NCBI RefSeq assembly: GCF_000517625.1
Contig: NZ_CP007057.1
Coordinates: 372,001 to 436,000, forward strand
Length of the DNA: 64,000 nucleotides
Direction of reading: 5' to 3'
From: Halostagnicola larsenii XH-48
Lineage (GTDB): Archaea > Halobacteriota > Halobacteria > Halobacteriales > Natrialbaceae
In this document: positions 1 to 64,000 of the stretch, piece after piece
Layout: every line of letters begins with the position of its first letter
How positions within the stretch are numbered: the stretch's first letter is position 1
Position numbers and translations under genes: made by a program
Notes under the pieces: model-generated
The model's input: the letters and a program-made list of their open reading frames with translations, nothing else
What the model was told of the DNA's origin: nothing
The model's database searches: none

Positions 1-40
1 GGTCGGCCATAATCAGCAATATATTGGGCTGTGAAGCCAT
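1..40 (-). CDS. Sulfatase family protein, N-terminal fragment (runs off left edge)
   Basis: Only the first 13 codons are in the window, reading leftward from an ATG at 40-38: M-A-S-Q-P-N-I-L-L-I-M-A-D. The P-N-I-L-x-I-x-A-D start is the hallmark of the sulfatase/alkaline phosphatase superfamily, in which the aspartate right after the hydrophobic strand binds the active-site metal. An AT-rich TATA-like stretch (about 62-72) lies 25-30 bases before the ATG, as expected for a leaderless haloarchaeal gene. The neighbouring secreted glycosidase and sugar epimerase suggest work on a sulfated glycan. This is inference from very few residues. Confidence 0.55.
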   Translation of the reverse strand, partial: MASQPNILLIMAD

Positions 41-264
41 ACCGTGGTTCTTTCTCCCCTCGATAAAAGTTGCTTCGGTCGAACGAATCATCGCGGCTCG
101 CACCCACGAATTTGACGATACGGCCCTATTCGCTAAACCACATCCCGTATGACCATTAATTATAATAGGTGGTAGCAGTATTCTCTCTATAGGTCTACAC
201 GAAGAGTCGACAGGTGTCGAAGAACCATCGGGTAGATCACGCTACGTTCAACGGTGTTCAAAAA

Positions 265-1341
265 ATGGTGAAAAAACGGCAGTTTGAACGGCGTACTGTA
301 CTACGAACCATCGGTACCGGACTCGGAGCGACGATGCTCGCTCCATCGGTGAGCGCGGCATCGAGCGATCTCGATGGCGAGCAAACGGATGCCGACTCGG
401 TCACCGACATCGAGTTCGAGTTCCACGGCTTCGCGTTCGACCCGAGCGAGCAGAGCTACTCGCCCGGCGATGAGTTCATCTTCCCGTCCATCATCGAAAC
501 GTCGAACCTCTCGGACCCCCTCGGCAAGTACCACCTCTACTGCGCACCCCACGGCACGTCGGAAACCAAAGACGGCGAGACGGTCGGCATCGCACTGTTC
601 TACGCCGACTCGCTCGACGCCGATTCGTGGACCGAGTACGCCGGAAACCCAATCATCGACCCCTCCGACTTCGACGCATCGCACATCTCGTCGCCCCACG
701 CCATCTACACCGACGAGTACGACAAGACGCTCCTCTACTGGCACGGTTCGAACGATACCACGCACTGGTCGTTCTGCCCGGACGGAACCGGGGTGAACTT
801 CGACTACGGCGGTGTCGCGGTCGATACGTCGATGTACGACGGGTCGTCCGAATCGTCGTACGCACGCGTGTACGAGTACGCGATACCGAACCGGGACAAC
901 AGCTACACGATGTTCTTCATGGATAACCAGAGCGGAACGCGTCACATTCGGTTGGCGACCTCGCACGATGGAAAGGACTGGACAGTCGATTCCGAACCGG
1001 TCATCACACCGCAGTCACAACACGACGGCAACGTCTCCGGGCCGTTCTTCTTCCGGTACGACGGCGGGTACTACCTCGCATTCCACGCGTCGTCGGGCAA
1101 CATGCACGTCGCCGAGGTCGGCGAGAACCTCGACCGGGCGGACTACCTCGGCGAGTTCACCGTCCCATCCGAGAACGACAGAGACGATCGCGTTTCCACG
1201 CCGTTTCTACTCAGGGACGACGCGGGAACGCCGTACATGTACTACACGACGGGCGACCGACTCGACGCCAGAATCGCGTCCCGCCGATTAACGGACAGTG
1301 ACGATGCAGAGAGTCTGAATCTCTTCGACCCTTCGACGTAG
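265..1341 (+). CDS. Secreted glycoside hydrolase, GH32/GH43-type five-bladed propeller
   Basis: 358 residues from the ATG at 265; a GTG at 214 would add 17 residues but would bury the signal. The N-terminus has a Tat signal: twin arginines at residues 9-10, then a hydrophobic stretch to about 31 ending in an A-x-A-like site, so the protein is probably exported folded. The rest has repeated short blocks rich in W, Y, D and G, such as 'ATSHDGKDWT' and 'GPFFFRYDGGYY', typical of the five-bladed beta-propeller of GH32/43/68/62 glycosidases and related propeller proteins. I cannot place the three catalytic acids with certainty, so the substrate (fructan, arabinan, xylan or other) is open. It lies divergently to the sulfatase start and convergent with the epimerase gene, consistent with a polysaccharide-use locus. 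Confidence 0.6.
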   Translation: MVKKRQFERRTVLRTIGTGLGATMLAPSVSAASSDLDGEQTDADSVTDIEFEFHGFAFDPSEQSYSPGDEFIFPSIIETSNLSDPLGKYHLYCAPHGTSETKDGETVGIALFYADSLDADSWTEYAGNPIIDPSDFDASHISSPHAIYTDEYDKTLLYWHGSNDTTHWSFCPDGTGVNFDYGGVAVDTSMYDGSSESSYARVYEYAIPNRDNSYTMFFMDNQSGTRHIRLATSHDGKDWTVDSEPVITPQSQHDGNVSGPFFFRYDGGYYLAFHASSGNMHVAEVGENLDRADYLGEFTVPSENDRDDRVSTPFLLRDDAGTPYMYYTTGDRLDARIASRRLTDSDDAESLNLFDPST

Positions 1342-1351
1342 GTCTCCCGCG

Positions 1352-2629
1352 TCAGTCGTCGCCGAGCAGTCGGAGCTCGCTGATACATTCGAGCAACGCT
1401 CGTCCATTGTGATATCCGGCTTTGTACTCGGCCCCCTTCCGGCCGAGGGGTTCGAGCGAGTCGTCGATGCCTGAGTGCCACTCCCCGACGACGTCGTCCA
1501 CCTGGTGTGTCTCGACAAACTCGAGCGTCTCCTCGAAGACGCGCAGGTAGCGCTCGCCGCCGGTCTGACGGTACATCTTGAGCGCGCTCGTCATGCACTC
1601 GGCCTGCACCCACCACGCCTTGATGCGGTTGGTCGCGGGTTCTCCGAGCGGACCGTAGAAGTAGAAGCCGCCGTTCTCGTCGTCGTAGCCGTACTCCAGC
1701 GCGTAGTCGAACAACGTCTCGTACAGTTCCTCGAAGAGGCTCAGTCGAACGTCGAGCGCCTCTGCGGCCTCCATCGTGAGCCAGACGTTCTCCAAGTCGT
1801 GGCCGTACGACGCGATGCGGAACTCCTCGCGGTCGAGACGGGGGTTCCACGACCGATCGTACTTGTCGGTGCAGGCCCCGGTATCCTTGCGAACCACCGT
1901 GTTGGTCAGAATGTGAAGCAGTTCGTGAAGGCGGTCGCCGCTCGAGGCCGACCCGATTGCGGCGTGGAACTCGGTGACCGCTTCGAGGAGGTGAAGGTGG
2001 GTATTCATCAGTTTCAGCGTCGGGTCGAGGACGCTGTCGTCGGACTCCTTCTCCGACCAGTCCGGTTCGATGGTTTCGAGGTACGTCTGGCCCGACTCGA
2101 TGGGCGTCCAGTCGGGGCCGAAATACTCGACGTAGCCGCCATACTCCCGGTCACGAGACACGCTCTCCAGCAGTTTGAAGTGTTCGACCGCGAACTTGCG
2201 CGCTCCCTCGTCGCCGGTGGCTCGGTAGTACTCCGACAGCGCGTACAGGCCGAACGACTGGCCGTACAGGTGCTTGTTAGGCTTCGAAACGGTACCATCG
2301 CGTTCGACCTCCCAGAAGAAACCACCGTTGTCGTCGTCCCACATTTCGGTCCTGAGGAAGTCGTATCCGAGTTCGGCGGCGTCGAGGTACTCCCCGTCGT
2401 CGTAGCCCTCCCGGTGGAGGCGCGCGAACAGCCACACCATCCGGGCCTGCGTGACTATCATTTTCCGGTCGTTACCCGCGAACTCGCCGTCCGCGTCGTA
2501 GCTCAGGACGTACCCGCCGTGGGTCTCGTCGAGGCACCGCGGATGCCAGAACTCGAGGACGTTGTCTTCGAGAATCCGCTCCAGTTTTGAGAGATACTCC
2601 TCGCTGACCGATAGATCGCTTTCTACCAT
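1352..2629 (-). CDS. N-acylglucosamine 2-epimerase / cellobiose 2-epimerase family protein
   Basis: 425 residues from the ATG at 2629. An upstream in-frame start at 2683 is possible, but the 18 extra codons cover an AT-rich TATA-like box about 30 bases before 2629, so the short form is preferred. Family signatures of the (alpha/alpha)6-barrel AGE/CE superfamily are visible: 'NTHLHLLEA', 'SYGHDLENVWL', 'WWVQAE' and, near the C-terminus, 'GEWH'. Histidines in these blocks are the catalytic acid/base residues in characterised cellobiose epimerases. The enzyme would epimerise or isomerise a reducing sugar (GlcNAc/ManNAc, mannose/fructose or cellobiose) in the cytosol. It ends 10 bases from the end of the convergent glycosidase gene, fitting carbohydrate metabolism. 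Exact substrate unknown. Confidence 0.85.
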   Translation of the reverse strand: MVESDLSVSEEYLSKLERILEDNVLEFWHPRCLDETHGGYVLSYDADGEFAGNDRKMIVTQARMVWLFARLHREGYDDGEYLDAAELGYDFLRTEMWDDDNGGFFWEVERDGTVSKPNKHLYGQSFGLYALSEYYRATGDEGARKFAVEHFKLLESVSRDREYGGYVEYFGPDWTPIESGQTYLETIEPDWSEKESDDSVLDPTLKLMNTHLHLLEAVTEFHAAIGSASSGDRLHELLHILTNTVVRKDTGACTDKYDRSWNPRLDREEFRIASYGHDLENVWLTMEAAEALDVRLSLFEELYETLFDYALEYGYDDENGGFYFYGPLGEPATNRIKAWWVQAECMTSALKMYRQTGGERYLRVFEETLEFVETHQVDDVVGEWHSGIDDSLEPLGRKGAEYKAGYHNGRALLECISELRLLGDD

Positions 2630-3288
2630 GGTGGCTACCGAAAGACGCTCATCATAATACTTAAATTTTCGGCTCTGTATCACGGCGGTGTTCAGATATC
2701 AGATCGAGGAAATTCCATTAAATAGCATTTCGGTTGTGGTCGTAGTCCGGAACGATAATCTCATTAGAACTTTTTACTCGAACATTCACTGAGGTTGCGA
2801 AACATTCGTCTCTATCGAGAAACTGCAAGACACCTTGACGATATTGTGGGGGAAGAAGGTGACACAGTGACTGAAAGGAGCAACAGTGTCTAAAGACGGA
2901 AGTTACACAGACTAAGGGTGGAGAATAGTATGACATATAGTGACATGTAACTAACTGTTTGTTCGATTAGCCTATCAGTGTAGTGTCGCTCGAGAACACT
3001 GCCACTAATATTCAGTACTCTAAGAGAGGATATTAGAGAGATAAGATAAATAGTGCGAAGGATTGCACATAGATTGTCCATCACTGAATGTCGTACTACG
3101 TAGCTAGTTCAGTCTGCATGAAACCATTTTGTACGCTATTGCTGCTAATAACCGTTGTATCGGCTTCTGTCCTCCACATTGTCGAAAGCATCTTACAATT
3201 CCTCACCAGAGATCTTGTCAAGATAATCCACTACGTTCGAGAACACTATTTGAGCAGAAAATTCTAACGGTTACTATCACCTCTCTGA
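2630..3288. other. AT-rich intergenic region without a recognisable gene
   Basis: About 660 bases with clearly lower GC than the flanks. Short open frames on both strands have no haloarchaeal coding character and resemble nothing I know. The ten bases CGAGAACACT occur twice (about 2990 and 3238). The end next to 2629 contains the TATA-like promoter of the epimerase gene. The function of the remainder is not visible. Confidence 0.5.
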
Positions 3289-3651
3289 ATGAGGTGGCTT
3301 TACATCATTCCGAACCAACGTGTGCGTATGGTGCTCGGAACCGACCTCGAAGAGGCTGCACAGTCACGCAACGACCTTCCAACAGCTGGCGATGTTTATG
3401 ACACAGACGAACCGATCCCGCTCACAGAGATGTTCGACGATAGATTCGTCGGTGACCGAACCGAGTTCGATTCGTTCGACGAACTGGTCGCAGCCAGCCC
3501 GAGCGATGCCGACAGTGCCGACGCTTTCGAGAAGGTTGGTCACGGTGAGTGGGACGAGTTCGTTTCCAAAACAACCGAGTTCGCAAACGGTGAGGAGTTC
3601 GTCATGGCCGCTCGAGATCACTGGGTCGCAAAACGCCTCGAGCTAGTCTGA
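3289..3651 (+). CDS. Small acidic protein of unknown function
   Basis: 120 residues from the ATG at 3289, or 107 from the in-frame ATG at 3328. The region after residue 14 is acidic and has normal haloarchaeal codon use, while the first 13 residues are basic/hydrophobic, so the shorter form is quite possible. No signal peptide, membrane segment, cysteine cluster or known motif is seen; the C-terminal part looks helical. It stands alone between the AT-rich region and the convergent monooxygenase. I do not recognise a family. Codon character rather than homology supports it being real. Confidence 0.5.
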   Translation: MRWLYIIPNQRVRMVLGTDLEEAAQSRNDLPTAGDVYDTDEPIPLTEMFDDRFVGDRTEFDSFDELVAASPSDADSADAFEKVGHGEWDEFVSKTTEFANGEEFVMAARDHWVAKRLELV

Positions 3652-3712
3652 GACGATTCCGTCGAGTTACCGCATAAATTCGGATGGGGGAACAACCCGC
3701 AGTAAGCCGATA

Positions 3713-4945
3713 TCAGTAGTTTCCGGTTGAGACGATCGGCGGCGAGCCGTGCGGGCCGTAGGGAGCGTCGTCGAGCCACTCGCCCGCCGCTTCGAAATGA
3801 TCCGCCAGCGACGCGGCCGCCTCCTTGCGAAGGACCGTCACCGGATCTTCTCCCTGCAGGTATTCGAGGGCCTGTCCTGCGGCGTTGAGGTTGTACTCGG
3901 CGGCTGTCTCGCGTCGTGCCGCGTAGAGTTCGATTTCATCGCGAGCGACTGCGTCGGTGCGCGCGCCGAGGGCGACGGCGATGGCCGAGGCCGCTTCGTC
4001 GGCGTCGGCGATCCCCGAGTTCATGCCGCGGGCACCGAACGGGGCCAGCAGGTGGGCGGCTTCGCCGGCCAACAGCACCCGGCGGTGGTCGTCGACGAAG
4101 GTGTCGGCCATCACTTGCAGGAAGTAGTACGTCGAGACCCACTTGAGGTTGTCCACGTACTCTTCGCCCATCACGTCGCGGATGAACTCCTGCATCCGCT
4201 CGTCGCTTTTGAGTTCCTCCGGATCGTCGCCCTCGAGACACTGGATGTCGAGTCGCCAGCCGCCGGTAAAGGGGACGAGCAGGACGTTCCGGCCGTCGGT
4301 TTCGGGCGCGTCGTAGTGGAACAACCGCTCGAGGTCGGCTTCGGCGTGGCCGCCCTCCTCTTCGATATCGGCGATGAGGAAGGCGTTCTCGGACTGGTCA
4401 CCCTCGAAGTTCGCGCCGATTTCGTTGCGGACGGTCGAGCCGCCGCCGTCGGCTCCGATGAGGTACTCGGTCCGCCACTCGCTGCCGTCGGCCGTCTCGA
4501 CGCGAACGCCGTCGGCCGACGACTCGACGGTTTCGACCGCCGAATCCCAGTGGATGTCGACGCCCACCTCCTCGAGGGCGTCGTGCATGTAGGCCTCGGT
4601 GACGACCTGGGGAACACTGGTGAAGGGGGGAATGTCCCATTTACTGCCGGGCGAGTCGTACGTTCTATTAAAGGCTTCTTTGCCGCGATAGAGCGTTCGA
4701 CGGGTCGGCCAGACGAGTCCTTCGTCGACTAAATCCGCTGCGATACCAGGATGTATGCGATCGAGCGTTCGAAGGGTGCTCCCGTGGACGTAGATGGCGC
4801 GACTCCCGTCTCTGTCCCGGTCGGCCGACTCGGCCTCGAGAATCGCGGTGTCGATTCCCCGTGCGTGTAGTGCCAGCGCGGCGCTCATCCCGACCGGCCC
4901 GGCCCCCGCGATCAGCACTGGCTTATCGTTTTCCTTGGTAGTCAT
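3713..4945 (-). CDS. FAD-dependent monooxygenase (UbiH/PheA-TfdB, aromatic hydroxylase family)
   Basis: 410 residues. The N-terminal Rossmann motif GAGPVG (residues 14-19) binds ADP of FAD, followed by E-A-E-S at the end of the second strand. The 'GADGGGSTVR' block (164-173) and 'VLLAGEAAHLLAPFGARGMN' (290-309) are the second and third FAD motifs of class A flavoprotein monooxygenases; the usual GDAAH is GEAAH here. Such enzymes use NAD(P)H and O2 to hydroxylate aromatic or polyketide-like substrates. At 410 residues it lacks the C-terminal thioredoxin-like domain of the larger phenol hydroxylases. The gene is divergent from the TetR-MATE pair across a 217-base spacer, so the TetR regulator may also control it. 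Substrate unknown. Confidence 0.85.
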   Translation of the reverse strand: MTTKENDKPVLIAGAGPVGMSAALALHARGIDTAILEAESADRDRDGSRAIYVHGSTLRTLDRIHPGIAADLVDEGLVWPTRRTLYRGKEAFNRTYDSPGSKWDIPPFTSVPQVVTEAYMHDALEEVGVDIHWDSAVETVESSADGVRVETADGSEWRTEYLIGADGGGSTVRNEIGANFEGDQSENAFLIADIEEEGGHAEADLERLFHYDAPETDGRNVLLVPFTGGWRLDIQCLEGDDPEELKSDERMQEFIRDVMGEEYVDNLKWVSTYYFLQVMADTFVDDHRRVLLAGEAAHLLAPFGARGMNSGIADADEAASAIAVALGARTDAVARDEIELYAARRETAAEYNLNAAGQALEYLQGEDPVTVLRKEAAASLADHFEAAGEWLDDAPYGPHGSPPIVSTGNY

Positions 4946-5133
4946 TATCTGTACTGCTACGTAGTCTCAAATGATTCATAGTGTTTACGATAGCCGGATT
5001 CACTATCCTTCTCGGTGGATTCGAACCGCAAAGCAGTGGATAGCATCCCTCTCTTCAGATTCTCGAGCGAGAGCGTAACAGGTCGCAACGAAGGGCTTTT
5101 CACTGCCTGGACGCGTAGGCAGTACAAAGACTG

Positions 5134-5147
5134 ACTGGCTGGCCAGT
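5134..5147. promoter_or_regulatory. Palindromic operator candidate upstream of tetR-MATE
   Basis: Perfect inverted repeat ACTGGC-TG-GCCAGT, 16 bases before the TetR start codon, where a bound dimer would block transcription initiation. This is the usual position for TetR autoregulation. The link to this TetR is inference. Confidence 0.5.
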
Positions 5148-5162
5148 TATCTCAGGAAACGA

Positions 5163-5762
5163 ATGAAAGAAACAACTGACGAACTCATGGATGCGACCTA
5201 TGCGGCGCTTTGTAAGCACGGGTATGCATCGCTTCGAATGCAGGATATCGCGGACGAGTCCTCGAAGAGTAAAGCCACGCTACACTACTATTACGATAGC
5301 AAACAGGACCTCCTCTACGCGCTACTCGATTATTTGCAGGAATCGTTCGCCGATCGGATCGAGACGCTAGAGGGGGACACAGCCGCTGATCAACTCGTCG
5401 CACTCATCGAGACGTATCTCACCCCTATGAACGAAGACTCCATGCAGGAGTTCCGGACAGCACTGCTCGAGATCAAGGCCCAATGTCCGTACGACGAGCA
5501 GTTCCGAACCGAACTGGACGACTTTGACCGAATTCTTCACGATCGGTTTCAGTCGATCCTCGAAGCAGGACAAGAAACGGGCGTCTTCCGTGACGACTTC
5601 GATCCCGATCGGACGGCCGATTTCATCGTGACGATACTGAACGGGGTGCAGACTCGCCACGTCGCCGTCGGACACCCCCTCGAACAGACACGCGAAACGC
5701 TCGAAACGTACATCACGGAACACCTGCTCGCTCCCGATCGGGCGGAGGTTAGTCTCGAGTGA
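5163..5762 (+). CDS. TetR/AcrR family transcriptional regulator
   Basis: 199 residues, normal for the family. The N-terminal helix-turn-helix spans about residues 8-55: 'LRMQDIADESSKSKATLHYY' followed by '(Y)DSKQDLL', the classic TetR helix 2-3 plus helix 4 signature. The C-terminal all-helical domain would bind a ligand and dimerise; it resembles the C-terminal region of BmrR/TetR-type haloarchaeal efflux regulators. Its stop overlaps the start of the MATE exporter (GTGA), so the two are co-transcribed and translationally coupled. A 14-base palindrome sits just upstream. The likely role is repression of the pair until a toxic compound or metabolite is bound. Confidence 0.92.
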   Translation: MKETTDELMDATYAALCKHGYASLRMQDIADESSKSKATLHYYYDSKQDLLYALLDYLQESFADRIETLEGDTAADQLVALIETYLTPMNEDSMQEFRTALLEIKAQCPYDEQFRTELDDFDRILHDRFQSILEAGQETGVFRDDFDPDRTADFIVTILNGVQTRHVAVGHPLEQTRETLETYITEHLLAPDRAEVSLE

Positions 5763-7249
5763 CGCTTCGAGACCACCTCAACGCGATATTCAAATCACCG
5801 GAGGAACTCGACCTCACTTCGGGAGGGATCGCAAAACCGCTGATGTATCTCTCGATTCCACTGATCATCACGAATCTGCTTCAGGTCACCTACAATCTCG
5901 CGGACACGTTCTGGCTCGGCCAGCATAGCACGACTTCTCTCGCGGCGATCAGCTTTGCGTTTCCGATGGTCTTTTTCCTCATTGCACTCGCACTCGGCGT
6001 CTCGGTTGCTGGCAGTGTCCTCGTCGCCCAGCACACCGGTGCTGACCAGGAGCGGGAAGCGGAGTACGCCGCGTCTCAGACGGTAACGTACTCGATAATT
6101 GTGTCGGTCGTACTCGGGGCTTTCGGCTACGTCTTTGTCGGTGACGTCCTCGGGCTTCTCGGCGCATCCGACAGCGTTGCCCCGCTCGTTGCCGATTACA
6201 TGCGTGTGTACTCAGTCGGACTGATCGCCGTCTTTGGATTCTTCGTTTTTCTCGCGCTAATGCGGGGCTACGGCGACACGGTTACGCCAATGATCGTGAT
6301 GTTCGGTTCGGTTGTGCTTAATATCATCCTCGACCCATTCTTTATCTTCGGGTTCGAAGCAAATCCACTGTTTGGCTATCTGGGATTGGGCGGGCTCGAA
6401 GCTGAACTGTTTGCTCTCACAGGGTATGCGGGTTCGGGAATCGAGGGTGCGGCCATCGCGACCGTTTTCTCGCGAACGCTCGCATTTGCCGTTGGACTTG
6501 GGATTCTGTTCCGCGGCTCTCACGGCGTCCAAATTCACGTCTCCGAGATGATGCCGGATATCGAATACGGCCGCCAACTATTTGATATCGGCATGCCCGC
6601 CTCCGTCGAGGGGACCGCTCGAGCGCTTTCGATCAACCTGTTGTTGGTCATCATCGCGATGTTCCCCGAATCAGTTGTCGCGGCGTTCGGCATCGGCACG
6701 CGGGTCTTTTCGGTCATCTTCCTCCCCGCCATCGCGTTTTCACAGGGGATAGAAACCATGACCGGACAGAATATCGGTGCCGACAAGATCGATCGGGCGG
6801 AACGAACCAACCACTTCGGCGCGAAGGTACTGGCGGTCGGGCTCAGCGGGCTCGGTGTGATCGTCTTTCTCGCCGCAGCGCCGATCGTCGCCGTCTTTAC
6901 GACGGATCCCGACGTCGTCGCTGAGGGGGCGTTGTTCCTGCGATTCACGTCGTTGACGTTCGGATTCATGGGGGTCATGCGCGCCTACAGCGGCGGTTTC
7001 CGCGGAGCCGGGAAAACCCTGATCGCCGCGGTTATCTCGGTCCTCACGCTCGGTGTGATTCGTTTCCCGCTCGCGTGGATCGGTGCAGAACGCATCGGTT
7101 CGACCGGCGTCTGGCTCGCGTTCGCTGTCTCGACCGTCATCGGCGGTATCATCGCCTTTTGCTGGTTCCGCCTGGGAACGTGGCGCGATGGAAACGTCAC
7201 CAGGGGTCCAACTGAACTCGGCGAGGAATCCGTCGCCAATGACGACTGA
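5759..7249 (+). CDS. MATE family multidrug/toxin efflux transporter
   Basis: 496 residues starting with GTG at 5759, overlapping the tetR stop by four bases. The protein is highly hydrophobic with about 12 predicted membrane segments in two homologous halves, the typical MATE arrangement; stretches such as 'LSIPLIITNLLQVTYNLADT' (N-half) and 'MPASVEGTARALSINLLL' (C-half) are family-like. It would export organic cations or other drugs in exchange for Na+ or H+. The first 20 residues are hydrophilic and the C-terminus is a short acidic tail. The regulator and operator upstream suggest inducible expression. Confidence 0.93.
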   Translation: MTLRDHLNAIFKSPEELDLTSGGIAKPLMYLSIPLIITNLLQVTYNLADTFWLGQHSTTSLAAISFAFPMVFFLIALALGVSVAGSVLVAQHTGADQEREAEYAASQTVTYSIIVSVVLGAFGYVFVGDVLGLLGASDSVAPLVADYMRVYSVGLIAVFGFFVFLALMRGYGDTVTPMIVMFGSVVLNIILDPFFIFGFEANPLFGYLGLGGLEAELFALTGYAGSGIEGAAIATVFSRTLAFAVGLGILFRGSHGVQIHVSEMMPDIEYGRQLFDIGMPASVEGTARALSINLLLVIIAMFPESVVAAFGIGTRVFSVIFLPAIAFSQGIETMTGQNIGADKIDRAERTNHFGAKVLAVGLSGLGVIVFLAAAPIVAVFTTDPDVVAEGALFLRFTSLTFGFMGVMRAYSGGFRGAGKTLIAAVISVLTLGVIRFPLAWIGAERIGSTGVWLAFAVSTVIGGIIAFCWFRLGTWRDGNVTRGPTELGEESVANDD

Positions 7250-7388
7250 ACGGTCACTCCGAGAGACGCCCACTTTTCGGTAGAACACCCGATACTCCGG
7301 AGGGAGCTACCTCACCTTTAGCGGAACTCAAAGGCCTATCAATACCATACAATGGTTTCGAAAAGGGAAGTCCCGACCGAGTCAAATA

Positions 7389-7838
7389 CTACTCAACCAT
7401 CGCTGTGACAACGGGCCAGTCCGAACGTAACAAGATATCCTGTGTTACGCTTCCAAAGATTGCTTTCCCAACCGGTGAGCGCTGTCGACCACCGATAACC
7501 AGATATCGAGGATCGACTGACCGTGCTTCTGTGAAAATGGCTGAAGCCGGATCTCCAACTCGACCCTTCGTGGTTATTCGGTCGTAGTCGTACTCTTCGA
7601 GCGATCGATCGACGACTCGCTCGCTGAACCGGGCCGCGCTTTCTTCCTCCTGGGTGAACGAAAAGTCCTGCACACCGTGTGATTGGCGTTCGATTTCTGC
7701 TTTGTGCTCTTCGAAGTCCTCGTCAGGGATCACGTGAAGAACGATCAAATCGTCATCGTACGCCGTTGCGAGATCGTAGCCGATCGAGACGACTTCGTTC
7801 GATCGGTGCGCTTCTCCTACTGCTGCGAGTATCGTCAT
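7389..7838 (-). CDS. Universal stress protein, UspA family
   Basis: 149 residues, single Usp domain. It starts 'MTILAAVGEAHRSNEVVSIG' and ends with the nucleotide-binding G-x2-G-x9-G-(S/T) pattern inside 'VIGGRQRSPVGKAIFGSV', so it belongs to the ATP-binding type. A TATA-like AT-rich box about 20-30 bases before the ATG suggests a leaderless transcript. Its cellular role is not specified by sequence; haloarchaea carry many copies. Confidence 0.92.
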   Translation of the reverse strand: MTILAAVGEAHRSNEVVSIGYDLATAYDDDLIVLHVIPDEDFEEHKAEIERQSHGVQDFSFTQEEESAARFSERVVDRSLEEYDYDRITTKGRVGDPASAIFTEARSVDPRYLVIGGRQRSPVGKAIFGSVTQDILLRSDWPVVTAMVE

Positions 7839-8090
7839 ACTATTGCTTTTAGGTAATGTTATAAGAATATTTCCCCGAATGGAGAATTTCTATCACTTTC
7901 TCGTCGTGAATAGCGTTAGAGAGATTACGAGAGTGTCCCTCCGAAAACGATTCACTCGACAGTTCACCAAATAGTGTAGCGTCGATTCCGTTCTTACCGA
8001 CACGGGTTCGTGGTCAAGAGCTAGGTTCCCACAGAAGTGAAATTCTGCGGAACGCAAAACGCTTTAGGTATCGTCCGTGAATTACTCGCT

Positions 8091-9266
8091 ATGCGCGATC
8101 AGCAGCATATCGATACCTCTTGTGGGGTAACCAGTGACGACCGTTCACCTCGAGAAGGACCCATCAATGCGTCCAGTAGACGAGACGAAGCGAACGAACC
8201 GACGGCTGTTACAGATGGCGGACAGCAGAACCCGATCGAACACCGGCCACTGATCATCGCGGGGACAGGAATTGCTGGCCTGACGGCGGCGATCTACGCT
8301 GGTCGGGGCGACAACGACCCGCTGGTCATCGAGGGCGACGAACCCGGCGGCCAGTTGACGCTCACCACCGATGTCGCGAACTATCCGGGCTTCCCCGAGG
8401 GCATCGGCGGTCCCGAGCTGGTCAACAACATGAAAGCACAGGCCAAACAGTTCGGTGCCGAGCTCAAAAACGGCATCATCGCCGACGTCGACGCCTCGAG
8501 TCGCCCGTTCCGGGTGGAGTTGACCAACGGCGATGTATATACGGCAGACGCCGTGATCGCCGCGTCAGGAGCGAGCGCGCGTACGCTGGGGATCCCCGGC
8601 GAGGAAGAGTTGATGGGCTACGGCCTCTCGACGTGTGCGACCTGCGACGGCGCCTTTTTCCGCGGCGAAGACATGCTCGTCGTCGGCGGCGGCGACGCCG
8701 CCATGGAGGAAGCCTCCTTCCTCACCAAGTTCGCCGACACGGTCTACATCGCCCACCGGCGCGAGGAGTTCCGCGCCGAACAGTACTGGGTCGACCGCGT
8801 CCACGAGCAGGTCGACGACGGCGACATCGAGATCATGACGAACACCGAACTCCTCGAGATCCACGGCTCTCAAGAGGCGGGCGTCGACCACGTTACGCTC
8901 GTCCAGAACGACGCCGGCTACCCCTCCGAGAACCTCGAGGATCCCGACACCGAGCAGTTCGACTTCGACGTCGGCGCGGTCTTTTTCGCCATCGGCCACA
9001 CCCCCAACACCGACTACCTCGAGGGCACGGGCGTCGAACTCGACGCCGACGGCTACCTCAAAACTCAGGGCGGCGACGGCGCCGGCCAGACCGAAACCGC
9101 CGTCCCCGGCATCTTCGGCGCCGGCGACGTCGTCGACTACCACTACCAACAGGCCGTCACCGCCGCCGGCATGGGTAGCAAAGCCGCCCTCGACGCCGAC
9201 GAATACTTAGAAGACCTCGAGCGAACCACCGCCACCGGCGACCTCGAAGCCGCGGCTGACGACTGA
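8091..9266 (+). CDS. trxB: Thioredoxin reductase (NAD(P)H- and FAD-dependent, CATC active site)
   Basis: 391 residues from the ATG at 8091; a GTG at 8037 gives 409. I prefer 8091 because a TATA-like box (about 8059-8067) sits 25-30 bases upstream. The first ~55 residues are a poorly ordered, hydrophilic extension not found in ordinary thioredoxin reductases. The core then has an FAD motif (G-T-G-I-A-G), the redox-active C-A-T-C-D-G (cysteines 182 and 185), a second dinucleotide motif (G-G-G-D-A-A) and the C-terminal 'FGAGDVVDYHYQQAVTAAG' block that contacts FAD. It would transfer electrons from NAD(P)H to a thioredoxin or related disulfide protein. GC content rises sharply in the second half. 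No thioredoxin gene is adjacent. Confidence 0.92.
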   Translation: MRDQQHIDTSCGVTSDDRSPREGPINASSRRDEANEPTAVTDGGQQNPIEHRPLIIAGTGIAGLTAAIYAGRGDNDPLVIEGDEPGGQLTLTTDVANYPGFPEGIGGPELVNNMKAQAKQFGAELKNGIIADVDASSRPFRVELTNGDVYTADAVIAASGASARTLGIPGEEELMGYGLSTCATCDGAFFRGEDMLVVGGGDAAMEEASFLTKFADTVYIAHRREEFRAEQYWVDRVHEQVDDGDIEIMTNTELLEIHGSQEAGVDHVTLVQNDAGYPSENLEDPDTEQFDFDVGAVFFAIGHTPNTDYLEGTGVELDADGYLKTQGGDGAGQTETAVPGIFGAGDVVDYHYQQAVTAAGMGSKAALDADEYLEDLERTTATGDLEAAADD

Positions 9267-9560
9267 ATACCGGCGCCAAACGGACGACTAACGATCTGTA
9301 CCATCGATTGCAGTGACTACTATCGACTCAGACAGAATGTACGCCGCTCACGACACGGTATCCGGGTAACAGATTTGGCACTACCAAAGGTTTTCAGGCG
9401 TGATCTCCGGCAAATAGGTACTGAAACCGCCTGGGAAAACGCCAAACGAGGACACAGCGGCGAGACTGGACGATCGGACGGAGGCGGGTAGGAGGGACCG
9501 ATACCAGCAGATATGGGAGGCCCGTAATCGAGACAGACAGACAAGTTAGTGTGCTATAGG

Positions 9561-9575
9561 TTTGAGGCTGTCAAA
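9561..9575. promoter_or_regulatory. Palindrome TTTGA-N5-TCAAA, distal site upstream of ADH-1
   Basis: TTTGAGGCTGTCAAA, perfect 5-base arms with a 5-base spacer, about 406 bases before the ADH-1 ATG. One of six matches I found in intergenic DNA of this window. Candidate binding site of an IclR-type dimer (inference). Confidence 0.5.
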
Positions 9576-9694
9576 AATAGATCAGAGATGGGGTTTCCGC
9601 TCGACATGCGACGAGATATTGGTACGAATTACCGTGTGAGTGATTCATTTGCATATGATGGCTGGTTGCGGAGGATGGTATCGAGAGCTGTCAA

Positions 9695-9714
9695 TTACAG
9701 TAATACATCTGTAA
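9695..9714. promoter_or_regulatory. Palindrome TTACAG-N8-CTGTAA upstream of ADH-1
   Basis: Perfect 6-base arms with an 8-base spacer, between the two TTTGA-type sites. It shares arms and spacing with sites at 27990, 47085 and 59470. Confidence 0.45.
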
Positions 9715-9763
9715 ATATTCGGCTTATCTTCCTCAATTTGGGGCCAGACACCCGTACAATTCA

Positions 9764-9778
9764 TTTGATCATACCAAA
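9764..9778. promoter_or_regulatory. Palindrome TTTGA-N5-CCAAA, proximal site upstream of ADH-1
   Basis: TTTGATCATACCAAA, one mismatch to a perfect palindrome, 203 bases before the ADH-1 ATG. It shares 15 of 17 bases (CATTTGA-NN-ATACCAAA) with the site at 38691. Confidence 0.5.
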
Positions 9779-9980
9779 CCAACGACTCGAACAGTAATCG
9801 CTACGCGTGCGTTCGTTCACTGGTTCCGAAGTAGTTCGCTCAGCTTTCGCTCATCGGATCCCATCGAGATGTGGCACACTACAGGAGAACCAGCACGACC
9901 AAACGAATGTGGAATGTGAGCGCGATGTGGAAGTTGCCCTGACCAATACATTTAATAATAAATGATGTGATACGTGAACT

Positions 9981-11012
9981 ATGAGAGCTGCACTTTTCCA
10001 CGGTATAGAAGACATGACAGTCGAAGATGTGGATGAACCAACGCCCGAAGCGGGTGAGATCCTGGTAGACGTCGCAGCGTGTGGGATCTGCGGGTCCGAT
10101 CTTCACTTCTACACGGAGGGGCTCCACGGAGACGCGGAGCTACCTGTTACGCTCGGCCACGAGGTCGGCGGAACAGTCATCCAGACCGGAGACGGTGTGG
10201 ATATCGAGGAGGGGACGGACGTTGTACTCAGCCCACACACTCCGTGTATGGAGTGTTGGTGCTGTAAAGACGGCCTATACAATCTCTGTACCAACCTGAA
10301 CGCGACCTCCGCAAAACCGGGCGGGTACGCGGAGAAAGTAGTCGAAAGCGCAGATAACGCGATTACACTTCCGGACGGCGTTTCTCCGGAGGATGCGGCG
10401 ATCGCCCAGCCAGTAAGCGTCGGCCTTCACGCCGTCCGCGAGTCGCCACTCGGGATCGGAGACAGTACGCTGGTGGTGGGCGCGGGACCGATCGGGTTGG
10501 GCGTCGTTCGATTTGCGAAGTCGACCGGAGCGGGGCCGATTTTCGTCTCGGAGCCCCAGGAATCCCGACAGGAGGTCGCGCTGGAACTCGGGGCCGACGT
10601 AGTGATCGATCCAACCGAGGAGGACCCAGTCGAGCGCGTCCACGAGGAGACCGGCACCGGTGTCGACGTCGCGTTCGAAGCCGTCGGTCATCAGGAGACG
10701 TTCAATCAGGCGATCGAATCGACGCGAGCCAACGGTCACACCACGGTGATCGGCGTATTCAGCGGTGAGGCTGAAATATCCCCACAAAGTCTCGTGAGTC
10801 ACCAGCGGTCGATTTCCGGATCGACGTCCCATCAGTTGGGGCCCCGAGTGACCAAGGAGTACAACGCAGTACTTCGCCAGCTCGAAAGCGGCGAACTCGA
10901 CGCCGATCGGTACGTCACCTCGCGGATCGGGCTCGAGGATGTCGTCGAGGACGGATTCGAAACCCTCCTCGAGGCGGACAACGAAGAACGTAAAATTCTC
11001 GTCTGCCCCTGA
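9981..11012 (+). CDS. Zinc-dependent alcohol dehydrogenase, MDR superfamily (ADH-1)
   Basis: 343 residues. Catalytic zinc ligands are Cys37 in 'ACGICGSD' and His60-Glu61 in 'GHEVGG'; the structural zinc lobe has cysteines 89, 92, 95 and 103 in 'CMECWCCKDGLYNLC'. The Rossmann motif 'VVGAGPIGLG' follows the middle of the protein, so NAD(P) is the cofactor. The overall pattern is nearest to threonine/sorbitol/butanediol dehydrogenases of the medium-chain family. ADH-2 at 26402-27442 is a clear paralog sharing the 'DVAFE(A/M)' and 'VTSRIGLED(V/I)V(E/D)DGFE' blocks. The long upstream region holds three palindromes also present upstream of ADH-2. Substrate probably a secondary alcohol or polyol; not determinable here. 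Confidence 0.93.
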   Translation: MRAALFHGIEDMTVEDVDEPTPEAGEILVDVAACGICGSDLHFYTEGLHGDAELPVTLGHEVGGTVIQTGDGVDIEEGTDVVLSPHTPCMECWCCKDGLYNLCTNLNATSAKPGGYAEKVVESADNAITLPDGVSPEDAAIAQPVSVGLHAVRESPLGIGDSTLVVGAGPIGLGVVRFAKSTGAGPIFVSEPQESRQEVALELGADVVIDPTEEDPVERVHEETGTGVDVAFEAVGHQETFNQAIESTRANGHTTVIGVFSGEAEISPQSLVSHQRSISGSTSHQLGPRVTKEYNAVLRQLESGELDADRYVTSRIGLEDVVEDGFETLLEADNEERKILVCP

Positions 11013-11096
11013 GAGATAGCGAAACTCCACTCGAGACCCGGATCGACACACCGCGTTTCCGATCAAACTCTATCCCGACAAGCGGAGCGGATTCAC

Positions 11097-11339
11097 TCAG
11101 TCGAGATTGCCGTCGTGCTCGTCGATGATGTGCGCTGGAAGGGCGTCTCGATCGGGAGTGGCCCCACAGCCATCGACCGGGCACGTGATCGGTTCGACGA
11201 GCGCTTCTATCTCCGTGCTACCCGAAAAGATGAACCAGCTAGTACAAGCCGGACACTGGCGGAGGTTTCGCTCGTCGTGGGAGATGTGAAACCGGCGGGA
11301 TACCCCACAGTGGGGACAGTCGATCGGAAGTAGCTTCAT
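11097..11339 (-). CDS. Small zinc-finger protein
   Basis: 80 residues with three metal-binding-like modules: C-P-H-C near residue 8, C-P-A-C near residue 29, then 'CPVDGCG' followed by 'LPAHIIDEH', a C-x4-C...H-x4-H zinc finger. Haloarchaea encode many such micro-proteins, of which a few act in growth or biofilm regulation. The ORF has normal acidic composition and convergent placement to ADH-1. Whether it binds DNA, RNA or protein is unknown. Confidence 0.75.
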   Translation of the reverse strand: MKLLPIDCPHCGVSRRFHISHDERNLRQCPACTSWFIFSGSTEIEALVEPITCPVDGCGATPDRDALPAHIIDEHDGNLD

Positions 11340-11420
11340 AGGGATACGAAGTTACCGAGGGTCAAAAACAGTTTGGACCACGGTCGACGAAATGGCTATC
11401 GATAGTACGACGTTCGGGAG

Positions 11421-12503
11421 TTAGTCGTAAAATCCTTCAGTAGGCACCCACTCGCGTTCGACCGAATACTCCTCGAGCAGCGACTCCCATTCGTCCGGGA
11501 ACTCGATTTTCTTCGTAACCGGGCCGCCGATCGACGTCCCCGAGATGGCGTTGACGCGGCCAGGACCGCCGACGGCTACAATATTGATCGCGTCGGTGTC
11601 GGCGTACTGTCGGACCTGGAGCGGACCGACCTTCTCGTTCTCGAGAATCGAGCGAGAGTTGCCACCGGTCTTCTGGTAGGAGTTCTCGACCATGTACTCC
11701 TTGATCTCTTCTTTGCTGAGATCGCCTTTCTCCAACTCTTCTGCGTTGTACGGGTTGACGAAGTGGGTGATGGTTGCGTTCAGGTCCTCACCACTGCTGG
11801 CGCGCATCGACGACGGCGTGTTCTCGATCATCCCGCGAAGGACGTGTTCGGCGTCGTTCTCGTGGGGAAACCATTGCACCCAGCTGTTCGGTCCGGAAAT
11901 CGAGATCGTACTGTCGTCCTCGTCGAAGCCGTTCGTCACGTGGTAGGGTTCCCACGGACTGGTCTCTTCGTTCTCGCCCGCGAGAAAACTGAATTTGGCG
12001 GGATTACCCATCACGCCCATATCCTTCTCTCCGGGATAGATCTTCGCTGTGTTCCGATAGGCGATGCCGAGCGCCCGCGCTATGGTCTGGTTCGCGTGAA
12101 AACTCGGTCCGAACGCGCCGGACCCGCTCTCGATGTCGAGGGCGTCCCGGACGGGTCCGTTGACAAGCCACTGGTAGGACCAACTACCCGTACTGACGGA
12201 GAACTGTATGGAGTTCGAGTCCGGATCGGCGAGCGCTCGGACGCCGGCTTCTAATACCGGCATGTACGTCGGAAGACAGCCCGCCATCACCGCGTTCGAC
12301 GCCAACTGTTCTACGGTGAGAGCGTTCTCGTTGTTTCCGATTTCGCCGAGGACGTGATCGCGCGGATTGTCGGTTCCGCGCAGCATCTCCTCGACGCGTT
12401 CTTCCGTTGGCGGAATAACAGGGAGACCATCAGTCAGCCCTTGCTTGTACAGCGATTGGTTGATTTCCTCTAACGACTGCTCTTTCTGTGATTGGTTGGA
12501 CAT
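11421..12503 (-). CDS. UGSC-associated protein, paralog A (unknown function)
   Basis: 360 residues, no signal peptide or membrane segment. The N-terminus has 'GLTDGLPVIPPTEERVEEML', which I recognise from proteins encoded with, or fused to, UGSC-type (seleno)proteins in bacteria. A conserved cysteine lies in 'NAVMAGCLPTYMPV', followed by 'GNPAKFSFLAGENEE' and a C-terminal glycine-rich 'VGGPGRVNA'. Paralog B at 13186-14268 is very similar through the first two thirds, including identical runs around the cysteine. It starts 20 bases after the stop of the CGSC gene, so all three are probably one transcript. Enzymatic activity is unknown; association with redox or CoA-dependent catabolism is inference from context. 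Confidence 0.75.
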   Translation of the reverse strand: MSNQSQKEQSLEEINQSLYKQGLTDGLPVIPPTEERVEEMLRGTDNPRDHVLGEIGNNENALTVEQLASNAVMAGCLPTYMPVLEAGVRALADPDSNSIQFSVSTGSWSYQWLVNGPVRDALDIESGSGAFGPSFHANQTIARALGIAYRNTAKIYPGEKDMGVMGNPAKFSFLAGENEETSPWEPYHVTNGFDEDDSTISISGPNSWVQWFPHENDAEHVLRGMIENTPSSMRASSGEDLNATITHFVNPYNAEELEKGDLSKEEIKEYMVENSYQKTGGNSRSILENEKVGPLQVRQYADTDAINIVAVGGPGRVNAISGTSIGGPVTKKIEFPDEWESLLEEYSVEREWVPTEGFYD

Positions 12504-12523
12504 TGATGATTCGTGGTCGGGGA

Positions 12524-13093
12524 TTACTGCGGCGCTGGCTCCGCTCGTTCCTTGTCACTCAGTGGGTTCGTCAGTTCCTCGACGATGCCGTCGACGACTT
12601 CCTCGCTCACTTCCTCGCGGACACGCTCGAGATCCGTCGTCTCACATCGGACGGGCGTCTTCTTGTAGCGAAGGGGGCGGCCGCGCTCGACGGCGTTCGA
12701 CTGGTAGTCCAGTTCGAAGCCCTCGTCGATCAGTCCGACTCCCGGCGTCCCGGCATCCTCGATGAGTTCGATGCCCCACGCGAGAAACTTGGTGCAGGAA
12801 CCGCAGTCGCCGATCGCCCCGATAGCGGTGTCGACACCCTCGGCCCAGTCGACGACGCTCTCCTGTTCGTCGTCGTTCTTTATCTGGTTTAAGTGTTCGA
12901 CGTGATACCATTCGAACGTCGCATCGGGATAGCGCGCGGAGAGTTTTTCCTGAACGGCGGTCAACAGCGGTTCGGCCGCCGGCTTCCCGTTGTCGTACAG
13001 CCCGATATGTTTGCCCTCTACAGAGTCGACTCGGGGCACGAGCGGTTTCTGTTCGGTGTCGTTACCCGACGAAGAGGGTGTTACTAGACCCAT
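12524..13093 (-). CDS. UGSC-family protein, cysteine form (CGSC motif)
   Basis: 189 residues from the ATG at 13093. An in-frame start at 13156 exists, but an AT-rich TATA-like box (about 13117-13126) lies roughly 30 bases before 13093. The key motif is 'GAIGDCGSCTKF', with Cys97 and Cys100. In the UGSC family, first noticed in metagenomic selenoprotein surveys, the first residue is often selenocysteine; here it is an ordinary TGC codon (12805-12803), so no Sec machinery is needed. C-x2-C at the end of a strand suggests redox chemistry or disulfide/metal binding. A flavodoxin-like alpha/beta fold is plausible from 'KHIGLYDNGKP' and 'DTAIGAIGDCGSC'. It is sandwiched between two paralogous partner genes on the same strand. 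No function has been established as far as I know. Confidence 0.8.
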   Translation of the reverse strand: MGLVTPSSSGNDTEQKPLVPRVDSVEGKHIGLYDNGKPAAEPLLTAVQEKLSARYPDATFEWYHVEHLNQIKNDDEQESVVDWAEGVDTAIGAIGDCGSCTKFLAWGIELIEDAGTPGVGLIDEGFELDYQSNAVERGRPLRYKKTPVRCETTDLERVREEVSEEVVDGIVEELTNPLSDKERAEPAPQ

Positions 13094-13185
13094 ATGGGTG
13101 AGTAACACAAGCACGGAGTAAATAGTTTTTGGTGACAAATTAGTCGGATTTTGCAAAGGGATAGTGGCGGGGCAGGTAGATCAGT

Positions 13186-14268
13186 TTATTCTTCGGACGC
13201 ATATTCCGCGAGGAGTGTTTTCCAGTCGTCCGGGAACTCGAGCTTTTTCGTGACCGGCCCGCCAATCGACGGTCCGATAACCGCATTAAATCGACCAGGA
13301 TGGTCGACGCCCGCGATGACCTCGATGTATTCGGGGCCGCTAATCTGGGGCACCTGCCTACTCGTGACCGTATCGTGGTAGTCATCGAGGGCGTCGTCCC
13401 AGAGGACCCCCTTCTGGAATTCCTCGACGGGGATGTAGGAGTTCTCGGCGATGTACTCTTTGACCTCGCGTTTGCTGAGACCGGCAGCAGCGAGCGTCTC
13501 GAGGGACTCCGTACTGAGTACGTACGAAATCGTTTGATCGAAGTCGCCGCCCTGTTGTTCTCCGCCGACCATCGACGGCGGTGTGTTCTCGATCATGCCG
13601 CGAAGGACCTCTTCGGGGTCGTTCTCCGCTGGTTCCCACCGAATGAAGCTGTTCGGTCCGGAAAGCGAGATCGTACTCTCGGCCTCGTCAAACCCGTTCG
13701 TCACGTGGTAGGGCTTCCAGGGGCTGTCGCCCTCGTTCTCCCCCACGAGCAAATTGAACTTGAACGGATTACCCATCACGCCCATATCCTTCTCTCCGGG
13801 GTAGATCTTCGCGGTGTTCCGGTAGGCGATACCGAGCGCCCGTGCGATAAGTCGGTTCGCACGAGCGGTCGGTCCGAACGCGCCGGATTCACTTCCGATG
13901 TCGAGGGCGTCCCGGACGGATCCGTTGACGAGCCACTGGTACGCCCACCCACCAGTACTGACTGAGAACTGTATGGAGTTCGAGTCCGGATCGGCGAGCG
14001 CTCGGACGCCGGCTTCTAACACCGGCATGTACGTCGGAAGACAGCCCGCCATCACCGCGTTCGACGCCAACTGCTCTACGGTGATCGGATTGTCGTCATT
14101 ACCGAGCCGTCCGAGGATGTGATCGCGCGGGTTATCGGTTCCGCGCAACATTTCCTCGACACGCTCGTCCGTCGGTGGGATGACGGGCAACCCGTCCGTC
14201 AATCCTTGACGGTACAGTGAACGAGAGACGGTGCTAATGGAGTCTTCGCGAGGGTGATGGTGGGCCAT
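13186..14268 (-). CDS. UGSC-associated protein, paralog B (unknown function)
   Basis: 360 residues, same length as paralog A. Shared blocks include 'GLTDGLPVIPPTDERVEEML', 'SNAVMAGCLPTYMPVLEAG', 'YRNTAKIYPGEKDMGVMGNP' and 'SIGGPVTKK' near the C-terminus. The two copies diverge most between residues 225 and 310, where B has an insertion with more aromatic residues. It lies upstream of the CGSC gene on the same strand with a 92-base gap containing a possible promoter, and downstream of the aldehyde dehydrogenase. Two copies beside one CGSC protein suggest a heteromeric complex (inference). Function unknown. Confidence 0.75.
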   Translation of the reverse strand: MAHHHPREDSISTVSRSLYRQGLTDGLPVIPPTDERVEEMLRGTDNPRDHILGRLGNDDNPITVEQLASNAVMAGCLPTYMPVLEAGVRALADPDSNSIQFSVSTGGWAYQWLVNGSVRDALDIGSESGAFGPTARANRLIARALGIAYRNTAKIYPGEKDMGVMGNPFKFNLLVGENEGDSPWKPYHVTNGFDEAESTISLSGPNSFIRWEPAENDPEEVLRGMIENTPPSMVGGEQQGGDFDQTISYVLSTESLETLAAAGLSKREVKEYIAENSYIPVEEFQKGVLWDDALDDYHDTVTSRQVPQISGPEYIEVIAGVDHPGRFNAVIGPSIGGPVTKKLEFPDDWKTLLAEYASEE

Positions 14269-14431
14269 TGATGACTCGAATCAACCAAGGATACTAACCG
14301 TGATAACTTGATCTTTTTGCTGCGGCTGTTGATGGTGTGGAGACACGCGCGATCTCAGCAGTTAGTGAGCGGTGGTACTCCCACGAGAGACGGACGGGAC
14401 AGGCACGTTGCCTGCGATTCGACCGTCCAAA

Positions 14432-15949
14432 TCAGTGGAGGCCGTATTTGATGCTCTTGGTCTGCGTGTAGTGATCGAGCGTATCGACGGACAGTTCACG
14501 ACCGATTCCGGACTGTTTGTACCCGCCGTAGGGGAGACCGGGGGACATCTCGTGCCAGGTGTTGACCCAGATGTAGCCCGCCTCGATATCGTGGGCCGTT
14601 CGGTCGGCCTTTTCGATATCGTTCGTGATCACCCCGCCAGCGAGGCCGTAGTCAACGTCGTTGGCGAGGGTCATCATCTCGTCGTAATCCTCCCAGCGGA
14701 ACACCTCCAGGACCGGACCGAAGATTTCCTCTTGGACGGCCTCGTGCTCGTGGTCGAGCCCTTCGACGAGCGTCGGAGCGACGAAACACCCGTCTTCGAG
14801 CGCCTCGTCCTCCGGCGGCTCGCCACCCGCGAGGAACTCCGCACCACCTTCGCGAGCGCTTTCGAGGTAGTTCGTCGTCCGTTCGACCTGCTCGTGGGAG
14901 ACTTTCGGTCCGAGATCGGTCGCTTCGTCGAGCGGGTCGCCGACGGTCATTCCCTCCGCGGCTCCGATCAGACCCTCGAGGACATCGTCGGCGACGTCCT
15001 CGTGGACGAAGAGCCGCGATCCCGCTTCACAGCACTCGCCGGTGTTTGCGAAGATAGCGAAGGCGATGGTCTCGACCGCCGCCTGGGGATCCGCGTCTTC
15101 GTGAACGACGATCGGGCTCTTGCCGCCGAGCTCGAGCGTGACGTCGGTCACGTTGTCGGCAGCGTTGCGCATGATCTGTTTGCCAACGACGGTCGATCCG
15201 GTAAAGGCTATTTTTCGGACACCCTCGTGTTTAGAAAGCGGTGCTCCGGCTTCCTCGCCGTAGCCGGTTACGACGTTCACGACGCCATCGGGAACGACAT
15301 CGTCGACGAGTTCCATCAGTCGGAGCAACGAGAGCGGCGTCTGTTCGGCGGGTTTGATCACCGAACAGTTACCCGCCGCGAGCGCCGGTGCGAGTTTCCA
15401 CGACGCCATCGCCAGCGGGAAGTTCCACGGGATGATCTGCCCGACGACGCCGTAGGGCTCGTGGATCACTTTTCCGTGGTACCCGTCACCGTCTTCGGTC
15501 TGCCCGCGGTCGCTTTCGACCACGCCGGCGAAATATCGAAACTGCTCGGCCGTCGTGTTCATATCGATCCGCGCTTCCATCAGCGTTTTTCCGTTGTCGA
15601 GCGTCTCGAGCTTCGCGAGTTCTTCCGAGTGCGCTTCGACGCGGTCTGCGATCTCCAAGAGGACCGCCTGGCGCTCGCTCGTGGTCGTCTCTGACCACTC
15701 TCGTTCGTACGTATCCCACGCGGCCTCGATGGCGCGATCGACGTCTTCCGCCCGCCCCCGTGGGACCGAGGCGAGCACTTCGCCGGTCGTCGGATCGAGG
15801 GTGTCGAACGTCTCTCCGCTCGCAGCGTCCTGCCACTCACCGCCGATATACAGTTGTGTGTGATCGGAAACGACCTCTTCGGCTGCCGTTCGGTGCCGCG
15901 AGAGGATCGTTTCTTTCGACTGACTATCGCTATCGCTTGAACTAGCCAT
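14432..15949 (-). CDS. NAD(P)-dependent aldehyde dehydrogenase (ALDH-1)
   Basis: 505 residues from the ATG at 15949; an upstream GTG-type extension to 15976 is less likely. It is a full-length ALDH: 'IPWNFPLAMASWKLAPAL', 'KPAEQTPLS', 'ITFTGST'-like 'IAFTGSTVVGK', glutamate in 'LELGGKSP', catalytic cysteine in 'NTGECCEAGSRLF', and 'EIFGPVLEV' near the end. The first ~25 residues are a hydrophilic haloarchaeal extension. It oxidises an aldehyde to its acid; similarity is greatest to betaine-aldehyde/phenylacetaldehyde-type enzymes. It begins 132 bases from the divergent GMC oxidoreductase, so an alcohol oxidase/dehydrogenase and an ALDH share one promoter region. A TAGTA-T-TACTA palindrome (15981-15991) lies 32 bases before its ATG. 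Confidence 0.94.
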   Translation of the reverse strand: MASSSDSDSQSKETILSRHRTAAEEVVSDHTQLYIGGEWQDAASGETFDTLDPTTGEVLASVPRGRAEDVDRAIEAAWDTYEREWSETTTSERQAVLLEIADRVEAHSEELAKLETLDNGKTLMEARIDMNTTAEQFRYFAGVVESDRGQTEDGDGYHGKVIHEPYGVVGQIIPWNFPLAMASWKLAPALAAGNCSVIKPAEQTPLSLLRLMELVDDVVPDGVVNVVTGYGEEAGAPLSKHEGVRKIAFTGSTVVGKQIMRNAADNVTDVTLELGGKSPIVVHEDADPQAAVETIAFAIFANTGECCEAGSRLFVHEDVADDVLEGLIGAAEGMTVGDPLDEATDLGPKVSHEQVERTTNYLESAREGGAEFLAGGEPPEDEALEDGCFVAPTLVEGLDHEHEAVQEEIFGPVLEVFRWEDYDEMMTLANDVDYGLAGGVITNDIEKADRTAHDIEAGYIWVNTWHEMSPGLPYGGYKQSGIGRELSVDTLDHYTQTKSIKYGLH

Positions 15950-15980
15950 CGCAGTTCGCCTATTCAACCTACACAATCAA

Positions 15981-15991
15981 TAGTATTACTA
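15981..15991. promoter_or_regulatory. Palindrome between ALDH-1 and GMC-1
   Basis: TAGTA-T-TACTA, a perfect inverted repeat in the divergent promoter region. It resembles the ATTAGT-T-ACTAAT palindrome before GMC-2. Confidence 0.35.
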
Positions 15992-16051
15992 CTCGATAAC
16001 TGAATCCATACTGAATCGCATACGCAGTACTCTCTTTTGTGCAAAAATTCA

Positions 16052-16059
16052 TTACTAAT
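16052..16059 (+). promoter_or_regulatory. TTACTAAT element before GMC-1
   Basis: The 8-mer TTACTAAT lies 22 bases before the ATG. The same 8-mer occurs before GMC-2 and, inverted, before the fused HADH-ECH gene, with a 7-base match before ALDH-2. It may be part of the core promoter or an operator half-site. Confidence 0.35.
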
Positions 16060-16081
16060 AACTTCGTTAATTGATCTGTTC

Positions 16082-17608
16082 ATGGCGAACACATACGACT
16101 ACGTCATCGTTGGTGCCGGCTCCGCCGGTTGCGTGCTCGCGAACCGTCTCTCGGCCGACGAAGATACCGATGTACTACTACTCGAATCGGGAATACCCGA
16201 TGAGAAAGCGGAGATTCACAATCCGACGATGTTCCCTCACCTGATGCAATCCGAGGTGGACTGGGACTACTCGACAGTCCCGCAGGAGGGACTCAACGGT
16301 CGCAAAGAGTACTGGCCCCGCGGCAAGACGCTCGGGGGTACCTCGGCGATTAACGCGATGATGTACGTGCGAGGGAATCCGTGGGACTACGACCGCTGGG
16401 CCGAATTGGGCAACGACGGCTGGAGCTACGACGAGATACGTCCGTACTTCAAGCGGATCGAAGACTTCGAGGGCGGCGAATCCGAACACCACGGTGAAGG
16501 CGGTCCGCTCCGCGTCGAACAGGAGCATCCCTACGGTGAGGTCACGAACGCATTGATCGACGCTGCCGTCGAAGTCGGCTTCGACAGAAACGAAGACGTC
16601 AACGCCGGGCAACAGGAGGGAATGGGCCCGCTCCCCCTTACCGTCAAAGACGGCGAGCGACAGAGCACCGCGGTGGCGTACCTCCATCCGGTGTTGGACC
16701 GCGAGAATTTGACGGCCCAGACGGGAGCCCACGTAACCCGGATCGAGTTCGAAGGCGACACCGCTACGGGTGTCACGTACGTCCAGGACGGGTCCACATA
16801 TACCGTCGACGCAGCACAAGAGGTCGTCCTCTCTGCCGGAACGATCAATTCAGCGCAACTGCTCATGCTCTCGGGTGTCGGTCCGGCGGACCACCTCAAC
16901 GAGCACGGCATCGACGTTGAGATCAATCTCCCCGGGGTCGGTCGAAATCTCCAGGATCACTTGGTCGCTTCCTCGGCGTACGAGCTTCTGGGCGACCCCG
17001 AGATCGAACCGGGGGAAGTACTCTGTCAGGTCACCGGGTTCGAACGGACCAGCCCCGACCTTCTCGCTCCCGATCTTCAGTATTTCCTGGCTCGAGTGTA
17101 CTTTATGCGGCACGGATTCGACAACCCCGAGGAGGGCGCTGGGATGACGCCCAGCACCACGCTGCTTCACCCGGAAAGTCGCGGGCGGATCACCCTCGCG
17201 TCCGACGACCCGTTCGACGATCCGCTCATCGATCCAAACTACCTCGAGAAGGAAGCGGACCTAGAGAAACTCGTCGAAGGCCTCAAACGGACGCGCGAGA
17301 TCGGGCATGCGAGCGCGCTCGAGGAGTACCGCGGCGAGGAAGTGTGGCCAAAAGGCGAAGTCGAGAGCGACGAGGATCTACGCGAGCACATACGCGAGAC
17401 TGTCCAGACGATCTACCATCCCGTCGGAACGTGCAAGATGGGCGACGACGAGATGGCCGTTGTCGACGAGCGTCTTCGCGTCCACGGCCTGAACGGCCTC
17501 CGCGTCGCCGACGCCTCGATTATGCCGCAGATTACGACTGGGAATACGAACGCGCCGACGATTGCAATCGCTGAGAAAGCCTCCGATATGATCCGAGATC
17601 TCGAGTAA
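16082..17608 (+). CDS. GMC family oxidoreductase (choline dehydrogenase-like), GMC-1
   Basis: 508 residues from the ATG at 16082; 15 residues of upstream frame have no coding character. The N-terminal FAD motif is 'IVGAGSAGCVLANRL'; GMC signature 1 is 'GGTSAINAMMYVRG' and signature 2 is 'GTINSAQLLMLSGVG'. The active-site histidine is in 'IYHPVGTCKMG' and the partner asparagine in 'NTNAPTIAIAEKA'. Such flavoproteins oxidise alcohols to aldehydes with transfer of electrons to O2 or a quinone. Its paralog GMC-2 follows 250 bases downstream in the same orientation. With ALDH-1 divergent, the pair would convert an alcohol to an acid. Substrate (choline, long-chain alcohol, glycol or other) cannot be named. 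Confidence 0.92.
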   Translation: MANTYDYVIVGAGSAGCVLANRLSADEDTDVLLLESGIPDEKAEIHNPTMFPHLMQSEVDWDYSTVPQEGLNGRKEYWPRGKTLGGTSAINAMMYVRGNPWDYDRWAELGNDGWSYDEIRPYFKRIEDFEGGESEHHGEGGPLRVEQEHPYGEVTNALIDAAVEVGFDRNEDVNAGQQEGMGPLPLTVKDGERQSTAVAYLHPVLDRENLTAQTGAHVTRIEFEGDTATGVTYVQDGSTYTVDAAQEVVLSAGTINSAQLLMLSGVGPADHLNEHGIDVEINLPGVGRNLQDHLVASSAYELLGDPEIEPGEVLCQVTGFERTSPDLLAPDLQYFLARVYFMRHGFDNPEEGAGMTPSTTLLHPESRGRITLASDDPFDDPLIDPNYLEKEADLEKLVEGLKRTREIGHASALEEYRGEEVWPKGEVESDEDLREHIRETVQTIYHPVGTCKMGDDEMAVVDERLRVHGLNGLRVADASIMPQITTGNTNAPTIAIAEKASDMIRDLE

Positions 17609-17834
17609 TCGCTGCCAGCGCTGATCGTTCGTCGCTGTGCCCGTGATGAACTCCGCTCGAGCACCCATTCCAGTCCCACCCGACGGTCGTTCTCCCGCCA
17701 GTGATTCAGTGACGAAACACGGGTTGGCAGTCTCGGACAGGAGAGGTCGTACGAGAGTGGCTCGCAGAAATCGATGTCCAGCGTCGAAAGCGAGGTATTC
17801 GGCGAACACGACTCGATTCGAATAAACGCAAATT

Positions 17835-17847
17835 ATTAGTTACTAAT
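17835..17847. promoter_or_regulatory. Palindrome ATTAGT-T-ACTAAT before GMC-2
   Basis: Perfect inverted repeat with 6-base arms, 15 bases before the GMC-2 ATG, a position suited to repression. It includes the TTACTAAT element. Confidence 0.45.
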
Positions 17848-17862
17848 TGGAGAAGAGAGACA

Positions 17863-19413
17863 ATGTCTGCCATGTACGACTACATCATAGTCGGCGGTGG
17901 GAGCGCTGGGTGCGTTCTCGGCCACCGTCTGACCGAGTCCGAAGACACCGACGTATTGCTGCTGGAAGCGGGCGAACCCGCGGAAGACAAGGATAAAGTG
18001 AAAGATCCGACTCGAGTCTGGGACGTCCTCGGATCTGAACTCGACTGGAAATTCGAGACGGAACCCCAGCCGGGGATGAACGGGCGAACCATCGACTGGC
18101 CGCGCGGAAAGGCCCTCGGCGGCTCGAGCGTCATCAACGGAATGGCGTACGTCCGCGGCCATCCCTACGACTACAACAATTGGGCCGACATGGGCAACGA
18201 GGGATGGAGTTACGACGATCTGCTCCCGTATTTCAAGAAATCCGAGTCGCTGAACGCCGACGGGGACGAAGCGTACCACGGAGACGACGGGCCGTTGAGC
18301 GTCTCTCGCGGTACCCCCGGCGAGTTCGCTACAACGCTCGTCGAAGCCGGGAACGAGGCCGGCCTGGACGTCAACATGGACTTCAACGGGGAACAGCAGG
18401 AAGGGATCGGCTACTATCATTCGACGATCAAAGACGGCCACCGACACAGCGCCGCCGCGGCCTTCATCAAGCCGGTTCTCGATCGCCCGAACCTGCACGT
18501 CGAGACGAGCGCGCACGTCACCGAACTCACGTTCGACGGTGATCGGGCGACGGGAGCGGTGTACGAACAAGATGGGACCGAGCACGAGGTTACGGTTGCC
18601 GACGGCGGCGAGGTCGTTCTCTCTGCCGGAGCGATCCAATCGCCGCAACTGCTCATGCTCTCGGGAATCGGTCCGGCCGACCATTTGGAGGAACACGGGA
18701 TCGACGTCAAACTCGACCTCCCCGGCGTCGGTCGCAACCTGCAGGACCACCTTCGCGTGCCGGTCGTCTACGAAAGCACAGAACCGGTCGGCTCGCCCCC
18801 GGAACCGATGGAGACGGAGGATGGAGACCAGCGTGGAACGCGGTACGATCGCGTCTTGGTCGGTGCGTTCGAGCGATCCGATCCCGACCTTCCCGCACCC
18901 GATCTTCAGTACGGATTGTCGCCGGGATCGGAGGAGGACCCTCAGGCCGGGTTCTCGATTATGACCATCCCGCTACGGCCAGTCGCTCGCGGGCGAGTTA
19001 CGCTTCGCTCGGACGATCCGTACGACGATCCCGTGCTCGATCCCAAGTACATGCTCGAGGAGAAGGACGTCGACGACTTCATCACCGGGATCCGTCGTGC
19101 ACGACGGATCGGAGAGACAGATGTTCTCTCTGAGTATCGAGAAAAAGAGATTAAACCCGGCGAGGACGTCCAGAGCGACGAGGGTATCGCCGAATACATT
19201 CGAAACAACGCCGTGTCGGGGTACCACCCGACCTGCACGTGCAAAATGGGCGACGACGAGACGGCCGTCGTCGACGACGACCTTCGAGTACGCGGTATCG
19301 ACGGCCTCCGAGTCGTCGACGCGTCGGTGATGCCCCAGATCCCGAGTGGGAACACGAACGCCCCCACCATCGCGCTCGTCGAGAAGGGCGCTGACCTCAT
19401 CAAGAACGAGTAG
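17863..19413 (+). CDS. GMC family oxidoreductase, GMC-2
   Basis: 516 residues. FAD motif 'IVGGGSAGCVLGHRL', GMC signatures 'GGSSVINGMAYVRG' and 'GAIQSPQLLMLSGIG', histidine in 'GYHPTCTCKMG' and asparagine in 'GNTNAPTIALVEKG'. It is clearly paralogous to GMC-1 over its whole length but has a longer acidic segment around residues 295-330 near the substrate cap. Both copies being kept suggests different alcohol substrates or successive oxidations. A palindromic sequence lies between the TATA-like region and the ATG. Confidence 0.92.
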   Translation: MSAMYDYIIVGGGSAGCVLGHRLTESEDTDVLLLEAGEPAEDKDKVKDPTRVWDVLGSELDWKFETEPQPGMNGRTIDWPRGKALGGSSVINGMAYVRGHPYDYNNWADMGNEGWSYDDLLPYFKKSESLNADGDEAYHGDDGPLSVSRGTPGEFATTLVEAGNEAGLDVNMDFNGEQQEGIGYYHSTIKDGHRHSAAAAFIKPVLDRPNLHVETSAHVTELTFDGDRATGAVYEQDGTEHEVTVADGGEVVLSAGAIQSPQLLMLSGIGPADHLEEHGIDVKLDLPGVGRNLQDHLRVPVVYESTEPVGSPPEPMETEDGDQRGTRYDRVLVGAFERSDPDLPAPDLQYGLSPGSEEDPQAGFSIMTIPLRPVARGRVTLRSDDPYDDPVLDPKYMLEEKDVDDFITGIRRARRIGETDVLSEYREKEIKPGEDVQSDEGIAEYIRNNAVSGYHPTCTCKMGDDETAVVDDDLRVRGIDGLRVVDASVMPQIPSGNTNAPTIALVEKGADLIKNE

Positions 19414-19628
19414 CGGCGTACTCGAGTCGAGACCTGAGCGACCGGAAAATAGGCAGCTACCTGATTGAATCCCAGTACACGCTCCTCGAGGGCCGTCATC
19501 CGGCGTGTGACCCGTTGCTGTCACCGGAGCGTGATCGTCGCTGGACCGAAAATCGACCTCGGAACACGCGCTCTTCAGCGCGTAGCTGACCGCCAGCTTG
19601 AATATCTATCGTCTAAATTAGTAAGACA

Positions 19629-21584
19629 ATGGTACGTGAGCTAGAGCGCGTCACAGTGCTCGGAGCAGGCAGTATGGGTCATGGAATCGCTGAAGTAGCG
19701 GCAATCGCCGGCTACGACGTCTGCATGCGCGACATCGAGGAATCGTACGTGGCAGACGGTTACGAACAACTCGAGTGGAGCGTCGAGAAACTCGCAGAGA
19801 AGGGACAACTCGGCGACGATCCCGATACGATCCTCGAGCGCGTATCCACGACGACCGATCTTTCGCGGGCTGTCGTCGATGCGGACATCGTCATCGAGGC
19901 CATTCCGGAGGATCTGGAGATGAAGCAGGGTCTCTTCAGAGATGTCGAGGACGCCGCCGAGGACGACGCGATCCTGGCGACAAACACGTCGAGTCTCAGA
20001 GTCGGGGACATTGCAGAACCCCTCAAGCGTCCGGAGCGGTTCTGCGGACTTCACTTTTTCAACCCGCCGGTGAAGATGGACCTCGTCGAAGTCGCTTCCG
20101 GCGAGCAGACCGACGACGAGGTCATCGACGCGGCCGAGACGTTCGTCGAGTCACTGGACAAGACGGCCGTTCTCGTCCGGAAAGACGTACCCGAGTTCGT
20201 CGTGAACAACGTACTGGTCCCCTTCATGGAGGAAGCCGCGTGGATGTTCGACGAGGGGAAAGCGGAGGCTCGACAGGCTGACGCGGCCATGGTGTTCCGT
20301 CGGGGCTACCCGATGGGGCCGTTCGAACTCGCCGACTTCGGCGGTCTCGACGTGCTCGCACACAGTCGCGAACAGTGGGGAAAGCCCCTCCCCGACTGCG
20401 TCGAGACGCGCGTGGCGAACGATGACCTCGGTCAGAAGACCGGGAAGGGGTTTTACGACTACGAAAACGGAGACACATATCAGGCAGACGGCGTCGACTA
20501 CGAACCCGGCGACGGCGAGGGCTTCGACACGCTCCGTATCGAGGCGCGGATGGTAAACGAGGCGGCGCGTCTCGTCGGTCAGGACGTCGCGGATCCCGAG
20601 GACATCGACATCGCGATGCGTCTCGGAGGCGGTCTCCCAGAGGGGACCTGCCGGACGGGTGACAAGCTCGGCCTCGATCGGATGCTCGAGAAGATCGAAT
20701 CGCTCTACGAGGAGACCGGCGCGGCGCGCTACGAACCGGCCGACTACCTCGTCGAACTCGTCGAAGCCGGCCACACCGGGGAAGACGCCGGTCGGGGATT
20801 CTACGACTACGCCGACGGCGGCCCCTATCACTACATCGCTCACACGCTCGACGACGACGGCGTGCTCGAGGTGACCTTCGACCGCGAGGAGCGTCTGAAC
20901 GCGCTCTCGACCGACATGCTAGCGGAGATCCAGCGGCTGCTCGAGTCGGTAGACACGGACGAGGTCGCCTGCGTGACCTTCGAGGGGGCCGGCGACAGGG
21001 CGTTCAGCGCCGGCGCCGATATCACCGGCTTCACGATCGCCGAACCAACCGATCTAATGGAGGTCGACGAGGCCGTCGAGACTATCTACGAGTTCGAACG
21101 GCCGACGATCGCGAAGGTCGACGGGCTCTGTCTGGGCGGCGGCTTCGAGATCACCCTCGCCTGTGACATCCGGATCGCGACCGAAGAGTCCAAGCTTGGG
21201 AGCCCGGAGATCAACCTGGGGCTCATCCCGGGCGGGGGCGGGACCCAGCGGCTCGTTCGCCTCGTCGGCGGGCCGCGCACGAAGGAACTCGTCTTCAAAG
21301 GCGAGCAGATCAGCGCCGAGCGCGCGGCCGACTGGGGGATCCTAAACCGGGCGGTGCCGGCCGACGAGTTCGAAGCGACGGTCGACGAGTTCATCACGAC
21401 GATCGCGAACGGCCCGCAAACCGCGCTCAAAGCGGCGAAACGGGTCATCAATGAGGGGCAGGACGCGAGCCTGAATACGGCGATCGCGATGGAAAGTCAG
21501 GCGTTCGGCCTCCTGGCCACGACCGACGACATGCTCGAGGGGGTCGAGGCGTTCACGCACGATCGCGACCCGCAGTTCGACTAG
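19629..21584 (+). CDS. Fused 3-hydroxyacyl-CoA dehydrogenase / enoyl-CoA hydratase
   Basis: 651 residues in the order dehydrogenase then hydratase. Residues 1-290 hold the NAD-binding domain ('VLGAGSMGHGIAE'), catalytic histidine in 'GLHFFNPP' and the first C-terminal dehydrogenase domain; a second 'GEDAGRGFYDYADGG' repeat follows near 380. Residues ~395-651 are a crotonase fold with oxyanion-hole blocks 'FSAGADITGF' and 'GGGFEITLACDIRIA' and 'PEINLGLIPGGGGTQRL' with the catalytic glutamate. This order, opposite to bacterial FadB, is typical of archaeal fusions. It would hydrate enoyl-CoA and oxidise the 3-hydroxyacyl-CoA in beta-oxidation. It lies in a row with the CoA ligase and acyl-CoA dehydrogenase. 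Confidence 0.94.
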   Translation: MVRELERVTVLGAGSMGHGIAEVAAIAGYDVCMRDIEESYVADGYEQLEWSVEKLAEKGQLGDDPDTILERVSTTTDLSRAVVDADIVIEAIPEDLEMKQGLFRDVEDAAEDDAILATNTSSLRVGDIAEPLKRPERFCGLHFFNPPVKMDLVEVASGEQTDDEVIDAAETFVESLDKTAVLVRKDVPEFVVNNVLVPFMEEAAWMFDEGKAEARQADAAMVFRRGYPMGPFELADFGGLDVLAHSREQWGKPLPDCVETRVANDDLGQKTGKGFYDYENGDTYQADGVDYEPGDGEGFDTLRIEARMVNEAARLVGQDVADPEDIDIAMRLGGGLPEGTCRTGDKLGLDRMLEKIESLYEETGAARYEPADYLVELVEAGHTGEDAGRGFYDYADGGPYHYIAHTLDDDGVLEVTFDREERLNALSTDMLAEIQRLLESVDTDEVACVTFEGAGDRAFSAGADITGFTIAEPTDLMEVDEAVETIYEFERPTIAKVDGLCLGGGFEITLACDIRIATEESKLGSPEINLGLIPGGGGTQRLVRLVGGPRTKELVFKGEQISAERAADWGILNRAVPADEFEATVDEFITTIANGPQTALKAAKRVINEGQDASLNTAIAMESQAFGLLATTDDMLEGVEAFTHDRDPQFD

Positions 21585-21668
21585 CTCCGGGGCGACGCCG
21601 GCGTCGGTCGACGACGGTCAGCGGCGACCGCCGCCGATCGCTCGCCACCACCCAGATACCTAAGAGGT

Positions 21669-21685
21669 ATTAAATAATATTTAAT
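21669..21685. promoter_or_regulatory. AT-rich palindrome in the acyl-CoA ligase promoter
   Basis: ATTAAAT-AAT-ATTTAAT, perfect 7-base arms, centred about 36 bases before the ligase ATG at 21713. It coincides with the expected TATA box, so it is either the core promoter or an overlapping operator. Confidence 0.45.
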
Positions 21686-21712
21686 GTGCGCAGTCGTAAC
21701 TCTCTCAGTAGC

Positions 21713-23422
21713 ATGGACGAGAGAGACCGACTCGAGAACTACTACTTTCACGAACAGGGATTCGACACGCTAGCGGAAGCCGAGGCGTGGTTCGAGTGGG
21801 AAATCCCCGAGACGTTCAACATCGCCCACTACGTCTGCGACCGGTGGGCCGAAGCGAAGAAAGACGACATCGCCCTGTACATCGAAACGGCGGGCGAGCA
21901 GCGAAACGAATCGGCGGACGAACGACAAAGCGTGTACACGTTTCGACAACTCCAGAACTACGCGAACCGGTTCGCGAACGCCCTCGAGGACCGGGGCATC
22001 GGGCGGGGCGATCGGGTCGCCGTCAACGGCGCACAACGGCTTCAGTCACTCGTCGCACACCTCGCCGCGTTCAAACTCGGCGCGGTCACGGTTCCGCTCA
22101 GCGTCCTCCTCGGCTCCGACGGGCTACGATACCGACTCGCGGACTCCGAATCCGCCGCGTTCGTGGTCGATCGAGGGGCGATCGACACGTTTCGGGAGAT
22201 CCGGGGCGACCTCGAGGGCCTCGAGATGGTCGTGACGAACGAGGCGTTCGACGAGGAGGGCGAAGTCAACTTCTGGGACGCCGTAGAGGGCTACGGGGCG
22301 GACTTCGAGACGCGGCGGACGGACCCGGAAGAAGACGCCTGCATCATCTACACGAGCGGGACGACGGGCAAGCCCAAGGGCGCGGTCCACGCGCACAGAC
22401 ATCTCCTCGGGCTGCTCCCGCAGTTCGTCAGCTTGCAGCGCCACGAAACGGGCGACGACCAGATCGTTCGAACGATCTCCGAGTGGTCGTGGATCATGTC
22501 CCTGAATCAGATGGTCCTCCCGCCGCTTTTCTACGGGATACCGGTCGTCGGCGACCCGAGCGGGCGGTTCGAGGCCGAAAAGGAGTTCGAACTCGTCGAC
22601 CGGTTCGCCATTACGCACCTGAACCTCCCGCCGACCGCGGTGCGCATGATGATGCAGGTTGACAACGTGGCGGAGAGGTACGACCTGAGCAGCCTCCGGT
22701 CGTTCTCGACCGGCGGGGAGTCCGCGGGGGAGAGTATCATCGACTGGGCGACCAGCACCTTCGAGAACGCGGCGTTCATCGAGGGGTACGGAGCGACCGA
22801 GATCGGCGGGCTCATCTGCGACGACCCCGGCTTCGGTATCACCCACCGCACCGGCTACTTCGGGGTTCCGTCGATCGGACACGAGGTCGCAGTCCTCGAC
22901 CGAGACACCCTGGATCCGATCGAGGAACCCGGCGAAATCGGAGAGCTCGCGGTTCGATACGAGGACAATCCGATGCTGTTCGTGGAGTACCTCGACAAAC
23001 CCGAAAAGACGGCGGAGAAGGTTCAGGACGGGTGGCTCCTCTCCGAGGACCTCGTCTCGGTCGACGAGGACGGCTACTTCCGGTTTCACGCCCGCGACGA
23101 CGACCTGATCATCAGTTCCGGCTATCGGTTCGGCCCCGACGAGATCGAGGAGGCGCTGGTCACCCACGAAGCCGTGGAGGAAGCGGGCGTCATCGGCGTT
23201 CCCCACGAGACGCGCGGCGAGATTCCGAAGGCGTTCGTCGTCCTGAACGAGGGGAAAGCGCCGACCGAGGAACAACGCATGGACCTGCAACAACACGTCA
23301 AGGATCGACTGGCGAAGTACGAGTACCCGCGCGAACTCGAGTTCGTCGAGACGCTTCCCCGCACTTCGACCGGGAAGATCCGCCGAACGGCGCTGCGCGA
23401 GCGAGACGGCGTCGCCGAGTAG
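21713..23422 (+). CDS. AMP-forming acyl-CoA synthetase / ligase
   Basis: 569 residues from the ATG at 21713. The P-loop-like motif is 'IYTSGTTGKPKGAVHAH', the A5 motif 'EGYGATEIGG', the hinge region 'FRFHARDDDLIISSGYRFGP' and the adenylation lysine 'RTSTGKIRR' near the C-terminus. Overall resemblance is to the acetyl/medium-chain and benzoate-CoA ligase branch ('RLADSESAAFV', 'WIMSLNQMVLPPL'). It activates a carboxylic acid with ATP and CoA, feeding the beta-oxidation enzymes around it. An AT-rich palindrome lies in its promoter. Chain length preference is unknown. Confidence 0.92.
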   Translation: MDERDRLENYYFHEQGFDTLAEAEAWFEWEIPETFNIAHYVCDRWAEAKKDDIALYIETAGEQRNESADERQSVYTFRQLQNYANRFANALEDRGIGRGDRVAVNGAQRLQSLVAHLAAFKLGAVTVPLSVLLGSDGLRYRLADSESAAFVVDRGAIDTFREIRGDLEGLEMVVTNEAFDEEGEVNFWDAVEGYGADFETRRTDPEEDACIIYTSGTTGKPKGAVHAHRHLLGLLPQFVSLQRHETGDDQIVRTISEWSWIMSLNQMVLPPLFYGIPVVGDPSGRFEAEKEFELVDRFAITHLNLPPTAVRMMMQVDNVAERYDLSSLRSFSTGGESAGESIIDWATSTFENAAFIEGYGATEIGGLICDDPGFGITHRTGYFGVPSIGHEVAVLDRDTLDPIEEPGEIGELAVRYEDNPMLFVEYLDKPEKTAEKVQDGWLLSEDLVSVDEDGYFRFHARDDDLIISSGYRFGPDEIEEALVTHEAVEEAGVIGVPHETRGEIPKAFVVLNEGKAPTEEQRMDLQQHVKDRLAKYEYPRELEFVETLPRTSTGKIRRTALRERDGVAE

Positions 23423-23531
23423 AAAGCGATTGGGGAGTCCAGAAGACAAGGAAATTCGGGAGACAAGGCGTCCTGGGTGACGGCCGCTCGCGCGACGAAA
23501 GAATTTTGTCGCCGTTTTTCGTCCACCCGGT

Positions 23532-24680
23532 ATGGAGTTACTCGACGAGTCACTCGTTCCGGAATCCGCTCGAACCGCAAAGCGCGAGGCTCGAGCGTTC
23601 GCGCGCGACTACATCGAGCCGAACGCCGAGCGACACTTCGACGACGGAACGTACCCGACGGCGGTCGTCGACGCAGCGAGCGACGCCGGCTTCGTCGGAA
23701 TCGAAATCGGCGAGGAGTACGGCGGGCGCGGCGCATCGCTTCTCGAGAGTCTGGCGATTACGGAGGAGTTCTTCCGGGCGGACGCGGGAATCGGGATGGC
23801 GATTCGAGGACGGAGTTTTGGCGCGAACATCCTCGAGCGCTACGGAACGGAACGACAGAAGCGAACGCTCCTGCCGCCGATCGCCTCGGGCGAGGAGTTC
23901 GCCGGGATGGCGATATCGGAACCGGAAACGGGGAGCGACCTCGCGGGGATGACGACCGCCGCGGAGCGCGACGGCGGCGAGTGGGTGATCGACGGCGAGA
24001 AGTACTGGATCGGAAACGGGATCGACGCCGACTGGATCCTCGTGTACGCGAAGACCGGGTCGGACTCGGAGGACCGACACGGGAACCACTCCCTGTTTGT
24101 CGTCCCGACGGACGAACCGGGGTACACCGCGGAACACATCCCCGAAAAGATCGGGATGCGGGCGTCCCAACAGGCCCACATCGAGTTCGACGACTGCCGG
24201 GTTCCGGAAGCGAACCTCGTAGGCGAGGAGGGTGCGGGGTTCCGAACGGTCGCCGAGTTCTTCGATCACGGCCGCGTCTCCACGAGCGGGCACGGCCTCG
24301 GAATAGCGGCCGCAGCCCTCGAGGAGACGTGGGACTTCGTCGAGCAGCGCGAGGAATTCGGTCGCCCGGTCGGCGACTTTCAATCCGTTCAGCACGACCT
24401 CGCGGATGCCCGGACGGAGTTCGAGAGTGCACGTGCGCTGACGTGGCGTGCCGCGGAGCGCGTAGAAGGGTCGGAGGAGGCGACCGACTGGGCCGCGATG
24501 GCGAAGACGAAGGCGACCGAAACCGCCGTCGAGTGTACCGAGACCGGGATGTGCCTCCACGGCGGACGCGGCGTTCTAAACGAACGTCGGATCTCCAGGC
24601 TCTACCGCGACGCGCGACTCCCCATCATCTACGAGGGTGTCAACGAAATTCAGCGCGATCTTATCTATCGGAACACGTAG
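23532..24680 (+). CDS. Acyl-CoA dehydrogenase
   Basis: 382 residues, normal length. It has the FAD/substrate blocks 'ISEPETGSDLAG', 'DGEKYWIGNGIDADW', and C-terminal 'LYRDARLPIIYEGVNEIQRD', where the glutamate in Y-E-G is the usual catalytic base of short/medium-chain enzymes. The R-D-A pattern and G-G-R-G-V-L block are also standard. It oxidises acyl-CoA to trans-2-enoyl-CoA with electrons going to ETF. It follows the ligase by 109 bases on the same strand. No ETF genes are in the window. Confidence 0.94.
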   Translation: MELLDESLVPESARTAKREARAFARDYIEPNAERHFDDGTYPTAVVDAASDAGFVGIEIGEEYGGRGASLLESLAITEEFFRADAGIGMAIRGRSFGANILERYGTERQKRTLLPPIASGEEFAGMAISEPETGSDLAGMTTAAERDGGEWVIDGEKYWIGNGIDADWILVYAKTGSDSEDRHGNHSLFVVPTDEPGYTAEHIPEKIGMRASQQAHIEFDDCRVPEANLVGEEGAGFRTVAEFFDHGRVSTSGHGLGIAAAALEETWDFVEQREEFGRPVGDFQSVQHDLADARTEFESARALTWRAAERVEGSEEATDWAAMAKTKATETAVECTETGMCLHGGRGVLNERRISRLYRDARLPIIYEGVNEIQRDLIYRNT

Positions 24681-24816
24681 ACAGCTTCATCGGAGAACTG
24701 CCCCGGCGGACTCGTCGCCACCGTTCGGGCATCGGTAAAATTAATTAGTATGAACTCGTTGTAACGTTCTACAGCGGTTTACCGGAACACCGATGCAGCC
24801 CCGCTGTTGATATACT

Positions 24817-26262
24817 ATGTCAATCGAAATAAAGGAAACGTACGAGTTGTTCATCGATGGCGAGACGGTGGAGGCCTCGAGCGGCGACTACCTCACGACG
24901 GAAGATCCCGCAACGGAGGAGCCGATCGCGGAGTTCGCGGCGGGGACCGCCGACGACGTCGACGAGGCGGTCGCGGCCGCGAGGGGTTCGCTCGAGGAGT
25001 GGCAGGCAAAAAGACCCGGTGAACGGGGGGATATCGTGCAGCGAATCGCGGACGGCATCCGCGAGCACGCGGAGACGCTCACGGAAATCGAAACGCTCGA
25101 TCAGGGAAAGCCGTTGACGGCGTCCCGGGGTGCCGTCGAGGGGGCAGCCGGGTGCTTCGAGTATTACGCGGGTGCGGCGGACAAACTCGAGGGAAAGAGC
25201 ATCCCGGTCGGCGAGGATACCGTCGATTTCACGATGCGAGAGCCATACGGGGTAAGCGCCCAGATCATCCCGTGGAACGCCCCGCTCAATTTGAGCGCGC
25301 AGGGAACCGCACCGGCGCTCGTCGCGGGAAACGCGGTCGTTATCAAACCCGCACCGACGACGCCGCTTTCGTCTCTTCACCTCGCGGAGATCTGTAAGGA
25401 AGCGGGCGTCCCAGACGGCGTCATCAACGTCGTCACCGGGGCGACCGAGCCCGGGGCCGCGCTGTCCTCGCACGACGGCGTCGACACGATCTCGTTCACC
25501 GGAAGCGTCCCTACCGGACAGGCAGTGATGGAATCTGCAGCGAAGACCATCACCCCGGTCACGCTCGAGCTCGGGGGCAAGAATCCGGCTATCGTGCTGC
25601 CCGACGCCGATCTCGAGGAGGCGGTGAACGCGATCTCGATCGGAATCTTCAGCAACACGGGACAGATCTGTGCCGCCGCCGATCGAGCCATCGTCCACGA
25701 ATCGATCTACGACGAGTTCGTCGAGCGGATCGTCGAACGGGCCGAAGCCTACACGCTCGGACCGGGCATGGAAGATCCCGATATGGGTCCGCTCAACCAC
25801 GCCGAACACCACGAGAAGGTACTCGACTACATCGACATCGGTCTCGAGGAGGGCGCGACGCTCGAGACGGGCGGCAAAGCGCCTGAGGGGGACGGATACT
25901 TCGTCGAGCCGACGGTCTTCTCGGACGTCCGAAACGAAATGCAGATCGCCCAGGAGGAGATTTTCGGGCCGGTGCTGACGGTCATCCCGTTCTCGGATCG
26001 CGCGGAAGCCGTCGAGATCGCGAACGACATCGAACTCGGGCTGACCGGCGGGGTTTTCTCGAACGACATCAAGCAGGCGCTCCAGACGGCCCGCGAGATC
26101 GAAGCCGGATCGATATACGTGAACCAGTGGTTCGGCGGGTCGGCGGGAACGCCGTTCGGCGGAATGAAGAAAAGCGGAATCGGTCGAGAGATGGGACTCG
26201 AATCGCTCGATTCGTATCTCCAGACGAAAAACATCTGTATCGACGTGACGCTCGACGAGTAG
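24817..26262 (+). CDS. NAD(P)-dependent aldehyde dehydrogenase (ALDH-2)
   Basis: 481 residues. Motifs: 'IIPWNAPLNLSAQGTAPAL', 'KPAPTTPLS', 'ISFTGSVPTG', glutamate in 'LELGGKNP', catalytic cysteine in 'NTGQICAAADRAIV' and 'EIFGPVLTV'. It is the usual length without the N-terminal extension of ALDH-1 and only distantly similar to it. Closest types are aldehyde or succinate-semialdehyde dehydrogenases. The promoter region contains an inverted TACTAAT element (24744-24750) as seen before other genes of this block. It is the last plus-strand gene before the convergent ADH-2. Confidence 0.94.
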   Translation: MSIEIKETYELFIDGETVEASSGDYLTTEDPATEEPIAEFAAGTADDVDEAVAAARGSLEEWQAKRPGERGDIVQRIADGIREHAETLTEIETLDQGKPLTASRGAVEGAAGCFEYYAGAADKLEGKSIPVGEDTVDFTMREPYGVSAQIIPWNAPLNLSAQGTAPALVAGNAVVIKPAPTTPLSSLHLAEICKEAGVPDGVINVVTGATEPGAALSSHDGVDTISFTGSVPTGQAVMESAAKTITPVTLELGGKNPAIVLPDADLEEAVNAISIGIFSNTGQICAAADRAIVHESIYDEFVERIVERAEAYTLGPGMEDPDMGPLNHAEHHEKVLDYIDIGLEEGATLETGGKAPEGDGYFVEPTVFSDVRNEMQIAQEEIFGPVLTVIPFSDRAEAVEIANDIELGLTGGVFSNDIKQALQTAREIEAGSIYVNQWFGGSAGTPFGGMKKSGIGREMGLESLDSYLQTKNICIDVTLDE

Positions 26263-26401
26263 CCGTACGGCGCTACAGCAGCGATACAGTTTCCTCCGCG
26301 CTCGGCTGCGCGGCTACAGACTCAGGCGCCCCTTCTGCCGATCAGTGCCTCCCGTCTCGAGTCGAGTTGGGTCGCGTTCGGAGACGTTCACGGCCGTCAA
26401 T

Positions 26402-27442
26402 TCACGGCTGAACCAGAACCTTCACCTCTCCGCTATCGGCGTTGGCGAGCGCCTCGAATCCGTCGTCGACGATGTCCTCGAGACCGATCCGCGAGGTGAC
26501 GAGAGGTTCGTGATCTATCTCCCCGGTGGCGAATTTCTCGAGAACTGCACTGAAGTCTCGGTCCGCATGCGGCCCCGTCCGGTAGGCGGCGGAGGCGTTG
26601 ACAGAACGCTCGTTGTTGACGAGATCCATCGGATCGATCTCCACATCGTCTTCGAACACGCCGACGAGGGTGGTGTGCCCGCCCGGTTTGGTTGCGTTGA
26701 TGGCATCGTTGAGCGCCGATTCTCGACCGGCCATTTCGAACGCGACATCGACGCCGCCGTCCGTCTTTGACCTGATTTGCTCGATCGGATCCGTCTCCCT
26801 CGGATCGATCACAACGTCCGCGCCGCACTCAGCTGCTAGCTCTCGCCGTGCTTCCCGGTGGCCCGAGGCGAAAATGGGGCCTGCCCCGGCAGCCTTTACG
26901 AGCTGGACCAAGCCCAACCCGATGGGGCCAAGACCGATGACCGCGACGGAATGTCCGTCGCGGAGCGGGGACTGCATAACGGCGTGAAACGCCACCGTTA
27001 CCGGTTCTGACACTGCGGCTGCTTGCGGCGAAACACCATCTGGGAGGGGGACAACGTTGCTCGCTGGCGCGGTGACCCGCTCTGCGTAGGCGCCGGGTCG
27101 TTGAGCCCCGATGACCTGGAGGTCCCGACAGAGGTTATATTTGGATTCCTCGCAACACGAACACTCCTCGCAGGCGACGAGCGGATTCAATACGATTTCG
27201 GTCCCGATTTCGATATCGACATCGTCGCCGACCTCTACAACAGTCCCTCCAACCTCGTGGCCCATGATGTACGGCAGATAGTCATCGTCATCGTACCGAG
27301 GACCGTGAAGGTATTCCCCTAGATCGGACCCGCAAATACCACACGCTGCCACTTCGATGAGCACCTCCCCCGCATCGGGGGATGGTTCCGCCACCTCATC
27401 GACTCTAATATCCCGGTTTCCGTAGTACTGAGCTGCTTTCAT
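26402..27442 (-). CDS. Zinc-dependent alcohol dehydrogenase, MDR superfamily (ADH-2)
   Basis: 346 residues. Catalytic zinc ligands Cys37 ('ACGICGSD') and His62-Glu63 ('GHEVGG'), structural cysteines in 'CEECSCCEESKYNLC', and dinucleotide motif 'VIGLGPIGLG'. It is a full-length paralog of ADH-1 (identical blocks such as 'EVAACGICGSDL'-like start and 'TSRIGLEDIVDDGFE' end). Expression probably responds to the same signal as ADH-1, because the 610-base region before it carries the same palindrome types. It converges on ALDH-2, which would take the aldehyde product. Confidence 0.93.
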   Translation of the reverse strand: MKAAQYYGNRDIRVDEVAEPSPDAGEVLIEVAACGICGSDLGEYLHGPRYDDDDYLPYIMGHEVGGTVVEVGDDVDIEIGTEIVLNPLVACEECSCCEESKYNLCRDLQVIGAQRPGAYAERVTAPASNVVPLPDGVSPQAAAVSEPVTVAFHAVMQSPLRDGHSVAVIGLGPIGLGLVQLVKAAGAGPIFASGHREARRELAAECGADVVIDPRETDPIEQIRSKTDGGVDVAFEMAGRESALNDAINATKPGGHTTLVGVFEDDVEIDPMDLVNNERSVNASAAYRTGPHADRDFSAVLEKFATGEIDHEPLVTSRIGLEDIVDDGFEALANADSGEVKVLVQP

Positions 27443-27724
27443 AACCAGTACTGAATACGAACCGGTCTGTCATAAAAGATAGGGAGCGTGAAGTGAACGG
27501 CGTCATCAAACGTTCAGTGGGCTACCGACGGATTGGAAACGGAATCACTACCAGAGTCCGTTCGACGGCCTTTGCTGGTGTTTTTGATCCGGTTGTCGCT
27601 CGTTTCGATACTACGACCCTCGAAGCGTTCGTATTCCGACTCGCTATGTTGGGCGTGACTCGCGCAAAACGGCGCGAAGGCGAGGTATCACGGAGAGTCT
27701 ACCCAGCGCAATAACGCGACACAG

Positions 27725-27743
27725 TATTTGAAGGTATCAAATA
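27725..27743. promoter_or_regulatory. Palindrome TATTTGA-N5-TCAAATA upstream of ADH-2
   Basis: Perfect 7-base arms around the spacer AGGTA, about 283 bases before the ADH-2 start. It is the longest-armed of the TTTGA-N5-YCAAA sites. Confidence 0.55.
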
Positions 27744-27989
27744 ACATGGCACGTACTTGCAGATAGTGCTTGAATTTGCTCCCCTACACCGGTTTTGTTG
27801 TTGTACCACGAGTGTGAATTGTATTGAAAGAGAAGAAACCCGCTGTTCGAGGTCGTTTGTCGCAATCTACACAGATATGTGGTTTGGTCACAATGAACTC
27901 TATCTGGCTGAGAGAGTCACGGCTACGTACCGAATTATTTGAACTTTGTGGCCAAATGAAGCGTGTTAATTGAATTTGGGAAACCAATT

Positions 27990-28009
27990 TTACAACGGTA
28001 TGGTTGTAT
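27990..28009. promoter_or_regulatory. Palindrome TTACAA-N8-TTGTAT
   Basis: Also readable as TACAAC-N6-GTTGTA with perfect 6-base arms (27991-28008). It matches the sites at 9695, 47085 and 59470 in arms and spacing. Confidence 0.45.
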
Positions 28010-28034
28010 GAGTTGCTGGGATTTGCACGAGTCG

Positions 28035-28051
28035 TTTTGATACTGTCAAAA
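28035..28051. promoter_or_regulatory. Palindrome TTTTGA-N5-TCAAAA just after iclR
   Basis: Perfect 6-base arms with spacer TACTG, two bases past the IclR stop codon. It fits the TTTGA-N5-YCAAA family; alternatively it forms a transcript-end hairpin with flanking T residues. Confidence 0.5.
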
Positions 28052-28052
28052 A

Positions 28053-28838
28053 CTACAGTAACCCAGTCCCAGTGTGAATGTTAATTTCAATGTTGTTCGC
28101 CGATCGAATGACCGCCTTGGAGAGTTCGTCCTCGAGTTGTTCTCCCCGCCAATTGTTGGCCGGCCCTGAGATGCTTATCGCACCGAGGACGCCTTCGTTC
28201 TTATCGATAATGGGCGCACCAATACCCTGGTTGCCGTATACGACTTCCTCGTTGTTGACGGCGTATCGCTGGTCGCGAATACGGTCGAGTTCCTCGTACA
28301 GCGCCTCCTCATCAGTTATCGTGTGCGAGGTGTACGTCGGCAACCCGTGTTGGTCGATGATTTGCTCGACTCTCGATTCCGGTAGATGAGCGAGTATCGC
28401 CTTGCCACCGGCCGTACAGTGGGTGTGGACCTGCGGTTCGTCTCTTTTTTTCGTATGGATTTCCTTCCCGATAGCGTCCTTTCCGAACGTCTCGTATAGG
28501 ATGAGCGTCTTCTTCTGATATTCGGTTATCAAGTGCGCGACGGCATCGTACTCGTGAGCTAATTTTTCGACCTCCATTTTCCCTGCTCGAAAGAGCTCCG
28601 TCTGGCCTCGTACCCGCTCACTGAACGGAATAAACTCCATCCCCAGTTTGTATTTTTCCCCCTCCTGTTGGACGAAGCCGTTCGCCTTCAGCGTCGCAAG
28701 ATGTGTGTGGACGGTCCCGGGCGAGAGTCCGATATCTTCGGAAATCTCAGAGATGCTGCTACAGCCGTTTTCATTGATCTGACGGAGTATCTGAAACGCT
28801 CGATCGACCGATTGGATCCGCCGCATTTCATTTGGCAT
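28053..28838 (-). CDS. IclR family transcriptional regulator (IclR-1)
   Basis: 261 residues from the ATG at 28838; 15 upstream in-frame codons are AT-rich promoter. The N-terminal winged helix-turn-helix lies at about residues 8-60 ('SVDRAFQILRQINENGCSSI', 'IGLSPGTVHTHLATLKANGF'), and the C-terminal GAF-like effector domain contains 'TAGGKAILAHLPESRVEQII' and 'GAISISGPANNW'. IclR proteins usually control catabolic genes in response to a small carbon compound. It stands between ADH-2 and the AOR gene. A 7-base inverted repeat overlaps its start codon, and a near match to the TTTGA palindrome lies 32 bases upstream, suggesting autoregulation and control of ADH-1, ADH-2 and the ABC importer (inference). 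Confidence 0.93.
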   Translation of the reverse strand: MPNEMRRIQSVDRAFQILRQINENGCSSISEISEDIGLSPGTVHTHLATLKANGFVQQEGEKYKLGMEFIPFSERVRGQTELFRAGKMEVEKLAHEYDAVAHLITEYQKKTLILYETFGKDAIGKEIHTKKRDEPQVHTHCTAGGKAILAHLPESRVEQIIDQHGLPTYTSHTITDEEALYEELDRIRDQRYAVNNEEVVYGNQGIGAPIIDKNEGVLGAISISGPANNWRGEQLEDELSKAVIRSANNIEINIHTGTGLL

Positions 28839-28856
28839 GGTTTGTAATACCAAATG
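28829..28856. promoter_or_regulatory. Inverted repeat CATTTGG-N14-CCAAATG over the iclR start codon
   Basis: Perfect 7-base arms at 28829-28835 and 28850-28856 enclosing the ATG of IclR-1. Suited to autorepression or to an mRNA hairpin covering the start. Confidence 0.45.
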
Positions 28857-28869
28857 TGGGCATATATTC

Positions 28870-28884
28870 TTTGCGAGGATCAAA
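28870..28884. promoter_or_regulatory. Near match to the TTTGA-N5-TCAAA palindrome upstream of iclR
   Basis: TTTGC-GAGGA-TCAAA differs by one base from the six perfect matches. It is 32 bases before the IclR-1 start, inside the expected promoter. Confidence 0.4.
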
Positions 28885-29076
28885 TATCCGATGTATGGAA
28901 GTGTAGTAGATATCTCATAGAGGAGACAACGAGCACTCTAGACCGCCTACTCGAGGAGGTATCTTCGGGTAAACGCTGTGTCTAATACGCCCAAACTTCC
29001 TACCACTCCGCTTGGTTTTTGAGAACAAACGCATTTTCCCTTTACAGTTAAGGTCTTGCACCGATAATCGTGGCAT

Positions 29077-30753
29077 ATGATTCACGCAACCGGGCCGTTA
29101 CTGACCGTGAACGTCGACGACCGAACGGCGACGAAAACGACTATCGACTCGTTGCTCGAGACACACGTCGGCGGACGCGCGGCGGCGACTGCGCTCGCTC
29201 ACGAACGGATCCCCTTCGACGCCGATCCGTTCGGTCCGGAAAACAGGGCGTATCTGTCGACCGGTCCGCTGCAGCAGTCACAGATGTCCTTTACGGGTCG
29301 GATGAATATGACCGGGCTCTCTCCGCTGACCGACGGTTTAGTCTCGAGCAATGCTGGCGGATACCTCTCGCGTAACTTCGTGAGTACAGGGATCAGCGTC
29401 CTCGAGGTGACCGGTGCGAGCGACGAATTGCTGGCGATCCACGTGTCCGACGACGGCGTCACCTTCGAAGCGGTGCCGGAACTCGAGGGGGCGACGGTTC
29501 CGGAAGTATCAGAATACGTCGAAACCACCCGCGATCTCGGACCCGAACACTGCATCGCGATCGGACCGGCGGGCGAGAACCTCGTCCGGTTCGCCTCGGT
29601 GATGACCTTCGACTCCAGAACGTTCGGTCGCGGTGGACTCGGTGCGATACTCGGATCGAAGAACGTCAAGTGCGTCACCTTTTCGGGAGACGCAGAACCA
29701 CAAGTCGAGATTCCGGATCCACCGGAGATGGACGTCCACCGGGAGGCCGCCCAGTCGGACGACCCGATGCGTCGGCAGGGGACGGCGGGCGGGACGGAGT
29801 TCATCAACGACAACTTCTCGCTCCCCACGCGGTACTTCGAGGAGTACGAATTCGAGCACGCGGCGGATATCGGCGGGAACGCCGTCGAGGAGAAAAAGTA
29901 CAAGAAAGGAGCGTGTTCGGCGTGTGCCTACGCCTGCAAACTCCCGACGCGCGACGAGGAGACTGGCATCGAGACGGAGGGGCCGGAGTTCGAGACGATT
30001 TACGCGTTCGGCTCGAGCCAGGGCGTCGACGACATCGTCGACGTGATGAAGGGGAACGAACTCTGCGATTCGCTCGGGATGGACACCGTCTCCGCGGGCG
30101 TGACGGTCGCTGCGTACCTCGCGAGCGAAGACGAGTTCGGAAACGCTGGCCTGGCACAGCGAGTGACGGAACAAATCGCCTATCGCGACGGAATTGGAGA
30201 CGCCCTCGCGGAAGGTGTCGCCCGCTGTCACGACGAACTCGGCGTCGAGGACTTCACGGTCAAAGGAATGGAGTTCGCCGCCCACGACGGCCGCGTTCTC
30301 CACGGACAGGGACTGTCCTACGCCGTCGCCAACCGCGGTGCCGATCACATGTACGCCGGAATGTTGTCGCTCGAGTACAGCGGACAGCTCGATCCCGAGG
30401 GGACGATCGGAAAGGCGGACACGCTCGTCGAACAGGAAAACTTCTCGGCGTTTCGTGATACCGGAATCGTCTGTGCGTTCGGAAGCGAGTACGTTACCGA
30501 TGAACGACTCGAGACGCTCTTCGACGCATCCTACGACGAGCTCCTCGAGGTCGGGTCACGAACCGTCCAGCTCGAGCGCCATTTCAACAATCGACGCGGA
30601 ATCGATCACGCGGACGACGAGCTTCCGTACGAAATTCCCGATCTCGATGCGGCCATAGCGGAATACTACGACGCTCGCGGCCTGAACGACGACGGAACCG
30701 TTCCCGAGTCAGCGATCGAAACTGCCGCCACCGCGGTACCGTCGACGAACTGA
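29077..30753 (+). CDS. Aldehyde:ferredoxin oxidoreductase (tungsten/molybdopterin, AOR family)
   Basis: 558 residues. N-terminal AOR domain with 'HVGGRAAATALAHERIP' and 'NAGGYLSRNFVSTGISVLEVTG'; 4Fe-4S ligands in 'CSACAYACK' (C-x2-C-x3-C) and a fourth cysteine in 'DTGIVCAF', the standard AOR spacing. The bis-pterin tungsten or molybdenum cofactor is expected. The enzyme oxidises aldehydes to acids, reducing ferredoxin. It is divergent from IclR-1 and followed 23 bases later by a MoaD-like gene, as in other AOR loci. Shorter than the ~600-residue hyperthermophile enzymes, with a hydrophilic acidic C-terminus. It offers a ferredoxin-linked alternative to ALDH-1 and ALDH-2. Confidence 0.93.
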   Translation: MIHATGPLLTVNVDDRTATKTTIDSLLETHVGGRAAATALAHERIPFDADPFGPENRAYLSTGPLQQSQMSFTGRMNMTGLSPLTDGLVSSNAGGYLSRNFVSTGISVLEVTGASDELLAIHVSDDGVTFEAVPELEGATVPEVSEYVETTRDLGPEHCIAIGPAGENLVRFASVMTFDSRTFGRGGLGAILGSKNVKCVTFSGDAEPQVEIPDPPEMDVHREAAQSDDPMRRQGTAGGTEFINDNFSLPTRYFEEYEFEHAADIGGNAVEEKKYKKGACSACAYACKLPTRDEETGIETEGPEFETIYAFGSSQGVDDIVDVMKGNELCDSLGMDTVSAGVTVAAYLASEDEFGNAGLAQRVTEQIAYRDGIGDALAEGVARCHDELGVEDFTVKGMEFAAHDGRVLHGQGLSYAVANRGADHMYAGMLSLEYSGQLDPEGTIGKADTLVEQENFSAFRDTGIVCAFGSEYVTDERLETLFDASYDELLEVGSRTVQLERHFNNRRGIDHADDELPYEIPDLDAAIAEYYDARGLNDDGTVPESAIETAATAVPSTN

Positions 30754-30776
30754 CCGTCACCCGAACAACGCGAACT

Positions 30777-31058
30777 ATGAAAGTCGACGTTCACGCCTTC
30801 GGGCCGCTTCGGGAGGTTATCGGAGAGAAACGCTATCAGTGCACGCTCGAATCGGATTCGACCGTCGGAGACCTGTTAGACCGATTGTGTGCTGAATTCG
30901 ACGGGGCTCGAGCAATACTCGGCGAGGCGGACGAGAGAGACACGACAGCCGTTGTCGTCACCATCAACAAACGGAGCACGAAGACGCTCGAGGGACGCGA
31001 GACGGTGTTGACAGACGGTGACCTCGTTCGCATTTCACCGCCGATTCACGGCGGGTGA
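30777..31058 (+). CDS. MoaD/ThiS-type ubiquitin-like protein (SAMP-like)
   Basis: 93 residues with a beta-grasp pattern and C-terminal 'ISPPIHGG'; the terminal Gly-Gly is needed for thiocarboxylate formation or protein conjugation. It starts 23 bases after the AOR stop, so it is co-transcribed and probably supplies sulfur for the molybdopterin/tungstopterin of that enzyme. In haloarchaea such proteins can double as small archaeal modifiers (SAMPs); that role is only a possibility here. Confidence 0.88.
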   Translation: MKVDVHAFGPLREVIGEKRYQCTLESDSTVGDLLDRLCAEFDGARAILGEADERDTTAVVVTINKRSTKTLEGRETVLTDGDLVRISPPIHGG

Positions 31059-31100
31059 GTAGACGATTCGGGCTGGAAATGGACCACTCCGCCACTGGCG

Positions 31101-32024
31101 CTACGAATTCGAGTCCGCCTCGATACGAGTCCTGGCCGATCTGACGGCAGTGACGCCGTCGCCAACCGCGGCGGCAACTTCGAGCGGACTTTCCGTTCGA
31201 ACGTCTCCCGCCGCGTAGATACCCTCGACAGACGTCTCCATGTTCGCGCCCACGATCACGCTCCCGTCGTCGTCGAGATCGACGGTGCCCTCGAGGAATG
31301 CGGTGTTCGGAACGGCACCGACGTTGACGTTCACGCCGCCGACTGGCACCGTCCGCTCGTCGTCGGTTTCGTGGTCGTGTACCCGTATCGCATCAACGAC
31401 GCCGTCTTCACCCTCTATCTCGGTGACCGTCGTCTCGGTGCGGATTTCGAGAGCCTGATTCGATCGAGCGTCCGCCGCGAGCGATTCGTCGGCAGTTAGT
31501 TGCGTTGCTTCTTCGATCAACAGGACCTCGGAGGCGTGGTCGGTCAAAAACAGCGCGTCGATGACGGCGTGGTTTCGACCGCCGACGACGGCGATCCGTT
31601 CCCCGGCGTAGAGCGGACCGTCGCAGGTCGCACAGTCGAATACGCCTCGTCCCCAGTAGTCCGTTTCTCCGGGGACGCCGAGTCGCTTCGGACTGCTTCC
31701 GGACGCGAGTACGACTGCCTTGGCGCTGAACTGATCGTGTTGGGTATGAAGTTCGTGTGGGGAACCGGGTTCGATGGCTTCGACGGCGCCCATCTCGACG
31801 TCTGGTTCGTAGGCCTCGGCCGTATTGACGAGTCGCGACCGAAATTCGGTTCCGGCGATCCCGTCCGGGAACCCCGGATAGGATCGAATTTCGTGCCGAT
31901 TCACGAGTTGTCCGCCGATCGATTCGTTCTCGAAGAACAGCGTGTCGTAGCCTCTTCGTCCCGCGTAGGCGCCTGCGCTGAGACCGGCGGGTCCGGTTCC
32001 AACGATCGCGATATCGTAAACCAT
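31101..32024 (-). CDS. Thioredoxin reductase-like NAD(P)H/FAD oxidoreductase
   Basis: 307 residues. FAD motif 'AIVGTGPAGLSAGAYAGRRG', redox-active C-A-T-C-D-G with cysteines 131 and 134, second nucleotide motif 'AVVGGRNHAVIDALFLTDHA' and 'IYAAGDVRTESPLEVAAAVG' at the end. The second motif has R-N-H where most reductases have G-D-S/A, so pyridine nucleotide preference may differ. It converges on the MoaD gene and is divergent from the hydrolase. It could reduce a disulfide partner in this locus, perhaps linked to the CGSC protein or AOR maturation, but that is speculation. Confidence 0.9.
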   Translation of the reverse strand: MVYDIAIVGTGPAGLSAGAYAGRRGYDTLFFENESIGGQLVNRHEIRSYPGFPDGIAGTEFRSRLVNTAEAYEPDVEMGAVEAIEPGSPHELHTQHDQFSAKAVVLASGSSPKRLGVPGETDYWGRGVFDCATCDGPLYAGERIAVVGGRNHAVIDALFLTDHASEVLLIEEATQLTADESLAADARSNQALEIRTETTVTEIEGEDGVVDAIRVHDHETDDERTVPVGGVNVNVGAVPNTAFLEGTVDLDDDGSVIVGANMETSVEGIYAAGDVRTESPLEVAAAVGDGVTAVRSARTRIEADSNS

Positions 32025-32162
32025 TGCGTAGCAGTAGATGCTATCTACCCGGTGAAAAACGTTCCCCTGTATTCGGTGCCGACCACTCGCTCACGGCGGT
32101 GATCGCCGCCCCGATACCATTTCTTAAGTGCATGGTCCGTGATACTGCATCTGTGCACTAGA

Positions 32163-33863
32163 ATGGTAATTGATAACAGACAGCGAGAGATGACGGAATC
32201 GGACGAAGTCTGGGAGTCGACGGTCGAGGGTATTGCGACCGGTATCATCAAAGAGACGGACACACCTATTCCCATGCGCGATGGGTTGGAGTTATCCGGC
32301 AACATCTATCGTCCAACAGAACCCGGCGAGAAAACGGGTGAAGTACCCGATGAGTACCCCGTGATCATGGAGTTTACCGGCTGGGGTAAAGACATCTACT
32401 GGGGGCAAGCGGAGGAACTGTTCGGCGAGCGATGGCCGGGAACGGGCGTCGGGTACGAGCCGTGGAGCCCGCCGATCGCCCACTCGTGTACGTTCGAATC
32501 GGAGAATCACAACTTCTGGGTCCCGCAAGGGTACGTGAACATCGTCGTGGACGGGAGAGGGTTCGGACGATCGCCGGGAGAATTTACCGGATTCGAATCC
32601 TGGGGGCGCGACATGTACGACGCCATCGAGTGGGCAGGCCGTCAGGAGTGGAGCAACGGCAACGTCGGACTGAGCGGCGTTTCGATCTGCTCTATCCTCC
32701 AGTATTACGCAGCTGCCGAGGATCCGCCTCACTTGAAGGCGATCTGTCCCTGGCAGGGCACCCCGGACGATCTGTACGATCACGGTGGGATCGGTCCGGT
32801 TACGTCCCCGACGTCGACCGACGATTTCCCTGTCCCCCACGATCCGGCGTGGGCCGCACCCGAGGAGACGAACCCGCCTACCGGCGACAACAGGCCCGAG
32901 GACGAACTATTCGAAGAGATCACACAACCCGCCCTGATTTGCGGCTCGTGGTCGAGTCACGGCCTCTTCAGCCGGGGCGATTTCAGGGCGTTTCGAAACA
33001 TTGCTTCCGAGCGCAAGTGGCTCTACAACCACGGTCGAGAGAAGTGGGCGACGTTTTACGAAACGGAGGCCCAAGCCTTTCGGAAACGGTTCTTCGATCA
33101 CTTCTTGAAGGGGACCGATGAGCGAATCCTAACCGAGAGGCCGGTGCGAACGGAAGTACGCGACTCGCTCCGCAGTTGGTCCGTTCGGTCGGAATCGGAC
33201 TTCCCGCTGCCCGATACGGAGTACCGGACGCTCCACCTCGACGCGACGAACGCCGGACTCACCGAACGAGGGACGCCCGATCGGGAGAGCGCGGTCAGCT
33301 ACGACTCGAGCACTTCCGACAGCGTAACGTTCGATTTCACGTTCGAGGAGGCGACTTCGTTGGTCGGGTATCAAAGCCTGAAGCTCTGGGTGACACCCGA
33401 AGAAGCGCCGGACGCCGACCTCTTCGTCACCGTGCGGAAACTCGACCGGGACGGGAACGAGGTGAAATTCCACGGCTACGCCGCGCCGCTCTATCACCCC
33501 GTGGCGCTCGGTTTCCTCCGCCTCTCTCACAAGGGGCTTGATTCGGAGAAATCCACTCGATGGGAACCCATCCTCGAGCAGCGGACGGACCCGGAACCGG
33601 TGCGTCCGGGAGAACCCATCGACTGTCGGATCCCGATCCGTCCGTCGGGGACGTTCTATCGAGAAGGGGAAACGCTGCGAGTCGAAATAGCGGGGACCGC
33701 ATTCGGCCACGAAAACCTGGAAGTGACGTATCCCGCCAGAAACCGAGGGGAAACGGCGCTCGGGTTAGAGACGATCAACGAAGGGGCCCATACGATCCAT
33801 ACGGGTGGGGAGTACGATTCGCATCTCGTGATCCCCGAGGTCCCTCCGGGCCCGGAGAACTGA
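32163..33863 (+). CDS. CocE/NonD family hydrolase (X-Pro dipeptidyl-peptidase-like)
   Basis: 566 residues from the ATG at 32163, chosen because a TATA-like box ('TTCTTAAG', about 32130) precedes it by 25-30 bases; an ATG at 32190 is also possible. N-terminal alpha/beta-hydrolase domain with 'TPIPMRDGLELSGNIYRP', 'VVDGRGFGRSPGEF' and nucleophile serine in 'NVGLSGVSICSILQYYAAAE'; a catalytic aspartate is likely near 'ERKWLYNHGREKW' region with its histidine. The C-terminal ~230 residues form the jelly-roll X-Pro_DiPept-C domain ('DFTFEEATSLVGYQSLKLWV'). Family members hydrolyse esters or amides (cocaine esterase, glutaryl-7-ACA acylase). No signal peptide, so it acts in the cytosol, perhaps on the imported substrate. 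Start of the catabolic run toward thiolase. Confidence 0.88.
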   Translation: MVIDNRQREMTESDEVWESTVEGIATGIIKETDTPIPMRDGLELSGNIYRPTEPGEKTGEVPDEYPVIMEFTGWGKDIYWGQAEELFGERWPGTGVGYEPWSPPIAHSCTFESENHNFWVPQGYVNIVVDGRGFGRSPGEFTGFESWGRDMYDAIEWAGRQEWSNGNVGLSGVSICSILQYYAAAEDPPHLKAICPWQGTPDDLYDHGGIGPVTSPTSTDDFPVPHDPAWAAPEETNPPTGDNRPEDELFEEITQPALICGSWSSHGLFSRGDFRAFRNIASERKWLYNHGREKWATFYETEAQAFRKRFFDHFLKGTDERILTERPVRTEVRDSLRSWSVRSESDFPLPDTEYRTLHLDATNAGLTERGTPDRESAVSYDSSTSDSVTFDFTFEEATSLVGYQSLKLWVTPEEAPDADLFVTVRKLDRDGNEVKFHGYAAPLYHPVALGFLRLSHKGLDSEKSTRWEPILEQRTDPEPVRPGEPIDCRIPIRPSGTFYREGETLRVEIAGTAFGHENLEVTYPARNRGETALGLETINEGAHTIHTGGEYDSHLVIPEVPPGPEN

Positions 33864-34000
33864 GGACGGACGTCCGTAAGGTTCAGTGGAGTCGAATAGG
33901 TGGACACACAAACACGGCCTCCCGATCAGTGTTCATACGCTACGATGGCGTGTGAATAACTAACGCAACACTGATTACGATCCCATCCAATGGTGAAACG

Positions 34001-34117
34001 ATGAAAGCGGACAGTAGTGTATACCCAGACGGTTTGTTTCGGCTCGAGGAGCCGCACACCCTCGGTGAGATGCGGGCGCAGGTGTATCGCGACAAAGCGA
34101 GAGGATTCGACCGATGA
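34001..34117 (+). CDS. Small 38-residue ORF coupled to thiolase
   Basis: ATG at 34001 to TGA at 34115-34117; the stop overlaps the thiolase ATG as ATGA. The peptide begins M-K-A-D-S-S-V-Y-P-D-G-L-F and ends K-A-R-G-F-D-R; it has good haloarchaeal codon bias and balanced charge. Too short for a family call; it resembles a truncated or leader peptide of the thiolase operon. Could be a small subunit or an N-terminal piece of a formerly longer protein. Confidence 0.5.
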   Translation: MKADSSVYPDGLFRLEEPHTLGEMRAQVYRDKARGFDR

Positions 34118-35307
34118 CGCGGACGGCAGCGGTCGTCGGCGGCGGTCACACTCGCTGGGGCAAACGAGAGGCGACGTGGAAGGATCTCGCACAGGAGGCA
34201 GGAAAAGAGGCGTTCGACGACGTTCCCGGCGTCGGTCCCAGCGACATCGAGGGGCTGTTCGTCGGTGCCGTCCAGCCCGAACGGTTCGCCTTCCAATCGC
34301 ACGTGGCGCCGCTGGTCGCCGAGTTGCTCGGTATCGACGTGGACTCGATGATCGCCCGAACGGAACTGGCCTGCGCGAGCGGACAGGCCGCGCTGCGGTA
34401 CGCCTGGCTCGCCATCGCCGCCGGGCAGTTAGACACCGCGCTCGTCATCGGGGTGGAAAAGATGAACCTCCCGGACGATCACACCGAGGAGATGCAATCG
34501 AGCATGATGAACGTCGTCGATCGGGAGTTCGACGGCGTGAACGGGTTGAACGCGCCCTCGTATTTCTCGCTCATAGCCCAGCGGCATATGCACGAGTACG
34601 GGACGACAAAGGAACAGCTCGCCGCAGTGAGTGCGAAAAACAAAACCCACGCAGCGAGCAATCCCTACGCGCAGTTCCAGAAGGAAATCGACGTCGACGA
34701 CGTGCTTGAGTCCTATCCGGTCGCGCCCCCGCTCAATCTGTTCGACTGCAGCGGGATTACGGACGGGGCAGCGGCGCTCGTTCTCGTAAGCGAAGAGAAA
34801 GCTCGAGAACTCACGGACACGGCCGCGTACATCACGGGAAGCGGCCAATCGTGCATGGCGAGCAACTCCATCAACAACCTCCCCTCACTGTCGGCGTGGC
34901 CGCAGGCGACCGTCGCAGCCGAACAGGCGTACGAGCAAGCCGGTATCGAAGATCCCGTCGAAGCGCTGGATGTCGCCGAGATCCACGATTGTTTCTCTAT
35001 CAGCGAGATCGTCGAGTACGAGGATCTCGGGTGGGTCGAAAAGGGCGAGGGTGGACGGTTCGTCGAAGACGGGCGGAGCGCTCTCGACGGCGACATCGCC
35101 GTCAATCCCCGCGGGGGATTGCTCGGCTGCGGACACCCGCTCGGTGCGACTGGAATCTCACAGGCGCTGGAGATCTACCGCCAGTTCGCCGGGGACGTAC
35201 CTGACGCCAGGCAGGTTCCAGACGGTCCGGAGACCGGATTGATTCACAATCTCAGCGGAAGCGCCTCGGTACACAGCGTGATGACGCTCGCGAGGGATCC
35301 ACAATGA
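34114..35307 (+). CDS. Thiolase family protein (SCP-x / acetyl-CoA C-acetyltransferase type)
   Basis: 397 residues. The nucleophilic cysteine is in 'ELACASGQAALRYAWL', the active-site histidine in 'DVAEIHDCFSISE' and the C-terminal motif 'GLLGCGHPLGATGISQALEI'. The pattern is of the archaeal SCP-x-type thiolase, which partners a DUF35 protein; that gene follows with a four-base ATGA overlap. Such pairs form a complex in which DUF35 helps CoA substrate binding. It would cleave 3-oxoacyl-CoA with CoA at the end of the beta-oxidation sequence. It could also work in the synthetic direction. Confidence 0.93.
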   Translation: MTRTAAVVGGGHTRWGKREATWKDLAQEAGKEAFDDVPGVGPSDIEGLFVGAVQPERFAFQSHVAPLVAELLGIDVDSMIARTELACASGQAALRYAWLAIAAGQLDTALVIGVEKMNLPDDHTEEMQSSMMNVVDREFDGVNGLNAPSYFSLIAQRHMHEYGTTKEQLAAVSAKNKTHAASNPYAQFQKEIDVDDVLESYPVAPPLNLFDCSGITDGAAALVLVSEEKARELTDTAAYITGSGQSCMASNSINNLPSLSAWPQATVAAEQAYEQAGIEDPVEALDVAEIHDCFSISEIVEYEDLGWVEKGEGGRFVEDGRSALDGDIAVNPRGGLLGCGHPLGATGISQALEIYRQFAGDVPDARQVPDGPETGLIHNLSGSASVHSVMTLARDPQ

Positions 35308-35807
35308 ACAACAACACAGATCGACCACGAGACACCGTCGACGTACCGGATCGGATCGAGTTCCCGCGGCTGTTCGACTTCTACGAACTCCAGTCCGAGG
35401 ACCACACGCGCATCCACGAGTTTTACGACCGCCTTCGTGACGGGTCGCTATCGACGACGACGTGCGAGAACTGCGATGCTCTCCACTTTCCACCCCGCGT
35501 GGTTTGTCCGGAGTGTACCAGTGACGACCTTACCTACACGTCGCTCCCGCACGAGGGGACGCTCTTCGCGTTCTCCGTCGTCCGCGGGAGCGCACCCATC
35601 GGGATGGCCGAAGACGTTCCGTTCGTCGTCGGGATTATCGATCTCGAGGGCGCAGACGTTCGACTCTCGGCTCGTATCGACGAAGTAGGGTACGACGACC
35701 TCAGTATCGGGGACCGCATGAGGTTGAAAGTCGTGGATATCGACGATTCCCGCGACGAAGACCGCGTGTTTTACCGGTTCGAACCTGCACATCGGACGCC
35801 AGAGTGA
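35304..35807 (+). CDS. Zn-ribbon OB-fold protein (DUF35 family), thiolase partner
   Basis: 167 residues. A rubredoxin-like zinc ribbon (C-E-N-C ... C-P-E-C, about residues 53-71) is followed by an OB-fold ('GTLFAFSVVRGS', 'PFVVGIIDLEGADVRLSARI', 'GDRMRLKVVDID'). Residues 1-50 are helical. The gene overlaps the thiolase stop (ATGA), the usual archaeal thiolase-DUF35 arrangement. Confidence 0.92.
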   Translation: MNNNTDRPRDTVDVPDRIEFPRLFDFYELQSEDHTRIHEFYDRLRDGSLSTTTCENCDALHFPPRVVCPECTSDDLTYTSLPHEGTLFAFSVVRGSAPIGMAEDVPFVVGIIDLEGADVRLSARIDEVGYDDLSIGDRMRLKVVDIDDSRDEDRVFYRFEPAHRTPE

Positions 35808-35880
35808 CGATACCGAGCGGTTGCTCTCATTGATTTGGATCCAACACCGAAGGAATATCGTCGCCCGATTCTCGATAGCG

Positions 35881-44711: not shown

Positions 44712-45691
44712 GCAAACTCCACTATTACCTTCGTCGCATCGTAGTGACGATTTTCCTGATATTCGGAGTTGCGTCGTTCCTGTTCCTCGCGTTCCGGCTT
44801 ATGCCGGGTGATTACGCGACGGTACTCGCCGGAGGTGGTGCATCAGCCGCGGAGTTAGAAGAGATTCGAGAGTCGTGGGGACTGAACCAACCACTATACG
44901 TACAATACTACGAATATATGACTAATCTGGTGACAGGGGACTTCGGGACATCTCACGTCTCAAGTGAACCGGTGTGGAACTACGTCAAGAACCCACTGAT
45001 GAACTCGCTTATACTTGTAATGCCGGCGATCCTCGTTGCATTCGTGGTGGGATCGGTCTACGGAGGATTACTGGGGACGAGGTCGGGAACTGCACTCGAA
45101 CGGTACGGTATCCTCCCCCCAACGGTCGCTGGAACGACTCCGAACTTCTTCGTCGGGATTTTGCTCCTTCTCGTGTTCTCGTCGACCCTCGGGTGGCTCC
45201 CCGTTAGTGGGATGGCTACAAGTGAAACGTATGCTGCGATCGAATCACATTACGAAATCTATCTCACAGGTGATTTTTGGAAGCACTACGTGCTCCCGTT
45301 CGCGACGATCGTTCTCACGTTCTTGTACTACCCGGCGCTGGTCATGCGAGGGAGCGTTATCGATGTGAAAGGACAGGAATACACGTACTTCCAGCGCATT
45401 GCAGGCTTACCGAGCAAAACCCGTTTCAAACACCTGATGAAACACTCATCACTCCCCGTGATTACGCTCCTCCCGGCTCAAACGGCGACCGCAATCAGTG
45501 GGCTTGTCCTCATTGAAACAGTCTTCAACTGGCCTGGCATTGGAACGCTCCTCTTCGAGTCAGTTCTCGCTCGAGATACGCCGACGATTCAGTTCCTCTT
45601 CATCCTTGTCGCAGTCTGGATAATCGTTGGGAATTTCCTCGTCGATATCTTCTATACAGTCATTGATCCACGGATTACGATTGAGGACTAG
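44708..45691 (+). CDS. ABC transporter permease, DppB-type
   Basis: 327 residues, six membrane segments, with 'VVTIFLIFGVASFLFLAFRL' at the start and the cytoplasmic loop 'YTYFQRIAGLPSKTRFKHLM' before 'LVLIETVFNWPGIG', all DppB/OppB-like. Its start overlaps the ATPase stop by four bases. Placing DppB last is unusual (the common order is B-C-D-F), so this operon is rearranged. Confidence 0.93.
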   Translation: MSKLHYYLRRIVVTIFLIFGVASFLFLAFRLMPGDYATVLAGGGASAAELEEIRESWGLNQPLYVQYYEYMTNLVTGDFGTSHVSSEPVWNYVKNPLMNSLILVMPAILVAFVVGSVYGGLLGTRSGTALERYGILPPTVAGTTPNFFVGILLLLVFSSTLGWLPVSGMATSETYAAIESHYEIYLTGDFWKHYVLPFATIVLTFLYYPALVMRGSVIDVKGQEYTYFQRIAGLPSKTRFKHLMKHSSLPVITLLPAQTATAISGLVLIETVFNWPGIGTLLFESVLARDTPTIQFLFILVAVWIIVGNFLVDIFYTVIDPRITIED

Positions 45692-45867
45692 GGGCTTCGA
45701 TAATTCGAGTTACTGTTAGAACTTCGTATTCAGGTCATCATATATCAGGAGCTATTCCAACGTAATACCCAAAAGCGAAAAGCAAGCGGTATTCTACAGA
45801 TCGAATCCTGTTAGTGGCAGTGAGACCATAATCCCGACCTGTTCTGGACGAACTAACTGGGTGGGCC

Positions 45868-46830
45868 TCACAGATTTTGTACTTCTATATCGGTACAAAT
45901 CGTCTCGTGGGCGGATTTAAGTCGCTGTTTTTCGTCGGCTGAAAGATCCCATTCGATGATATCGGTAACGCCGTCCAACGTAAGTACCACGGGAACACTT
46001 AAGCACCCATCACTGAATCCATACTCGCCAGCCAGCGGTGTCGAAAGGCATGTCGGCGACGGGTCGTTTGCCATCATCTTGCGAATTATTCGAACGACAC
46101 CGGCGCTCGTCACCCATCTCGAGGTTTCGGACACCCCTCGTTCCTTTGCGATCTCAAACGGTATCTCGCGTGCGTATCGGCGGACATCGGATCGTTGTTC
46201 GTCGGTAAGCGTCGTTGCCACTCCATCGATACGAAGTCTCGAAAAAATCGGTACGATTTCGCTTCCGTGTTCGCCCATCACCGGACAGTAGACTGTCCCC
46301 GGGTGGACATCTTGTATCTCGCTAATGCGATGTGCCACTCGCGCGGTCTCCGATACTGAATACCCGAGAAAATACTTCCGAGACCAACCCACCTGTTTCC
46401 AGAGTCGATAGGTGATCCGATCGATCGGGTTCGAGAGAACGAGAACGGGAACGGGTCGATTTGATCGTAACGCGGGAGCGACGGAATCGACGATCGAGCG
46501 GTTCGCTTCGAGTTCGGCATCTCGAGCATCAGCCGACGTCGCATCGGCTGGTTGTGGCGCTGCCGCAGTAAAGACGATAAGATCGGGGTCAAGGTCGTCG
46601 AGTCCATCACTCCCGACCGCCTGAATAGCCCCGAACGAATCAGCTGTTTCCTGATCCACGGGCGATTGCGTGGAGTGGAACGTAGAGTGTGCGATATCGA
46701 GTCCGTGAGCCCATGCCGACTTCCTATCCTTGTCGAGGAGTGTAAGGTCCATCGTTGGTTCGACTGTTGCCAGCGTATATGCGATTGTTACTCCAATCGT
46801 GCTCGCGCCGCCGATAATGACTGTGTGCAT
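45868..46830 (-). CDS. Divergent malate/lactate dehydrogenase family protein
   Basis: 320 residues. Rossmann start 'VIIGGASTIGVTIAYTLA' (residues 5-22), Asp at 33 suggests NAD, 'LSNPIDRITY' (residues 132-141), 'GEHGSE' with catalytic His188. Two changes stand out: the catalytic aspartate that pairs with this histidine (L-D-S-A-R) is Glu161 (S-E-T-A-R), and the loop after strand 4 ('APQPADATSADARD') lacks the usual P-R-x-P-G-M-x-R, so one or two substrate arginines are missing or moved. It may act on a different 2-hydroxyacid. It is convergent with the ABC operon and has a TATA-like box (about 46860-46870). Confidence 0.85.
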   Translation of the reverse strand: MHTVIIGGASTIGVTIAYTLATVEPTMDLTLLDKDRKSAWAHGLDIAHSTFHSTQSPVDQETADSFGAIQAVGSDGLDDLDPDLIVFTAAAPQPADATSADARDAELEANRSIVDSVAPALRSNRPVPVLVLSNPIDRITYRLWKQVGWSRKYFLGYSVSETARVAHRISEIQDVHPGTVYCPVMGEHGSEIVPIFSRLRIDGVATTLTDEQRSDVRRYAREIPFEIAKERGVSETSRWVTSAGVVRIIRKMMANDPSPTCLSTPLAGEYGFSDGCLSVPVVLTLDGVTDIIEWDLSADEKQRLKSAHETICTDIEVQNL

Positions 46831-47666
46831 CGTTTCATACGTTCATAGCGACCGTGATGATATATTTGTTATGTGAGCTGTCTCATAGAGACTGGTGATA
46901 GCAACTTCATAGTACTGGGACAGCTTCTCGAGATGGGTGATTTTCACACTATCACCCGTATATAACACCAATAGACGTGTTATTTCCACAGATTCTTCCG
47001 ACATATAGTCAATCATACCGAATATATTGTTTCTGACTTGTTATCCGATACTCTCGGATAACTCTGTGTCGGCCGACCATTTAATTACAATAGTACTTTT
47101 GTAATTACTCCAGTCATCAGGAGAGGGTTTTGTTTACTGTTGTCTCGAATAGAGAAATATCGTTATAGGACATAAACGGAACGTCCAGAGTCTAATGCAA
47201 GTAGTCGTTTGATAAATGTATAGCCGATGTTTTCCGGATATTATCGAGTGATATTTGGGTATTTCGGATGGAGTACTACGCGCCAACCTCCACAAAGCAA
47301 GCAGTACTCTCTCGAGAAATAACGCATCCTGTGGTCACCCCTCCGTAAGGCTCGGAACACGGTGGTCGCTCTCAATTCGTGACACGATACTGGACCGTAT
47401 TCCACAAATCGATGAATACGTGATGAGAGCAGCTTTTGGCCGTTCGGGTAGCATATCTATACAGCGGCACCGACGATCAACGTGCAGAATTTAGCTGGGA
47501 TGGCATCGCACCGAGGTAGGCTGTACGTAGGTAGCCGGACAAGCGGAAACCAAAAATCCACCACATGCCTTCTCAGCGAGGATGGAATTTCAGCCAACTT
47601 CACGAACTACCACAGGGAGAGAGCAAAATCGGAGATGAATATCAGAGTGGCCTTACGAGACGGGGC
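46831..47666. other. Long AT-rich intergenic region with palindrome
   Basis: About 840 bases, both flanking genes being on the minus strand (the malate-dehydrogenase-like gene promoter at the left end and the end of the permease operon at the right). No convincing gene: ORFs at 47255-47494 and 47482-47802 lack coding character. It contains the palindrome at 47082-47107 and a GAGTACT...AGTACTC pair (47271-47277, 47303-47309). Confidence 0.55.
47082..47107. promoter_or_regulatory. Palindrome TAATTACAA-N8-TTGTAATTA
   Basis: Perfect 9-base arms with an 8-base spacer, the strongest member of the TTACAR-N8-YNGTAA set. The stretch TTACAATAGTACTTTTGTAAT matches 59470-59490 at 18 of 21 positions. Located about 250 bases before the malate-dehydrogenase-like start. 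Confidence 0.55.
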
Positions 47667-48446
47667 TCAAGTCCATCTGAGAATCCGCTGTCGAAGCATT
47701 CGGAGTGCTCGATCGAGGGCAAAGCCGAGAATCATGATCGCAATCAACGCCGCGTACACTTGCTCGGCCTGGAACATTCGAACCCCTTCAATTTCGATAT
47801 GACCCAGTCCACCACCACCGGCGACCATCTCGTAAACGAAGGTGATGATGAGCGAGATCGGCAGCGCGATCTGGATTCCGGAGATGATTCCCGGAGCCGA
47901 TGCCGGCACGATCACCCTTCTGAGCAACTGGCGATCCGACGTGCCCATCATCCGCGCCGACCAGATCAGGTTCTCGTCGACGTCTCGAGCCGCGTTCCGG
48001 ACGTTGATTGCAACAGGCCAGAAACAGCCAACTGCGACGAGGACGATCTTCGCGAAATCACCCGTCCCGAACCAGAACAGAAAGACCGGGACGAGCGCGA
48101 TGACCGGAACCGGGTAGCCGACCTCGATGATCGGATCCCAGAACCAGCTTGCAATCCGACTACGAGCGCTCAACACGCCGACGATAATGCCAAGCACGCA
48201 GGCGATTACGAGCCCGAGTAGTGCGCGTCTGACCGTCAGATAGCCGTTGTAAATGAGCGTTCCGTCGACGGTTAGCTCGTAGAACGTCATGAGAACGCCC
48301 GACAGCGGCGGGAGGAAATAGTCGTGCACCATGTCCATCTGCGTCACGAGTTCCCACAGGATGAGCACGATGACCAGCGAGTAGATCGACTTGCCGACGT
48401 TGATCAGGTCGGTACGATCAACGGAGAACGCGTTACTTACGTCCAT
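47667..48446 (-). CDS. ABC transporter permease, SsuC/TauC type (copy 2)
   Basis: 259 residues from the ATG at 48446. A longer frame to 48704 runs inside the preceding gene and is not used. Six membrane segments; permease loop 'RNAARDVDENLIWSARMMGT' before 'LRRVIVPASAPGIISG'. The start overlaps the end of copy 1 (stop at 48437) by ten bases, so the two permeases are translated from one message. Two different permeases with one ATPase suggest a heterodimeric pore. Confidence 0.92.
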   Translation of the reverse strand: MDVSNAFSVDRTDLINVGKSIYSLVIVLILWELVTQMDMVHDYFLPPLSGVLMTFYELTVDGTLIYNGYLTVRRALLGLVIACVLGIIVGVLSARSRIASWFWDPIIEVGYPVPVIALVPVFLFWFGTGDFAKIVLVAVGCFWPVAINVRNAARDVDENLIWSARMMGTSDRQLLRRVIVPASAPGIISGIQIALPISLIITFVYEMVAGGGGLGHIEIEGVRMFQAEQVYAALIAIMILGFALDRALRMLRQRILRWT

Positions 48447-49237
48447 CGAACCACCTTCCGTTCGCCCCACTCGTAGCCCCGCACGGCGAAGAACGCGATC
48501 GCCGAGATCAACACGAGCACCGCGAACATCTCCGTGTACGCACCAACCTGACTGTACCGGAGGATTTCGAAGCCGACGCCCTGATTCGACGCGATGAGTT
48601 CCGCGCTCACCAGCGCGATAAACGCGATGGGGATCGCCTGGCGAATCCCCGTGAGGATGCTCGGAATCGTCGCCGGGATCACGACCTTCAGCGGAATCTG
48701 CCACGACGGCATTCCCATCATCTGGGCCGACCAGATGAGGTTCTGATCGACGGTCTGGGCCGCGTTGTAGCTATTCAGCACGATCGGGAGCAAGCACGCG
48801 AGGAAGACGATCAGAACCGACGTTTCCGTGCCGGTCCCCAGCCACAAAATCGCCAGCGGCACGAGCGCCGACTTGGGAATCGGGTAGATCAACGCCAGAA
48901 ACACCTCGAAGAAGTTCTCAACCGGCTTCACTCGAGCCATCCCGACCCCCAGCAAGACGCCGATCGAAATGCTCAGGACGAGCCCAGCCGCGACTCGAAA
49001 CAGCGACACCTGTAGGTGCGGGATGATATCGCCCGCGACGAGTAACTCCCAGGTGACGAATGCGACCTCCGAGGGCGGCGAGAGAACCGTGCTGGGGACG
49101 AACGTGCCGCTAGCGAACTCCCAGAAGCCGGCCACGATCACGAGCGGAATCCACTCGAAGACGAACCAGACGACCCGCTGAAGCGGTGCGGGCAGCGTCT
49201 CCTCGAGTGCCCCTAGTTGCAAATCGGCGTAGGACAT
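48437..49237 (-). CDS. ABC transporter permease, SsuC/TauC type (copy 1)
   Basis: 266 residues with six membrane segments and the loop 'YNAAQTVDQNLIWSAQMMGM' followed by 'LKVVIPATIPSILTG'. It is paralogous to copy 2. It begins two bases after the ATPase stop and is part of a four-gene importer operon. Confidence 0.93.
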   Translation of the reverse strand: MSYADLQLGALEETLPAPLQRVVWFVFEWIPLVIVAGFWEFASGTFVPSTVLSPPSEVAFVTWELLVAGDIIPHLQVSLFRVAAGLVLSISIGVLLGVGMARVKPVENFFEVFLALIYPIPKSALVPLAILWLGTGTETSVLIVFLACLLPIVLNSYNAAQTVDQNLIWSAQMMGMPSWQIPLKVVIPATIPSILTGIRQAIPIAFIALVSAELIASNQGVGFEILRYSQVGAYTEMFAVLVLISAIAFFAVRGYEWGERKVVRWT

Positions 49238-49239
49238 CG

Positions 49240-50025
49240 TTAGAGTTGGGCCTCCGGCTGGGTCTCCTCGCGCAGGGATTGCCAGACCTGGTTTTTCACG
49301 TCGGTGTACTCGTCGGATAGGATGATGTCCTCGCGCGGCTGGGTGCGGTCGACGTCGATATCGACGGTCGTCTTTTTCGTCCCCGGGTGGCGCGTCATCA
49401 CCATCACGCGTTCGGAGAGGTAAACCGCCTCCTCGACGTCGTGGGTGATGAAGATCACCGTCTTTCCGAGGTCGCCCCAGATCTCGAGGAGGTGATCCTG
49501 CAAGAGTTCCCGCAGCGGTTGATCGAGCGCACCGAACGGCTCGTCCATCAGGAGGATCTTTGGATCGTACGCCAGCGTCCGCGCGAGCGCGACCCGCTGT
49601 TTCATCCCGCCGGAGAGCTCTTTGGGATACTTGTCCTCGAAGCCGTCGAGGTCCATCATATCGATGAACTCCTGGGCCGTCGCCCGGCGCTGTTCTTTGG
49701 GAACGCCGTCCTGTTCGAGGCCGTAGGTGACGTTACCCATGACGGTGCGCCAGGGAAAGAGGGCGTAATCCTGGAAGACGACACCTCGGTCGGTGCCCGG
49801 CCCGTCGATGGGTTGGTCGTCGACGGCGATGGTGCCGGTCGATTCCTCGAGGAAGCCGGCGATGAGGTACAGCAGCGTGCTTTTGCCGCAGCCGCTGGGG
49901 CCGACGACGCTGAGAAACTGGCCGCTGGGCACTTCCAGTGAGAGGTCGTCGATCGCCTTCGTTCGTTCGTCGCCCGATTCGTACACCTTCTCCAGATTCG
50001 AGATCGTTACGTGTCCTTCGACCAT
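49240..50025 (-). CDS. ABC transporter ATP-binding protein, SsuB/TauB/NrtC type
   Basis: 261 residues. Walker A 'GPSGCGKSTLLYLIAG', Q-loop 'VFQDYALFPWRTVMGNV', signature 'LSGGMKQRVALARTL', Walker B 'KILLMDEPFGALD' and switch histidine 'VIFITHDVEEAVYLS'. It energises import by the two permeases. Family transporters carry sulfonates, taurine, nitrate, pyrimidine precursors or aromatic acids. Confidence 0.94.
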   Translation of the reverse strand: MVEGHVTISNLEKVYESGDERTKAIDDLSLEVPSGQFLSVVGPSGCGKSTLLYLIAGFLEESTGTIAVDDQPIDGPGTDRGVVFQDYALFPWRTVMGNVTYGLEQDGVPKEQRRATAQEFIDMMDLDGFEDKYPKELSGGMKQRVALARTLAYDPKILLMDEPFGALDQPLRELLQDHLLEIWGDLGKTVIFITHDVEEAVYLSERVMVMTRHPGTKKTTVDIDVDRTQPREDIILSDEYTDVKNQVWQSLREETQPEAQL

Positions 50026-50090
50026 CTTGGTAGTTGTTGGGTAGTGGATTTAGTTTGTACGCTATCAGTGCCGGTCACGGGCTATTGGTG

Positions 50091-51098
50091 TTAGAAGAAT
50101 TGGTTTGTCGAGTGACTTTCCATATCGACCTGCTCATCGGTGAGCCCGAGATCGTACATCTCGTCCGTAATTCCCTGAAGCGACTCGAGGTCGATTTCGA
50201 AATCGCGATAGTAGTCGTTTTCGGTCAAGAGGAAGCTATCGACCTGCTCTTCAGGGAGGTCGAAGTGCTCGGCAGCCAGTGAGACGACTTCGTCGCGGTT
50301 GTTCTCCATGTACTCAATAACACCTTGGAAGTCTTCCATCCACGCTTGGATCTCATCTTCCTTATTATCAATTGCTCTATTAGTAGCCGTCGTGAAAGTA
50401 TAGGGGTACGGTTGCAATTCTTCTGGGAACGCGTCTCGGGTGTTAAAGACCTCAGTTAGTCCTTCGTTCCTCGCACTTACGGCGAACAATCCCGGGAAAA
50501 TCGCCGCATCGAAGATGCCGTCCTCGAGACCAGGAATAAAGGTCGGGAACCCCTGTTCGATGAATTCGACATCCTCCTCGTGATCGATACCGATCTGATC
50601 GAACATCTTCAGGTAGACAGAGTGAACACCGGACCCAACTGCGTTTACGGCCACAGAACGTCCCTCGAGATCTTCCGGTTCCGTGATGTCCGAGTCCGGT
50701 AACGAACAAACGGGAACCGAGAAGTAGTCCGGGTGAGCATCCCACATGTCGATAGCAATCGTCGTTATCCCGTCGGGAACGGCATCGGAAGTCACCGCGT
50801 TCGGGAAGCTCTGCATTGTCAGCAACCCGATATCAGCTTCATTGGCAGCCAGTGCATTTACTGTGTCGGGTGTACTGGAATTCTGGGTGATCTCGAACTC
50901 GTATGAGTCACCGACGTTCTCTAATTCATCCTGAATACCGGGAATATCCAGGAGCGATCCAAGGTTCTCAATTGGAACGACGAAATTAAACCGAATAGTC
51001 CCCTCACTGGATCCCGTACACCCTGCTAACCCCGTAATACCAGCAGCCGAAACGACTGCGCCTGTTTTAATGAATTGCCTTCTGCTACTTGGTAGCAT
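50091..51098 (-). CDS. ABC transporter substrate-binding lipoprotein, NMT1/SsuA type
   Basis: 335 residues from the ATG at 51098. Tat signal with R-R at residues 6-7 followed by 'FIKTGAVVSAAGITGLAGC' and lipobox L-A-G-C. The mature part resembles NMT1/SsuA periplasmic-type proteins ('ALAANEADIGLLTMQSFP', 'AVNAVGSGVHSVYLKMFDQI', 'GLEDGIFDAAIFPG'). First gene of the importer operon, 65 bases before the ATPase. Low GC relative to neighbours suggests faster evolution. Ligand unknown; closeness to the 2-oxoacid dehydrogenase and folate genes gives only weak hints. Confidence 0.9.
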   Translation of the reverse strand: MLPSSRRQFIKTGAVVSAAGITGLAGCTGSSEGTIRFNFVVPIENLGSLLDIPGIQDELENVGDSYEFEITQNSSTPDTVNALAANEADIGLLTMQSFPNAVTSDAVPDGITTIAIDMWDAHPDYFSVPVCSLPDSDITEPEDLEGRSVAVNAVGSGVHSVYLKMFDQIGIDHEEDVEFIEQGFPTFIPGLEDGIFDAAIFPGLFAVSARNEGLTEVFNTRDAFPEELQPYPYTFTTATNRAIDNKEDEIQAWMEDFQGVIEYMENNRDEVVSLAAEHFDLPEEQVDSFLLTENDYYRDFEIDLESLQGITDEMYDLGLTDEQVDMESHSTNQFF

Positions 51099-51406
51099 AT
51101 CATGGTAATCAGATGGTATCATTAAAAATGTTGCGGAATAGGTCACATACGTGTCTGTGTAGAGTGAGAACAACGGAATATTCACATACGAACTGAAACT
51201 AAAAATTATGTGTCTCTCGAAGTGGGGCCGATTATGTACAATTGGATCGATACAGGATCCACGGGCTCTTAGTCAAACGAGAAGGATCAGAGGACGCCTT
51301 CACCAGCGGATTCAGGCTAGTAGTGCCCAACTATGCACCCAGATCCGGAGAATATAACCTGTAAAGGAATGGGTTTGTAGGTACTTGGACGAGGTAGTGT
51401 TGTACA
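51099..51406. other. Divergent promoter region between SsuA-type binding protein and E1 alpha
   Basis: 308 bases containing the promoters of two divergent operons. AT-rich patches near 51120-51140 and 51190-51210 are likely TATA elements. I see no gene. Confidence 0.5.
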
Positions 51407-52564
51407 ATGGATAACAGCCCACAGCCCGTTCCCTCCAGTTCGGCGGATGTCGGCATCAAGCCGATTTCGCAGGAAAATATGGAGATCGAAACATACTCCG
51501 TCCTAAATCCCGACGGATCATTCGATGCTGATCGGGTCCCGGATCTCGACGACGACGAATTCCGCGACCTCTATCGCTGGATGCTCGTCCAACGTATCTA
51601 CGACAACCGCGCAACGAAACTCCAGCGTCGTGGCCGCCTTGGAACGATTGCCTCCGGGCGCGGTCAGGAAGCGAGTATTGTCGGCAGCGGATACTCCCTT
51701 TCATTGGATGATTGGATCTTCCCGTACGGGCGTGAAGCGAGCGCACTATTGATGCACGGACTTCCCTTACGGGATCTGTTGCTCTACTGGCGTGGCGTCG
51801 AAGATGCATCAAAGATGCGGGGAGCAAACATCGTCCCGCTGGCTATCTCGGTCGGTTCTCATGTCCCACTCGCGACCGGCAAAGCGTGGGGAATGCAACT
51901 TGCAAACGAAGATACTGTCACGTTCACTAACCTTGGCGATGGCGCGACGTCGACGGGCGCCTTCCACGAGGGAATGAACCTTGCCGGAGTCCTTGGAGTA
52001 CCAGCCGTGTTCTTCTGCCTGAACAATCAGTACGCGATCTCGCTGCCGTTCGACGGACAGACGAACGCCAATACGGCCGCACAGAAAGCGCTAGCCTACG
52101 GTCTCGATGGTATCCGCGTCGACGGCAACGACGTGCTCGCGGTCTACAACGCCGTCTCGAGGGCGCGAGAACGAGCGCTTGAGGGCAATCCAGTGTTAGT
52201 CGAGGCAGTCACTTACCGACGTGGAGCCCACACGACGAGTGACGATCCCAGCCGATATCGGTCCGAAGAAGAGGTTGAAAAGTGGAAAGATCGCGATCCT
52301 CTCGAGCGATATCAGGCGTTCCTCGAGGAAACCGGGCGCTGGGAGGGAATCGACGAGGAGGCGATCCGCGAGGAGGTCGAAGCCGAGTTCTCCGAGGCGG
52401 TCGACGCCGCCGACGCGTTCGAAGAACGCGGCGTCGAGGAGATTTTCGACTACCTCTACGAGGAAATGCCACCCGAGCTCGAACGCCAACTCGAGGACCT
52501 CCGTGAGTTACTGGAAGAAGAGCCCGAGATGTACGACTATATCGAACGGCGGCCGAAGGGGTGA
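51407..52564 (+). CDS. 2-oxoacid dehydrogenase E1 component, alpha subunit
   Basis: 385 residues. Thiamin diphosphate motif 'NLGDGATSTGAFHEGMNLAG' running to 'FFCLNNQYAIS' (GDG...N), with 'RRGRLGTIASGRGQEA' and 'RGAHTTSDDPSRYRS' as in PdhA/AcoA/BkdA alpha subunits. It decarboxylates a 2-oxoacid as part of a multienzyme complex. The beta subunit follows with a four-base overlap (GTGA). Residues 1-50 form a leader helix typical of haloarchaeal copies. Substrate (pyruvate, branched-chain 2-oxoacid or acetoin) not decided by sequence. Confidence 0.93.
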   Translation: MDNSPQPVPSSSADVGIKPISQENMEIETYSVLNPDGSFDADRVPDLDDDEFRDLYRWMLVQRIYDNRATKLQRRGRLGTIASGRGQEASIVGSGYSLSLDDWIFPYGREASALLMHGLPLRDLLLYWRGVEDASKMRGANIVPLAISVGSHVPLATGKAWGMQLANEDTVTFTNLGDGATSTGAFHEGMNLAGVLGVPAVFFCLNNQYAISLPFDGQTNANTAAQKALAYGLDGIRVDGNDVLAVYNAVSRARERALEGNPVLVEAVTYRRGAHTTSDDPSRYRSEEEVEKWKDRDPLERYQAFLEETGRWEGIDEEAIREEVEAEFSEAVDAADAFEERGVEEIFDYLYEEMPPELERQLEDLRELLEEEPEMYDYIERRPKG

Positions 52565-53541
52565 TCGCTACTATGAACGCGACAATCATCGAAGCCATCA
52601 ACGACGCATTGCACGAAGAGATGACCACCGACGAGAAGACGGTCGTCTTCGGCCAGGACGTCGCCGAATCCGGCGGCGTCTTTCGAGCCACTGAGGGACT
52701 GCTCGAGGAGTTCGGCGCCGAGCGCGTGCTCGACACGCCGCTTTCGGAGATCGCCATCGTTGGCGCAGCTGTCGGTCTCGCAACCCACGGCTACCGGCCG
52801 ATCGCCGAGATTCAGTTCTCGGGCTTTCTCCCGCCCGCGTTCGACCAGCTCGTGACGAACGCCAGTCGCATCCGCTGGCGCACCCGCGGCGAACTCACCG
52901 CCCCGATGGTCGTCCGCACCCCCTACGGCGCCGGTGTACGGGCATTAGAACATCACTCAGAAAGCCTCGAGGGAGCCTACGGACACATCCCCGGGCTGAA
53001 ACTCGCGATCCCGTCAACCCCCCACGACGCGAAGGGCATGCTCATCAGCGCTATCCGCGACCCAGATCCAGTCCTGTTCATGGAGCCCAAACACGTCTAT
53101 CGCTCCATCCGCGAAGACGTTCCCGAAGGATCCTATACCGAACCGCTCGGCGAAGCGGCCGTCCGTGAGGAAGGCGAGGACGTTACCGTCGTCTCCTGGG
53201 GTGCCATGATGCACAACACCCTCGAGGCGGTCGACAACCTCGAGGGCGTCGATGCCGAGGTGATCGACCTCCGGACGATCTCGCCGTTCGACAAGGAGAC
53301 CATCCTCGAGTCGGTCGAAAAAACCGGGCGCTGTGTGGTCGTCCACGAAGCGGCCAAAACCGGTGGCTTCGGCGCCGAAGTCATCGCCACCATCAACGAC
53401 GAGGCCCTGATGTACCTCGAAGCACCCGTCAATCGCGTCACCGGCTTCGACGTGCCAGTCCCCCTCCTCTCGATGGAAGACTACTACATCCCCCATCCCC
53501 CGAAAATCGCAGCGGCCATCGAAGAAACGCTCGAGCACTGA
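52561..53541 (+). CDS. 2-oxoacid dehydrogenase E1 component, beta subunit
   Basis: 326 residues from the GTG at 52561, or 322 from the ATG at 52573, which I consider equally likely. Transketolase-like pyrimidine domain with 'VVFGQDVAESGGVFRATEGL', 'PIAEIQFSGFLPPAFDQLV', 'RTPYGAGVRALEHHSES', and C-terminal domain with 'VVHEAAKTGGFGAEVIATI'. It pairs with the alpha subunit to form the E1 heterotetramer. Confidence 0.94.
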   Translation: MIATMNATIIEAINDALHEEMTTDEKTVVFGQDVAESGGVFRATEGLLEEFGAERVLDTPLSEIAIVGAAVGLATHGYRPIAEIQFSGFLPPAFDQLVTNASRIRWRTRGELTAPMVVRTPYGAGVRALEHHSESLEGAYGHIPGLKLAIPSTPHDAKGMLISAIRDPDPVLFMEPKHVYRSIREDVPEGSYTEPLGEAAVREEGEDVTVVSWGAMMHNTLEAVDNLEGVDAEVIDLRTISPFDKETILESVEKTGRCVVVHEAAKTGGFGAEVIATINDEALMYLEAPVNRVTGFDVPVPLLSMEDYYIPHPPKIAAAIEETLEH

Positions 53542-53631
53542 ATTTCTCGCGGTCTGTTCCGCTTTCAAACGATCGGCGACGGTTGGTAAAACGAGGGTCG
53601 ATAATAGCTTAGTGCCTGTCCGGCCTGGTTC

Positions 53632-55056
53632 TTACCGGTTCAGCGTATGAATCGCTTTTCCCTGTGCGTTCTCAGCCGCCTCCATCACCGCCTCCGAGAG
53701 CGTCGGATGGGTGTGGACGGTTCCCGCGATGTCCTCGAGTTTCGCGCCCATCTCGATCGCCAGCCCGAGTTCAGCAACGAGCTCTGAAGCCTCGGGTGCC
53801 ACGATCTGTGCGCCGAGAACGAACTCAGTTTGCTCGTCGGCGACGATCCGGACGAAGCCATCCGATTCATCCATTGTAAGCGCGCGACCGCTCGCCCTGA
53901 GTGGCATCGTTCCAACAACCGGGTCGAACCCAGCCTCGTCGGCCTCGGCTTCGGTCATCCCGACCGTCCCGATTTCGGGGTCGGTAAAGACGGCCGCGGG
54001 AATCGCCTGGTGGTCGAGAGCTACCGGCTCACCTGCCGCGACGCCCGCCGCGACGAGCCCTTCGGCGCTGGCTTTGTGCGCCAACATCGGCTCCCCCGCG
54101 ACATCACCCACTGCAAGCACGTGCTCGAGGTCCGTCCGAGTATGGTCGTCAGTTTGGATGAATCCGCGCTCGTCGGTCTCGAGACCCAGTGCATCTAGCT
54201 CGAGCGCCTCGGTCACGGGTTCGCGGCCGACTGCGACCAGCACGCGATCCGCATCGAAGACCGACTCCTTGCCGTCTTCGTCGGCGGCGATGACTTCGAT
54301 GCCGTCCGAGGATTCCCGCCACTCGCTCGCCCCGAGACCGAACGCGAAGTCGATCCCGAGGTCCTCGGCCCGGTCGCGGACGACGCGTGCAACGTCGTCC
54401 TCGTAGGTCGGCAGGACGTCCTCGAGCATCTCGACGACAGTCACATTCGCACCGGCTTTCGCGAATACGGTCGAGAGCTCCATCCCGATATAGCCGGCAC
54501 CCACGACGACCAGTTCCTCGGGAATTTCGTCCGCTTCAAGCGCCTCACGCGAAGACCAGACTTGGTCGTCTGCGAAGTCGAAGCCGGGAATCGACATCGC
54601 CCGGCTTCCCGTCGCGATGATGGCGCGTTCGAACTCGATCGACTCGCTCCCCTGGCCTTCACCGCCGTGGGCAACCCGGACCGTCTCCTCGTCGACGAAC
54701 GTTGCAGTCCCCTCGAGCAACGAGACACCGTTCGCCTTACACAACTTCTCGACGCCACCCGTGAGCTGGTCGACGACGCCGTCTTTCCACTCGACGAGCG
54801 CTCGCATGTCGATCGAGGGGTCAGCGTGGATACCCATTTCCTCGGCGGTTGCGGCATCGTGGGCGATATCGGTCGCGGTGATCATCGCTTTCGAGGGAAT
54901 ACAGCCGTAGTTCAGGCAGGTGCCGCCGTAGGCGTCGCGCTCGACGAGCGTCGTGTCGAGACCGTGTTGGGCCGCCCGGATTGCGGCCACGTAGCCGCCG
55001 GGGCCGCCGCCGATTACCAGTACATCAGTCGCCGTCGTAATATCTCCCATAACCAT
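53632..55056 (-). CDS. lpdA: Dihydrolipoyl dehydrogenase (E3)
   Basis: 474 residues (472 from the ATG at 55050). FAD motif 'VIGGGPGGYVAAIRAAQHG', redox disulfide in 'GGTCLNYGCIPSKA' (Cys47 and Cys52 in the longer numbering), NAD motif 'VVGAGYIGMELSTVFAKAG' and C-terminal 'HTHPTLSEAVMEAA' with the His-Glu dyad. It reoxidises dihydrolipoamide of the E2 subunit. Its start codon overlaps the E2 stop by one base, so the E2-E3 pair forms an operon convergent with E1. Confidence 0.95.
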   Translation of the reverse strand: MVMGDITTATDVLVIGGGPGGYVAAIRAAQHGLDTTLVERDAYGGTCLNYGCIPSKAMITATDIAHDAATAEEMGIHADPSIDMRALVEWKDGVVDQLTGGVEKLCKANGVSLLEGTATFVDEETVRVAHGGEGQGSESIEFERAIIATGSRAMSIPGFDFADDQVWSSREALEADEIPEELVVVGAGYIGMELSTVFAKAGANVTVVEMLEDVLPTYEDDVARVVRDRAEDLGIDFAFGLGASEWRESSDGIEVIAADEDGKESVFDADRVLVAVGREPVTEALELDALGLETDERGFIQTDDHTRTDLEHVLAVGDVAGEPMLAHKASAEGLVAAGVAAGEPVALDHQAIPAAVFTDPEIGTVGMTEAEADEAGFDPVVGTMPLRASGRALTMDESDGFVRIVADEQTEFVLGAQIVAPEASELVAELGLAIEMGAKLEDIAGTVHTHPTLSEAVMEAAENAQGKAIHTLNR

Positions 55057-56660
55057 TATTCTAAGAGCAGCAGTTCGGGATTGTTCAGGTATCGCTTGAC
55101 CTCGTTCGTAAACCGTGCGGCCTCCGCGCCGTCGACGATCCGGTGATCGACCGACATCGAAATCGGCAGCGTCTCTCGAGCGACGATCTCGCCGTCCTCA
55201 GCCCACGGGCGTTCCTTCAAGGAGCCGAGTGCGAGAATGCCCGCTTCGGGATAGTTGATAATCGGCGAAACGTACTCGCCGCCGATCGCGCCAACGTTCG
55301 TTATCGTGAACGTCCCACCCTGCATCTCTTCGAGGCCGATCGAGCGGTCTCGAGCCCGCGCGGCTTTATCTGAGATTTCGTCGGCTAACTCGAGTAGTCC
55401 CTTCTGATCCGCATCGTCGATCACCGGTACCATGAGCCCGGCATCGCTCGCCACCGCGATCCCGATGTTGTACTCGTCGTGGAGCACGATCTCCTCGTTT
55501 TCCTCGTCGAGTTCGGCGTTGATCGCCGGAACCTCCTTCAGCCCCGCGACGACGGCTTTGACCGCGAACGGGAGATAGGTAAGGTTCGTATCGCGTTCCG
55601 CGGCCGCAGATTTGAGACGTTTTCGTACCTCGACGAGTTCGGAAACCTCGACCTCATCTTGATGGCTCACGTGGGGGGCCGTGTACTTCGAGGTCGCCAT
55701 TTTCTCGCCGATTGCCTCTCTCACCCCGCTGTATGGAATCCGATCACCGGGCTGATCGCCATCCAACTCCTCGGTCTGGGATCCCTGCCGATCCGCCCCT
55801 CTCGGTTCGGGACTGTCACTCTCTAAATATGCGTGAACGTCGTCCGGCGTTACGAACGGCTCACCATTGTGTCGTTCACTCGCGGGGACGTTATCGAGTG
55901 AGATGTCGTTTTCTCGTCCGAGTCTCCGAGTAGCCGGCATCGCGAGTGTCCGCTCTCGGTCGGCACGTGCATTCTGCTTGGGTGGAGGGGAAGAGGGGAT
56001 ATTAGTTCCGTGAGCGCTTCGGTCAGGATCGTTGTCCTGCGCTGTGCTGTCGGGACCGTTTGATTCCGTATCGGATTCGATCCCCGTCTCTACCGAATTT
56101 TCGGTACCACTCACAACGGCGTGTACGTCGGACTCGGAGAGGCGTTCGCCCGGTTTGCCGACCCGATTCTGAACCGATAGCAGATCTACGCCCAGTTCTC
56201 GGGCAAGCGTCCGAACGCTCGGTGGAGCGAACACGCGTTTGGTCGTCTCTGCGGCGGCAAACTCACCACCCGTACCGGACTGAGCACCACGAGAGGTGCC
56301 AGGGGAATCGGGTTGACTGTCTCCCGAATCCGTCCCAGTGCGGCCGTCTTTCTCCGCCGTACGATCGGCGTCATCCGGTGAACCCGTACGTGTCGAGGGA
56401 CTGTCTTCGGAAGCGCCATCGGGAACCTCAAACACGACGAAGACCTCACCAACTGAAATCGTGTCACCGTCATCCGCATAGAGATCGGAAACGATACCAT
56501 CATACGGGGACGGAATTTCTACCAAAGCTTTGTCCGTCTCGATTTCAGCGATTGGCTGATCCTCCTCGATGTGCTCGCCGGGGTCGACGAACCACGTGAC
56601 GAGTTCGCCTTCGGCGATTCCTTCACCAACATCAGGAAGCGCAAACTCTTTTCTACCCAT
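55056..56660 (-). CDS. Dihydrolipoamide acyltransferase (E2) with two E3/E1-binding domains
   Basis: 534 residues. Lipoyl domain 1-80 with lipoyl-lysine Lys44 ('IETDKALVEIP'); a low-complexity acidic linker 81-140; a peripheral subunit-binding domain 143-182 ('VRTLARELGVDLLSV'); a second linker; a second such domain 239-279 ('TRRLGRENDISLDNV', 'VTPDDVHAY'); and a catalytic domain from ~306 ending in 'SVDHRIVDGAEAARF' with the H-x3-D-G motif (His506, Asp510). Most E2 proteins have one subunit-binding domain, so the doubling is notable. The enzyme transfers the acyl group to CoA. TATA-like region upstream of 56660. Confidence 0.93.
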   Translation of the reverse strand: MGRKEFALPDVGEGIAEGELVTWFVDPGEHIEEDQPIAEIETDKALVEIPSPYDGIVSDLYADDGDTISVGEVFVVFEVPDGASEDSPSTRTGSPDDADRTAEKDGRTGTDSGDSQPDSPGTSRGAQSGTGGEFAAAETTKRVFAPPSVRTLARELGVDLLSVQNRVGKPGERLSESDVHAVVSGTENSVETGIESDTESNGPDSTAQDNDPDRSAHGTNIPSSPPPKQNARADRERTLAMPATRRLGRENDISLDNVPASERHNGEPFVTPDDVHAYLESDSPEPRGADRQGSQTEELDGDQPGDRIPYSGVREAIGEKMATSKYTAPHVSHQDEVEVSELVEVRKRLKSAAAERDTNLTYLPFAVKAVVAGLKEVPAINAELDEENEEIVLHDEYNIGIAVASDAGLMVPVIDDADQKGLLELADEISDKAARARDRSIGLEEMQGGTFTITNVGAIGGEYVSPIINYPEAGILALGSLKERPWAEDGEIVARETLPISMSVDHRIVDGAEAARFTNEVKRYLNNPELLLLE

Positions 56661-56871
56661 GCGTACTGGTACCTCTTGTGTCGAGAAGTATACGCTCTTC
56701 GGTAACTAGTTTCGAGGATCTATTCTATCATCATTGCCAAAAGAGAGACCAACCGCAACCGCGTTCTTCCGGTAAACTGTCTCTGAGGACTACCTTCCAG
56801 TAACCGGTAGATTTTAGGGGTCGGCTGACGTTCGATGAAACGTAAATCCCTATCAAGGGGCGGTGCTAGAG

Positions 56872-57822
56872 ATGAACATAGAATTAACTGAAATAACAGT
56901 CGTCGGTGACGACGACACCGGTCTCCTAGCAGAGATTACGAGTCTCCTGTTTGAACACGAAATCAATATCGAGGAGTTGGATCAAGCTGTAAAAGATGAT
57001 CTATTCCGAATGACGATGCACGTGGATACGACTGGGATGGACTGTTCACAGAGCGAACTCCAATCGGAGCTGGAGGATCTCTGTGACGAACTCGGCGTCG
57101 ACGTCCGTATCCGATTTCCCAGCGAAGGAGCCCAGTCACTCGCGGTCCTCGTAACGAAAGAAAGCCATTGCCTTCGAAGACTGCTCGAGGAGCACGAAAG
57201 CGGCGATCTCAGCGCAGATATCGACGTCGTACTTGGCAATCATTCAGACCTTGAGTCGTTAGCCGAGGAGTACAATGTCCCCTTCCACGATATCGGCGAT
57301 GAAGATGGAACGCCGGACGAGGACGAACTCCTCCGGTTGTTGGACGACTATCAAATCGATTTGATCGCACTTGCGCGATACATTCGGATCCTCAGTCCGG
57401 ATGTTGTCTTCCGCTACCAGAACCGCATCATCAATGTTCATCCCTCCCTCCTGCCGGCGTTCCCAGGGGCTCGAGCATATATGCAGGCCGTCGAGGGAGG
57501 CGTCCGTATCGCCGGCGTCACCGCCCATTACGTCACGCCAGACTTGGATCAGGGCCCAATCATCACCCAGCGGGCGTTCAACGTCCCTGATGGAGCAACG
57601 GAAGCAGAACTTCGCCAGATTGGCCAACCGCTCGAAGCCGAGGCGTTGCTTGAAGCTATCAAACTCCATCTCAATGACGAACTAATGGTTGGCCGTGGAC
57701 GGACGCATGCTACTGGTAACGGTTGGCAACTTGGACTTCCAGAGGAAGTCGATCAACTGAACCCAGACGGACCGACTGACCTCGAGCGAGCGCCCGGTTC
57801 ATCGAAGGTAGCTGACGACTGA
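56872..57822 (+). CDS. purU: Formyltetrahydrofolate deformylase-like protein (PurU type, ACT + formyltransferase)
   Basis: 316 residues from the ATG at 56872; GTG at 56863 gives 319. N-terminal ACT domain (about 1-80, 'VVGDDDTGLLAEITSLLFEH') followed by a formyltransferase fold with catalytic asparagine and histidine in 'NRIINVHPSLLPAFPG' and aspartate in 'VTPDLDQGPI'. It hydrolyses 10-formyl-H4folate to formate and H4folate, balancing C1 pools. A C-terminal tail of 45 residues is specific to this protein. It is near the MetF-like and FolC-FolP genes, supporting a folate role. Confidence 0.93.
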   Translation: MNIELTEITVVGDDDTGLLAEITSLLFEHEINIEELDQAVKDDLFRMTMHVDTTGMDCSQSELQSELEDLCDELGVDVRIRFPSEGAQSLAVLVTKESHCLRRLLEEHESGDLSADIDVVLGNHSDLESLAEEYNVPFHDIGDEDGTPDEDELLRLLDDYQIDLIALARYIRILSPDVVFRYQNRIINVHPSLLPAFPGARAYMQAVEGGVRIAGVTAHYVTPDLDQGPIITQRAFNVPDGATEAELRQIGQPLEAEALLEAIKLHLNDELMVGRGRTHATGNGWQLGLPEEVDQLNPDGPTDLERAPGSSKVADD

Positions 57823-58054
57823 TTGGCGGACTGGCGAGATCCTTCTACGCGTATAACTACTCCCCCAGCGGATAGTTACGTTCGTTTTCCTCGAAATTGA
57901 GAAAGCATTCACGACCGAAGAGGGGAGCGAGGAGAAAGCGCACAAAGTAGTGCGGACGAATCCACCGCGAGACACTATTAGAAAGCCTTCAGCAGAATCC
58001 GAGTTCCGAGGATTGAGCTACACGATAACTGGGCAGCGACCAGCTAAGAGTTAC

Positions 58055-58909
58055 CTACAGACGCCCTTTGCGCCAGGATTCTGTGTCCGGAACTTGATTA
58101 AACGTGTATATGTGGAGGCCTCGGATACCGTAGTCCGGATCAGCAGCATACGGTTTGAGACCGTCGACGAGTTGATCGGGTTCGTACTTCCCGCGCGACC
58201 CGATAAACTGGCGAACGAATCCGAGAATTCCAGTCGTCTTTTTGAGAAAACGGACGGAATCACCGACACCGACTTTCTTGGAGATGTTCAGTAGCTTCTG
58301 ATATTTCATCACACCGGGAATCCCGACTTCGACCGGGAGTTCGATACCGCGAGAACGGATCGTATCGATCCAGTCGATAATCGCCTGTGGATCGTAGCAC
58401 AGTTGCGTCGTGATGTAGGTCGCAAAGGGTGCTTTCTTCTTCATCGACTCGGCAAGGGTCTCCTCCGAGAGGAAATCGTGGCCTTCAGGATACCCCGTTA
58501 TCCCGACATCCTCGAATTCGTACTCGAGCTCTTCGAGTGCGACGAGTAAGCTATACGCCGAGTCGAATTCCCCAATCGGTTCTTCGCGGTCGCCGCCCGG
58601 GACGAATATGTCCGTGATACCCGCGTCTCGAAGCCGTTCTGCAATTTCTCGGAGGTGATCCGTATCACGGACATACCGGGCCGAGACGTGGGGGACGACC
58701 TCGAAGCCACGTTCTGCAGCCCTCTCCGCCCAATCGATAGTCGCCTCGAGTTCGAGCGTTGGTGACGCAGTAATGGTGACTGTCGCACCGTCTGGAAGAT
58801 GCTCAATCTGCTCACCGAAGCTGTCGAACGGCATCAGTTCGTACCGCATATCTTGCAACAATGAAGAATCAGCCTGTGTTTGGACGTTCGAGCTTTGTTC
58901 AGATTTCAT
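58055..58909 (-). CDS. Methylenetetrahydrofolate reductase-like (MetF family)
   Basis: 284 residues from the ATG at 58909. The frame to 58963 is a spurious extension. TIM-barrel flavoprotein pattern: 'SFGEQIEHLPDGATVTITAS', 'VVPHVSARYVRD', 'DAGITDIFVPGGDREEPIG', 'AFATYITTQLCYDPQ' and 'PVEVGIPGVM', C-terminal 'IRGLHIYTFNQVPDTE'. The R-x-x-x-x-GGD pattern is typical of archaeal MetF-like proteins, which reduce 5,10-methylene-H4folate. It is short compared with E. coli MetF (296). Lies convergent with the PurU-like gene. Confidence 0.87.
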   Translation of the reverse strand: MKSEQSSNVQTQADSSLLQDMRYELMPFDSFGEQIEHLPDGATVTITASPTLELEATIDWAERAAERGFEVVPHVSARYVRDTDHLREIAERLRDAGITDIFVPGGDREEPIGEFDSAYSLLVALEELEYEFEDVGITGYPEGHDFLSEETLAESMKKKAPFATYITTQLCYDPQAIIDWIDTIRSRGIELPVEVGIPGVMKYQKLLNISKKVGVGDSVRFLKKTTGILGFVRQFIGSRGKYEPDQLVDGLKPYAADPDYGIRGLHIYTFNQVPDTESWRKGRL

Positions 58910-59469
58910 CAGTGGATGCCTCCTGTAGTGGGATCTACTCCGGATTCGATGGGTGCGTCCCATTCTTCCCGGGAGTCTACTCCGAGTGTATGAGTTACTG
59001 CCATTTGACTCTTGGTTCCAAGATATGTCTTCACAGGGATAAACATTTCCATAGCGGCCATAGCGCTACTCCCACACCACCAGTGATCCGGCGGGATTCT
59101 CGCCCGGAGGAGAATCGTGGTTGGGCTAGCAGCGGTTGTCAGAATCGAATTTGGGCAGGGATGCGGCAGGTTTATCGACGAAATTAACAGCACCACTCCC
59201 GGATCATTCGAAGGGCGCGTGTTGGTAAACCGGCATACCCCGGCAGGTCACGTACTAATGAAGGACCTACCGATTCGCTCGTGCCGGCCATCTAGTATTT
59301 TCTCGTTTTGCTTCGCGCGTACGTACCACGCACTATCGTACTGACCAATCAGTATCAGTCGCGTTCCGTTATCCGAATTCATCCGATATAATCGGATGTA
59401 GTGTGTCTATCAGTCACATCATGGCGCGTCGTCCCGCTAATGCCACTATAGAACCCCTCACCAAATTGT

Positions 59470-59489
59470 TTACAATTGTACTTCCGTAA
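59470..59489. promoter_or_regulatory. Palindrome-like TTACAA-N8-CCGTAA
   Basis: Fourth member of the TTACAR-N8-YNGTAA set. Its arms are slightly mismatched, but the flank matches the site at 47085 closely. Confidence 0.45.
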
Positions 59490-59508
59490 TCGTGATAACT
59501 ATTACCTA

Positions 59509-59525
59509 GAGTACTGTTAGTACTC
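59509..59525. promoter_or_regulatory. Palindrome GAGTACT-GTT-AGTACTC
   Basis: Perfect 7-base arms with a 3-base loop, 20 bases after the site at 59470 and just after a TATA-like AT-rich stretch (about 59491-59503). A likely operator or short hairpin in a transcript toward 59577. Confidence 0.45.
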
Positions 59526-59576
59526 ACATGGGAGGCCGCTGGGGGGCTAATTGCCCGTTCTCGAGGGGAGACGGCG

Positions 59577-59735
59577 ATGGTACAGCGTGAAGGGTTTTTA
59601 TCCGAGTATTTCGGATTTGATGCGGACGCGAAGTCATATTGGAGAAACCTTGGTGACAGTAAATCACCAGACGGCTCCGACTTCCGGTGTGAGAAGCGAC
59701 GACCAGCAGTGAGACGCTGTACCGAGATCAGTTGA
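59577..59735 (+). CDS. Possible small protein or gene remnant, 52 residues
   Basis: ATG at 59577 to TGA at 59733-59735. Sequence begins M-V-Q-R-E-G-F-L-S-E-Y-F-G-F-D-A-D and has reasonable coding composition up to about residue 40, after which it turns basic. It may be the intact start of a larger gene cut by frameshift or deletion. Family not recognised. A promoter-like stretch and two palindromes precede it. Confidence 0.3.
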   Translation: MVQREGFLSEYFGFDADAKSYWRNLGDSKSPDGSDFRCEKRRPAVRRCTEIS

Positions 59736-59839
59736 GACTTGAGACATCGAAGGCCGCAGCGTCAGTAAACAGAGTGAGGCGAGTTACTTCTGTGTGGTGT
59801 TGGTATCAACTTATCAACCGAAAGCCGTGCTCGTGGCCC

Positions 59840-60598
59840 CTAATTCCCGTATTGATAGTTGACGGTAACAGTATTTTCTAACTCCCGTAGCTCCTGTAAG
59901 AGCGTCTCTCTGCGGGATTCGTTTTGAAGACGCTCCGTTGGAGCGGCAATGCCGAACGATCCAATAACTCGCTCATCGATAAGAATAGGGACAGCCATCA
60001 TTCCAAGTCCGACGACCTGCTCGTTCCAGTCAACCGCATACCCTGTCTTTCGAATTTCTTCGAGCTCGGCCTTCAGGCGGTCGGGATCGGTAATCGTATA
60101 CTGGGTCCGTTGTTCCAATCCTCGTGTGGAGATGATCTCATCGACCCGTTCTTCGGGAAGATACGCGAGAATCACTTTCCCTGTCGAGATGGTGTGTAAC
60201 GGATGGGCCGCCCCGGGATACGTTCCGACGCTGAGAGCCTGCTGACCTTCCTCCTGGTGAAAAACGACGCCGACTCCACCGTTTTCGATCGTTAGTCCGA
60301 TCAGTTCATCAGTCGCCGCTGCGACTCGTTTCATTTCCGGTTTCGCAACCTGAAACAGACGGTTTCGTTTCTTCATCTCCCCGCCAATTGTAAGAAAGTA
60401 TGTACTGAGGAAGTATTCACCGTTCTCTCGAGTCACGTACTTCGTCTCGCTCAACGTTCGAAGGTAATCATAAACGGTACTATTGGGCAGATCCATCTGT
60501 TCGGCGAGTTCGGTGGGTCCAGCGCCATCTAATTCCCAGAGATAATCCAGTATCTCGAAGGCTCTCTGGATTGTGCTGAGAGGAGAGTTTTGATCCAT
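59840..60598 (-). CDS. IclR family transcriptional regulator (IclR-2)
   Basis: 252 residues from the ATG at 60598; a frame to 60640 adds 14 basic residues of no coding character. Winged HTH about residues 5-60 ('TIQRAFEILDYLWELDGAGP', 'MDLPNSTVYDYLRTLSETKY'); effector domain with 'HTISTGKVILAYLPEERVDE' and 'IGSFGIAAPTERLQ'. It is divergent from the FolC-FolP gene and possibly controls the region with the 59470 and 59509 palindromes. It is only a distant relative of IclR-1. Confidence 0.92.
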   Translation of the reverse strand: MDQNSPLSTIQRAFEILDYLWELDGAGPTELAEQMDLPNSTVYDYLRTLSETKYVTRENGEYFLSTYFLTIGGEMKKRNRLFQVAKPEMKRVAAATDELIGLTIENGGVGVVFHQEEGQQALSVGTYPGAAHPLHTISTGKVILAYLPEERVDEIISTRGLEQRTQYTITDPDRLKAELEEIRKTGYAVDWNEQVVGLGMMAVPILIDERVIGSFGIAAPTERLQNESRRETLLQELRELENTVTVNYQYGN

Positions 60599-60795
60599 GA
60601 TAGACTTCTTTCCACGAAACCTATTATGTTTTCCGGTCAAATCGGATCCCTCAGGACACTATGAAACGAAGTAATTTGAAAGATAATACGATAGTATTGG
60701 GCAGAACACCGCTCAGAGGCGCCTCGAAACCTGGACAAAGCGTATCGTCGGTCCACCGTCGATAGATTGATATCCTCAAAGCATTGAAATCGACT

Positions 60796-63201
60796 ATGGA
60801 GTACTACGAGGCAATCAATTATCTAGTCGATCTGCAAGAAACCCGACCAAAATTCGGGACTGCAACGACCGCGAAGCTGTTGAGTGCCCTTGACAACCCC
60901 CATAACGATATTCAATGCATCCAAATCGCAGGGTCCAATGGGAAAGGAAGTACTGCGTGTATGCTCGACCAGATCCTTCGTAGTGCTGGATTCGATGTAG
61001 GGCTATACACGTCTCCGGATTTGAACGATATTCGAGAACGTATCCAAGTCAACGGACGAAAAATATCAAAAAAAGAACTCACGACGCTCGTTGAACGGAT
61101 CCGTCCCCACGTCGCCACGCGATCAGCAGCTGGTGATGCACCGACTCAATTCGAAGCGCTGACGGCCCTCGGGATAGCGTGTTTTAGTCAACGGGATGTC
61201 GACGTAGCAATACTCGAAGTCGGGATTGGAGGGCGGTACGATGCCACGAGCGTCGTTGATCCGGTTGCGAGTGCGGTCACATCGGTCAGTTTAGAACATA
61301 CGGATCTCCTCGGGGATACCGTAGAAGAGATCGCGAAAGATAAGGCACAGGTAGCGCCAGCAGCGAAACCGTTGGTCACGGGGGCGACCGAAAATAGTCT
61401 GTCGGCGATCCTCGAGGAGACCGACGTGATAACCGTTGGAGAGCAGGACGCGGATATCCTCGTCCGGACAAACGGCCTCGTCTCCCGGACAGAAGAAGAA
61501 GTCGTCATTGATGGGGAAGGCTGGCACGTCGAGACGCAACTCTCGTTGCTCGGCCGTCATCAAGCGATCAATGCTGGTATCGCCACGGCTCTTGCTCGAC
61601 AGTTTGCAGCGGTAAACGAACAAACGGTAGCACAGGGACTCCGAAGGGCGAACTGGCCGGGTCGGTTCGAAATCGTCGCCTCGGATCCGCAAGTTGTGCT
61701 GGATGGAGCACACAATCCGGACGCCTGCTCGAAGTTAGCGACACTCGTCGAGCGGTACGACTACGACGACTTGCACCTGGTTTTCGGCGCACTCCGGGAT
61801 AAGAACCACGAGGAGATGGTTAAAAATCTCCCCGCTCTCGATACCGTCACGCTCTGTCGTCCAAACGTGGACCGTGGAGCGACTCCCGAAACGCTCGAGC
61901 GAGTCTTCAATTCAAAAACTGCGGCTCGCGTAGCGGTAGTCCCGGAAGTTCTCGATGCAGTCGAACAAACGATAACGAGGGCGGATCCGGATGATTTGGT
62001 AGTCATCACCGGTTCGCTGTATACCGTCTCGGAGGCTCGCGATCGCTGGACGAGACGGCCCATCCCGAAACAACTCTCCAAGACGAGGTGCATACACGAT
62101 CTGCTTCCCGGAAGTACTCAAGGAACGATCCTGCCGAATACCATCTCTGAGAAGACGATTAAGACGTATTGTCGCCCTGCGACTGCTGAGCGCCTCAAAG
62201 AGCTCATGTTTTCGATTGGTGGGACAGCAGCCGTTTCGGATATCGATGGCGTCCACCAGCACATCGACATCGTCCTGAACGGCTCTCACGAAGAGTTTAC
62301 CCAGCTTATAGAGGTTCTCGAAGGCGCTAACGGGGAATTATCCCATATCGCTACACAGCTCCGTTCCGTCCTCGACGAGGACAGAGACGCCACGAACGTA
62401 TTACCCTGGAGCGAGGACCAGATGATTATGGGGATTTTGAACGTCACACCGGACAGCTTTCACGATGGGGGCGAATACGCCCGCGTCGAGGACGCTGTTT
62501 CGAGAGCGGACCAGATGGCAACAGCGGGTGCCGATATAATCGATATCGGTGGTGAAAGTACCCGTCCCGGTGCGGATCCCGTCTCCGCTGAGCAGGAACT
62601 CGATCGCATTATTCCGGTTATCGAACGACTCGCGGACCGAGACGTTCCAGTTACAGTAGACACGCTAAAGCCCGCTGTCGCGAAGGCAGCAATCGAGGCC
62701 GGTGCTGACGCTATCAACGACGTTTCAGGGCTAGCAGATCCCGATATGCGGCGTGTCATTGCGGAATACGATGTTCCCGTCGTCCTCATGCACAGCATAG
62801 ACACACCGGTAAACCCGGACCGATCGGTTACGTACGATGATGTCGTCGAGGACGTAATCACGGATCTCACGGAGCAAATGATACTCGCCGAACGGGCTGG
62901 CATCGACCGAGAGCAAATCATAATCGATCCAGGAATCGGATTCGGGAAGAGCGCGGCGGAAAATTTCGAGCTGATTGCTCGATTAGCGGAATTCCGAGCA
63001 CTCGAGTGTCCGCTCCTAATCGGTCACTCGCACAAGTCGATGTTTACTCACGTATCCTGCGGTCCGGACGATCGCCTCGCACCGACAGTCGCAACAACGG
63101 CGCTGGCCGCTGAGCGTCACGCAGATATCATCCGCGTCCACGACGTCGCTGAAAACGCTGCAGCTATGCGAGTTGCGAAAGCGATGGCCGATCGGTGGTG
63201 A
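60796..63201 (+). CDS. folCP: Bifunctional folylpolyglutamate/dihydrofolate synthase - dihydropteroate synthase (FolC-FolP fusion)
   Basis: 801 residues from the ATG at 60796. N-terminal Mur-ligase-type FolC (about 1-420) with P-loop 'IAGSNGKGSTACMLDQIL' and 'ILEVGIGGRYDATSVVDP'; a ~100-residue connecting domain; then FolP from about residue 540 with 'GILNVTPDSFHDGGEY', 'ADIIDIGGESTRPGADPV', 'NDVSGLADPDMRRVIAEYDV' and 'IDPGIGFGKS'. FolP joins pABA with the pterin diphosphate and FolC adds glutamate. This fusion is known from haloarchaea such as Haloferax. It is followed by the start of pabB, which makes the pABA precursor. Confidence 0.95.
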   Translation: MEYYEAINYLVDLQETRPKFGTATTAKLLSALDNPHNDIQCIQIAGSNGKGSTACMLDQILRSAGFDVGLYTSPDLNDIRERIQVNGRKISKKELTTLVERIRPHVATRSAAGDAPTQFEALTALGIACFSQRDVDVAILEVGIGGRYDATSVVDPVASAVTSVSLEHTDLLGDTVEEIAKDKAQVAPAAKPLVTGATENSLSAILEETDVITVGEQDADILVRTNGLVSRTEEEVVIDGEGWHVETQLSLLGRHQAINAGIATALARQFAAVNEQTVAQGLRRANWPGRFEIVASDPQVVLDGAHNPDACSKLATLVERYDYDDLHLVFGALRDKNHEEMVKNLPALDTVTLCRPNVDRGATPETLERVFNSKTAARVAVVPEVLDAVEQTITRADPDDLVVITGSLYTVSEARDRWTRRPIPKQLSKTRCIHDLLPGSTQGTILPNTISEKTIKTYCRPATAERLKELMFSIGGTAAVSDIDGVHQHIDIVLNGSHEEFTQLIEVLEGANGELSHIATQLRSVLDEDRDATNVLPWSEDQMIMGILNVTPDSFHDGGEYARVEDAVSRADQMATAGADIIDIGGESTRPGADPVSAEQELDRIIPVIERLADRDVPVTVDTLKPAVAKAAIEAGADAINDVSGLADPDMRRVIAEYDVPVVLMHSIDTPVNPDRSVTYDDVVEDVITDLTEQMILAERAGIDREQIIIDPGIGFGKSAAENFELIARLAEFRALECPLLIGHSHKSMFTHVSCGPDDRLAPTVATTALAAERHADIIRVHDVAENAAAMRVAKAMADRW

Positions 63202-63360
63202 TGGTATATTCACACTGCTCGACAGGGATTCGCCACCACGTATGAACTGGGTATCCGGTGAGTAGCGGGAGGAAAACCTTTTTTCCCTCTTGGGTTCATC
63301 CGTCACGTAACGGCTCGCGAGTGGCCCTCAGTCGCGCAAGTCACCCACTGGACCAGCACC

Positions 63361-64000
63361 ATGACGAGACCAGATATACAAACAGATTTCGAGTCGTTTG
63401 AACGCACCGCCAATGCCTCACCTTCCGGTGTCCGAATTCCCGTCGAAGTACAGGTTACTGTTTCGAACACCTTTGACGCGTATCGACGAGCACGGAACGA
63501 CCGTGGCGGATTCTACCTCGAGACGACTGGTGGACAGGACGGGTGGGGATACTTCGGTGTCGAGGCGATCGAACGTCTCCAGGTCAGCGCGGATGCAACG
63601 CCGATTCACGAAGACAGTCCATCTCTGGCTGCTATCGACGGGCTACTCCAACGTGAAGAACTCGTGCGTGGGGACTGTGACGTGCCGTATCCGTGCGGCG
63701 CCTTCGGCTGGCTTTCCTACGATATCGTTCGCGAACTCGAGGAGTTACCGACGAACACACGGAATATTCGTCAACTTCCTCGGCTCCAACTGGGAGTCTT
63801 CGACCGCGTAGCCGCCTGGAATGAACAGACCAACGGGTCCGTTACGCTCCGTATCACCGCCTGCCCTGTCGTAAAAGACGACGTCGAGACGGCCTACGAA
63901 AACGGACGGAACGCCGCGCTGAAACTCGCTCGAGACGCAACCACAGGATCGATTGAGCGCCCGTCGATGCACCCCTCGGAAACCGCTGCGTTTCAGAGCG
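63361..64000 (+). CDS. pabB: Aminodeoxychorismate synthase component I, pabB, 5' part (runs off right edge)
   Basis: Open frame from the ATG at 63361 to the window end without a stop (213 codons; start M-T-R-P-D-I-Q-T-D-F-E-S-F). The visible N-terminal anthranilate synthase-I-like domain has 'ETTGGQDGWGYFG' and 'PYPCGAFGWLSYDIVREL', typical of haloarchaeal PabB. The C-terminal chorismate-binding half lies beyond the window. It would convert chorismate and an amino group to aminodeoxychorismate for the pABA moiety, in line with FolC-FolP just upstream (159-base gap). Confidence 0.85.
   Translation, partial: MTRPDIQTDFESFERTANASPSGVRIPVEVQVTVSNTFDAYRRARNDRGGFYLETTGGQDGWGYFGVEAIERLQVSADATPIHEDSPSLAAIDGLLQREELVRGDCDVPYPCGAFGWLSYDIVRELEELPTNTRNIRQLPRLQLGVFDRVAAWNEQTNGSVTLRITACPVVKDDVETAYENGRNAALKLARDATTGSIERPSMHPSETAAFQS

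Follow-up and report, generated by a model that had tools for sequence, protein, structure and literature searches.

A three-gene set on one strand

The window, meaning the whole 64,000-nucleotide stretch of the Halostagnicola larsenii XH-48 contig NZ_CP007057.1 that was analysed, contains three genes on the minus strand that would be read in the order A, UGSC, B (14268–11421). Partner A (13186–14268, 360 aa) comes first, followed by a UGSC-family protein in its CGSC form (12524–13093, 189 aa from an ATG or 210 aa from an alternative TTG start at 13156) and by partner B (11421–12503, 360 aa; AF2 model with pLDDT 91.0 and pTM 0.90). These coordinates agree with the gene order given by a sequence-only reading of the same DNA (paralog B, CGSC protein, paralog A on one strand), which had also called the two partners very similar; an alignment of A with B over 359 aa shows 65% identity (E = 9e-170), with A falling in the A clade of the family tree. 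Because only 92 bp separate A from the UGSC gene and 20 bp separate the UGSC gene from B, the three genes are likely co-transcribed, as judged from their spacing. The H. larsenii genome holds no further copies of UGSC or partner beyond this trio.

Homology of the UGSC protein to GrdB and PrdB around the active site

The middle protein matches Pfam family PF24696 (UGSC) from end to end (E = 1.7e-24; 87.3 bits against a cut-off of 25; positions 2–171 of 172), in keeping with its earlier assignment to the UGSC family. Its match to NF041046 (UGSC_fam; E = 3.5e-18, 66 bits) lies under the 125-bit equivalog cut-off, and the protein was therefore filed under the Pfam family and not the NCBI equivalog. 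The motif Cys97-Gly-Ser-Cys100 is encoded by TGC GGT TCC TGC (12794–12805, minus strand), so that the Sec position of the bacterial forms is occupied here by cysteine (Cys97, TGC), as had been proposed. An in-frame TGA stands at the first residue of the motif in 89 of 116 UGSC domains examined and is usual in bacteria; tRNA-Sec was detected above cut-off in six TGA-bearing bacterial genomes, and in none of the haloarchaeal genomes searched.

Profile comparisons with hhalign connect UGSC to the selenocysteine subunits of two known reductases. The UGSC profile aligned to GrdB at 97.8% globally and 96.6% locally (E = 5.8e-10 for this single comparison) and to PrdB at 83–92% (92.3% with the UGSC profile), and an alignment led by the window protein reached 96.2% with GrdB at a score of 67.7. 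Sixty column-shuffled GrdB alignments gave at most a score of 20.0 and 0.9%, and controls overall did not exceed 1.6%. The motifs themselves are alike (U-G-S-C-T in UGSC versus U-G-T-C-T in GrdB), and with the motif masked the comparison to GrdB still gave 84.9%. These profile alignments establish homology between UGSC and the half of GrdB and PrdB that carries the active site; GrdB and PrdB are the selenocysteine subunits of glycine reductase and D-proline reductase, respectively. The shared region does not extend beyond that half: even the global match begins at GrdB column 218, and the GrdB N-terminal region of ~220 aa that precedes the shared half is absent from the 189-aa UGSC protein.

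The first Cys/Sec and the last Cys of the motif are retained in >90% of aligned UGSC rows. Certain fusions have a different residue in the first (AGSC, MGSC) or the last position (CGSG), and the redox pair is thus dispensable in those proteins. In the AF2 model of a natural fusion, the UGSC domain (residues 37–184) is built of β-α-β-α repeats, and the structural neighbors listed for it are Rossmann/flavodoxin-like, a list from which absence excludes nothing. The model does not appear to resemble the thioredoxin-like fold supposed in an earlier survey (PMC2398784). The predicted doubly wound β/α shape is common among hydrolases and racemases and, together with the fusions that lack a motif cysteine, would suit a non-redox enzyme in which Cys97 serves with the partner as a covalent nucleophile (a lyase, racemase or hydrolase) and the cysteine pair is not cycled. 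We regard such an enzyme as unlikely, given how widely the two outer motif residues are kept and that selenocysteine is costly yet usual in the bacterial proteins.

A partner family outside current profiles

Profile searches of A, B and the remaining proteins of an 11-row alignment against Pfam and NCBIfam returned no meaningful match, and sequence searches for relatives of solved structure found none for either UGSC or the partner. In the numbering of B, Gly26, Pro28, Gly116, Glu177 and Trp184 are conserved within the partner family, and Cys76, Arg143 and His188 are near-invariant. A pyruvoyl proprotein of the GrdE/PrdA type was considered for the partner and rejected (hhalign against GrdE, 0.1%); Cys76 is an unlikely pyruvoyl precursor, since one member (L035) carries alanine there. 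Searches with the GrdE profile PF09338 found no protein in the host or in seven other haloarchaeal genomes. With partners unlike GrdE and a host without it, the set does not share the pyruvoyl chemistry of glycine and proline reductase.

The weak top Foldseek matches of the partner are to class I fumarase (E = 2.9e-4 but TM 0.26), which would again favor a non-redox reaction. This hint was not borne out as evidence for a fumarase or hydro-lyase: hhalign gave 0.1%, and VIA Z scores were <6 with fumarase absent from the list. The GOS selenoproteome survey describes a fusion of UGSC with a conserved domain named 'Unknown_1' and assumes a thioredoxin-like fold (PMC2398784). The partner family is plausibly this 'Unknown_1', and it merits a Pfam entry of its own.

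UGSC and partner form a conserved unit

UGSC and the partner occur in the identical 15 of 292 haloarchaeal genomes (chance ~2e-25, a P value that ignores shared ancestry). The sequence-only reading had staked its proposal on profile homology to the UGSC family and on co-occurrence of the two families in other genomes; the profile match is positive, and across this set the families co-occur perfectly. A partner lies within 1.5 kb on the same strand for 115 of the 116 UGSC domains examined and farther away on the same strand of the locus for the remaining one; conversely, UGSC is present in 94 of 104 partner loci. Natural fusions place UGSC first and the partner after it, and one of them, with a partner domain that shares 42% identity with B, was modeled by AF2 with pLDDT 90.1 and pTM 0.91 from an input that left out rows from plasmid records. 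Co-occurrence, adjacency and fusion together support the view that UGSC and partner are a functional unit.

The archaeal framing of the earlier reading needs revision, since the unit as a whole is not archaeal: it is found mainly in bacteria, and haloarchaea acquired it on more than one occasion. The flanking pair of partners is genuine at this locus, but most loci manage with a single partner. Two partners around UGSC are also seen in a second haloarchaeal lineage (L021–L023) and in a bacterial locus (L058), and this layout arose more than once; the tree also shows repeated duplication of the partner. With two partners that have diverged from each other, the H. larsenii enzyme is probably heteromeric. 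Some genomes encode a large number of UGSC-partner paralogues, next to enzymes of varied kinds. UGSC was found in 1 of 148 Clostridia genomes, which rules it out as a typical enzyme of Stickland fermenters, and the viral contigs searched contained no relative.

Thioredoxin-reductase-type flavoproteins near UGSC

Two TrxB-type flavoproteins in the window are candidate electron donors. The first (8037–9266, plus strand; motif CATCD; TIGR01292 at 327 bits, under the 343-bit cut-off) lies 4.3 kb from UGSC, on the strand opposite the trio and with an alcohol dehydrogenase gene (ADH1) between, and has an orthologue in the plasmid-borne Halosolutus locus L114. The second (31101–32024, minus strand; motif CATCDGPLY; Pyr_redox_2; phmmer 403 bits to a protein of locus L028) is of a type that adjoins UGSC in L025–L030 and L033. 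A TrxB homologue lies ≤5 kb from UGSC in 8 of 16 haloarchaeal loci, against a background of 47 in 58 Mb, or ~0.8% per locus (P values here ignore shared ancestry); this proximity in half of the loci also counts against a non-redox role for Cys97. Among bacteria, Arthrobacter has the order trxB-trxA-partner-UGSC, and trxB is beside or near the UGSC-partner pair in Roseovarius and Variovorax. Since TrxB was near UGSC in only 1 of the bacterial loci that came from a GTDB scan of 80, the TrxB link is valid for a subset of loci. The nearby flavoproteins and the GrdB/PrdB homology are the most informative clues to the function of the trio, and neither figured in the sequence-only reading. Glycine reductase is fed by NADPH through thioredoxin reductase and thioredoxin (PMC3091704).

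The same proximity could reflect a thiol peroxidase or detoxification system, in which UGSC and the TrxB-type flavoprotein clear peroxide or a reactive aldehyde generated by GMC oxidoreductases and aldehyde dehydrogenases, with the partners as scaffolds. The TrxB-like proteins close to UGSC bear a resemblance to AhpF as well, GMC enzymes adjoin the trio, and a peroxidase activity of GrdB is named in the title of reference B55 of PMC3091704. We nevertheless consider this explanation quite unlikely, as it leaves unaccounted for the large size of the partner and the strong conservation of its polar residues, the perfect co-occurrence and repeated duplication of that partner, and the many UGSC-partner paralogues that some genomes carry alongside varied enzymes.

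The surrounding catabolic cluster

The trio lies among genes for the oxidation, activation and import of organic compounds, many of which have orthologues at other UGSC loci. ADH1, a zinc alcohol dehydrogenase (9981–11012, plus strand; Pfam ADH_zinc_N), is conserved beside the UGSC set in haloarchaea, with orthologues in L026, L027, L028, L030, L031 and L114. GMC oxidoreductase 2 (17863–19413, plus strand) has orthologues in the same six loci, and GMC oxidoreductase 1 (16037–17608, plus strand) in L026, L028 and L030. Aldehyde dehydrogenase 2 (24817–26262, plus strand; Pfam Aldedh), an IclR-type regulator (28053–28883, minus strand; PF01614/PF09339) and a phenylacetate-CoA-ligase-like AMP-binding protein (36946–38277, minus strand; PF14535, PF00501) each have orthologues in L026, L027, L028 and L030. 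Narrower distributions were found for aldehyde dehydrogenase 1 (14432–15976, minus strand; L026), which is betaine-aldehyde-dehydrogenase-like below equivalog cut-offs, zinc alcohol dehydrogenase 2 (26402–27442, minus strand; L027 and L030) and a short-chain dehydrogenase (35881–36792, minus strand; PF00106; L026 and L030). An oligopeptide-type ABC importer, identified from Pfam matches (39707–45691, plus strand; SBP_bac_5, two permeases and two ATPases), is also present, and L026 and L027 have its binding protein in common with H. larsenii. The region around the trio further encodes an AFOR-type protein and many oxidoreductases.

UGSC has GMC, ADH and ALDH neighbors in further haloarchaeal families too, which bears out the catabolic setting proposed earlier. 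The further suggestion that the set oxidizes or activates an unusual carbon substrate may apply to the cluster, but a reductive role suits UGSC better. An attempt to read the substrate from the neighbors was set aside; the likeness of the GMC and ALDH proteins to choline and betaine-aldehyde dehydrogenases falls only below curated cut-offs, and no substrate is named for that reason.

An abundance of oxidoreductases, the AFOR-type protein included, would fit an accessory or maturation role, with the trio assisting a neighboring AFOR-type, GMC or ALDH enzyme as its chaperone, sulfur carrier or repair system. The great variation among bacterial UGSC neighbors could be read the same way. No single client family recurs beside UGSC across phyla, however, and the commonest neighbors, TctC receptors (24 of 123), suggest that a substrate is taken up; we consider an accessory role very unlikely.

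Proposed enzyme and its relation to known reductases

Taken together, these results lead us to propose, with a probability of about one half, that the trio forms one thiol-dependent, GrdB-like reductive enzyme with a TrxB-type electron supply, serving the catabolic cluster. We infer the physical complex, the substrate pocket in the partners, the direction of the chemistry, the path of electrons and the kind of substrate. The CGSC protein would bear the nucleophilic redox center, with Cys97 as nucleophile and Cys100 as resolving residue, and partners A and B would hold the substrate pocket. By analogy with GrdB, Cys97 may attack a substrate carbon that carries a leaving group or reduce an activated bond, after which Cys100 would resolve the adduct to a disulfide. 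An NAD(P)H-fed TrxB-type flavoprotein (the first, the second or both) would re-reduce this disulfide directly or via thioredoxin. The enzyme would thereby serve the catabolism of an imported organic compound that would be handled in the form of an alcohol, an aldehyde, an acid and a CoA ester.

The H. larsenii protein resembles the UGSC selenoproteins in its full-length PF24696 match, motif and length, and differs in having cysteine for selenocysteine, a score below the NF041046 cut-off and two separate partner genes; the model has Rossmann/flavodoxin-like β-α repeats where the survey assumed a thioredoxin-like fold, and profile homology to GrdB and PrdB is a further difference. With GrdB (PF07355) and its betaine and sarcosine relatives it shares the UxxC domain, thioredoxin reductase genes near some loci and a separate larger partner subunit, but not the N-terminal region or a GrdE-like partner. 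The haloarchaeal host is aerobic, unlike the setting of glycine reductase. PrdB offers a second parallel, as a short Sec/Cys subunit (UGTC in PrdB) with profile homology that works beside a larger proprotein subunit; that subunit, the GrdE-like, pyruvoyl PrdA, showed no relationship to the partners in the comparisons carried out. In Cloacibacillus, cleavage of the C–F bond of fluoroacetate has been proposed for FarB, a relative of GrdB, together with FarE (PMC10838667). This proposed reductive dehalogenase is similar in that a GrdB-type nucleophile is possibly reused on another leaving group, but FarB and FarE are true relatives of GrdB and GrdE, whereas UGSC and its partners are a separate branch.

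More broadly, and tentatively, at somewhat less than even odds, UGSC and its partner may represent a third branch of glycine/proline-reductase-type chemistry that is oxygen-tolerant, pyruvoyl-free, fed by thioredoxin reductase and equipped with its own substrate subunit. Such a branch would be distributed across many phyla of bacteria, where selenoenzyme forms would predominate, and would have entered haloarchaea more than once, with replacement of Sec by Cys and repeated duplication of the partner. UGSC has ranked since 2008 as a major selenoprotein family in metagenomes from the ocean and from fresh water, yet with no assigned function, and the literature searched reports no activity for any member. 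The tie to GrdB and PrdB, the obligate and previously unmodeled partner and the TrxB-type reductases turn it into a testable reductase, and the haloarchaeal cysteine form provides a practical way in because no selenocysteine insertion is needed.

Conservation of the UGSC-partner pair

Three genes occupy positions 14268 to 11421 on the minus strand: partner A at 13186-14268, then the 189-aa CGSC protein at 12524-13093, then partner B at 11421-12503. The two partners are 65% identical. Assignment of the CGSC protein to the UGSC family, proposed in the sequence-only reading, was confirmed by a full-length match to PF24696 (E 1.7e-24); the match to the NCBI equivalog model was weaker. Its motif is encoded by TGC GGT TCC TGC. 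Partners A and B matched no family in Pfam or NCBIfam, and no further copy of UGSC or of the partner family is present in this genome.

A search of 292 haloarchaeal genomes located UGSC in 15, and a separate search with the partner profile returned the identical 15 (chance about 2e-25, kinship ignored), bearing out the co-occurrence in other genomes on which the earlier proposal depended. Scanning GTDB genomes with the partner profile yielded at least 80 loci spanning many bacterial phyla. When 80 GTDB loci from the matches listed were pooled with those from haloarchaea and plasmids, UGSC was present in 94 of 104 partner loci, and 114-115 of 116 UGSC domains had a same-strand partner within 1.5 kb; two domains were tallied as far from a partner, and one of these is an additional domain in a locus where UGSC and partner also occur side by side. 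About twenty natural fusions occur, in the order UGSC then partner. One Chloroflexi MAG, JACPQD01 (L044, L047, L055), shows strong paralogue expansion, with around ten fusion genes that all carry in-frame TGA at the motif.

Relationship of UGSC to GrdB and PrdB

Genes for GrdB and PrdB, the selenocysteine subunits of glycine and D-proline reductase, were gathered from Clostridia and their in-frame TGA was read as a residue. Profile alignments show UGSC to be homologous to one half of each protein, the half with the active site, at 96-98% probability for GrdB and 83-92% for PrdB. Sixty column-shuffled GrdB alignments gave at most 0.9% (score 20 versus 67.7 for the real alignment) and reversed GrdB gave 1.6%; masking the motif columns still left a UGSC-GrdB probability of 84.9%. 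Alignments of UGSC with the partner and of the partner with GrdB both fell below 1%.

The AF2 model of a natural fusion (L035; pLDDT 90.1, pTM 0.91) predicts beta-alpha repeats in the UGSC part, with motif residues 106-109 placed where a helix begins after a strand. Structural neighbours listed are Rossmann/flavodoxin-like, the top one being 8s7v_H, a chain of an MCR activation complex (Z 11.4; runner-up 10.4). Partner B modeled alone (pLDDT 91.0) had no convincing structural match (best Z 5.8). In a literature search that covered subscription papers sparsely, UGSC appeared only in selenoprotein surveys and reviews, none of which gave a function, and no statement tying it to GrdB was found; a 2008 survey (PMC2398784) guesses a Trx-like fold and reports fusion to 'Unknown_1'. 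A Dehalococcoidales genome that carries a Sec UGSC-partner fusion also encodes a PrdB-like ORF (L125, 1429-2673) with UPGC in place of UGTC and a long additional C-terminal region.

The UGSC-partner set is best read as a putative GrdB-like reductive enzyme in which UGSC would form a complex with a different substrate subunit. Identity as glycine or proline reductase was rejected because GrdE and the GrdB N-terminal region are missing and the partner is unrelated to GrdE. Rival readings would make the set a thiol peroxidase, a non-redox nucleophile or an accessory factor.

Proposed electron supply

Electrons in glycine reductase pass from NADPH through TrxR, Trx and GrdA to GrdB (PMC3091704). 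For the GrdB-like enzyme proposed here, a TrxB-type flavoprotein would restore the reduced state. Of 16 haloarchaeal loci, 8 have a TrxB homologue no more than 5 kb from UGSC, where TrxB density predicts about 0.8%, the P-value ignoring shared ancestry, and the CxxCD motif is kept in the homologues adjacent to UGSC in L025-L030 and L033. Candidate donor genes in the window lie at 8037-9266 (plus strand) and 31101-32024 (minus strand); the first is 4.3 kb from UGSC, and the second is an orthologue of the TrxB kind that adjoins UGSC elsewhere. A minority of bacterial loci show the link, in Arthrobacter (trxB-trxA-partner-UGSC), Roseovarius, Variovorax and L036, the last being the only one among the bacterial matches listed from the GTDB scan. 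AFOR-type aldehyde oxidoreductase and CocE/NonD-type (S15) hydrolase genes flank the TrxB-like gene (29077-33863), and a CocE/NonD hydrolase lies upstream of the Arthrobacter genes (L121).

The surrounding cluster

Queries with window genes, and reverse queries with neighbours from other loci, defined a cluster that recurs across several haloarchaeal families: the partners, UGSC, two Zn-ADH, two ALDH, two GMC oxidoreductases, an IclR regulator, an SDR, a PaaK-like ligase, an SBP_bac_5 binding protein and a TrxB-like protein, dispersed here over about 8-46 kb. The commonest bacterial UGSC neighbour is a TctC receptor (24 of 123 genes scanned), which hints only weakly at organic-acid substrates because such receptors are common in Burkholderiales. 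Beside the cluster, 3713-7838 encodes an FAD monooxygenase, a TetR regulator, a MATE-like transporter and UspA; UspA is also near UGSC in L026, L028, L030, L032 and L033.

Selenium and motif variants

In-frame TGA specifies the first motif residue in 89 of 116 UGSC domains (among the matches listed plus haloarchaeal and plasmid loci), and six bacterial genomes with such genes contain tRNA-Sec (66-76 bits). All haloarchaeal copies examined have Cys at this position, and the genome holding the window yields a best tRNA-Sec match of 41 bits, under the 47-bit cut-off. A few fusions carry AGSC (L038), MGSC (L112) or CGSG (L106), and the motif is also damaged in L119, on a Vibrio europaeus plasmid. 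Aconitase X and DUF126 genes adjoin the fused gene in L119 and in L116, a Sporomusa plasmid; together with the damaged motifs, this suggests a sub-branch that lost redox chemistry.

Evolution and spread

Bacterial Sec fusions are the neighbours of the window clade in the partner tree. Other partners from haloarchaea fall into a group of their own with strong support (100/99), which means that the system entered haloarchaea more than once. Partners A and B represent two clades, each common to several haloarchaeal families. Because the partner-UGSC-partner layout of L021-L023 comes from their own duplicates, the sandwich itself has arisen repeatedly. Such recurrence makes a functional reason for the paired partners more likely. 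Within the window clade, L028 and L030 have the second partner a few kb off. Haloarchaeal UGSC loci reside on large plasmids in several species, including Halosolutus, Haloterrigena (pHTUR01) and Halalkalicoccus (L114, L115, L122 and others), a location fitting horizontal spread.
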